Below are positions 1 through 38,857 of a DNA stretch of 38,857 nucleotides, in pieces; the first letter of the stretch is position 1; the number at the start of each line of letters is the position of its first letter. The DNA comes from Pseudomonadota bacterium. Lineage in GTDB: Bacteria; Pseudomonadota; Gammaproteobacteria; Burkholderiales; Thiobacillaceae. A program made the position numbers and the translations under genes. The notes under the pieces were generated by a model. It had not been told where the DNA came from and did not search any database. It saw only the letters and a program-made list of their open reading frames with translations. The stretch lies in the NCBI GenBank assembly GCA_030690985.1, contig JAUYFG010000204.1, forward strand, positions 1-38,857. The letters run 5' to 3'.

Positions 1-1
1 C

Positions 2-112
2 GTGTTCGCGGAGTTGGCAAAAAACCTGATCCGCTTCGTGGCCGGAGCCACTAAACCCAGACCCGCTCATCCTAAGCCGCATCGGAAACATGGATACAAA
101 TCAACCACTTGA
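2..112 (+). mobile_element. Probable 3' end of an IS transposase (partial)
   Basis: A reading frame is open from the window edge to the TGA at 110-112. Its 36 residues end in a basic, Pro/His-rich tail (KPHRKHGYKSTT), which resembles the C-terminus of DDE transposases. It overlaps the first codons of the following PEP-CTERM frame, which fits an element whose end lies within the next few tens of bases; a C-rich tract follows at about 147-163. The catalytic part and the other end of the element are outside the window, so family and inverted repeats cannot be named. It could also be the tail of an unrelated basic protein. Confidence 0.4.
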
Positions 113-782
113 GGGGGGATTGCTTAAGTTGAGAGGATTGACATTCACTCCCCCACCCCCCCACTCCTACGGCCTGTACGATCCGCCCAACTATTCGACC
201 ATGCATATCACTGACACCATCGTCCAGCGGAAGGTGGATTGCACAAACATCAACCTTTTGAATAACACATCAAGTTGCCAAATAGGCGACAGTACCAACC
301 ACCAGATTGAGATGGTGGCGATGCTGCTGCAAAGCGAAAGCAATCCGTCGACATGGGTGCGCGAGTCGACGACCCAGGCTAGCACCGGCTGGATGGAGCT
401 CTTCAGCGACGGGAGCGGAACGGGTGGGACGTTCAGTTCAACCCTGAACCTCATCCTTGAGATCAGTACTGACGGTGGTATCAATTGGGGGGCACTCGGA
501 ACCCACGTTGCCTCCTCCACAGGATCCATCTGGACGACGACTAAACCCAACAATCTGATCGCCGAGGTTACTGGTACGGTCGTTGATCCGACTGCCAACG
601 TTCACACTAACCTGGCCGGCGACCAATACGATTTCTATTCCACATACATCCATGAAGTTATTCCTGGGGGTGGGATACACGATGTCTCGATGGTACCCGA
701 GCCCGCCTCCCTCGCCCTCCTGGGCCTGGGCTTGGGCGCGCTAAGCCTGGCCCGCCGGCGCAAGGCGGCCTTAGCGGTATGA
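90..782 (+). CDS. PEP-CTERM sorting domain protein, probably 5'-truncated
   Basis: The C-terminus is a textbook PEP-CTERM signal: VPEP at about residues 202-205, a Leu/Gly-rich membrane helix, then an Arg-Arg-Arg-Lys cluster. Such proteins are recognised by exosortase (EpsH family) and sent to the cell surface or the extracellular polymer. The body is Ser/Thr/Asn-rich and acidic, typical of the secreted part. These proteins normally begin with a Sec signal peptide, but none is visible here. The first residues overlap the putative transposase end and then read through a proline-coding C-tract, so the native 5' end was probably replaced by an insertion; the ATG at 90 is only the first one available. 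Base composition is clearly less GC-rich than in the next gene. The stop overlaps the next start (ATGA). Function of the body is unknown. Confidence 0.65.
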   Translation: MDTNQPLEGGLLKLRGLTFTPPPPHSYGLYDPPNYSTMHITDTIVQRKVDCTNINLLNNTSSCQIGDSTNHQIEMVAMLLQSESNPSTWVRESTTQASTGWMELFSDGSGTGGTFSSTLNLILEISTDGGINWGALGTHVASSTGSIWTTTKPNNLIAEVTGTVVDPTANVHTNLAGDQYDFYSTYIHEVIPGGGIHDVSMVPEPASLALLGLGLGALSLARRRKAALAV

Positions 783-1759
783 CCGCGGCAACAGGCGCGG
801 CCTTCTCCGGGAGGCTGCGCCTGCGCCTTTTCGGCATTCCCAGCAGCGAGTCCGGTTTCGCCCGGCGCGGCTTCGCGCCGGCAGCCCCCGTCGTCCAGGC
901 TCGCCTGGAGGGAATAGGCGCCACCTTCATCGAGGGCTATCGCGCGGCACTCCTCCATGACGAGGCGGGGCCGCTCAAGGCCAGGCTGCAACTGATCGCA
1001 CCCGAGTTGCGCGGTTTCGCCTACGAGGGCGCCGGCATGGGGCTGGCACTGTCGGATTTTTTTACGCCCTGGCGCAAGCGCTGGCAGACCTTCCTGGAAG
1101 GGCCGGGCGCGGATCATGCCTACATGATGCATGTGGGGCTGGGCTGGGCCTGGGCGCGGCTGCCGGTGAGCATCTCCAGGCGGCTCGACCGGCTCGACCC
1201 CCTGTTGCGCTGGCTGGCGGTGGACGGCTACGGCTTCCATCAGGGCTATTTCCGCTGGCCCAGATTCATCGACGCGCAGGAACGTCCCCGCCTCTCCGGC
1301 TATGCCCTGCGCGCCTTCGATCAGGGCCTGGGCCGGAGCCTCTGGTTCGTCCGGGGAGCCAACGTCGAGCAGGTCGCCGCGACGCTGGCGGGCTTTCCCT
1401 CCGATCGCCAGGCCGACCTGTGGGGCGGGGTGGGCCTGGCCTGCGCTTATGCCGGGGGTGTCGCCAGGGAAGAGGTGGAACGCTTGGCCCTGGCCGCCGG
1501 CGCCCATCGCCCCCGGCTGGCCCAGGGCATGGCCTTCGCCGCCAAGGCGCGGGAGCGCGCCGGCAACCTGGCACCGCACACGGAACTGGCCTGCCAGGCG
1601 GTCTGGCATCGCTCCGCGGCCGCGGCGGCACAGTTGACCGACCAGGCTCTGGCGGGCTTGCGCGAGGAGGCCGGCGTCCCCGCTTACGAGCGCTGGCGGC
1701 AGCGCATCGCGTCCTATGCCGAGCCCCCGTCCGGCAGCGTGCCGCGCCAGGATGCCTGA
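779..1759 (+). CDS. DUF1702 protein, enediyne cassette UnbL/E3-like
   Basis: This 326-residue soluble protein matches the DUF1702 family as I know it in length and motifs: GFARRGF near the N-terminus, FIEGYRAAL, a central WLAVDGYGFHQGYF, and GLGRSLWFV followed by a Gly-rich GGVGLACAYAGG. DUF1702 proteins are one of the five conserved partners (UnbL, SgcE3-type) of enediyne PKSs; their biochemical role is not established. No signal peptide or membrane helix is seen. The start overlaps the stop of the PEP-CTERM gene (ATGA) and has no obvious ribosome site of its own, so translation may be coupled, or a later start may be used. It is followed by a 277-bp gap filled by a palindromic element and then by unbV, unbU, pksE and the thioesterase gene. 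Confidence 0.8.
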   Translation: MTAATGAAFSGRLRLRLFGIPSSESGFARRGFAPAAPVVQARLEGIGATFIEGYRAALLHDEAGPLKARLQLIAPELRGFAYEGAGMGLALSDFFTPWRKRWQTFLEGPGADHAYMMHVGLGWAWARLPVSISRRLDRLDPLLRWLAVDGYGFHQGYFRWPRFIDAQERPRLSGYALRAFDQGLGRSLWFVRGANVEQVAATLAGFPSDRQADLWGGVGLACAYAGGVAREEVERLALAAGAHRPRLAQGMAFAAKARERAGNLAPHTELACQAVWHRSAAAAAQLTDQALAGLREEAGVPAYERWRQRIASYAEPPSGSVPRQDA

Positions 1760-1814
1760 GATTCGCTGAGGCGCCTGCGCGGCCTTGCGCTGGTCGGGCT
1801 GGATTTGAGGTAAC

Positions 1815-1995
1815 TACTCAATAACCCTAAAAACCGCAGTTGGCCGCGTCCGTCGTAGGAGCGGGCTTGCCCGCGATAGCCACCGTCGCACCCGCAAGGG
1901 GTACGCCGGATTCGTAAGCCGCTAAAGCGGCAACGACTCCGCTGCATCGCGGGCAAGCCCGCTCCTACGGGGGCCACGCCACGGGTTATTGAGTA
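1815..1995. repeat. Composite palindromic element (MITE/REP-like)
   Basis: Outer perfect 13-bp inverted repeats (1815-1827 and 1983-1995) enclose a second perfect 23-bp inverted pair (1855-1877 and 1946-1968) whose ends are GTAGG...CCTAC. The octamer GATTTGAG occurs on both sides (1802-1809 and 2000-2007), a few bases outside the outer repeats, and may be part of a target duplication. The element fills most of the gap between the DUF1702 gene and unbV. It could fold into a long hairpin and act as an mRNA stabiliser or attenuator inside the operon. Confidence 0.75.
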
Positions 1996-2036
1996 TTTTG
2001 ATTTGAGTACATAACGAACATGACAGAGGAAAGACG

Positions 2037-3950
2037 ATGAGCCTGATACGGCGAAAACTGGGGGCCCTGGCCGCCTTGGCGCTGGTGGCGGTGCTGTTCT
2101 GGCTGGCCCGGTTTCCCACCTTGCCGCAGGTGGAGGCGGCGCGACTGGTGGAGCGCTTCAGCTTCACCCGCATGGCCCTGCCCGATCCGGCCGGCTATCC
2201 GCATAAGGAGGTGAGGGCGGTACACCCCAGTCTGGAACGCATTTCCGCCTGGATTTCCTCGGTGGGGGCGGCGGTGGCTCTGGCCGACCTGGACGGGGAC
2301 GGACTGGCCAATGACCTGTGCCATGTGGACCCGCGCACCGACCGGGCGATCGTCTCTCCCGCGCCCGGAACCGGGGAGCGCTATGCCCCCTTCGCCCTGG
2401 ACCCCAGCTCCGTCGGCTACGACCCCGCCACCATGGCGCCCATGGGTTGCCTCACGGGGGATTTCAACGAGGACGGCAAGCGCGACCTGCTCGTGTATTA
2501 CTGGGGTCGCACCCCGATCGCCTTCCTGCGCCACAGGAACCCCATGGCGGCTGCGGCCTATGTGGCGATGGACGTGAAACCGGGCGGCGAGCGCTGGTTC
2601 ACCAATGCCGCCACCCTGGCCGACCTGGATGGGGACGGCCATGCCGACCTGGTGGTGGGCAATTATTTCCAGGACGGCGGCCGCATCCTCGACGCCAAGG
2701 CCTCCGGGGTGGAAACGATGCACGACACCAAGTCCAAGTCGTTCAACGGCGGCGCCAAGCACCTGCTGCTGTGGGCGGGGGGGGGGACAGGGGCGGGCGC
2801 CGCGCCTTTCGTCCGTTACCAGGAGGCGGCCGGGGTACTGCCCGAGGCGGTGGACCGCGGCTGGGCTCTCGGCGTGGCGGCGGCCGACCTGGACGGGGAC
2901 GGCTTGCCGGAGCTCTATTTCGCCCATGACTTCGGGCCCGACCGGTTGCTGCACAACCGCTCCACACCCGGGCATCTCAACTTCGCCGTCCTGGAGGGCA
3001 AACGCGGCTTCAACACGCCGAAATCCTTCGTCCTGGGGCAGGACTCCTTCAAGGGGATGGGCGTGGATTTCGGCGATATCAACGGCGACGGGATGCTGGA
3101 CATCTACGTGAGCAACATCGCCAATCCATTCGCCTTGCAGGAAAGCCATATGCTCTGGCTCTCCAATGGCAGCCCGGAACTCATGCGCTTGGGGCAAGCC
3201 CCCTATGTTCAGGCCAGCGAGCCCCTGGGGCTGTCGCGCAGCGGCTGGGGCTGGGAGTCCCGGCTGGACGACTTCGACAACGACGGGGTGCTCGAGGCGG
3301 TCCAGGCCACCGGCTTCGTCAAGGGTAAGGTCAACCGCTGGCCGGAGTTGCAGTCCCTGGGCACGGGCAACGACCGCATGATGAGCGACCCCCGCCACTG
3401 GCCCAAATTCAGGCCGGGCGACGACCTCTCCGGGCAGCAGCCCAATGCCTTCTTCGTGCGCGCCGCCGACGGCCGCTTTTACGACATGGCCAGGCAGCTT
3501 GGCCTGGACGAACCCATGGTCAGCCGCGGCATCGCCACCGCCGACGTGGACGGCGACGGGGATCTCGACTTCGCCGTCGCCAACCAGTGGGAACCCTCCT
3601 ATCTCTATCGCAACGATTGCCCCCGCTGCGGCGCCTTCCTGGGGCTGCGCCTGATGCGCGTCGGCTCCGGCGGCCAGGCCCGTGGCCAGGCCGGACACCA
3701 GGCCATCGGCTATCCGGCCATCGGCGCCCAGGCCGTGGTGCGGCTGCCCGATGGCAGGCGCCTCATCGCCCAGGTGGACGGCGGCAATGGCCACTCGGGC
3801 AAGCGCAGCCAGGAACTGCATTTCGGGCTGGGCAAGCAGCAGGGGCCGGTCCAGGTAGAGATCAGTTGGCGCGACGCCCAGGGCAGGATGCAACGGGCGA
3901 CCCTGAATATGAAGCCGGGCTGGCATACCGTCCTGCTCGGGCAGGAATGA
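2037..3950 (+). CDS. UnbV/E4-like FG-GAP repeat protein with ASPIC/UnbV domain
   Basis: The 637-residue protein has an N-terminal hydrophobic segment (about residues 8-24), a signal anchor or signal peptide, so the rest should lie in the periplasm. Seven calcium-loop motifs of the VCBS/FG-GAP type begin near residues 84 (DLDGDG), 142 (DFNEDG), 196, 284, 347 (DINGDG), 412 (DFDNDG) and 503 (DVDGDG), which predicts a beta-propeller. The last 80 or so residues (GAQAVVRLPDGR, GGNGHSGKRSQELHFGLG) are the ASPIC/UnbV domain. UnbV is one of the five proteins conserved with enediyne PKSs; a secreted or substrate-binding role has been proposed but not proven. The start is supported by GAGGAAAG about 6 bases upstream. 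The next gene, unbU, follows after 13 bases. Confidence 0.88.
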   Translation: MSLIRRKLGALAALALVAVLFWLARFPTLPQVEAARLVERFSFTRMALPDPAGYPHKEVRAVHPSLERISAWISSVGAAVALADLDGDGLANDLCHVDPRTDRAIVSPAPGTGERYAPFALDPSSVGYDPATMAPMGCLTGDFNEDGKRDLLVYYWGRTPIAFLRHRNPMAAAAYVAMDVKPGGERWFTNAATLADLDGDGHADLVVGNYFQDGGRILDAKASGVETMHDTKSKSFNGGAKHLLLWAGGGTGAGAAPFVRYQEAAGVLPEAVDRGWALGVAAADLDGDGLPELYFAHDFGPDRLLHNRSTPGHLNFAVLEGKRGFNTPKSFVLGQDSFKGMGVDFGDINGDGMLDIYVSNIANPFALQESHMLWLSNGSPELMRLGQAPYVQASEPLGLSRSGWGWESRLDDFDNDGVLEAVQATGFVKGKVNRWPELQSLGTGNDRMMSDPRHWPKFRPGDDLSGQQPNAFFVRAADGRFYDMARQLGLDEPMVSRGIATADVDGDGDLDFAVANQWEPSYLYRNDCPRCGAFLGLRLMRVGSGGQARGQAGHQAIGYPAIGAQAVVRLPDGRRLIAQVDGGNGHSGKRSQELHFGLGKQQGPVQVEISWRDAQGRMQRATLNMKPGWHTVLLGQE

Positions 3951-3963
3951 GGGAGACACGAAA

Positions 3964-4902
3964 ATGAAGATCCAGGAAACCATCACCGCCAAGTATCTGT
4001 ACCCCAAGGGCGACCCCAAGATGCGGCTGTTCGCGCTGTGGTACTTCGGCATCCTCATCGCCCTGTGGAACCTGCTGGGCCACACCATCCTCGGCTTCGA
4101 GCAGTCCTGGGCGACGCCGCTGACCGCCGTGGCGGCGGCTTTCGCCACCCAACTGTTCCTGGCCTGGGTAGATGCCAAGAGCACGGGACAGACGCCGCGC
4201 TACAGCGGCGGCCTCCTCGCTTTCGGCACCTTCTTCCTCACCGCCATGATCCCCGGCCTGGCGGTGGGGATGCTGCTCTATCCCAACGAGAGCCTGGCCC
4301 CGATCATCTTCGCCGCCGCGCTGGCCGTCGCCTCCAAGGGGATATTCCGCGCCCCGGTCGGAGAAGGCCAACATCGTGGCACGCAGCACATCTTCAACCC
4401 GTCCAACTTCGGCATCACCTTTACCCTGCTGTTCATCCCCGCCGTGGGCCTCGCGCCGCCCTACCAATTCACCGAGAACGTGACCGGCGTCTGGCACTGG
4501 ATCATCCCCGGCTTCGTGCTGGCCACCGGCATTCTGGTCCATGCCCATGCCACCGGACGGCTGCCGCTCTGCCTGGCCTGGATCGGCGGCTTTCTGGCCC
4601 AGGCCTTCCTGCGCAGCTGGTACTTCGACATCCCCTGGATGGTGCCCCTGATCCCGATGACCAGCGCCGCCTTCATCCTGTTCACCCTGTACATGATCCC
4701 GGACCCGGCCACCACGCCTCTGGACACCCGCCGGCAGGTGGCCTTCGGCCTGGCGGTGGCGGCGGTGTACGCCGTGTTGCAGGTGGCCCATGTGGTGTTT
4801 GGCCTGTTCATCGCCCTGTGGCTGGTGTGTGCCCTGCGCGGGGTGGGCCTCTACCTGATGCGCTACCGGGCCGGGCCGCAGCGCGCCGCTGCGGCCGCCT
4901 GA
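3964..4902 (+). CDS. UnbU/E5-like integral membrane protein (RnfD/NqrB-related)
   Basis: The 312-residue protein consists of about nine or ten hydrophobic segments with short loops, starting with FALWYFGILIALWNLLG. The motif FNPSNFGI (N145-G150) matches what I recall of enediyne UnbU/E5 proteins, which are distantly related to the RnfD/NqrB subunits of ion-pumping redox complexes. Its role in enediyne or polyene formation is unknown; the relationship suggests an inner-membrane redox or flavin-linked step, which is inference. It lies 13 bases after unbV with GGGAGA as ribosome site, and 4 bases before pksE, consistent with one transcript. Confidence 0.85.
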   Translation: MKIQETITAKYLYPKGDPKMRLFALWYFGILIALWNLLGHTILGFEQSWATPLTAVAAAFATQLFLAWVDAKSTGQTPRYSGGLLAFGTFFLTAMIPGLAVGMLLYPNESLAPIIFAAALAVASKGIFRAPVGEGQHRGTQHIFNPSNFGITFTLLFIPAVGLAPPYQFTENVTGVWHWIIPGFVLATGILVHAHATGRLPLCLAWIGGFLAQAFLRSWYFDIPWMVPLIPMTSAAFILFTLYMIPDPATTPLDTRRQVAFGLAVAAVYAVLQVAHVVFGLFIALWLVCALRGVGLYLMRYRAGPQRAAAAA

Positions 4903-4906
4903 GCCC

Positions 4907-7900
4907 ATGAGCACCATCGCCATCGTCGGGATGGCCTGCCTCTATCCGGACGCCCGCTCCCCGGGTGAGCTCTGGGAGAACGTGCTGGCCAGGCGCCGCG
5001 CCTTCCGGCGCATACCGTCGGAGCGGCTGAACCTCGCCGACTACTACGATCCCGACCCTTCTACCCCGGATGCCATCTATGCCCAGGAGGCGGCCGTGCT
5101 GGAGGGGTGGGAGTTCGACCGGGTGCGCTTCCGAGTGGCCGGGAGTACCTACCGTTCCGCCGATCTCACCCACTGGCTCGCCCTGGACGTGGCGGAGCGC
5201 GCCCTCAGGAACGCGGGTTTTCCGGACGCTGTTGGCCTCCCCCGGGAGCGTACCGGGGTGCTGCTGGGCAACACCCTGACCGGCGAGTTCTCCCGCGCCG
5301 AGCTGCTGCGCCTGCGCTGGCCCTTCGTCCGCCGCATGGTCGCCGCGCAACTGCGGCAGCACGGTTGGGAGGCGGCGGAGTTGGGGGAATTTATCGAGGA
5401 ACTGGAGCGCTCGTACAAGGCTCCCTTCGCCCCGGTGACCGAGGAGACCCTGGCGGGTGGCCTGTCCAACACCATCGCCGGGCGCATCTGCAACCATTTC
5501 CATCTCCAGGGCGGCGGCTACACCCTGGACGGGGCGTGCAGCTCCTCCCTGCTTGCCGTCGCCAACGCCTGCACCGCCCTGGTCCAGGGCGATCTGGACG
5601 CGGCTCTGGCGGGAGGGGTGGATCTGAGCCTCGACCCCTTCGAGCTGGTGGGTTTTTCCAAGACCGGAGCCCTGGCCAAGGGCACCATGCGGGTCTACGA
5701 CCGGGATTCCTCCGGCTTCCTGCCTGGGGAAGGCTGCGGTTTCGTGGTGCTCATGCGCGAGGATGACGCCCTGGCCCGGGGACTACGCAGCTACGCCCTG
5801 ATTCGCGGCTGGGGGATATCCTCGGACGGGGCCGGCGGCCTCACCCGGCCCGAGGTGGAAGGACAGCGTTTCGCCCTGGAGCGGGCCTATGCCCGGGCCG
5901 GCTACGGCATCAATAGCGTGGCCCTGTTCGAGGGGCATGGCACGGGTACCGTGGTGGGAGACGAGGTGGAGCTCGCCACCCTCGGCGAGGCTCGTGCTGC
6001 CGCCGATCCCCAGGCGCAGCCCGCGGTGATCGGCTCGGTCAAGGCCAACATCGGCCACACCAAGGCGGCGGCCGGCGTGGCCGGACTGATCAAGGCCACC
6101 ATGGCGTTGCACAGCCAGGTGCTGCCGCCCATGACCGGCACGCAGCGCCCCCACGACCGCATCTGCGCTGAGCGCCCGGCCCTGCGGCTGCTGCGCCAGG
6201 CGGAACTGTGGCCCGAGAAGGAGCCACTGCGCGCCGGGGTGAGTTCCTTCGGTTTCGGCGGCATCAACGTCCATATCGCCCTGGAGGGCGCAACCGCGTC
6301 CCGGCGCAGTCGCCTTACCCCCCAGGAGATGAAGCTGCGGTCGAGCCCACAGGACGCCGAACTGTTCCTGTTCGCCGCCGAAGGCCCGGCTGCCCTGCGC
6401 GACCAGCTCCAACACCTGGCCGCCCTTGCGCCGCGTCTATCTCACGCCGAACTGGCGGATCTGGCGGCTGAGTTGGCAACCGAACTGGCCCCGGCTCACG
6501 GAAGTATGCGGGCAGCCCTGGTGGCCGCCACGCCGAGCGAGCTGGCGCGCAATCTCGATACCCTGCTCGCCTGGCTGGAGCGCGGCGAAACCCGGCGCCT
6601 GGAGGCCGAAGCCTTCCTCTGGGAGGGCGACACGCCTCCGCGCATCGCCCTGCTTTTTCCTGGCCAGGCCTCCCCGGTGCGTTTCGACGGCGGGGCCATG
6701 GGCGAGCGTTTCCCGGAGATCGCCGAGTTGTACCGAAATGCCGCGCTGGAGGTGGGGGATCCCCTCTCCACCGAGGTGGCCCAGCCCGCCATCGTCGCCG
6801 CGGAGCTGGCCGGACTCAGGCTGCTGCAGAAGCTGGGGCTGCACGCGGACCTGGCCCTGGGCCACAGCCTGGGCGAGCTGACCGCCCTGCATTGGGCGGG
6901 CGCCCTGGATGAACCCGGCCTGTTACGCCTGGCGCGGGCGCGCGGGCAGGCCATGGCCCAGTCTCCCGGTCCGGCCGGGGCCATGGCCGGCATCGGCGCA
7001 AAGGCCGCTGTGGTGGCTGCGCTGCTGCGTCCGGGAACGGTCATTGCCGGCCTCAATTCAGCGCAACAGACGGTGGTCTCCGGCGAGGAGCAGGCGTTGC
7101 TCCGGGTGATGGAAGAAGCGGCGCGGGCGGGATTGCGGGCGACCCGGTTGCCGGTATCCCACGCCTTCCATTCCCCGCTCATGCAGCCGGCCGCAGTGGC
7201 CCTGGCCGGGCCGCTGGCTGAGACGGATTTCGCTCCCTGCCGGCGCCGGGTGATCTCCAGCGTGACTGGCGAGCCCGTGGGCGAGGAAGAGAACCTGCGT
7301 CTGCTGCTGGAGCGCCAGTTGACCTCCCCGGTGTTGTTCACCCAAGCCTTGGAGCATGTCCTGGACGAGGCCGATCTGTGCCTGGAAGTGGGGCCGGGCA
7401 GCGTGCTCAGTGGCGTACTGAGCGGCCTGCTGCCGGCCGCCGTGCCGGTGTATCCCCTGGATACGGCGGGTGCGTCCCTGCGCGGCCTGCTGGCGGCGGC
7501 CGGCGCGGCCCACGCCCTGGGGGCGCGACTCGATACCCGCGGGCTGTTCGGCGACCGCTTTACCCGTCCCTTCAGCCTGGAGCGCCCCCTTAACTTCCTC
7601 GCCAATCCCTGCGAGCAGGCGCCTCAGTATGAGGAAGGCGTGGCGGCGCACCGCGCGGCGCGGCCCGTTTTGTCCTCACCTCCATCCGAATCACCTGCGC
7701 CGCACTCCGCCACTATTGCTGCCGAAGGGCCGCAAGGCGAGGGACAGAATTTCCTGGCGCTGGTGCGCGCGGCGGTGGCACAGCGCGCCGAGCTGCCCCT
7801 GGAGGCGATCAGCGACGACAGCCGACTGCTCCGGGATCTGCATCTGAATTCCATTTCCGTCGGCCAGTTGGTGGCGGAAGTGGCCAAGCGCGCCGGTCTG

Positions 7901-10768
7901 CCCGCCCCGGCCGCGCCCACCGACTACGCCGCCGCAACCGTGGCCGGAGTGGCCGAGTCGCTGGAGGAGCTGCGCAGGACCGGCGGCGACCGCCATGCGC
8001 CCGATGCCTTCCCCGCCGGTGTGGATACCTGGGTGCGCGCATTTGCGGCGTCACTGCTGGAAGCCCCCCTTCCTTCCGGCGGTAGCGCGCCGCCTCCTGG
8101 AATTTGGCGGGCATTGGCCCCGGCCGGGCACGCGTCGGCCGAGCCCATCCGCCAGGCCCTGGAGGCCTGGGGCGGTGGCGGCGTGCTGGTCTGTCTCGAT
8201 GGAAGCGAAGAGGACGAAGGGGAAGATGTCCGCCTGCTCCTGGAAGGGGCGAAGCTGGCCCTGGAACACGACGGCGAGCCGCGCTATTTCGTGCTGCTCC
8301 AGCAGGGGCGGCCCGCGTCCGGCTTCGCCAAGACCCTCTACCTCGAAGCCTCCGAGCTGGCGGTGTGCGTGCTCGACCTCCCGCCCGGCCTTCTGGCGCC
8401 GGAACGGGTCGTGGCCGAGGTTCGGGCGGCCAGCGGCTACAGCGAGGCGCATTACGACGCGGCAGGGCTGCGCCGCGAGCCGCGCCTGGAAGTGTTGGAT
8501 CTCCGGGAGGATGCGGGGCCGCCCCTGGGGCCTGGCGACGTGCTCCTGGTGAGCGGCGGCGGCCGCGGCATCGCTGCCGAGTGCGCCGCGATGCTGGCGC
8601 TGGACACGGGGGCGAGCCTGGCCCTGCTGGGCCGTTCCCGCCCCGAGCAGGATTCGGAACTGGCGGAAAACCTGGAACGCCTCACGGCCAAGGGGATCAT
8701 CTACCGCTACCTCAGCGTCGACGTGGCCGACGCCGAGGCCGTCCGCGCGGCCGTGGCGCGGGCGGAAGCGGAACTGGGCCCGGTCACCGCGCTGCTGCAC
8801 GGTGCCGGGATCAACGTGCCGCGCCTGCTCGGCGAACTCGGCGAGGACGCGGTACGCCGCACGCTCACTCCCAAGGTGGACGGCCTGCGCCATCTGCTGG
8901 CGGCAGTAGCCCCGGAGCGGCTGCGTCTGCTGCTGACCTTCAGTTCCGTCATCGCCCGCACCGGCATGCGCGGCGAGGCGGATTACGCCCTGGCCAACGA
9001 GTGGCTGTCCTGGATGACGGAAGCGTTCCGCACACGCCATCCCCAGTGCCGCTGCCTGGCGCTGGAGTGGTCCCTGTGGTCCGGCGTGGGCATGGGGGAA
9101 CGCCTGGGCCGGGTGGATGCCCTCCTGCGTGAAGGCATCACCCCCATCACCCCGGACCTGGGGCTGGGCATGCTGCGGCGGCTCGTCTGGTCCGGATTGC
9201 CGGTCGCCGGCGTGGTAGTGAGCGGACGCCTGGGCAGCGCGCCGACCGTGAAGTTCGCCGGCCCGGCCCTGCCCTTGCTGCGCTTTCTGGAGCGGCCGCG
9301 GCTGTATTACCCGGGCGTGGAGCTGGTGGCCGAGGCCGAGCTTGCGGAGGTGACCGATCCCTATTTGAACGACCACGCCTTCCAGGGCGAGCGCCTGTTC
9401 CCCACGGTCATGGGCATGGAGGCCATGGTCCAGGCGGCCCAGGCCTTGCTGGGCCGCGCGGATGTCCCCGCCATCGAGAACCTGAAACTGCTGCGCCCGG
9501 TGGTGGTCGCCGGCGGCGGCTCGACGCGCCTGCGCATCTGCGCCCTGGCCCGCGGCCGGGAGGGGGCAAATGATGGGGCCAATGATGTGGTCGAACTGGC
9601 GCTGCGCTGCGAGACCACGGGCTTCGAGGCGGATCATTTCCGGGCGCTGTGCCGCTTCGGGCCACTTCCCCCAAGCGATAGCCAAACCATCCCCAAGAGC
9701 GTGCTCGACCTCGATCCCGGCCGCGATCTCTATGGCGGCCTGCTCTTCCACAAGGGGCGCTTCCAGCGCCTGCAAGGCTACCGCGAGCTCAGCGCCGTGC
9801 GCTGCTGCGCCGAGATCGGCGCGGGCGACGGCAGCCCCTGGTTCGGCCGCTATTTGCCCGATACCCTGCTGCTCGGCGACCCCGGCTCCCGCGACGCCGC
9901 CCTGCACGCCATCCAGGCCTGCATCCCCCATGAAATCGTGCTGCCCACCGGCCTGGCCAAGTGGCTGCCCGGCCGCCTCGACCTGCCGGCCCCCTGGTTC
10001 GTCCAGGCCCAGGAACGATGGCACGACGGCGACGACTTCTGCTACGACCTGACGCTGTGTGACGCCCAGGGACAGATCAGGGAACGCTGGGAGGGCCTCA
10101 CCCTGCGCAGGGTGGAGGCAGAGATGCCGAAACGGGACGCCTGGCCGCTTGCCCTGCTGGTGCCTTACCTGGAGCGGCGCCTGGCGGAACTCCTGCCCGG
10201 CCCCGCCCCGGTCCTGTCACTGTCCAGCCAGAAGGCCGGGGAGCGGCGCGAACGCAGCGATCTGGCCCTGCGGGCGATCCTGGGTGAAGACGCGAAAATC
10301 CTCCGGCGGCCCGACGGCAAGCCCGAGGTCCCGGGCGGCGGCATGGTTTCCACCAGCCATGCCGACGACCTCACCCTGGCCATGGCGGCCGCGGGTGGAG
10401 TTGCTGGAATTGCCTGCGACCTGGAAGCCGTGGCGGAACGGCCGGAAGGTGCCTGGGCGGATTTGCTGGGAGCGCAGCGCATGGCCCTGGCGCGCCTCAT
10501 CGCGCAGGAGGCCGGCGAGGCCTTCGCGGCGGCGGCCACCCGGGTCTGGGCGGCGGCGGAATGCCTGGCCAAGGCCGGCCTCCCGCCCACCGCCCCGTTG
10601 ACCCTGGAGACGGTCCAGGCGGACGGCTGGGTCCTGCTCAAGTCGGGCGGCGTGGCCGTGGCCGCCTGGCTGGTGAAACTGGAAGGCCGACCCGCCGCCT
10701 ATGGGCTGGCAGTCCTGGCGGAGCTGGCGGCCGAGCCGATCACTCATGAACCAATTGCGATGGAGTAG
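4907..10768 (+). CDS. pksE: Enediyne-type iterative type I PKS (KS-AT-ACP-KR-DH-PPTase)
   Basis: This single iterative polyketide synthase of 1953 residues has the length and domain order of enediyne PKSs. The KS (about 1-450) has the Cys-His-His triad C211 (GACSSS), H344 (EGHGTGT) and H384 (ANIGHTK). The AT (about 575-870) has GHSLGE with S654 and an AFHS motif ending near 756. The ACP has its phosphopantetheine serine S982 in DLHLNSIS, the unusual form seen in PksE enzymes. The KR (about 1200-1410) has SGGGRG at 1216-1221, S1346/S1347 and Y1360. The DH is a hotdog fold with H1490 in LNDHAFQGE. The C-terminal integrated PPTase has H1818 (STSHADD), D1838 and E1840 (CDLE), and W1881-K1889 (WAAAECLAK). 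There is no ER or TE domain, so a reduced, dehydrated conjugated polyene is the expected chain. Release would be by the adjacent thioesterase. All catalytic residues checked are present. Confidence 0.93.
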   Translation: MSTIAIVGMACLYPDARSPGELWENVLARRRAFRRIPSERLNLADYYDPDPSTPDAIYAQEAAVLEGWEFDRVRFRVAGSTYRSADLTHWLALDVAERALRNAGFPDAVGLPRERTGVLLGNTLTGEFSRAELLRLRWPFVRRMVAAQLRQHGWEAAELGEFIEELERSYKAPFAPVTEETLAGGLSNTIAGRICNHFHLQGGGYTLDGACSSSLLAVANACTALVQGDLDAALAGGVDLSLDPFELVGFSKTGALAKGTMRVYDRDSSGFLPGEGCGFVVLMREDDALARGLRSYALIRGWGISSDGAGGLTRPEVEGQRFALERAYARAGYGINSVALFEGHGTGTVVGDEVELATLGEARAAADPQAQPAVIGSVKANIGHTKAAAGVAGLIKATMALHSQVLPPMTGTQRPHDRICAERPALRLLRQAELWPEKEPLRAGVSSFGFGGINVHIALEGATASRRSRLTPQEMKLRSSPQDAELFLFAAEGPAALRDQLQHLAALAPRLSHAELADLAAELATELAPAHGSMRAALVAATPSELARNLDTLLAWLERGETRRLEAEAFLWEGDTPPRIALLFPGQASPVRFDGGAMGERFPEIAELYRNAALEVGDPLSTEVAQPAIVAAELAGLRLLQKLGLHADLALGHSLGELTALHWAGALDEPGLLRLARARGQAMAQSPGPAGAMAGIGAKAAVVAALLRPGTVIAGLNSAQQTVVSGEEQALLRVMEEAARAGLRATRLPVSHAFHSPLMQPAAVALAGPLAETDFAPCRRRVISSVTGEPVGEEENLRLLLERQLTSPVLFTQALEHVLDEADLCLEVGPGSVLSGVLSGLLPAAVPVYPLDTAGASLRGLLAAAGAAHALGARLDTRGLFGDRFTRPFSLERPLNFLANPCEQAPQYEEGVAAHRAARPVLSSPPSESPAPHSATIAAEGPQGEGQNFLALVRAAVAQRAELPLEAISDDSRLLRDLHLNSISVGQLVAEVAKRAGLPAPAAPTDYAAATVAGVAESLEELRRTGGDRHAPDAFPAGVDTWVRAFAASLLEAPLPSGGSAPPPGIWRALAPAGHASAEPIRQALEAWGGGGVLVCLDGSEEDEGEDVRLLLEGAKLALEHDGEPRYFVLLQQGRPASGFAKTLYLEASELAVCVLDLPPGLLAPERVVAEVRAASGYSEAHYDAAGLRREPRLEVLDLREDAGPPLGPGDVLLVSGGGRGIAAECAAMLALDTGASLALLGRSRPEQDSELAENLERLTAKGIIYRYLSVDVADAEAVRAAVARAEAELGPVTALLHGAGINVPRLLGELGEDAVRRTLTPKVDGLRHLLAAVAPERLRLLLTFSSVIARTGMRGEADYALANEWLSWMTEAFRTRHPQCRCLALEWSLWSGVGMGERLGRVDALLREGITPITPDLGLGMLRRLVWSGLPVAGVVVSGRLGSAPTVKFAGPALPLLRFLERPRLYYPGVELVAEAELAEVTDPYLNDHAFQGERLFPTVMGMEAMVQAAQALLGRADVPAIENLKLLRPVVVAGGGSTRLRICALARGREGANDGANDVVELALRCETTGFEADHFRALCRFGPLPPSDSQTIPKSVLDLDPGRDLYGGLLFHKGRFQRLQGYRELSAVRCCAEIGAGDGSPWFGRYLPDTLLLGDPGSRDAALHAIQACIPHEIVLPTGLAKWLPGRLDLPAPWFVQAQERWHDGDDFCYDLTLCDAQGQIRERWEGLTLRRVEAEMPKRDAWPLALLVPYLERRLAELLPGPAPVLSLSSQKAGERRERSDLALRAILGEDAKILRRPDGKPEVPGGGMVSTSHADDLTLAMAAAGGVAGIACDLEAVAERPEGAWADLLGAQRMALARLIAQEAGEAFAAAATRVWAAAECLAKAGLPPTAPLTLETVQADGWVLLKSGGVAVAAWLVKLEGRPAAYGLAVLAELAAEPITHEPIAME

Positions 10769-10770
10769 TC

Positions 10771-11199
10771 ATGCCGGCCTATGAATACCGTCACGTGGTG
10801 AGCTTCGAGGAGACCAACCTGGTGGGCAATGTCTATTACGCCAACCATGTGCGCTGGCAGGGACGGGTCAGGGAGATGTTCCTGCACGATCACGCCCACG
10901 ACATTCTCCGGGAACTGGAGCAGGGCCTGAGCATGGTCACCACTCGGGTGTTCTGCGAGTACTACTCGGAGCTTTTCGCCTTCGACGAGGTGCTCATCCG
11001 CATGAGCGTGGGCGAGGTGACCCAGAGCCGGGTCACCATGCGCTACGAATACCTGTGCAAAGGCCAGTTGATGGCGCGGGGGGAACAACAGATCGCCTGC
11101 CTGCGCAAGGAAGGGGAGCGTATGGTGGCCGCGCCGGTGCCGCCATCGTTGCGGAGTGCCCTGCTCAGGTTCGCCGAGCCTGGGATATTGGTCGCTTAG
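10771..11199 (+). CDS. Hotdog-fold thioesterase, enediyne TebC/E10-like
   Basis: The 142-residue protein is a single hotdog-fold acyl-thioesterase of the CalE7/DynE7/SgcE10 group, which hydrolyses the nascent polyene from the ACP of PksE. The N-terminal motif FEETNLVGNVYYANHVRWQ followed by GRVRE (residues 12-35) is very close to that of the enediyne members; in this group the conserved Asn and Arg, not an acidic residue, support catalysis. The start lies 2 bases after the PKS stop, which argues for translational coupling. It completes the five-gene cassette. GC content falls sharply just after its stop. Confidence 0.9.
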   Translation: MPAYEYRHVVSFEETNLVGNVYYANHVRWQGRVREMFLHDHAHDILRELEQGLSMVTTRVFCEYYSELFAFDEVLIRMSVGEVTQSRVTMRYEYLCKGQLMARGEQQIACLRKEGERMVAAPVPPSLRSALLRFAEPGILVA

Positions 11200-11273
11200 T
11201 TGGATGCGAGGCTGACTGAGATTTTTGAACGGTTCAATATTGGAATTGATTAATCACTGACTGGAGGATTGCA

Positions 11274-11861
11274 ATGGACTTTCCACGAACGATCCCTTTC
11301 TGGGGAAATGACAAGATGGTTTCAAGCATGCTTCTGAAAGTTACGAAGAAGGGTGGTAAAGAAGCCGAAGATGTATTGTTAACTTCAATCATGGAACTGC
11401 GCCGAGGAAATCCATATAAGGCGGCCTCTGGCCATAGTCAGATTGACGTTCAAATAAAAGAATGGCGTGCACGCGGTTACTGCAAGTTAATAGGGAAGAC
11501 CATCGAATATCGCCTTTCTGCCAGCCGAGAGCAACCGTCGAGCGCAGTCCAGGCGATGCAAGCCGCGAGTGACTATCCTGCCCAAATGACCTTCAATGCG
11601 ATATTTGATGTTTTCATGGACAATAATCGCATTCTGGAAGGGCTAAATGGATCGGCGCAATCCGTTGGCCTGATGTCAATTCCGCCCCGTGGAAACGACA
11701 CTTTCACAGTTGACAAACCGTTCGAATATGACGGATTTGAAATGCAGACTGTGATGTGTGCAGCAAGTGCAGCACAATTGACCTCGGGACAGATAAGTCT
11801 TCTAAGACTCGGCAGCATGTTAGGCCTCATTCCGAAGAGCACTCGCGACAATCTAATGTGA
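11274..11861 (+). CDS. Hypothetical protein, AT-richer orphan
   Basis: I do not recognise this 195-residue protein. It has no signal peptide and no membrane helix; the N-terminal third is basic (KVTKKGGKEAEDV; KEWRARGYCKLIGK) and could be a small winged-helix-like region, but no motif is decisive. It starts after a clear ribosome site (TGGAGG, 8 bases upstream). Codon use is conspicuously AT-richer (AAT, ATA, TTA, AAA frequent) than in the PKS and transporter genes on either side, which suggests separate acquisition. Its stop overlaps a possible GTG start (11858) of the ABC ATPase gene. Low GC extends through the gap before it (11200-11273) and into the first codons of the next gene. Confidence 0.65.
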   Translation: MDFPRTIPFWGNDKMVSSMLLKVTKKGGKEAEDVLLTSIMELRRGNPYKAASGHSQIDVQIKEWRARGYCKLIGKTIEYRLSASREQPSSAVQAMQAASDYPAQMTFNAIFDVFMDNNRILEGLNGSAQSVGLMSIPPRGNDTFTVDKPFEYDGFEMQTVMCAASAAQLTSGQISLLRLGSMLGLIPKSTRDNLM

Positions 11862-11893
11862 TCGTCCATGACGCTGCATTCAGGGATTTGGCA

Positions 11894-12571
11894 TTGATCG
11901 AACTAAACTGCGTCAGCAAAACCTATGTGCTGGGATCCACCGAGGTCCACGCGCTGCGGGAGGTGTCGCTGAAGATCGAACAAGGCGAATTCATCGCGGT
12001 CTGGGGCCCCTCCGGCAGCGGCAAGTCCTCCCTGCTCAACGTCATCGGGCTGATCGACACGCCCTCATCGGGGGAAGTTCTACTCGCCCAGCATCGCATC
12101 AACGAACTCTCCGACGACGCCCTGGCGGAGCTGCGCAATGAGAAGATCGGCTTCATCTTTCAGAGCTTCAATCTGATCCCGGTGTTGAGCGCCCTGGAAA
12201 ACGTCATGCTGCCGCTGCAATTGCGCGGGGTGAGCGAACGGCAGGCCAGGGACAAGGCGAGGGCGCGGCTGGTGGAGGTGGGCCTGGAGCCGCGCATGCA
12301 CGCCCGGCCCGACGAGATGAGCGGCGGCCAGAGGCAGCGGGTGGCGATGGCGCGGGCGCTGGTGGGCGACCCGGAACTGGTGCTCGCGGACGAACCCACC
12401 GCCAATCTCGACACGGAAACCAGCTACCACATGGTGGAGTTGATGCGAAAGCTGAACGAGGACGACCGCGTCACCTTTGTTTTCGCCACCCACGACAACC
12501 GGCTGCTGGACCATGTGAAACGCAAGATTCATCTGGTGGACGGCCGCATCGGCGCGGAGGGGGAAGCGTGA
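11894..12571 (+). CDS. LolD/MacB-type ABC transporter ATPase
   Basis: This is the nucleotide-binding subunit of an ABC transporter of the LolD/MacB/FtsE class. Walker A (GPSGSGKSS), Q-loop (FQSFNLIP), signature (MSGGQRQR), Walker B (LVLADEPTANLD) and H-loop (ATHDN) are all present. I placed the start at TTG 11894, which gives IELNCVSKTYVLG, the usual family beginning, and 225 residues. The frame is open further upstream, so GTG 11858 (overlapping the previous stop) is the main alternative. It partners with the FtsX-type permease whose GTG overlaps its stop. Such pairs extract lipids or lipoproteins from the inner membrane or drive periplasmic export, rather than importing solutes. Confidence 0.9.
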   Translation: MIELNCVSKTYVLGSTEVHALREVSLKIEQGEFIAVWGPSGSGKSSLLNVIGLIDTPSSGEVLLAQHRINELSDDALAELRNEKIGFIFQSFNLIPVLSALENVMLPLQLRGVSERQARDKARARLVEVGLEPRMHARPDEMSGGQRQRVAMARALVGDPELVLADEPTANLDTETSYHMVELMRKLNEDDRVTFVFATHDNRLLDHVKRKIHLVDGRIGAEGEA

Positions 12572-13797
12572 GGTATCTGCTGCGCATGGGGCTGCGCAAC
12601 ATCTGGAAGAACCGGCGGCGCAGCGCCGCGACCATGCTTGCCGTCGCCATCGGCTTCGCCGCCATCAACCTGTTCGCGGGCTATGTCGACAATGTCTACA
12701 CGGGCCTGCGCGAGCAGGCGATCCACAGCGAACGCCTGGGCCATCTGATGATCGTCAAGCGCGGCATGTTCCTGGAGGGGAGCATCGATCCGGGCAAATA
12801 CCTGTTCAGCGGCGCCGAACTGAAGCGCATCACCCAATTGCTGCGCCAGGAAAACGAAGTGGCCCTGGCGACGCCGCGCCTGGACGTCAACGGCATTGTG
12901 AGTAACGGCAAGGTCTCCACCATATTCATCAGCGAAGGCCTGGTGCCCCGGGATCTGGCCGCGATCCGGGGTGACTACAGCATGGGCCGGGGCGGCAGCC
13001 TGGACCCCGGCAACCCCATCGGCGCCGCCCTGGCGCAGGACCTGGCCGCTCTGCTCAGGCTGAATACGGGGGATGGCGCCGTGGTGCTGACCACCACGGC
13101 GGAAGGCATGACCAACGCCCTGGATATCGAGGTGGCGGATGTCTTCAACACCGGTATCTCGGGGACCAACGACAAGTTCATCCTGCTGCCGCTGGAACTT
13201 GCGCAGCGTCTGTTCGACACCGACGGGGCGGACCGGCTGGTGGTGCTGCTGAAGGATGTGGCCGCCACGGAGACGATGCGGGAGCGACTGGCCGCAGTCC
13301 TGGCCAAGGCCGGGTTCGAAGTCGAGATCAAGACCTGGCGGGAACTCTCGGTGTTTTACGGGCAGGTCAAGGCGCTGTTCGACATGATCTTCCTGTTCAT
13401 TTCCGCCATCGTCATCGTGGTGGTCATCATGAGCATCATCAACACCATGAGCATGGCCGTCGTGGAAAGAACCCGGGAGATCGGCACCCTGCGTGCCCTG
13501 GGCATGAAGCAGAAGGGCGTGGCCCGGTTGTTCGTCCTGGAGGGGCTGACGCTCGCGCTGGCGGGATGCGTCCTCGGCGTGGCGCTGACCGTGGCGGTGG
13601 CGGCCATCATTAATAACCTCGGCATCACCTACGTGCCGCCCAACTCTTCCCATCATGTCCCCCTGTTGGTGGACCTGAATGCCACCGCATTCGCGCTGAC
13701 CTTTCTGGTTATGGCCGTCCTCGCGGGCCTGTCCGCATTCCTGCCGGCCAGGGCGGCGGCGCGGCGCGGCATCGTGGCGGCGCTTGGCCACGCATAA
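12568..13797 (+). CDS. FtsX/LolE-type ABC transporter permease
   Basis: The 409-residue protein has the FtsX/MacB_PCD architecture: an N-terminal helix after NIWKNRRRSAATML, a large periplasmic domain (about 45-270), then three membrane helices near residues 275-300, 325-350 and 370-395. The segment VVERTREIGTLRALGM, the coupling helix, is diagnostic. It starts at GTG 12568, overlapping the ATPase stop (GTGA). Together with the ATPase it forms a Lol-like machine. The substrate is not readable from sequence. Context (PKS before, LolA-like protein and outer-membrane barrel after) suggests a lipid or polyene cargo. Confidence 0.9.
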   Translation: MRYLLRMGLRNIWKNRRRSAATMLAVAIGFAAINLFAGYVDNVYTGLREQAIHSERLGHLMIVKRGMFLEGSIDPGKYLFSGAELKRITQLLRQENEVALATPRLDVNGIVSNGKVSTIFISEGLVPRDLAAIRGDYSMGRGGSLDPGNPIGAALAQDLAALLRLNTGDGAVVLTTTAEGMTNALDIEVADVFNTGISGTNDKFILLPLELAQRLFDTDGADRLVVLLKDVAATETMRERLAAVLAKAGFEVEIKTWRELSVFYGQVKALFDMIFLFISAIVIVVVIMSIINTMSMAVVERTREIGTLRALGMKQKGVARLFVLEGLTLALAGCVLGVALTVAVAAIINNLGITYVPPNSSHHVPLLVDLNATAFALTFLVMAVLAGLSAFLPARAAARRGIVAALGHA

Positions 13798-13808
13798 GGA
13801 GCATGGAT

Positions 13809-14561
13809 ATGGACAAGCAGCTCTGGATCATCGTGGGCTTTGTTGTGGCCTTCTTGGGCACGGGTTTCGCCCACTCGGCCGACATCTCCGCCGAAGCCAT
13901 CCTGCTGCAGGCCGACCGCGCACGGGGGGCGCAGTTGCCTGGCATCGAGTGGACCATCCAGGTTCTGGCACGGGAGGATGGTGACGAGCGGAGGCGCGAG
14001 ATTCTCGTGCGGGCGAAGGATGACAACAGCCTGGTGCGGTTCCTGTCCCCCGCCAAAGTCAGGGGCCAGAAGATGCTCCTGGTCGGGCAGAACATGTGGT
14101 TCATCCGCGACGGCTTGCAAAAGCCCGTGCCCATATCGCCCCGGCAACGCCTGATTGGGGAGGCGTCGAACGGGGATATCGCCTCCACCAATTACAGTGG
14201 GAACTACAGACCCGAGATCCTGAGGGAGGAAGCCATTGACGGGCAGCCTTGTTATGTCCTGGAACTCAAGGCCGCCAACCGCTGGGTGACCTACGACCGC
14301 ATCGTTTATTGGGTGACGAAAAATCGTTTGGTGGGGGTGAGGGCGGACTTCCATACTTTGTCGGGCAAGCTGTTCAAATCGGCGACCTTCGAATATGACA
14401 ACCTGATCCATTACCAGGGGAAGGCCCTGCCCTTCGTGAGCAGGATGGTCATCCGGGACGCGATCAGCCCTGGCAATGTCACCACCCTGGACTACGGCAA
14501 AATCCAGGTGAAGTCATTGACCGCGAAGGACTTCAACGTCGATCTGCTGATGAGGGAATAG
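13809..14561 (+). CDS. LolA-like outer-membrane lipoprotein-sorting protein
   Basis: The protein starts with a Sec signal peptide (WIIVGFVVAFLGTGFAHSA, cleavage near residue 24), so it is periplasmic. The mature part resembles the LolA-like lipoprotein-sorting family: VRFLSPAKVRGQKMLLVGQN followed by MWFI, and the late YDRIVYWVTKNRLVGVRADF. Members are half-barrel carriers for lipidated or lipid cargo between membranes. I chose ATG 13809 because AAGGAG lies about 7 bases upstream; ATG 13803 would be too close to that site. It sits 11 bases after the permease, and the next gene starts on its last base. Aryl-polyene clusters also encode LolA-like carriers, a useful parallel for this locus. Confidence 0.85.
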   Translation: MDKQLWIIVGFVVAFLGTGFAHSADISAEAILLQADRARGAQLPGIEWTIQVLAREDGDERRREILVRAKDDNSLVRFLSPAKVRGQKMLLVGQNMWFIRDGLQKPVPISPRQRLIGEASNGDIASTNYSGNYRPEILREEAIDGQPCYVLELKAANRWVTYDRIVYWVTKNRLVGVRADFHTLSGKLFKSATFEYDNLIHYQGKALPFVSRMVIRDAISPGNVTTLDYGKIQVKSLTAKDFNVDLLMRE

Positions 14562-15832
14562 TGCCTGCAAGGGGCGCATTGCTGTGGCTGGCGGGCGCCT
14601 GCCTTGTCGGCATGGCGCGGGCCGCGTCCGCAGCGGAGAGCAGCGTCGACCTCAGCGTGAGAACCCGTGCTTTGTTCTTCGGCATGGAGACCCAGCTCTC
14701 CCCGAACAGCCCATTCAACCCGGACAACCGCATCGCCGCGCTGCCGCGTACGGAACTCGAGTTGCATCTGCGGCCGGATTTCACCGTCTCCGGAGAGGGC
14801 TGGGAGGCGGTAGCCAAGCCCAGGGCCATCGGCAGACATACCCGAACGCAGTCCGCCGGCCAGGAGCTTCGGGAAACGGACGCCACCCTCGTGTTGAACG
14901 AGGCTTGGCTGCGCGGCGATTTTGGTGCCGAGTGGGTGGCTACCCTGGGCCGCAAGGTGGTTCTTTGGGGGCCGTCCATGTTCGTTTCCCCGAGCAACCC
15001 CTTTTTCGTCGACAACGGCAGGTCGAACCCCTATCGGGAAATACACGGACGCGACTTCGCGCAGATCTATTACTTCGCCAACGACTCGCTGAGCCTGCAA
15101 GGCATCGTCAATACCGGCCGCGGCGAGGCGGTGTCGGGAGTCGCTGCGTTCCAGCCAGTCGCCGCGCTCAAGCTGGACTGGACGGGAGCCACCCACGGCT
15201 TGAGCCTGATCCTGTCGGGAAAGGAAGGGGAGGCCCCACGCCTGGGGGGCTATGGCCAGATCACGGCAAGCCAGGGGCTGCTGCTCTATGGGGAAGGGGC
15301 GCTCCAGCGCGGTAGCGCGGCCCTTTACCCAGAGCGCCCGGCGGGCGACTTCATCGCCAGGGAGCAAGACTCGAATCGTCTGTATGCCACCGCGCTGGTC
15401 GGCGCCGCTTATACCCTGGCCGCCGGGCCGACGCTCCACATCGAGTACGTGCACAACAACGAGGGCTATAGCGACGGGGAGGCAGCCGACTACTACGATC
15501 TGGCGCGTGACCTGAGCCAGCAGATGGGCGTCGGCGGGGCGGCGGCTGTGTTGGGAAAGGGGCTGAATCCCAAGCAGTTGCTGCTCAGGCGAAACTATCT
15601 GTTCGCGCAGTATCTGCATACGAACATCGGGAACAGCCTCGATGCCACGTTGAGGTACACCCACAACCTCGACGATGGCAGCGGCATGTTCGTGCCCATC
15701 CTGTCCTGGAACGCCACTGACCGGCTACAGTTGTTCGCGCTGGGGGTGTTCAACCGGGGCGGTGCCCGAAGTGAGTTCGGGCCATTGCTGCATCGGCAGG
15801 TGATGTTGGGAGCGCAGCTATTCCTGGACTAA
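14561..15832 (+). CDS. Outer-membrane beta-barrel protein (DUF1302/porin-like)
   Basis: A signal peptide (ALLWLAGACLVGMARAASA, cleavage near residue 24) precedes alternating amphipathic strands rich in aromatic and Gly/Asn residues, for example LGRKVVLWGPSMFVSPSNPF and LEYVHNNEGY-like hairpins, ending in RQVMLGAQLFLD. This is the pattern of a monomeric outer-membrane barrel and looks similar to DUF1302-type proteins; the exact family is uncertain. The start is GTG 14561, sharing a base with the previous stop (TAGTG). It is the last gene of the co-directional set and provides the outer-membrane component next to an ATPase, permease and periplasmic carrier. It could be an acceptor or export pore for the cassette product, or a porin carried along by chance. 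Confidence 0.8.
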   Translation: MPARGALLWLAGACLVGMARAASAAESSVDLSVRTRALFFGMETQLSPNSPFNPDNRIAALPRTELELHLRPDFTVSGEGWEAVAKPRAIGRHTRTQSAGQELRETDATLVLNEAWLRGDFGAEWVATLGRKVVLWGPSMFVSPSNPFFVDNGRSNPYREIHGRDFAQIYYFANDSLSLQGIVNTGRGEAVSGVAAFQPVAALKLDWTGATHGLSLILSGKEGEAPRLGGYGQITASQGLLLYGEGALQRGSAALYPERPAGDFIAREQDSNRLYATALVGAAYTLAAGPTLHIEYVHNNEGYSDGEAADYYDLARDLSQQMGVGGAAAVLGKGLNPKQLLLRRNYLFAQYLHTNIGNSLDATLRYTHNLDDGSGMFVPILSWNATDRLQLFALGVFNRGGARSEFGPLLHRQVMLGAQLFLD

Positions 15833-15854
15833 GTAGGCGCTGAATAAATACAGT

Positions 15855-15956
15855 GCCGTCATTCCGGCGAAAGAACGTCACCCCGGAATGCGTTTATCCG
15901 GGGCCGGAATCCAGTGAAATCAACCACCTGGATCCCGGCCCCCGCCGGGGTGACGA
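15855..15956. repeat. Intergenic palindromic repeat (GTCATTCC type)
   Basis: The gap between the outer-membrane protein gene and the comF stop holds a dispersed-repeat-like unit. A perfect 11-bp inverted pair (15876-15886 and 15945-15955, CGTCACCCCGG and its complement) flanks a core with GGCCGGAATCCAGTG and a partial complement. A further CGTCATTCCGG copy starts near 15857. Such units are common between bacterial genes and may end transcription from both sides here; no T-tract follows, so this is not a classical terminator. Confidence 0.65.
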
Positions 15957-15972
15957 GATAATCAGCGTTTCC

Positions 15973-16698
15973 CTAAGGCTTCAGCGTTCGCGCCACCACC
16001 CAGGCGCTGATTTCCACGGCGCCGGCGCGGCGTGCGGCTTGCGCCAGTTCGTTCAGGCTGCTGCCGCTGGTCATGACATCGTCGAGCAGGGCGATGCGCG
16101 CTCCCGCCAGATTTTCGTCGCAGACAAAGGCGCCGCGCAGGTTGCGCTTTCTCGCCTTGAGGTCGAGGCCGGCTTGCGGTGGCGTGTCGCGAACCCGTTG
16201 GCAGGCGTGGCGGCAGGGCAGGTTCAGGCGATCACCCAGGCGCCGCGCGATTTCCAGTGCTTGATTGAAGCCGCGTTCGCGGAGCCGGGCGGGGTGCAGC
16301 GGCATGGGGACGATGAGGTCGGGAAGCGGTAGGTCGGGGCGCGGCAGGTCCGCCAGACGTTGCGCCAGCGCTTCGGCGAACAGTTCGGCCAGTTCCTGCG
16401 CGCCGGCGTACTTGCACTGCTGGATCAGCACATCGAGCGGGAAGGCGTAGCGGTAAACCGCTTCGCAATGCTCGAACCGAGGCGGTTTCTTCAGGCAGGC
16501 GCCACAGAGCAAGCCGCCGGGGGAGGGGAGGGCGCATTGCGGACAGCGTTGCGCCGGCAGATGCGGCAGGTCGTCGGCACAGGCGGCGCAAATCAACCTG
16601 CCACGGACGCGCGCGCCACAGAGCACACAGGGTTGCGTGATGCCTGTCTGCACAATGTGCAGGCAGTTGTTCAGAATGGTTTTGAGCATGTTTGACAA
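15973..16698 (-). CDS. comF: ComF family protein (amidophosphoribosyltransferase-like)
   Basis: The 241-residue protein has an N-terminal zinc-finger-like region with four Cys pairs (CVLC, CAAC, CPQC, CGAC) and a C-terminal type I phosphoribosyltransferase fold with the PRPP-binding loop ALLDDVMTSGSSL. The segment PMPLHPARLRERGFNQA is a hallmark of ComF. ComF is linked to DNA uptake and natural transformation, though its exact reaction is unknown. It is transcribed away from the bio genes, with its start overlapping the promoter region of the divergent unit. It is the only complete minus-strand gene before 38 kb. Confidence 0.92.
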   Translation of the reverse strand: MSNMLKTILNNCLHIVQTGITQPCVLCGARVRGRLICAACADDLPHLPAQRCPQCALPSPGGLLCGACLKKPPRFEHCEAVYRYAFPLDVLIQQCKYAGAQELAELFAEALAQRLADLPRPDLPLPDLIVPMPLHPARLRERGFNQALEIARRLGDRLNLPCRHACQRVRDTPPQAGLDLKARKRNLRGAFVCDENLAGARIALLDDVMTSGSSLNELAQAARRAGAVEISAWVVARTLKP

Positions 16699-16720
16699 GT
16701 GCCCCCCCTTACCGGAATAT
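16692..16720 (+). promoter_or_regulatory. Candidate sigma70 promoter for the bio operon
   Basis: A perfect TTGACA (16692-16697) is followed after 17 bases by a weak -10, GAATAT (16715-16720). Transcription would start near 16727, leaving about 43 bases before ATG 16770. No BirA-type operator is recognisable. It overlaps the divergent comF start. Confidence 0.4.
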
Positions 16721-16769
16721 GCCGCGACTTTTTTACCCGTTTGCCGCTGATTCTGCGCGCTTCATCAAA

Positions 16770-17156
16770 ATGCCTGAAAAACACCTCATTACCGCCGACT
16801 CCTGCAAGCGTTCCGCGCGCTTGTTCAACTACGGCACGATTGCCGGCGCCTTGTTGCCGATTCCTCTGGGCATGCTCTGGGTCGCCGGTTCCATGTTCGT
16901 GTATGCCGCCAATGCGCACCATCCGGACCCGCGCGTGGCGCATTACATTCGCTGGGGCGGTTATCGCTTCTATGCGGTGGCGGGCACGATGACCGTGTTT
17001 TCCAACGACCTGGCTGCGTTTCTGGGCGGCGGTTCCAAGGGCTGGCTGGCGGTCTGGGCGCTGGCGATCGCGATCCTGGTGCCGTGGTCGCTGTATGACA
17101 TCTGGAAGGCCGGTCGCGAGGACTGGAAAGACATCATCGTTGAGAGGCATAAATGA
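16770..17156 (+). CDS. Small membrane protein encoded upstream of bioB
   Basis: I do not recognise the family. The protein of 128 residues (from ATG 16770) has three hydrophobic segments: [20 protein letters not shown] followed by [16 protein letters not shown], and [15 protein letters not shown]. It ends in a charged cytoplasmic-looking tail ([16 protein letters not shown]). An earlier ATG at 16719 is possible, but it would lie in the proposed -10 region. Its stop overlaps the bioB start (ATGA), so the two are translationally coupled. A role in biotin or precursor handling is guilt by association only. Confidence 0.75.
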
Positions 17157-18139
17157 CTGATTTATCACAACCTGTTGCCGCAAAAACCTGGTCCCTGGCC
17201 GAGGTGGAGGCGCTCTACGCGCTGCCGTTCAACGACCTGCTGTTCCAGGCGCAAACCGTGCATCGCCAGACTTTCGACCCCAACGCGGTGCAGCTTTCCA
17301 CCCTGTTGTCGATCAAGACCGGCGGCTGCTCCGAGGATTGCGGCTATTGCTCGCAATCGGCGCGCCACGATACCGGCCTGGAGCGGGAAAAATTGCTCGA
17401 CGTGCCGGCCGTGGTGGCAGCCGCGAAGGCCGCCAAGGAGGCCGGCGCCACCCGTTTCTGCATGGGCGCGGCCTGGCGTGGCCCGAAAGACAAGGATCTC
17501 GGCGCCGTCGCCGAGATGGTGCGCGAGGTCAAGGCGCTGGGCATGGAAACCTGCGTCACTTTAGGCATGCTGAAACCCGGCCAGGCGGAACAACTCAAGG
17601 ACGCCGGCCTGGATTACTACAACCACAACCTGGATACCGCTGCCGAGTTCTACGGCCAGGTCATCACCACCCACACCCACAACGACCGCCTGGATACCTT
17701 GGCGCAAGTGCGCGATGCCGGCATCCATGTTTGTTGCGGCGGCATCATCGGCATGGGCGAGAGCCGCCGGATACGCGCCGGGCTGGTCATGGAACTGGCC
17801 AACCTGAACCCGCAGCCGGAATCGGTGCCGATCAACAGGCTGGTCAAGGTGCCGGGCACGCCGATGGCACAAGGCGAAGATCTCGACCCGTTCGAGTTCG
17901 TGCGCACCGTCGCCGTGGCGCGCATCACCATGCCGGCTTCGCACGTTCGTCTCTCCGCCGGCCGCCAGGAACTGGGCGAAGCGGTGCAGGCCCTGTGCTT
18001 CCTGGCCGGTGCCAACTCGGTTTTCTGCGGCGACCGCCTGCTCACCACCCGCAACCCGGAAGCCGACGCCGACAGCGCCTTGTTCAGCAAACTTGGCCTG
18101 CATGGCGAGCCGGTCCAGGGTCGGCGCTGCGCCGGCTGA
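17153..18139 (+). CDS. bioB: Biotin synthase
   Basis: Radical-SAM enzyme that inserts sulfur into dethiobiotin, the last step of biotin synthesis. The CxxxCxxC motif that binds the [4Fe-4S] cluster is at C59, C63 and C66 ([12 protein letters not shown]). [18 protein letters not shown] and the late [10 protein letters not shown] match BioB along its length, and 328 residues is normal. The start overlaps the upstream gene by ATGA. About 170 bases with two palindromic repeats separate it from bioF. Confidence 0.97.
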
Positions 18140-18144
18140 CCGCC

Positions 18145-18169
18145 GTCATTCCCGCATAGGCGGGATGAC
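18145..18169. repeat. Short GTCATTCCCGC hairpin
   Basis: An inverted pair (GTCATTCCCGC and GCGGGATGAC, one bulged base, loop of about 4) lies 5 bases after the bioB stop. It is a dispersed-repeat type sequence and has only a short CTTT run after it, so it may weakly attenuate transcription into bioF. Confidence 0.55.
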
Positions 18170-18199
18170 TCTTTATGTGAAACAGGCGTGTGTCTTTAC

Positions 18200-18271
18200 T
18201 GTAGCGCCGGCTTCCAGCCGGCTTCGTTCTTCTGATTAGGTCCACAAAGCCGGCTGGAAGCCGGCGCTACA
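18200..18271. repeat. GTAG-headed REP hairpin between bioB and bioF
   Basis: Perfect 25-bp inverted repeats (18200-18224 and 18247-18271) begin with TGTAGCGCCGG and end in its complement, with a 22-base loop. Each arm is itself partly self-complementary (CCGGCTTCCAGCCGG). The GTAG foot is typical of REP sequences recognised by RAYT transposases. It lies about 40 bases before bioF. Confidence 0.75.
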
Positions 18272-18310
18272 AGTGCGCCCGGTTTTATCTTCCGGGGTGA
18301 TACAGCCGTC

Positions 18311-19570
18311 ATGACCGTTCGCTTGCCTTCCATGCTCCCCACCCAACTCCAATCCGCTCTCGCGGCACTCGATGCTCAAGGCCTGCTGCGTCGCCGCCGC
18401 GTACTGGACGGCACCCAGGGCGCGCGGGTGAGGGTGGACGGGCGCGAATATCTGTCTTTCTCCAGCAACGATTACCTGGGGCTGGCCGGACATCCGGCCA
18501 TTGCCGAGGCGGCGTGCCAGGCCGCCGGCGAAGTCGGCGTGGGGGCCGGCGCGGCGCATCTGCTCAGCGGCCATCACCGTCTGCATCACGATCTGGAACG
18601 GGAACTCGCGGCCTTTGTGGGCACGCCGGCGGCGTTGCTGTTTTCCACCGGCTACATGGCCAATCTGGGCGTGATCCAGGCGCTGCTCGACCGCCACGGG
18701 GAAGTGTTCGAAGACCGGCTCAACCATGCCTCCCTGGTCGATGCCGCCCTGCTTTCACGCGCCAAACTGAGCCGCTATCCGCACCTGGATCTGGCCGCGC
18801 TGGAGCAGCAACTCGCCGGCAGCCGCGCGCAGGTGAAACTCATCGCCAGCGACACGGTGTTCAGCATGGACGGCGATCTCGCCCCGGTAGCGGAACTGCT
18901 GGCATTGGCGGAACGCTACGACGCCTGGCTCTATCTGGATGACGCGCATGGGTTTGGCGTGGTCAGGAGTGAGCGGCATGGCGGCCTCGCCGCCCAGGCC
19001 AACTCTGTAGCGCAGGCGTCCCGCCTGCATTCAGCGCCAGATGCAGGCGAGGACGCCTGCGCTACAGGGGCGAGCTTGTTTCACGCTAACCCCTCACTGA
19101 TTTACATGGCCACCCTGGGCAAGGCGGCCGGCGTTTCCGGTGCCTTCGTGGCCGGCAGCGCCGAGCTGATCGAGTGGTTGGTGAACAAGGCGCGAACTTA
19201 TATCTACACCACCGCGCAGCCGCCCCTGCTGGCGGCGGCGGTGAGCGCCAGCCTGAAACTGGTCGCCCATGAGACCTGGCGGCGGGAACGCTTGCACGAA
19301 CTCATTGCCCGCCTGAAGGCCGGGGTGGTGGGGCTGCCCTGGCCCTTGATGCTCTCCGATACGCCGATTCAGCCCTTGCTGGTGGGCGATCAACACGCCG
19401 CTCTGGCTTTGGCCTCCGGCCTGAAACAGCGTGGCATCCTGATTCCCGCCATCCGCCCGCCCACCGTGCCGCAGGGTTCGGCGCGGCTACGTATTTCGCT
19501 GTCCGCCGCGCATACGGCTGCGGACGTGGATGAATTGCTGGCCGCCCTGCATGGGCTGGCCCATGGCTGA
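18311..19570 (+). CDS. bioF: 8-amino-7-oxononanoate synthase with repeat-derived insertion
   Basis: PLP enzyme that condenses pimeloyl-ACP (or CoA) with alanine in biotin synthesis. Fold type I landmarks are intact: FSSNDYLGLAGHP, GAGAAHLLSGHHRLH, DDAHGFGV, and the PLP lysine K271 in TLGKAAGVSG. At 419 residues it is about 35 longer than E. coli BioF (384 residues, K236). The excess lies just before the PLP lysine, where a 63-bp palindromic repeat (19005-19067) is read in frame as part of a Ser/Ala-rich loop. Whether the enzyme is active is open, but the frame and all key residues are kept. ATG 18311 has GGGGTGA about 9 bases upstream. Confidence 0.95.
   Translation: MTVRLPSMLPTQLQSALAALDAQGLLRRRRVLDGTQGARVRVDGREYLSFSSNDYLGLAGHPAIAEAACQAAGEVGVGAGAAHLLSGHHRLHHDLERELAAFVGTPAALLFSTGYMANLGVIQALLDRHGEVFEDRLNHASLVDAALLSRAKLSRYPHLDLAALEQQLAGSRAQVKLIASDTVFSMDGDLAPVAELLALAERYDAWLYLDDAHGFGVVRSERHGGLAAQANSVAQASRLHSAPDAGEDACATGASLFHANPSLIYMATLGKAAGVSGAFVAGSAELIEWLVNKARTYIYTTAQPPLLAAAVSASLKLVAHETWRRERLHELIARLKAGVVGLPWPLMLSDTPIQPLLVGDQHAALALASGLKQRGILIPAIRPPTVPQGSARLRISLSAAHTAADVDELLAALHGLAHG
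19005..19067. repeat. REP-like palindrome inserted inside bioF
   Basis: A 26/27-bp inverted pair with one bulge (19005-19030 and 19041-19067) around a 10-base loop. The arms begin CTGTAGCGCAGGCG and end with the complement. Its length is a multiple of three, and it is translated as about 21 residues including VAQASRLHSA. It has the same GTAG...CTAC foot as the intergenic hairpins but a different stem. Confidence 0.85.
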
Positions 19571-20300
19571 TACGGTCTTCCTGCATGGTTGGGGGCTCTC
19601 CGGGGTGGTCTGGGCCGAGACCGTCGCCGTGTTGTGTGGTGAGGACTCGCCGGCGCTACATCCCGATCTACCCGGCTATGGCGCCGCGCCGACGCGGGCT
19701 CCCTACAGCGCCGAATCCCTGGCCGATGCCCTGGCGGAGTCCATCGCTGCTCCGGTCAACCTGGTCGGCTGGTCGATGGGCGGCATGGTTGCGCTGGCGC
19801 TGGCGGCACGGCATCCGGACAAGGTGGCGCGGCTGGTGCTGGTGGGCACTTCGCCCGCCTTCGCCGCCCGCACCGATTGGCCGCACGGCATGGCGCCGGA
19901 CGTGCTGGGCGAGTTCGCGAATGCCTTGATCCTGGACACCCGCGCCACCTTGCTGCGTTTTCTTTCCTTGCAGGCGCGCGGCGGCGATGCGGCGCGAGCG
20001 GTGATCGTCCAGTTGCGCGCGCGCATGCAGGCACAGGCCGAGCCGAATCCGGAAGTGTTGGCCGCCGGCCTGGAATTGCTGCGCACGGTCGATCTGCGCG
20101 ATCAAGTCGAGCGGGTGCGCTGCCCCACCCTGGTGGTACACGGCGCCTATGACACGCTATGCCCGCCCGAGGCCGGCGCCTGGCTGGCGGAACATCTGCC
20201 GAATGGCCGCCTGGCCCGGCACGAACGCGCTTCCCATGCACCGTTCCTGTCGCACCCGGACTGGTTCGTCGCCACTTTGAAGGAGTTTCTGCATGGATGA
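19563..20300 (+). CDS. bioH: Pimeloyl-ACP methyl ester carboxylesterase
   Basis: Alpha/beta hydrolase that removes the methyl group from pimeloyl-ACP methyl ester, ending the BioC-started chain. The catalytic triad is visible: S71 in GWSMGG, D197 in HGAYDT and H225 in ASHAPF. The oxyanion region FLHGWGLSG is near the N-terminus. The length of 245 residues is close to E. coli BioH. I start it at ATG 19563, overlapping the end of bioF by 8 bases, rather than at an earlier in-frame ATG (19530) that lies deeper in bioF. Its stop overlaps the bioC start. Confidence 0.93.
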   Translation: MADTVFLHGWGLSGVVWAETVAVLCGEDSPALHPDLPGYGAAPTRAPYSAESLADALAESIAAPVNLVGWSMGGMVALALAARHPDKVARLVLVGTSPAFAARTDWPHGMAPDVLGEFANALILDTRATLLRFLSLQARGGDAARAVIVQLRARMQAQAEPNPEVLAAGLELLRTVDLRDQVERVRCPTLVVHGAYDTLCPPEAGAWLAEHLPNGRLARHERASHAPFLSHPDWFVATLKEFLHG

Positions 20301-21210
20301 GCGCCTGAAACGGGCGATCCGCCGTTCCTTTGAACGTGCCGCGACGACTTATGACGAGGCCGCCTTCCTGCAACAGGAGGTGGCGCGCCGCCTGGATGAC
20401 CACCTCGACGGCGTGAAGGTCGATCCCGCGCTGATCCTGGATGCCGGTTGCGGCACCGGCTTCGCCTTCGATCTGCTGAAAGCCCGCTTTCCCAAGGCCC
20501 GTGTCATCGGCCTCGACATCGCCCACGCCATGCTGCGCCAGGCCCGAGCGCGTCATGGTGTGGACGCGGGCTGGCGCAAGTGGCTTGGGCCACTTGCCAC
20601 TCGCTACTCGCCATTCGCACCCCTCTGCGCCGACCTGGAACGTCTGCCGCTGAAAAGCAACAGCATCGACCTGGCCTGGTCCAGTCTTGCCTTGCAGTGG
20701 ATGGACGACCTGGAAGCGACCTTCCGGGGTGTGCATCGGGTGATGAAGCCGGGTGGCCTGTTCCTGTTCGCCAGCTTCGGGCCGGATACCCTGAAGGAAT
20801 TGCGCGCGGCCTCCAGCGGCATCGATGGCCATCAGCACGTCAACCATTTCGTCGATATGCACGATGTCGGCGACGCTCTGGTGCATGCCGGATTCAGCCA
20901 TCCGGTGATGGAAATGGAGCACGTCACCCTGACCTACAGCGAGTTGGCCGGCCTCATGCGCGACCTCAAGGCCATCGGCGCCCACACCGTCAAACAGGGC
21001 ACCGATCAACTCACACCTCGTGGCTTGATGGGCAAGATCGCGTGGCGTCGGCTGGTGGAAAACTACGAACACTTTCGCCAGGACGGCCGCCTGCCCGCCA
21101 CCTACGAAGTGGTCTACGGCCACGCCTGGGCCGGCGCGAAAGACCGCCTGGAAGATGGCCGCCAGATCATTCAGATGCAGATGACGAGCCGGAAAGGGGG
21201 GCTACGGTGA
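20293..21210 (+). CDS. bioC: Malonyl-ACP O-methyltransferase
   Basis: SAM-dependent methyltransferase that starts pimelate synthesis by methylating malonyl-ACP. Motif I is DAGCGTG at residues 50-56. The N-terminal FERAATTYDEAAFLQQEVAR and the mid-protein LAWSSLALQWMDD are characteristic of BioC. At 305 residues it is longer than E. coli BioC (about 250). Part of the excess is a stretch near residues 92-110 whose DNA (about 20583-20620) contains short near-repeats (CCACTCG, CTACTCG, CCATTCG), which looks like a small repeat expansion. ATG 20293 overlaps bioH by 8 bases. Confidence 0.94.
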   Translation: MDERLKRAIRRSFERAATTYDEAAFLQQEVARRLDDHLDGVKVDPALILDAGCGTGFAFDLLKARFPKARVIGLDIAHAMLRQARARHGVDAGWRKWLGPLATRYSPFAPLCADLERLPLKSNSIDLAWSSLALQWMDDLEATFRGVHRVMKPGGLFLFASFGPDTLKELRAASSGIDGHQHVNHFVDMHDVGDALVHAGFSHPVMEMEHVTLTYSELAGLMRDLKAIGAHTVKQGTDQLTPRGLMGKIAWRRLVENYEHFRQDGRLPATYEVVYGHAWAGAKDRLEDGRQIIQMQMTSRKGGLR

Positions 21211-21902
21211 TGTCGCACGGCTTCTTCATCGCCGGCACCGACACCCACATCGGCAAGACCCTGGTTGCCGCCGCCCTGTTGCATGCTTATGCCGATCTCG
21301 GCTACCGCGTGCTGGGCATGAAGCCGGTGGCGGCGGGGGCGGAACTGATCGACGGGGTCTGGGTGAACGAGGATGTGGCCATGCTGCGCGCCGCCGGCAA
21401 CGTCCAGGCCGCGCCGGCGTTGCTCAACCCTTACCTGTTCCGCGAAGCGATTGCCCCGCACATCGCTGCCGAGCACAAGGGCGTGCGCATCGAGATTCCC
21501 CGCATCCGCGCCGCTTATGACGAACTGGCCGCGCAGGCCGAGGTGGTGTTGGTGGAAGGTGTGGGCGGCCTGCTGGTGCCGCTGTCGGAACACAAGGATG
21601 CGGCCGATCTCGCCGTGGCTTTGAATCTGCCGCTGATTCTGGTGGTGGGCATGCGTCTGGGCTGCATCAACCACGCCTTGCTGACTGTGGAGGCCATCGC
21701 CGCGCGCGGCTTGAAACTGGCCGGCTGGGTGGCCAATCGCGTGGACCCGGAAATGGCCGCTTATGAGGAAAACCTGGCTGCCTTGGTCCGGCGAATAGCC
21801 GCCCCACTGTTGGCGGAAATACCTGGCCTGACGTCGCCCGACCCAGATCGCATGGCCGCCACGTTCGCGCCGAAGAAGCTGATGGCCCTGCTGGCCGGAT
21901 AA
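21210..21902 (+). CDS. bioD: Dethiobiotin synthetase
   Basis: ATP-dependent carboxylase that closes the ureido ring of dethiobiotin. The P-loop GTDTHIGKT is at residues 9-17; MKPVAAGA, VEGVGGLLVPL and GWVANRVDP match the family. ATG 21210 shares a base with the bioC stop (TGATG) and has GGAAAGGGGG about 10 bases upstream, giving 230 residues, the normal size. The frame is open much further upstream inside bioC, but that part is not BioD. It ends the bio operon; bioA is not in the window. Confidence 0.95.
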   Translation: MSHGFFIAGTDTHIGKTLVAAALLHAYADLGYRVLGMKPVAAGAELIDGVWVNEDVAMLRAAGNVQAAPALLNPYLFREAIAPHIAAEHKGVRIEIPRIRAAYDELAAQAEVVLVEGVGGLLVPLSEHKDAADLAVALNLPLILVVGMRLGCINHALLTVEAIAARGLKLAGWVANRVDPEMAAYEENLAALVRRIAAPLLAEIPGLTSPDPDRMAATFAPKKLMALLAG

Positions 21903-21959
21903 GGCTTATTTCTACATGTCTGTCCTGAAATCCCTGTTTCCGTGGAAAAAGCCGCCGTT

Positions 21960-21965
21960 ATAATC
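21960..21965 (+). promoter_or_regulatory. Candidate -10 box for the Rrf2 gene
   Basis: A perfect TATAAT lies 34 bases before ATG 21999. No good TTGACA is seen 16-18 bases upstream (the region reads CTGTTTCC), which would fit a promoter needing an activator or one controlled by the Rrf2 protein itself. Confidence 0.45.
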
Positions 21966-21998
21966 ATTCCGGATAAAAAACTCTCCTTGGAGTGAGAC

Positions 21999-22460
21999 AT
22001 GGTTTTGTCGCGCACCAGTCAGTATGCCGTTCAGGCACTGATCTACATTGCCACCCAGCCGCCTGGCGAGCCGGTGCTGAATCGGGATATCGCGTCCCGG
22101 CTGAATGTGCCGGCCGCGTATCTGGCAAAAATTCTGCAAAACCTGTGCAAGCAGGGGGTGCTGGATTCCTTCCGTGGCCGTCTCGGTGGCTTCTGCCTGC
22201 GTGAGGGCATGCATCGCACCACGCTGATGCAGGTGCTGCTGCTCACCGAAGGGCCGGATTTCACCAAGAACTGCATCCTGGGCCTGAAGGAGTGTTCCGA
22301 CGCCACGGCTTGCCCGATGCACTTCAAGTGGATTCCGGTGAAGAAGAAGATTCTTTCTCTGCTCAATGAGATGAATCTGGACGAGCTGGCAAAAGCTGTA
22401 TTGACCGGCAAATACCGGCTCTCCGATTTGCCGGCCGGCGCGTTGCCGCAGACGGTCTGA
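21999..22460 (+). CDS. Rrf2 family transcriptional regulator, probable Fe-S sensor
   Basis: The 153-residue protein has an Rrf2 winged helix-turn-helix at the N-terminus (RTSQYAVQALIYIA; LNVPAAYLAKILQNL; GGFCL). Cysteines C92, C99 and C105 with H108 are spaced much like the [2Fe-2S] ligands of IscR, so an Fe-S cofactor sensing oxygen, NO or iron state is likely. The surrounding sequence differs from IscR and NsrR, so I do not name it. It lies 4 bases upstream of the SCO1 gene and close to the cbb3 oxidase genes, suggesting it controls respiratory copper or oxidase genes. The ribosome site GGAG precedes ATG 21999. Confidence 0.9.
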   Translation: MVLSRTSQYAVQALIYIATQPPGEPVLNRDIASRLNVPAAYLAKILQNLCKQGVLDSFRGRLGGFCLREGMHRTTLMQVLLLTEGPDFTKNCILGLKECSDATACPMHFKWIPVKKKILSLLNEMNLDELAKAVLTGKYRLSDLPAGALPQTV

Positions 22461-22464
22461 AACA

Positions 22465-23058
22465 TTGCGGAAAGCGCTCACGCTGCTTGTATTTACGCTG
22501 GGACTGAGCCTGGCCGGCTGCGATCAGGCGGCGAAGCCGGCGTTCCGTGGCAGCGACATCAGCGGCGCGAATTTCGGCCAGAGCCTGGCGTTGACCGACC
22601 ACAATGGCCGCGCGGTGACGCTGGCGTCCTTCCGGGGCAAACTGGTGGTGCTGTTTTTCGGCTACACCCACTGCCCGGATGTGTGCCCGACCACCCTCTC
22701 CGATATGGCCGCAGCCTTCAAACTGATGCCCGACGGGGTGTCGGACAAGGTGCAGGTGCTGTTTGTTTCGGTAGACCCGGAACGCGATACCCCGGAAATT
22801 CTCAAGGCCTATGTACCTTATTTCCATCCTTCATTTCTCGGCCTGCTGGGCAGTTCTGAACAGGTGGCGCAAGTGGCGAAGGCGTTCCGCATCGTCTATC
22901 GCAAGCATGTGGAGCCGGGCGCCACAGACTATCTGGTCGACCATTCGGCCGGCAGTTATGTGCTGGATGGTCGCGGCCGCCCGCGTTTGTATCTCCCCTT
23001 TGGCCACACGCCGCAGGATATTGCCGACGATCTGTTGACCTTGCTCAAGGCGGAGTGA
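22465..23058 (+). CDS. SCO1/SenC family copper chaperone lipoprotein
   Basis: Thioredoxin-fold protein that delivers copper to the Cu centre of haem-copper oxidases or reduces its cysteines. The copper ligands are C70 and C74 (CPDVC) and H160 (VDHSAG). A lipobox LSLAGC with C19 predicts a lipoprotein anchored in the membrane. The start is TTG 22465, 4 bases after the Rrf2 stop. The position just before ccoN fits a role in cbb3 assembly; this oxidase has CuB but no CuA. Confidence 0.92.
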   Translation: MRKALTLLVFTLGLSLAGCDQAAKPAFRGSDISGANFGQSLALTDHNGRAVTLASFRGKLVVLFFGYTHCPDVCPTTLSDMAAAFKLMPDGVSDKVQVLFVSVDPERDTPEILKAYVPYFHPSFLGLLGSSEQVAQVAKAFRIVYRKHVEPGATDYLVDHSAGSYVLDGRGRPRLYLPFGHTPQDIADDLLTLLKAE

Positions 23059-23071
23059 GCGTGATTCGTTC

Positions 23072-23100
23072 TTGTCGGCCGGCGGCCCCGCGTCTATACT
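23072..23100 (+). promoter_or_regulatory. Candidate promoter of the ccoNOQP operon
   Basis: TTGTCG (23072-23077) and TATACT (23095-23100) are separated by 17 bases. The predicted 5' leader is about 90 bases and carries the strong ribosome site AGGAGG before ATG 23198. A weak CAGGC...GCCTG hairpin followed by TTTTT (about 23115-23139) lies in the leader. I see no clear FNR box. Confidence 0.45.
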
Positions 23101-23197
23101 CGCCCGGCTTTTTTGCAGGCGTTTTTATTGCCTGTTTTTGCGCTGAAACGACGTTCCGGGATGGTTCCCGGGCGGTGCAGCAACCCTAGGAGGCGTT

Positions 23198-24643
23198 ATG
23201 TCTGCAACCAATCAGGCTGCGACCGAGCAGTACGATTACGACATCATCAAGAAATTCTCCGTCATGGCTATCGTCTGGGCTGTGGTGGGTATGTTCGTCG
23301 GCGTGTATATCGCCTCGGAACTGGCCTGGCCGTTCCTGAACTTCGATAGTCCCTACTTCTCGTTTGGCCGCTTCCGCCCCGTGCATACCGGTGCGGTGAT
23401 CTTCGGCTTCGGCGGTTCAGCGCTATTCGCCACCTCCTATTACGTGGTCCAGCGCACCTGCCAGACCCGCTTGTTCGCCCCCGGGTTGGTCAGCTTCACC
23501 TTCTGGGGTTGGCAGGCGATCATCGTCCTGGCCGCCGCCTCTTATGTGCTGGGTTACAGCCAGGGTCGCGAGTATGCGGAAATGGAATGGCCCATCGACA
23601 TCCTGATCGAGATCGTCTGGGTGTCCTACCTGGTGGTCTACGTCGGTACCCTGATGCAGCGCAAACAGGCGCACATCTACGTCGCCAACTGGTTTTATCT
23701 GTCGTTCATCCTGGCGACCGCGTTGTTGCACACCTTCAATAACCTGGCGGTGCCGGTGAGTCTGTTCACCCTCAAGTCCTACAGCCTCTTCGCTGGTACC
23801 CAGGACGCGATGACCCAGTGGTGGTATGGACACAACGCGGTGGGATTCTTCCTGACCGCCGCCTTCCTGGGGATGATGTATTACTTCGTGCCCAAGCACG
23901 CCGGTCGTCCGGTCTATTCCTATCGCCTGTCCATCGTTCACTTCTGGGCGCTGTCGTTCATGTACATGTGGGTGGGTACCCATCACCTGCACTGGACCGC
24001 GCTGCCCGACTGGGCTTCCACCCTCGGCGCCACTTTCTCCATCATGCTGTTGCTGCCTTCCTGGGGCGGCATGATCAACGGCATCATGACCTTGTCCGGT
24101 GCCTGGGATAAGTTGCGTACCGACCCGATCATGCGTTTCATGATCGTCGCCCTGTCGTTCTACGGTATGTCCACCTTCGAAGGCCCGCTGATGTCCCTGA
24201 AGGATGTCAACGCGCTGTCCCACTACACCGACTGGACCGTGGGCCATGTGCACTCCGGCGCCCTGGGCTGGGTGGCGATGATCTCCTTCGGTTCGCTGTA
24301 TCACATGATGCCGCGCCTGTGGAATACCACCATGTACAGCGAGAAGTTGATCAACATGCACTTCTGGCTGGCGACCATCGGTACCCTGCTGTACATCACC
24401 GCGATGTGGATTTCCGGCATCTCCCAGGGCTTGATGTGGCGCGCCTTCGATGAATTCGGCAACCTGCAATACTCCTTCGTGGAATCAGTCGCCGCCATGC
24501 ATCCCTTCTATGCCATGCGCGCCATCGGTGGCATGTTCTTCCTGACGGGGATGTTGTTGATGGCATACAACATGTACCAGACCATCCGCCAGGGTGTGCG
24601 CGCCGAAGTGGCCAGCGCACGCGCTGCCGCCGCTACCGCCTGA
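23198..24643 (+). CDS. ccoN: cbb3-type cytochrome c oxidase subunit I
   Basis: Catalytic subunit of the high-affinity cbb3 oxidase in the inner membrane, carrying low-spin haem b and the haem b3-CuB oxygen site. Visible ligands are H63 (PVHTGA), CuB H212 (WYGHNAVGF), H262 and H263 (GTHHLHW), and the haem ligands H350 and H352 ([10 protein letters not shown]). About twelve membrane helices, 481 residues, full length. Immediately followed by ccoO, ccoQ and ccoP. The strong AGGAGG ribosome site fixes the start. Confidence 0.97.
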
Positions 24644-24661
24644 CGCGAACGAGGTTAGGAA

Positions 24662-25402
24662 ATGAGCTTCAAACACGAAAACGTCGAAACCAATGCCGGT
24701 GTCCTGCTGGTGTTGACCATGCTGGCCATCAGCGTGGGTGGCCTGGTTGAAATCGCGCCACTGTTCTTCATCAAGGATACGACCGAGAACGTGGAGGGGG
24801 TGCGCCCCTACACGCCGCTGGAATCGCGCGGCCGCGATCTCTACATCCGTGAAGGCTGTTACACCTGCCACTCGCAGATGATTCGCCCGTTCCGCGACGA
24901 ACAGCTCCGCTACGGCCACTACTCCCTGGCGGCGGAATCGAAGTATGACCATCCGTTCCAGTGGGGCTCCAAGCGTACCGGTCCCGATCTGGCGCGCGTT
25001 GGCGGCAAGTACTCCAACGAATGGCATGTGCAGCACATGATCAAGCCCACTTCCGTGGTGCCCGAGTCGGTGATGCCCAATTACCCCTGGCTGCTCAGCA
25101 CCAAGCTGGATGTTTCCGACATCGGTGATCGCATGCGTGCGCTGCGCATCACGGGCGTGCCGTACTCGGCCAACCAGGAAGAATATGACCGCAACGTGAA
25201 GCAATTCGGCGAGCCGGTGGCCAAGACGCTGCACATTCCCAATGCAGTGCAGAACCTGGTCTCCCAAGCCCAGGAAGGCAACTTTGATGGTGATCGCTCC
25301 AGCGTTTCCGAAATGGATGCTCTGGTCGCTTATCTCCAGGTGCTCGGTACCATGGTGGACTTCAGCAAGATCAAGCCTGAAGAACTGGTGAAGTTCCGCT
25401 GA
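24662..25402 (+). CDS. ccoO: cbb3-type cytochrome c oxidase subunit II (mono-haem)
   Basis: Membrane-anchored c-type cytochrome that passes electrons to CcoN. One N-terminal helix ([18 protein letters not shown]) precedes the haem site CYTCH at C66-H70, with a methionine ligand candidate in ESVMPNYPW. The motif [15 protein letters not shown] is diagnostic for CcoO. 246 residues. Its stop shares a base with the ccoQ start. Confidence 0.97.
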
Positions 25403-25572
25403 TGGAATGGTTCGCTGACCCAGAAAATACCAAGCCGCTCGGCCTGCTGATTTTTTTCATCACCTTTTGCCTGATCGTGCTCTGGGTGTATGGCAGCAGG
25501 AAGCGCGGCGAGCGGCTGGAAGAGCACAAGAACATCCCGTTTCTTGATGACGACGAAGTGAAGAAGGATTAG
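25402..25572 (+). CDS. ccoQ: cbb3 oxidase small subunit IV
   Basis: The short frame codes for 56 residues: one membrane helix (PLGLLIFFITFCLIVLWVY), then a basic patch (SRKRGERLEEHKN) and the ending IPFLDDDEVKKD typical of CcoQ/FixQ. ATG 25402 overlaps the ccoO stop (TGATG), and ccoP starts 4 bases after its stop. CcoQ stabilises the cbb3 complex. Confidence 0.93.
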   Translation: MEWFADPENTKPLGLLIFFITFCLIVLWVYGSRKRGERLEEHKNIPFLDDDEVKKD

Positions 25573-25576
25573 TCCG

Positions 25577-26536
25577 ATGGCTGACAACGTGACAAACCCG
25601 GCGACAAACCCGGCGACAAACCCGGCGACAGATCCGGCGACCCAGGTACAGACCACAGGCCACGTGTGGGACGACGACCTTCAGGAGCTCAACAACCCCT
25701 TGCCGGTATGGTGGACCTACACGTTTTACGTGACCATCGTGTTCGCGCTGGTTTATTGGGTGGTGTATCCCTCCTGGCCGATCGGCAAGAGTTTCCTGAC
25801 CGGCATCAACACCATTACCTACAAGAACGCCGAAGGCCAGGATGAATCCTGGCACTGGAACACGCGCGCCAAACTGCTCCTGGAAACCCAGGAGGCTGCG
25901 CTCGCGCAGAAACCTTACTTCGACAAACTGGCCGCGCTGCCTTACGAGCAGATCGCCAAGAACCCCGAACTCAGCAGTTTCGTGACGTCCGCCGGCAAGG
26001 TGGTGTTCGCGGAGAACTGCGCAGCCTGCCACCAGGCTGGTGGTCAGGGCAAGATCGGCTTCTTCCCCAATCTGACCGATGACGACTGGATTTACGGTGG
26101 GGCCTCCGACAAGATCAACGAGAGCATCACTAACGGCCGTCGCGGTTATATGCCGCCGTTCGCCGAAGCACTTTCCGGTGGCGAAATCGATGCGCTGGCC
26201 AACTATGTCGCCAGCCTCTCCGGATTGAAGGCGGATGCGGCGAAAGCGGCGAAGGGCAAGGAACTGTTCCATTCCCATGTGGCGGCCTGCTTCTATTGCC
26301 ACAACGACGATGCCAAGGGCCGCAAAGACATCGGTTCCGCCAACCTGACCGACAAGGTCTGGTTGTGGGCCGACGTTCCCGGCAGCGCGGACGATGCCGG
26401 CAAGGTGGCGGCCATTCGCAAGGTCATCAGCAGTGGCCTGGACAAAGGCGTCATGCCGGCCTGGAAAGGCCGTTTGAGCGAGCAGCAGATCAAGTTGCTC
26501 ACGGTGTATGTCCACGAGCTGGGCGGCGGCAAGTAA
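25577..26536 (+). CDS. ccoP: cbb3-type cytochrome c oxidase subunit III (di-haem)
   Basis: Membrane-bound dihaem cytochrome c that takes electrons from soluble cytochromes to CcoO and CcoN. The two haem sites are CAACH (C148-H152) and CFYCH (C238-H242). One helix lies near residues 45-68 after LPVWWTYTFYVTIVFALVYW. The extreme N-terminus has four NPAT/DPAT units coded by a 12-bp tandem repeat. 319 residues, full length. It is the last gene before the terminator. Confidence 0.97.
   Translation: MADNVTNPATNPATNPATDPATQVQTTGHVWDDDLQELNNPLPVWWTYTFYVTIVFALVYWVVYPSWPIGKSFLTGINTITYKNAEGQDESWHWNTRAKLLLETQEAALAQKPYFDKLAALPYEQIAKNPELSSFVTSAGKVVFAENCAACHQAGGQGKIGFFPNLTDDDWIYGGASDKINESITNGRRGYMPPFAEALSGGEIDALANYVASLSGLKADAAKAAKGKELFHSHVAACFYCHNDDAKGRKDIGSANLTDKVWLWADVPGSADDAGKVAAIRKVISSGLDKGVMPAWKGRLSEQQIKLLTVYVHELGGGK
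25592..25639 (+). repeat. 12-bp tandem repeat at the start of ccoP
   Basis: Three identical ACAAACCCGGCG units (25592-25627) plus a diverged fourth (25628-25639) encode an NPAT-type repeat in the cytosolic N-terminus of CcoP. Copy-number change would keep the frame. Confidence 0.85.
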
Positions 26537-26734
26537 GTTCGCTCCGTGCTTATCCGGTTGTCACAGACACCCCACTAGATGTAGTGGCTCGTGATTTCGC
26601 GGCGTGGCGCCGTAGGTTGGGCGTCGCTGCGCGTGCCCAACATCGCGGCGGTTCGTTGGGCACGCTTCGCTTTGCCCAACCTACGTCACTACCGGTAGTG
26701 GGTGTGTGTTAACCCGATAAGCACGGTTCGCTCC
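26537..26734. mobile_element. MITE-like composite palindromic insertion with target duplication
   Basis: The 343-base gap between ccoP and ccoG is mostly this element. Imperfect terminal inverted repeats of about 30 bases (starting at 26544 and ending at 26726, CCGTGCTTATC and complement) enclose a second palindrome (26611-26685). The nonamer GTTCGCTCC is repeated directly at both edges (26537-26545 and 26726-26734), as expected of a target-site duplication. It has no coding capacity, so it would be a non-autonomous element. Confidence 0.7.
26611..26685. repeat. GTAGGTTGGGC REP hairpin (inner part of the element)
   Basis: The arms begin CGTAGGTTGGGC and end GCCCAACCTACG, with internal mismatches. 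It belongs to the same repeat family as 38021-38095. Confidence 0.75.
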
Positions 26735-26748
26735 ACTTCGAGTGCAAG

Positions 26749-26771
26749 AACCCCGGCTTGCCGGGGTTTTT
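26749..26771 (+). terminator. Rho-independent terminator of ccoNOQP
   Basis: AACCCCGG and CCGGGGTT arms around a CTTG loop, followed by a T-tract (TTTTT at 26767-26771). It lies about 210 bases after the ccoP stop, beyond the inserted element. The rest of the gap up to GTG 26880 shows nothing further that I can name. Confidence 0.85.
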
Positions 26772-26879
26772 GGTTTCAGGCAGTGCCGGATGGGATCGTT
26801 GGCAATCAGTTCGAGTCGAACGTCCTCATGACTTGCCTGGCCCTGGGTTGACAGACGGCCAGGCCAAAGGATTTCAAGC

Positions 26880-28301
26880 GTGCAAGAGCAACAATCTAAC
26901 GGCGACCTTTATTTCAAGCGCATTCCTATCGTCCCGCGTTCCATCCAGGGGCCATTTCGCCGTTTCAAGAGCGCCATTCTCTGGCTGAGTTTCGCGGTCT
27001 ACTTCCTGTTGCCCTGGCTACCCTGGTCACGTACGGATGCGCCCGCACAGGCCGTCATGTTCGATATTCCCGGACGCCGCTACCTGATTTTCAACCTGGT
27101 GGTGTACCCGCAGGACATCTTCTGGCTATCCATCCTGCTGTTCATTGCGGCGGTGCTGCTGTTCTTCGTCACGGCCCTGTTCGGACGCGCCTTTTGCGGT
27201 TATTTCTGCTTCCAGACTATTTGGACTGACGCCTTCATCTTCCTGGAAAAGTGGTTCCAGGGAGAGCGCCCCGCCCGTCTGCGCTTGCTGCGCGCGCCCT
27301 GGAGTAGTCGCGAGAAGCTGCTCAAGGTGGGCGCTACCCGTATCGCCTGGGGCTTGCTGTCATTGTGGACGGCGCTGACTTTCGTGCTGTATTTCGGCTA
27401 CGCGCCAGAATTGCTACTTGCAATATTCACTGGGCAGGCACCCGCTGCGGCCTATATCGCCACTCTGGCGCTGAGCATCAGCACCTATGCTTCCGCCGCC
27501 CTGCTGCGTGAGCATGTTTGTACCTTCATTTGCCCCTATGGCCGTTTCCAGAGTGCCATGTACGAGCCGGAAACGCTGAGCGTGCATTACGACCAGAAGC
27601 GTGGCGAAGGGGCGGCAGGACGTGCTTCCGCTCGCGCCGGGTTGCGTGAGCAAAGCGAGCGGCAGGCAAGGGGCCACGGTGACTGCGTGGATTGTGGTCT
27701 TTGCGTGCAGGTATGCCCGGTCGGTATCGATATTCGCGATGGCCTGCAATACACCTGTATTTCCTGCGGCCTGTGCGTCGATGCCTGTAACAGCATCATG
27801 GACAAGATGCACTATCCGCGCGGCTTGATTCGCTATGACTCGGAAACCAATCTATCCCAAGCACAACCGGGCCCGGTTCGGCTGCACTGGAAGAACCTCA
27901 AAGTGTTGGGCTACGGCATCTCGCTGATCCTGATGTGCGCCTATCTGGTCTATGACATCGGCCACCGAAAGTCCTTCGAGCACAGTATTCAGCAGATTCG
28001 GCAGCCGCTCTTCGTTACCTTGGCGGACGGCAGCATCCGTAATCGCTACCAGATCCGTCTGACCAATATCTCCGGCAGCGAGGAGCGTTATTCGATCAGC
28101 GCGCAGGGATTGCCGGCGGCGGCGCTCGACCTGGGTAATTTCCAGCAAGTCCATATCCGCAACGGCAAGAGCGTGATCATCCAGGCCAGCGTGCAACTCG
28201 ACCCGGTGAGCGCGGCCGGCCTGCATGAATTCAAGTTTCACATTCGCAGCGGAAAGGGCGAGACGGTGATCGACTCCGCGCGCTTCTTTACCAGCAAGTA
28301 A
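26880..28301 (+). CDS. ccoG: Cytochrome c oxidase accessory protein, copper reductase-like ferredoxin
   Basis: Membrane polyferredoxin needed for cbb3 assembly; CcoG reduces Cu(II) before insertion. N-terminal PRSIQGPFRRFK and FGRAFCGYFCFQTIWTD are typical. Two ferredoxin clusters follow: CVDCGLCVQVC with a later CP, and CISCGLCVDAC. Five or so membrane helices precede a C-terminal immunoglobulin-like domain (from about residue 350). It has an Arg/Ala-rich loop (GEGAAGRASARAGLREQSER) before the first cluster that seems longer than usual. The start is GTG 26880 with AAAGGA about 9 bases upstream. 473 residues. Confidence 0.94.
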   Translation: MQEQQSNGDLYFKRIPIVPRSIQGPFRRFKSAILWLSFAVYFLLPWLPWSRTDAPAQAVMFDIPGRRYLIFNLVVYPQDIFWLSILLFIAAVLLFFVTALFGRAFCGYFCFQTIWTDAFIFLEKWFQGERPARLRLLRAPWSSREKLLKVGATRIAWGLLSLWTALTFVLYFGYAPELLLAIFTGQAPAAAYIATLALSISTYASAALLREHVCTFICPYGRFQSAMYEPETLSVHYDQKRGEGAAGRASARAGLREQSERQARGHGDCVDCGLCVQVCPVGIDIRDGLQYTCISCGLCVDACNSIMDKMHYPRGLIRYDSETNLSQAQPGPVRLHWKNLKVLGYGISLILMCAYLVYDIGHRKSFEHSIQQIRQPLFVTLADGSIRNRYQIRLTNISGSEERYSISAQGLPAAALDLGNFQQVHIRNGKSVIIQASVQLDPVSAAGLHEFKFHIRSGKGETVIDSARFFTSK

Positions 28302-28318
28302 CTTTTAGGCCAGTCTCG

Positions 28319-29095
28319 ATGAACCTGTTTATTTCCATCTTCGGCGGCATGCTGTTGACCGCGCTGCTCTACGGGGCGGCACGCCTCATCAAACTGTCGA
28401 ACTTCTGGGCGGCGGTCGTGGCGGCGGGGTTGCCCAGCGCAGCCTATCTTTTTTACGCTTTCTACAATTGGTCGGGTCTGGATGTGGTGACCATGCATGT
28501 GGTCGCCTATCCCACGGTCGCATTGTTGTTTTATATGCTTTACGAAAGCAGGCCCGGCAAGGATCTGCATGTCCACTGGGTTCCCCAGTTGCTGATCGGC
28601 TTCTTCCTCCTGCTCACCGTGGTACTCGGAGGCTTCGTCTATATCGCCGGGCACGGCTTGCCGCCGGCGCTTGCGGAACGGCTGCTGCCCAATGCCAAGG
28701 GCAAGACCCTGTATACCGGCTTTTCCGGGGTCGTCGAGCATGGTGAAGACGCCGCAAAGAGCATTGCGCAGCAACGCAACATCGAAGCTCGCCTGGCGAA
28801 GTTGGGCTGGAACGTCGAAGTGATCGGGCTGGACGCGCTCAGCAGCGGACGCAGCAGTGAAGTCAGCGTGCTCCTGCGCAAGTCCGATGGCAGCGGCGTC
28901 AGCGGCCAGCATCTGCGCTTCGCCTTGTCCCGGCCCGGCCAGGGCGCGCCGGCGGGCCAGTCCATGCAGGAAGTCGCTAGTGGCGACTACCGCGCCAGCA
29001 GTGTTCTTCCCGCTACGGGCGTCTGGCTGGCGACGATCAGTTTCTCCGCCGCAGGCAAAAGCATTGCTCTGGAACATGCTGTCGGCCATCCGTAG
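28319..29095 (+). CDS. Membrane protein, possible FixH-like C-terminal domain
   Basis: The 258-residue protein has four hydrophobic segments in the first 125 residues (FISIFGGMLLTALLYGAARL; FWAAVVAAGLPSAAYLFYAF; VVAYPTVALLFYML; LLIGFFLLLTVVLGGFVYIA), then a soluble domain. The soluble part (ARLAKLGWNVEV; a beta-rich run ending GVWLATISFSAAGKS) looks somewhat like the periplasmic domain of FixH/CcoH, which helps cbb3 assembly, but the match is by eye and weak. It lies 17 bases after ccoG, where fixH is usually found. Its stop codon is inside a perfect palindrome. Confidence 0.75.
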   Translation: MNLFISIFGGMLLTALLYGAARLIKLSNFWAAVVAAGLPSAAYLFYAFYNWSGLDVVTMHVVAYPTVALLFYMLYESRPGKDLHVHWVPQLLIGFFLLLTVVLGGFVYIAGHGLPPALAERLLPNAKGKTLYTGFSGVVEHGEDAAKSIAQQRNIEARLAKLGWNVEVIGLDALSSGRSSEVSVLLRKSDGSGVSGQHLRFALSRPGQGAPAGQSMQEVASGDYRASSVLPATGVWLATISFSAAGKSIALEHAVGHP

Positions 29096-29115
29096 GAGCG
29101 AGCTCGCTCCTACGG
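29090..29115. repeat. Perfect 26-bp palindrome over a stop codon
   Basis: The sequence CCGTAGGAGCGAG followed directly by its own complement, with no loop spacer. The TAG stop of the preceding gene (29093-29095) lies in the left arm. The sequence shares GTAGGAGCG with the repeat at 1855-1968. It may act as a 3' mRNA stabiliser or weak terminator. Confidence 0.8.
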
Positions 29116-29169
29116 ATGCATGGTAAGGAAGGAGTGAAACGAACGTGGTCGGATAAGCTGTAACCTGTG

Positions 29170-29210
29170 TATACTCAGCAAGTTTTCTACGGGCTTCGCG
29201 CCCTTTTTTT
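29170..29210 (+). promoter_or_regulatory. Promoter -10 and leader hairpin upstream of rimP
   Basis: TATACT (29170-29175) is a good -10 with no clear -35. Fifteen bases on, a short GC hairpin (GGGC 29191-29194, GCCC 29200-29203) is followed directly by seven T (29204-29210), ending 11 bases before ATG 29222. This has the form of an attenuator in the leader, comparable to the rimP-leader type described for other proteobacteria. The stem is only 4 bp, so folding strength is uncertain. Confidence 0.45.
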
Positions 29211-29221
29211 ATTTCCTAATC

Positions 29222-29671
29222 ATGGATTTGCAGACACTAATCGAACCAACCCTGGCCGGCATGGGCTACGAACTGGTCACCCTGGAGCGGGCTGGCCGGG
29301 GCTTGTTGCGTGTGTTCATCGATAGCCCGAACGGGATACTCGTGGAGGATTGCGTGAAAGTGAGCAATCAGTTGACGCGCGTGTTCATGGTCGAGAACGT
29401 CGATTACGACCGTCTCGAAGTGTCCTCGCCGGGAACTGATCGGCCGTTGGTCAAGGAGGCGGACTTCGTGCGCTTCAATGGCGAGCGTGCGCTGGTCAAG
29501 TTGCATGCCCCGCTCGATGGGCGCAAACGCTTTACCGGCTTGCTCAAGGGCGTAGAGGAAGGTGTGTTGCAAATGGATGTAGACGGTTTGCTGGTGGCGA
29601 TTCCACTTGTTGAAGTGGAATCAGCTCACCTGGCGCCGCTATTAGACGGTTCAACCCGGAGGGTGCGATGA
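29222..29671 (+). CDS. rimP: Ribosome maturation factor RimP
   Basis: Assembly factor for the 30S subunit. Family motifs are visible: [31 protein letters not shown], and [10 protein letters not shown]. At 149 residues it is normal. It is first of the nusA-infB operon; its stop overlaps the nusA start (ATGA). Confidence 0.95.
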
Positions 29672-31149
29672 GTCGGGAAGTCTTGATGTTGGCCGATGTG
29701 CTGGCACGTGAGAAAAATGTGGAACCCGAGGTGGTGTTCGGTGCCTTGGAGGCCGCTTTGGCCCATGCCACCAAGAAGCGTTACCACGACGATGTGGATA
29801 TTCGTGTCGAAATCGACCGCCGCACCGGTGAATACCAGGCCTTCCGCTGCTGGGAAGTGCTGCCCGATGAGGCCGGCCTGGAGTTTCCGGACCGTCAATA
29901 CCTTCATTTCGAGGCACAGGAAATCAAGCCTGATGTCGAGGTGGGTGAGTTCATCGAGGAATCCGTGGAAGCGGTGGACTTCGGCCGTATCGGTGCCCAG
30001 GCCGCCAAACAGGTGATCCTGCAACGGATTCGTGATGCCGAGCGTGAACAACTGCTGAACGACTTCCTGGCACGCAACGACACCCTGGTCTCCGGCACCA
30101 TCAAGCGCATGGAGCGGGGTGCCGCCATCATCGAATCCGGGCGTATTGAAGGCCGCCTGGAAAAAGACCAGATGATTCCCAAGGAAAACCTGCGTATCGG
30201 CGACCGCGTGCGTGCTTACATGGTGCGCGCCGAGCGCGCCGCGCGTGGGCCGCAGCTGGTGCTGTCGCGGACCGCGCCGGAATTCATCATGAAGCTGTTC
30301 GAGCTGGAAGTGCCCGAGGTCGAAGAGGGCGTCATCGAGATCCGGGCCGCCGCGCGCGACCCGGGCATGCGCGCCAAGATCGCGGTCAAGTCCAATGACC
30401 CGCGCATGGACCCGCAAGGTGCTTGTATCGGCGTGCGTGGTACCCGCGTGACGGCGGTGACCAACGAACTCAACGGCGAGCGCGTCGACATCGTGTTGTG
30501 GGCCGCCGATCCTGCCCAGTTCGTCATCAATGCCCTGTCTCCCGCGCAGGTCAGCAGCATCGTGATGGATGAAGACAAGCATGCGATGGATGTGGCGGTA
30601 GACCCCGATCAGGTTGATGTGGCGATCGGTCGTTATGGCCAGAACGTTCGCCTGGCGGCTGAGTTGACCGGATGGGAAATCAACATCCTGTCGGTGGACG
30701 AGGCCGAGCAGAAGCACGAGCAGGAAGCCTCGGGCATCCGCGAGATGTTCATGGAGAAGCTGGACGTCGACGAAGACGTGGCCGAGGTGCTGGTGCAGGA
30801 AGGATTTTCCACGCTGGAAGAAGTGGCCTACGTGCCGCTGGCCGAGATGCTGGAAATCGAATCCTTCGACGAAGACACGGTCAACGAGCTGCGTTCGCGT
30901 GCGCGTGACGCCCTGCTCACCGATGCCATCGTGCACGAGGAAGAAATGGAGTCCGCCGCTGTCGACCTGAGGAATGTCGCCGGCATGGACGAAGAAACCG
31001 CCGCCCAACTCACCGCGCATGGGGTGAATACGGCGGAGGACTTGGCCGATCTGGCCGTGGACGAGTTGATGGAACTCGTCGGCATGGATGAAGATCGCGC
31101 CAAGGCGCTGATCATGACAGCGCGGGCGCCCATGCTGGCGGGCGTCTGA
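29668..31149 (+). CDS. nusA: Transcription termination/antitermination factor NusA
   Basis: Binds RNA polymerase and controls pausing, termination and antitermination. Domain order: N-terminal RNAP-binding domain (about 1-130), S1 (about 135-200, [20 protein letters not shown]), KH1 and KH2 (about 230-345; [14 protein letters not shown] and [13 protein letters not shown]), then two acidic C-terminal repeats rich in Asp and Glu (about 360-490), as in proteobacterial NusA. 493 residues. It overlaps rimP and is 11 bases from infB. Confidence 0.97.
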
Positions 31150-31160
31150 ACGGGGGTAGC

Positions 31161-33911
31161 ATGAACGTCGAACAATTTGCCACTGAACTCAAGGTTGCGC
31201 CGGCACTGCTGGTGGAGCAGTTGCAATCCGCCGGTGTGACGGTCCAGGGAGTCGGCGATGTCCTCTCCGACCATGACAAGTCGCGCTTGCTGGATTACCT
31301 GCGCGGCAAGCATGGCGCCAAAGAGGGCAAGACCAAGATCACGCTGATGCGCAAGCAGACCAGCGAGATCAGGACCGCCGACAGCAGCGGCCGTACCCGC
31401 ACCGTACAGGTGGAAATGCGCAAGAAGCGCACGCTGATCAAGCGAGAAGTGGGGCACGGCGATGCCGCCGCTCAGGACAAGGCCGCAGAAGCGCCGGAAG
31501 AAATGCTGGAGCCGGTGATGTCGGTCGAGGTGGCGGTGGTCGAGACGGCAACGGTTCAGCCGGAGCCGGTGGTGGAAGTGGCGCCCGAGCCTGAAGTGGC
31601 CGAGTTTGCGGTTGCAGCCCCAGTCGAGCTGCCCGTCGAGGTTGTAGCCGAAGCGGCACCGGTCGAGGCAGCCCAGGAAGCCGTCGGCACGGTGGTCGAA
31701 GAGAAAGCCGAACGGCTGGTCATCAGGCGCCCGGTGTCCGTGATCGACGATGCTGAACGCCAGACGCGTGAGCAGGAAGCCAAACGCCACGCCACTTTGC
31801 GTGCCATTCAGGAAGCCGAACACAAGGCCAAGCAGGACCGCGAAGCTGCGCGCCGACAGGCCGATGTGAACGCCAAGGCGGCCCTGGCACGTGGACCGGA
31901 AGTCGCCGCGAAGGCCGCCACCCAAGCGCCCGAAGGCGTTGCCACTCCCGCCGAGGTCAAGCCTGCCGTCAAGCCCGCCGTCAAGCCCAAGGTGGCCAAG
32001 CCCGCCGCCAAGAAAGGCAAGGTTGAGCCGGTCACCGGCAAGCGCCCGGGCCTCAAGACCCGTGGTGCCACGGAGGGTGATGGCTGGCGTTCACGCAAGG
32101 GACGCCACCACAAGAACGAACACGAACAAGCTCAGCAACTGCCTGTGGAGGCGGTGGTGCGTGAGGTGCTGGTCCCGGAAACCATCAGCGTCGCCGATCT
32201 GGCGCACATGATGTCGGTGAAAGCGGCGGAAGTGATCAAGGCGCTCATGAAGATGGGCTCGATGGTCACCATCAACCAGGTGCTGGACCAGGACACCGCC
32301 ATGATATTGGTGGAAGAAATGGGCCATATCGCCAAGCCGGCGCCCGCTGACAGCCCAGAGTCCTATCTGGAAGACGAAGCGTTGGCAAAAGAAGTGGTAC
32401 TCCTGCCGCGCGCCCCGGTGGTGACGGTGATGGGCCACGTCGACCACGGCAAGACCTCATTGCTCGACCGTATACGCAAGGCCCGCGTGGCGGCAGGCGA
32501 AGCGGGTGGCATTACCCAGCATATCGGCGCCTACCACGTGGAAACCTCGAAGGGCATGGTTACCTTCCTCGATACCCCCGGCCACGAAGCGTTTACCGCA
32601 ATGCGTGCACGCGGTGCCAAGGTGACCGACCTGGTGATCCTGGTCGTTGCGGCCGATGACGGCGTCATGCCGCAGACGCGGGAAGCCATCCACCACGCCA
32701 AGGCCGGCAACGTGCCGGTCATCGTCGCGGTCAACAAGATCGACAAGCCGGGTGCCAACCCGGAAAAAATTCGCCAGGAAGTCTCCAACGAAGGCGTAGT
32801 GCCGGAAGCGTGGGGTGGCGATGCCATGTTCGTGGACGTGTCCGCAAAGACCGGCGAAGGCATCGACGCGCTGCTCGATGCCATCCTGCTGCAAGCCGAA
32901 GTGCTGGAACTCAGGGCCCCGGTCGATACCCTGGCCAAGGGGGTGGTCTTGGAGTCGCGCCTGGACAAGGGGCGCGGCCCGGTTGCCACGGTGCTGGTGC
33001 AGTCCGGTACCCTGAAACGGGGTGACATCGTTCTGGCCGGTTCCGCCTTCGGTCGCGTGCGCGCCATGCTGGACGAAGACGGCAAACAGATCACCTCGGC
33101 TGGCCCTTCCATTCCCGTGGAAATTCAAGGGCTTTCCGATGTACCGGGTGCCGGTGTCGATGTGCTGGTGTTGCATGACGAGAAGAAGGCGCGAGAAATC
33201 GCCCTGTTCCGCCAGGGTATGTTCCGTGACGTCAAGCTCGCCAAGAAGCACGCAGCGAAGCTGGAAAATATATTTGAACAAATGGGCGAGGAGGAGGTGA
33301 AGACGCTGCCGTTGATCTTGAAGGCGGACGTCCAGGGCTCTTACGAAGGTCTCGCGCATGCACTGAACAAGCTGTCCACCGACGAGGTGAAGGTCGTTCT
33401 GGTCCACTCCGCAGTCGGTTCGATTTCCGAATCCGACGTCAACCTGGCGATTGCCTCCAAGGCCGTGATCATCGGCTTCAACGTGCGCGCCGATGCCCAG
33501 AGCCGCAAGCTGGCCGAGTCCTCCGGGGTCGATCTCCGCTACTACAACATCATCTATGAAGCCGTGGATGATGTGAAAGCCGCGCTGGGTGGCCTGCTCT
33601 CCCCGGAGAAGAAGGAAAACGCCCTCGGCCTGGCCGAAATCCGCCAGGTGTTCCGTATCACCAAGGTGGGTGCCGTCGCCGGTTGTTTCGTGCTCGAAGG
33701 CCAGTTGAAACGTTCCGCCCGCGTCCGTGTGCTGCGCGATCATGTGGTGGTGCATGACGGCGAACTGGACTCCCTCAAACGCTTCAAGGATGACGTGAAG
33801 GAGGTGAAGGCCGGCTTCGAATGTGGCCTGAACCTGAAGAACTTCAATGACATCCTGGAAGGCGACCAGCTCGAATGCTACGAGGTGGTCGAGGTGGCGA
33901 GAACGCTTTGA
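31161..33911 (+). CDS. infB: Translation initiation factor IF-2
   Basis: GTPase that brings fMet-tRNA to the 30S subunit. The N-terminal IF2_N fold ([17 protein letters not shown]) is followed by an Ala/Glu/Lys/Val-rich linker (about 120-330) and the second IF2_N copy ([20 protein letters not shown]). G1 is GHVDHGKTS (425-433), then DTPGHEAF and NKIDKPG, then domains II-IV. 916 residues is normal for this group. ATG 31161 is 11 bases after nusA. Confidence 0.97.
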
Positions 33912-33920
33912 TGTGCCTGG

Positions 33921-33957
33921 TAGGTTGGGTTAGCGGCTTTATCGCGTAACCCAACAA
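33921..33957. repeat. GTAGGTTGGGTTA hairpin between infB and rbfA
   Basis: The arms TTGGGTTAGCG and CGCGTAACCCAA form a hairpin right after the infB stop. The left edge has the GTAGG foot, but the right edge lacks the matching CCTAC, so this looks like a degenerate member. It occupies most of the 63-base gap. Confidence 0.6.
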
Positions 33958-33974
33958 ACCGCACTCACCTTCCT

Positions 33975-34355
33975 ATGGCCAATCAAAGAAACCACCGCGT
34001 TGCCGAACAGATTCGCCAGGAACTGGCGGATATCCATATGCGCGAGATGAAAGACCCGCGTGTGGTCGGCGTCACTTTCACTGCGGTGGATGTCACCACC
34101 GACCTGGAACATGCCAAGGTCTGGTTCACCGTGTTCAGCGGCGACCATGACGCCGCGCGCAAGGGCTTGGGCAGCGCCGCTGGTTTTCTGCGCAGCGAAC
34201 TGGCAAAACGCATGACCCTGCGCACCGTGCCCAAACTCACTTTTGTCTATGACGCCTCGGTGGAACGCGGCGCCCATTTGTCCGAACTCATCGACAAGGC
34301 CGTGGCGGAAGACCGCAAACATCATCAGGACGATGAGCCAGGCAACGACAGTTGA
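33975..34355 (+). CDS. rbfA: Ribosome-binding factor A
   Basis: Single KH-like domain protein for late 30S maturation and cold adaptation. RNHRVAEQIRQELADI, DPRVVGVTFTAVDVT and LTFVYDASVERG match RbfA. 126 residues. Its stop overlaps the TTG proposed for truB. Confidence 0.95.
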   Translation: MANQRNHRVAEQIRQELADIHMREMKDPRVVGVTFTAVDVTTDLEHAKVWFTVFSGDHDAARKGLGSAAGFLRSELAKRMTLRTVPKLTFVYDASVERGAHLSELIDKAVAEDRKHHQDDEPGNDS

Positions 34356-35344
34356 CAGCGCGTTTGTTCTCGAAAAACAGCATGGTTGACGATCACGGTG
34401 CCTTGGTCAGCACTCCGCGCCCAGCGGCACCTGCTGCTTCTCGGGCGAACAAAATCGTCAAGCGCGCCATTTCCGGCGTGTTGTTGCTCGACAAGGTAGC
34501 CGGCTTCACCTCCAACGCCGCTCTGCAGAAAGCCAAGTGGCTATACCGCGCGCAAAAGGCCGGCCATACCGGCACCCTCGACCCCTTCGCCACCGGCCTG
34601 TTGCCGCTGTGCCTGGGCGAAGCCACCAAGTTTTCGCAATTCCTGCTCGATGCCGACAAGGTTTATCGCGCCGAAATCCGCTTCGGCATCCGCACCTCCA
34701 GCGGCGACCTGGACGGCGAGGTGATCGCCGAACGGCCGGTCACTTTCGACGCAGCGGCGCTACACCAGGCGCTGGAGCGCTTCCGAGGCGAAATCGAACA
34801 AGTACCGCCGATGCACTCCGCCCTCAAGCATGCCGGTCGGCCGCTTTACGAATACGCGCGGCAGGGCATCGAGATCGAGCGGGCGGCGCGCCGTGTGACG
34901 GTGTATGGCCTGGAGATGGAAAGCTTCGACGGCACTCATGCCAGCCTGCGTGTACACAGCAGCAAAGGTTTCTATGTGCGCGCGCTCGCGGACGACCTGG
35001 GTGAAGTCCTTGGCTGCGGTGGACATCTGGTCGGGCTCGACCGCCTGCAGGTCGGCCCCTACCTTCTGGATGACGCAATCAGCCTGGAAACCCTGGCGGA
35101 CCTCACTGAAGAAGAGCGCGACGCCCGTTTGCTGCCCGCCGACAATCTCACCCTCGATCTGCCGCGCATCGACCTCGATCTCGAAGCCGCCTGGCAGATC
35201 AGCCACGGCCAAGCCATCTGGCGCGCCGGTTTGCAGGTCGGGGAGCTGCTTCGTCTCTATGCCCCGGATGGCCACTTTCTTGGGGTGGCGGAAGTCGATC
35301 AAGACGGTAAAGCCGCGCCGAAGCGCCTGATTTCCAGTGAATGA
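34352..35344 (+). CDS. truB: tRNA pseudouridine-55 synthase
   Basis: Makes pseudouridine 55 in the T-loop of tRNAs. The catalytic Asp is in [16 protein letters not shown] (residue 77 counting from TTG 34352). [14 protein letters not shown] and the Tyr/Arg motif [14 protein letters not shown] are present. The C-terminal part ([17 protein letters not shown]) is a PUA-like domain. The start is uncertain: TTG 34352 would overlap the rbfA stop, and ATG 34382 ten codons later is equally plausible. About 320-330 residues. Confidence 0.94.
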
Positions 35345-35350
35345 AGCAGG

Positions 35351-35380
35351 CCACGGGGCAAATGACTGTTTGCCCCGTGG
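35351..35380. terminator. 12-bp perfect hairpin after truB
   Basis: CCACGGGGCAAA and its perfect complement flank a TGACTG loop, starting 7 bases after the truB stop. No T-tract follows, so it may be a Rho-independent terminator remnant, an RNase barrier, or a processing site between truB and rpsO. Confidence 0.5.
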
Positions 35381-35430
35381 AATACAAGTGCGCAATACCT
35401 CCATATCCCGTTCTCAGCCCCATGAATTGC

Positions 35431-35460
35431 TTGAGAAATTCCTTGTCCCGCGCGTAGAAT
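35431..35460 (+). promoter_or_regulatory. Promoter of rpsO
   Basis: TTGAGA (35431-35436) and TAGAAT (35455-35460) with an 18-base spacer; transcription would start near 35467 and leave about 20 bases before ATG 35487, including GGAG (35475-35478). Confidence 0.65.
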
Positions 35461-35486
35461 GCGCGTTTTTCGTTGGAGTAGCCAAG

Positions 35487-35756
35487 ATGGCCGTCACCAC
35501 CCCTCAGAAAGCCCAGATCGTCGAAGACTATCAGCGCGCCGCCGCCGATACCGGCTCCCCGGAAGTTCAAGTTGCGCTGCTTACCGCTCGCATCAACGAC
35601 CTGACCGGTCACTTCAAAACCCATGCCAAGGATCACCATTCCCGCCGTGGTCTGCTCAAGATGGTCAGCCGTCGTCGCCGTCTGCTGGACTACCTCAAGT
35701 CCCAGAACGCCGACGGCTACACCAATCTGATCAAGCGCCTTGGTTTGCGTAAATAA
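35487..35756 (+). CDS. rpsO: 30S ribosomal protein S15
   Basis: Primary 16S rRNA-binding protein of the platform. [40 protein letters not shown] and the ending RLGLRK are S15 hallmarks. I use ATG 35487 (89 residues, the family size), because the open frame further upstream runs through the promoter and has no S15 content. pnp follows 68 bases on, the classical rpsO-pnp pair. Confidence 0.97.
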
Positions 35757-35824
35757 GTCAGCGTAAGTAAGCGATTTCACTGGTCGACAGCGTCCAGAAA
35801 CAGCAATTAAAGGAAGAAGTCAGC

Positions 35825-37957
35825 GTGAATCCGGTCAAGAAAACATTTCAATACGGTCGCCATCAAGTCACCCTGGAAACCGGCGAGATTGCTCGCCAAG
35901 CCGACGGTGCCGTGATTGTCAACATGGACGACACCGTGGTGCTGGTCACCGTGGTGGCGAAAAACGAAGTGAAACCGGGCCAGGATTTCTTCCCGCTGAC
36001 TGTCGATTACCAGGAAAAAACCTATGCGGTGGGCCGCATTCCCGGCGGTTTCCTGAAGCGCGAATCACGTCCCTCGGAAAAGGAAACGCTGGTTTCCCGC
36101 CTGATCGACCGCCCCATTCGCCCGCTGTTTCCCGATGGCTTCTTCAATGAAGTGCAGGTCATCGCCACGGTGATGTCCAGCAACCCGGAAGTCGACTCCG
36201 ACATTCCCGCGCTGATCGGCGCCTCCGCCGCCCTGGCATTGTCCGGTTTGCCGTTCGACGGCCCCGTGGGCGCTGCCCGCGTCGGCTACATCGACGGCCA
36301 GTATGTGCTGAACCCGACCACGGCCGAATTGCTGACTTCCAAGCTGAATCTGGTGGTGGCCGGTACTGAAAGCGCGGTACTGATGGTCGAGTCGGAAGCC
36401 GACCAGTTGTCGGAAGAAGTGATGCTCGGCGCCGTGGTGTTTGGCCATGAGCAGATGCAGGCTGCAATCGACGCGATCAACGATCTCACCGACGAAGCCG
36501 GCAAGGATGCCTGGGACTGGACCGCGCCGGTAACCGACGCCGCCCTGCTCGAAAAGATGAGTGGCCTGTGCGCCGACGCCTTGTCTGCCGCCTACTCGAT
36601 CAAGCAGAAGCAGGCGCGCGTGACGGAAGTCGATGCCATCCGCAGCCGGGTTTATGCCGAGTTGATTGGTGCGGATATGGATACCACCCAGATCAACATC
36701 ATCAAGGATCTGTTCCACACGCTCGAAGCCCGCGTGGTGCGTAGTCGCATCCTGGCCGGTGAGCCGCGTATCGACGGCCGCGACACCCGTACCGTGCGCC
36801 CCATCAGCATCCGCACCGGTGTCATGCCGCGCACCCACGGTTCCGCGCTGTTCACCCGTGGCGAGACCCAGGCCCTGGTGGTTGCCACCCTGGGTACCGG
36901 CCGTGACGAGCAGAAAGTGGAGTCCCTCACCGGTACCTTCAGCGACCACTTCATGCTGCACTACAACATGCCTCCCTACGCCACCGGTGAAACCGGCCGC
37001 GTGGGCAGCCCGAAGCGCCGCGAAATCGGCCACGGCCGTCTCGCCAAGCGCGCTCTGACCGCTTGCCTGCCGACCAAGGAAGACTTCGGCTACACCATCC
37101 GGGTGGTGTCCGAGATCACCGAATCCAATGGTTCCTCCTCGATGGCCTCCGTCTGTGGCGGCAGCCTGGCGATGATGGACGCCGGCGTGCCCTTGAAGGA
37201 CCACGTTGCCGGCATCGCCATGGGCCTGATCAAGGAAGGCAACCGTTTTGCCGTGCTGACCGACATCCTCGGCGACGAAGATCACTTGGGCGACATGGAC
37301 TTCAAGGTTGCCGGCACCAAGAACGGCATTACTGCCTTGCAGATGGACATCAAGATCCAGGGCATCACCAAGGAAATCATGCAGGTTGCCCTGAGCCAGG
37401 CGAGCGAAGCCCGTTTGCATATCCTGGAGCAGATGGAGCAGGCCGTGAGTGGCCCGCGCGTCGAGATGAGTGCCTACGCACCGCGCATCATCACCATGAA
37501 GATCAATCCGGAGAAAATCCGTGATGTGATCGGCAAGGGTGGCGCCGTCATTCGCGCGCTGACTGAAGAGACCGGCACGCAGATCGACATCGACGAGAGC
37601 GGCACCATCAAGATCGCCTGCACCACCACGGAATCCGGTGAGTTGGCGCGCAAGAAGATCGAGGACATCACCGCCGAGGTCGAAGTGGGTCGCACCTACG
37701 ACGGCACCGTGCTGAAGATTCTCGACTTCGGTGCCATCGTCAACGTGCTGCCGGGCAAGGACGGCCTGCTGCATATCTCCCAGATCGCCCACCAGCGTGT
37801 CAACGCCGTCACCGACTTCCTCAAGGAAGGCCAGGCCATTCAGGTCAAGGTGCTGGAAACCGACGAGAAAGGCCGGATGCGCCTGTCCATGAAGGCCCTG
37901 ATCGAGGTGCCCGTCCCGCAGGCGCCGACCGAGCCGGCCGCGCCCGCCGCCGAGTAA
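35825..37957 (+). CDS. pnp: Polyribonucleotide nucleotidyltransferase (PNPase)
   Basis: 3'-5' phosphorolytic exoribonuclease of the degradosome. Two RNase PH domains (about 1-220 and 310-545; [34 protein letters not shown]) are followed by KH (about 555-615; [20 protein letters not shown]) and S1 (about 622-690; [18 protein letters not shown]). 710 residues. The start is GTG 35825 with AAAGGAAGAAG upstream. The rpsO-pnp gap (68 bases) is where E. coli has its RNase III autoregulatory hairpin; I do not see an obvious stem here. Confidence 0.97.
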
Positions 37958-37968
37958 TCAGTGAGGAC

Positions 37969-38000
37969 AAGAAAAAGCGGCCTGCGGGCCGCTTTTTCTT
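37969..38000 (+). terminator. Strong Rho-independent terminator after pnp
   Basis: A perfect 14-bp stem (37969-37982 with 37987-38000) around TGCG. It has A-runs on the left and T-runs on the right, so it can work in both directions. It ends the rimP-to-pnp block. Confidence 0.92.
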
Positions 38001-38020
38001 GGTGATTTCGTGTGGTGATG

Positions 38021-38095
38021 CGTAGGTTGGGCACAGCGAAGCGTGCCCAACAAATCGCCGCGATGTTGGGCACGCTTCGCTTTGCCCAACCTACG
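38021..38095. repeat. GTAGGTTGGGC REP hairpin
   Basis: The 32-bp arms (38021-38052 and 38064-38095) differ at one position and begin CGTAGGTTGGGCA. It is the second copy of the family seen at 26611-26685. Confidence 0.85.
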
Positions 38096-38127
38096 TCGCT
38101 ACAGGCGATGCATCGGCAGTGTGCCGA

Positions 38128-38604
38128 TCAGTTCGCGCCGATCAAATCCAGGAACCCCTGCCACCAGCGCTTGCGGTTTTGCGGAACCAGGTGGCTGGGG
38201 GCCAGGTCGGAAGGCGGCAATTTCGACATCACCCAGCCGGGCAGGATGCGGTGTTTGCTGGAACCGCACGACGTCCCCAGATGGTTGGGGTCGTAGATTT
38301 TGATCAGGTTGGGATTCTCGACATCGTCGGCGTAGACGATGCCGCAGTAGTCCTCGTGGTGCTCCCGGTGCAGCAGGGCATCGATCTCGCGGGTGAAGGC
38401 GGCGACATGTTCCGCATCGGCGGGTTCGTTTGGGCGTTCCTCGCCGAGGGCGTAGAGATACCAGCCGGCTCCCGTGTCCAGGCGCTCCCAGAAGGCGGTG
38501 AGTTGTTGCCAGGAGAGCAGGCTGTAGAGCGTCCCGTCGAACAGTCGGTCGAACTCGGAGGGTTGGGCAGTGAGCTGGGCGTTGGTCTGCGCGTTGGCCT
38601 GCAT
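38128..38604 (-). CDS. Hypothetical protein
   Basis: I do not recognise the family. The 158-residue soluble protein has a Gln/Asn/Ala-rich N-terminus, then a Trp/Tyr-rich body (FWERLDTGAGWYLYALGEE) and a DYCGIVYADDVENPNLIKIY segment, followed by GTSCGSSKH. No signal peptide or membrane helix. Evenly GC-rich codon use and a fair ribosome site (CTGAGGG) support it as real, and ORFs on the opposite strand look like shadows. It is convergent with pnp across the terminator. Confidence 0.75.
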   Translation of the reverse strand: MQANAQTNAQLTAQPSEFDRLFDGTLYSLLSWQQLTAFWERLDTGAGWYLYALGEERPNEPADAEHVAAFTREIDALLHREHHEDYCGIVYADDVENPNLIKIYDPNHLGTSCGSSKHRILPGWVMSKLPPSDLAPSHLVPQNRKRWWQGFLDLIGAN

Positions 38605-38678
38605 GTGGCGCCCTCAGGGCAAAAAAGAGCGCGGATTGTAACTGGTCATGGCCGATTGGCCGCCCCGTGTCCATGAAA

Positions 38679-38757
38679 CGTAGGATGTGGTGAGCGATAG
38701 CGAACCGCATCAGGCAGCCGGGTCGATGCGGTTCGCTATCGCTCACCACATCCTACG
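38679..38757. repeat. GTAGGATGTGG REP hairpin, perfect 32-bp arms
   Basis: Inverted repeats 38679-38710 and 38726-38757 are perfect over 32 bp, with a 15-base loop. The foot is CGTAGG/CCTACG. The stem differs from the TTGGGC family but the ends are alike. Confidence 0.9.
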
Positions 38758-38832
38758 CAGGGCTTCGATGCTGGTTGTTTCATCGTAACTGTCCGCCTCA
38801 TTTTGAAAAATCAGTAAATTCAAGGAATTGCC

Positions 38833-38857
38833 ATGCTTAAAGCACTCTTGTTCGACG
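38833..38857 (+). CDS. Start of a probable HAD-family hydrolase (partial)
   Basis: Only eight codons are inside the window: ATG 38833 reads MLKALLFD, the usual beginning of HAD phosphatases of the phosphoglycolate phosphatase type, where the last Asp is the nucleophile. AAGGA lies about 7 bases upstream. The rest is beyond the edge, so this is a motif-based guess. Confidence 0.5.

Follow-up and report, generated by a model that had tools for sequence, protein, structure and literature searches.

Known enediyne gene clusters have five genes in common (E3, E4, E5, E, and E10) according to the available portions of PMC5181780, and those of PMC3107222 describe CalE8-type enzymes as making conjugated polyenes that are released by CalE7. 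Enediyne-type polyketide synthases (PKSs) outside Actinobacteria are already known, since PMC10308959 documents enediyne ketosynthases (KSs) from Proteobacteria, Cyanobacteria, and other phyla, and PMC8788690 reports homologs of E3, E4, E5, E, and E10 in the methanotroph Methyloprofundus INp10. Here, we compare with these systems a locus from a betaproteobacterial genome. The explanation that we prefer, and to which we give an even chance, is a complete enediyne-type cassette of a proteobacterial branch, carried on an island of about 17 kb between nudB and bioB, whose polyene would be exported and held by a surface barrel.

The cassette and its enediyne relatives

The window (the whole stretch of 38,857 nucleotides analyzed here, contig C189 of the assembly) carries five intact plus-strand open reading frames (ORFs) in the order DUF1702-UnbV-UnbU-PksE-thioesterase (TE), all in one direction as the initial annotation had claimed, with profiles and alignments in agreement (Table 1); E3, E4, E5, E, and E10, the combination used to recognize an enediyne PKS cassette, are found together. 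An alignment with SgcE of C-1027 covers 99% of the length of PksE, with 985 of 1914 aligned residues identical, and indicates that the residues for KS, AT, ACP, KR, DH, and PPTase are all intact: C211, S654, S982, Y1360, and H1490, the catalytic residues named in that annotation, land on SgcE C211, S659, S974, Y1350, and H1480, and D1838 of the PPTase region lands on SgcE D1827. With respect to the profile check proposed for the partner genes, DUF1702 and UnbV pass their Pfam cut-offs, and UnbU, which reaches none (best NQR2_RnfD_RnfE, 18.2 bits versus a cut-off of 27.7), is identified by its alignment to two Streptomyces UnbU proteins (40 to 45% identity). A remote and tentative similarity of UnbU to RnfD appears in profile searches (profile A6) and lies in the C-terminal part, which alone matches 8ahx_D (E = 2.7e-4) and also accounts for the match to 7zc6_D (E = 0.11). 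The nearest solved relatives of the TE are CalE7 (2e-38), SgcE10 (5e-35), and DynE7 (2e-33). The gene order of the window is that of two S. clavuligerus cassettes; in the C-1027 cluster, the TE gene lies about 6.5 kb away from the PKS gene. In the gap between DUF1702 and UnbV (1760-2036), gtaggagcgggcttgcccgcgat and its reverse complement form an inverted repeat, which we take to resemble a REP-type element.

Table 1. Features of the island and its right flank, in window coordinates
Feature	Position	Strand	Basis or remark
End of insertion sequence (repeated element)	1..140	+	Terminus CTTAAGTTGAGAGGATTG, then 10-base target copy ACATTCACTC
3' part of PEP-CTERM barrel-family gene	141..782	+	PEP-CTERM Pfam, 28.5 bits; family profile A3, 192 bits
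DUF1702 (E3-type)	779..1759	+	PF08012, Pfam E 7e-109
UnbV (E4-type), FG-GAP/CRTAC1-like	2037..3950	+	FG-GAP repeats; UnbV_ASPIC 5e-14; 45% identity to C-1027 protein
UnbU (E5-type) membrane protein, remotely RnfD-similar	3964..4902	+	Alignment to Streptomyces UnbU
PksE, iterative type I PKS, KS-AT-ACP-KR-DH-PPTase	4907..10768	+	Pfam KS, AT, KR, dehydratase; SgcE alignment
Hotdog thioesterase (TE, E10-type)	10771..11199	+	4HBT_2 2e-13; CalE7/SgcE10/DynE7
u195	11274..11861	+	No Pfam match; relatives beside cassettes in L075, L079
LolD/MacB-type ABC ATPase	11756..12571	+	Similarity from about codon 46
LolC/FtsX/MacB-type permease	12568..13797	+	Profile matches
LolA-like protein	13803..14561	+	PF17131 1e-36
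423-aa protein, possibly outer-membrane	14561..15832	+	Weak DUF1302, below cut-off
u154 and bioB, right flank of island	16692..18139	+	Adjoin nudB in L139-L142

Judged by its sequence, the window PksE belongs to the enediyne PKS family. In the KS tree, which contained no PUFA row, 55 cassette rows are separated from four other ketosynthase rows on long branches (support, 100), so that the KS phylogeny called for initially places the window with the enediyne KSs; a PfaA model matched PksE at 500 bits, below its cut-off of 1010. Two further rows on long branches, Lentzea (L086) and Scopulibacillus (L088), fall near the window with weak support. In the four-protein tree, built from a concatenated alignment of 50 rows by a quick search under a single site model, the window joins the proteobacterial loci L010, L011, L012, and L013 (SH-aLRT, 100); seven Streptomyces/Nonomuraea rows make up a separate clade (support, 100). 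The locus had been proposed to be either an under-described proteobacterial branch or an inter-phylum transfer; the four-protein tree bears out the proteobacterial branch and gives no support to a direct transfer from an actinobacterium, which we reject on this basis and on which the KS tree alone is less clear. "Under-described" holds only in part, given the proteobacterial KSs and methanotroph genes that the available portions of PMC10308959 and PMC8788690 already contain. The order-level relatives L007 and L008 represent another, divergent lineage with the gene order PksE-TE-DUF1702-UnbV-UnbU.

The island and the split PEP-CTERM gene

The assembly consists of 314 contigs and is 98.5% complete and 5.28% contaminated. 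Bin contamination can be ruled out as the source of the cassette because genus-conserved bio genes, as well as cbb3-oxidase and nusA-infB genes, share its contig. DUF1702 is rare around this genome: counting the genome itself in each set, it occurs in 2 of 61 close relatives (the other case being a fragment in G005), in 3 genomes out of 399 from the order, and in 1 out of 398 from a phylum sample. In another species of the genus (L009, G005:C785), separate DUF1702, UnbV, UnbU, and PksE pieces lie in cassette order on one contig, and this locus is, as far as its sequence tells, a decayed relative of the cassette.

In four stretches from the same genus (L139-L142), nudB, u154, bioB, and bioF occur together, with no cassette or Lol genes in these stretches. 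The nudB gene of the window genome sits on contig C242, at the edge of which we find the inverted terminus of the insertion sequence (IS) with the same 10 bases as in the window; this IS has 12 matches in the genome, 11 of them over at least 138 bases at 99 to 100% identity. The C242 edge also holds a 362-aa ORF with a PEP-CTERM-like motif at its end (15.5 bits, below the cut-off) and the N-terminal part of a second PEP-CTERM gene (C242:193-384, with a signal-like helix), the remainder of which starts the window. Since both contig edges carry the same IS terminus and parts of one gene, the island would run from the two PEP-CTERM genes through the protein ending at 15832, and the roughly 17 kb between nudB and bioB would comprise these two genes, the cassette, u195, and the Lol/MacB-type exporter. 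The left border may involve a rearrangement and not a simple insertion, because a search of the four stretches from relatives (with 5.8 kb on that side in L139 and 2.9 kb in L140) found no ychF next to nudB, its neighbor on C242. G+C is 0.695 in the cassette versus 0.615 from u154 to the window end, and GC3 is 0.49 in the PEP-CTERM remnant and u195 versus 0.82 to 0.91 in the other island genes.

The remnant at the window start overlaps the start of DUF1702 by ATGA; ORF 90-782 is ruled out as a whole gene, its start codon lying inside the repeated element. Taken together, the two parts have the features of PEP-CTERM/exosortase cargo, namely, a signal-like N terminus, a PEP motif, a transmembrane helix, and a basic end, and the genome has an exosortase. 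Because the barrel gene is split by the IS, the pathway may be changed, decaying, or impaired in this genome. The initial annotation, sound on the cassette itself, had left out this partner (the 3' part of which is ORF 90-782), the IS that splits it, the island, and the missing C-1027 tailoring genes treated below.

Downstream of the TE gene, the start of the ABC ATPase is probably near 11890, given the codon at which its similarity begins. Of 40 relatives, 18 have a match to the LolA-like protein, and almost all of these lack DUF1702; this result rules the protein out as cassette specific and counts against our preferred explanation. The acidobacterial locus L081 likewise has LolD, a permease of the FtsX/MacB type, and a LolA-like protein next to UnbV-UnbU; seven other cassettes have related permeases in their vicinity and three have an HlyD-like protein, with a single member used to annotate each family. 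Relatives of u195 in Luteibacter (L075) and a Lysobacterales MAG (L079) have signal-like N termini and adjoin cassettes. That u195 might be a divergent member of the PEP-CTERM family is unsupported (hhalign probability, 0.1%).

A predicted PEP-CTERM barrel family beside the cassettes

From an UnbU alignment scan of GTDB genomes, the best 80 of 502 relatives were kept. To these we added two order-level relatives and two plasmid loci from actinobacteria; with L018 removed as a duplicate of L007, 83 loci were tabulated. L009 was left out of the neighbor table, and the actinobacterial loci L005, L006, and L086 were tabulated but stand outside the counts per 80 and per 49. Among the 80 non-actinobacterial loci, 49 have PksE, 15 have DUF1702-UnbV-UnbU without PksE, 14 have UnbV-UnbU only, and 2 have UnbU only. 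The PksE loci are spread over Cyanobacteriota (14), Verrucomicrobiota (10), Acidobacteriota (8), Pseudomonadota (8), Planctomycetota (4), Myxococcota (2), and Bacillota (1), plus the two order relatives. The 14 UnbV-UnbU loci (L014, L020, L022, L027-L029, L032, and others) have no DUF1702, PksE, or PEP-CTERM gene nearby.

Clustering of the neighboring ORFs yielded a PEP-CTERM family that includes the window ORF and has two branches, related at 99.4% in a profile comparison. A PEP-CTERM gene lies within 2.5 kb in 24 of the 49 non-actinobacterial PksE loci (22 of these genes belonging to the barrel family), in 9 of 31 loci without PksE, and in none of the 14 UnbV-UnbU-only loci or the 3 actinobacterial loci. 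Three of the loci counted for the family depend on long ORFs of the opposite strand (L015, 609 aa; L049, 860 aa; L059, 1040 aa), and without L015 and L049 the counts become 22/49 and 20/49 instead of 24 and 22. The other 25 of the 49 PksE loci have no PEP-CTERM gene near them, some with 7 kb of upstream sequence, which speaks against the preferred explanation. Of 41 family genes (window excluded), 36 are on the cassette strand; 18 are placed between unbV and unbU, and every one of these 18 comes from cyanobacteria.

The family was first chosen because it is found at cassettes, which favors such a count, and whole genomes were therefore searched, namely, 39 that carry a cassette and whose rounded sizes add up to 261 Mb (for the first branch, 39 of 40 loci chosen from the 80, with L066 left out). 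The first branch gave 23 matches, 18 of them at the cassette, and the second gave 11, of which one was a weak match to a gene already counted and the other 10 were additional genes, each located at the cassette. In total, 28 of 33 family genes are at the cassette, which makes up 0.26% of that DNA, with positions assigned by hand from contig ranges in genomes that all carry the cassette. The stretches around the five outlying genes contain no cassette gene, again a point against our explanation. In 60 relatives of the window genome, no match to the family profile exceeds 28.6 bits (window, 192), and the matches listed cover only the C-terminal half with the motif, none starting before position 129 of 269. 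With respect to sorting, L055 keeps the barrel domain without the motif, and its genome has no exosortase match; L008 has the tag, and an exosortase match was not found in its genome, contrary to what the preferred explanation would lead one to expect. The exosortase association table is weak and suggestive only (P = 0.066). These genomic neighborhoods indicate that the predicted barrel family keeps company with the cassette across phyla.

A structure comparison with the predicted PEP-CTERM barrel placed DynF (PDB 6ubl) first, at 12% identity and with a narrow lead of 1.0 and 1.2 Z over two barrels of the outer-membrane type; no other enediyne-cluster protein is among the 50 matches listed. 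DynF was expressed as a 22.6-kDa soluble protein. Two points weigh against a shared polyene-holding role: three profile searches of the PDB gave no sequence link between the family and DynF, and co-expression of DynF with SgcE and DynE7 again yielded palmitate, with heptaene binding not demonstrated. The predicted structure suggests that the family is a small barrel, which may be a candidate Gram-negative counterpart of DynF.

Proposed function and comparison with known systems

In the explanation we prefer, PksE would make a conjugated polyene and the TE would release it; handling or oxidation of this polyene at the cytoplasmic membrane would fall to DUF1702, UnbV, and the RnfD-like UnbU; the Lol/MacB-type exporter would move the product through the envelope; and the PEP-CTERM barrel, exported and exosortase sorted, would hold the polyene, or what is made from it, at the cell surface. 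In the planctomycetes L039 and L043, DUF1702-UnbV-UnbU and a PEP-CTERM barrel gene occur with a discrete ketosynthase, an ACP, and a double-length TE (a family present in nine loci), PksE being absent, and in L081 (a Chloracidobacterium MAG) a ketosynthase pair, one member without the active-site Cys pattern, replaces PksE beside DUF1702-UnbV-UnbU. Their presence beside discrete ketosynthases argues that DUF1702, UnbV, and UnbU would act after chain synthesis. A wider proposal, which we put forward tentatively, is that outside Actinobacteria the cassette is a surface-delivery system, in which UnbU/UnbV and a Lol/MacB-type exporter would feed an exosortase-anchored, DynF-like polyene-binding barrel, with DUF1702-UnbV-UnbU as a portable post-synthesis module used with either PksE or discrete ketosynthases.

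Aryl polyenes remain in the outer membrane, and the product might likewise be a polyene pigment or membrane antioxidant that stays there, with the PEP-CTERM protein as a structural surface protein. The Lol-type exporter with its LolA-like protein, the three loci with discrete ketosynthases, and the absence of C-1027-type tailoring genes at the locus all agree with this reading, which we nevertheless regard as doubtful, since it leaves unexplained both the predicted DynF-like barrel and the occurrence of DUF1702, UnbV, and UnbU in all enediyne clusters. The tailoring genes bear in the opposite sense on a conventional enediyne pathway, in which the cassette would supply the precursor, warhead oxidoreductases would be encoded elsewhere in the genome, and the product would be a DNA-damaging enediyne. 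C-1027 E6-E9 and E11 are absent from the first 17 kb of the window and from 6 kb of C242, and across these and 82 loci, the only one with E6, E8, E9, and E11 is S. clavuligerus L006, which shares E7 with L031 alone. This makes a conventional pathway unlikely, even though the five genes shared by known clusters in the available text of PMC5181780 are present and intact, an ABC exporter lies downstream, and a hypothetical protein near C-1027 E2 (WQO_RS34010) has relatives at five cyanobacterial cassettes and one Lentzea cassette (L056, L064, L070, L074, L077, L086). Of the 84 sequences in this search, 15 have an AraC-type regulator with similarity to C-1027 R2, and the window is not one of the 15. 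That the PEP-CTERM link is incidental in genomes rich in such genes is very improbable: the 15 motif matches in the window genome and the choice of the family from cassettes favor it, but those matches amount to one per 264 kb, the 60 relatives match the C-terminal motif half alone, the family is concentrated at the cassette, and L055 keeps the domain with neither motif nor exosortase match.

The literature searched, which included few subscription papers, contained no earlier account of the PEP-CTERM partner, of the DynF-like predicted fold, or of DUF1702-UnbV-UnbU with discrete ketosynthases, and no connection between PEP-CTERM and enediynes. To our knowledge, the roles of E3, E4, and E5, conserved in all enediyne clusters, are still open, and we know of no function for most PEP-CTERM sorting cargo. 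If the widespread form of the system is these genes with an exported barrel, the roles of E3, E4, and E5 could be tested without the remaining enediyne pathway, and the barrel link would tie the PEP-CTERM sorting system to a concrete small molecule. Cultured carriers include Methylotuvimicrobium buryatense 5G (L011), which has the cassette but whose upstream PEP-CTERM gene falls outside the barrel family at our threshold, as well as Aquisphaera insulae JC669 (L080) and Paludisphaera soli JC670 (L085), in which a barrel gene is present.

Among the known systems, the methanotroph cassettes (Methylotuvimicrobium, and Methyloprofundus in the available text of PMC8788690) are nearest in the tree and identical in gene order; the window differs in coming from a betaproteobacterium and in having an island with LolDC-LolA, none of which lies within the Methylococcales flanks examined. 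With C-1027 and other actinobacterial cassettes (E3/E4/E5/E/E10), the window shares the five genes, the PksE domains and active sites, and a TE of the CalE7/SgcE10 kind, whereas it lacks E6-E9 and E11 at the locus, falls in a separate clade, and has an adjoining PEP-CTERM partner and Lol/MacB-type exporter. The PEP-CTERM family differs from the soluble DynF of the dynemicin cluster in its signal helix and sorting tag, in addition to the low identity and the lack of a profile match. PEP-CTERM-linked N-acyl amino acid synthases, reportedly described by Craig in 2011 as cited in PMC12078418, are likewise a biosynthetic enzyme family tied to the same sorting system, with acyl synthases in the place that a PKS cassette takes here.
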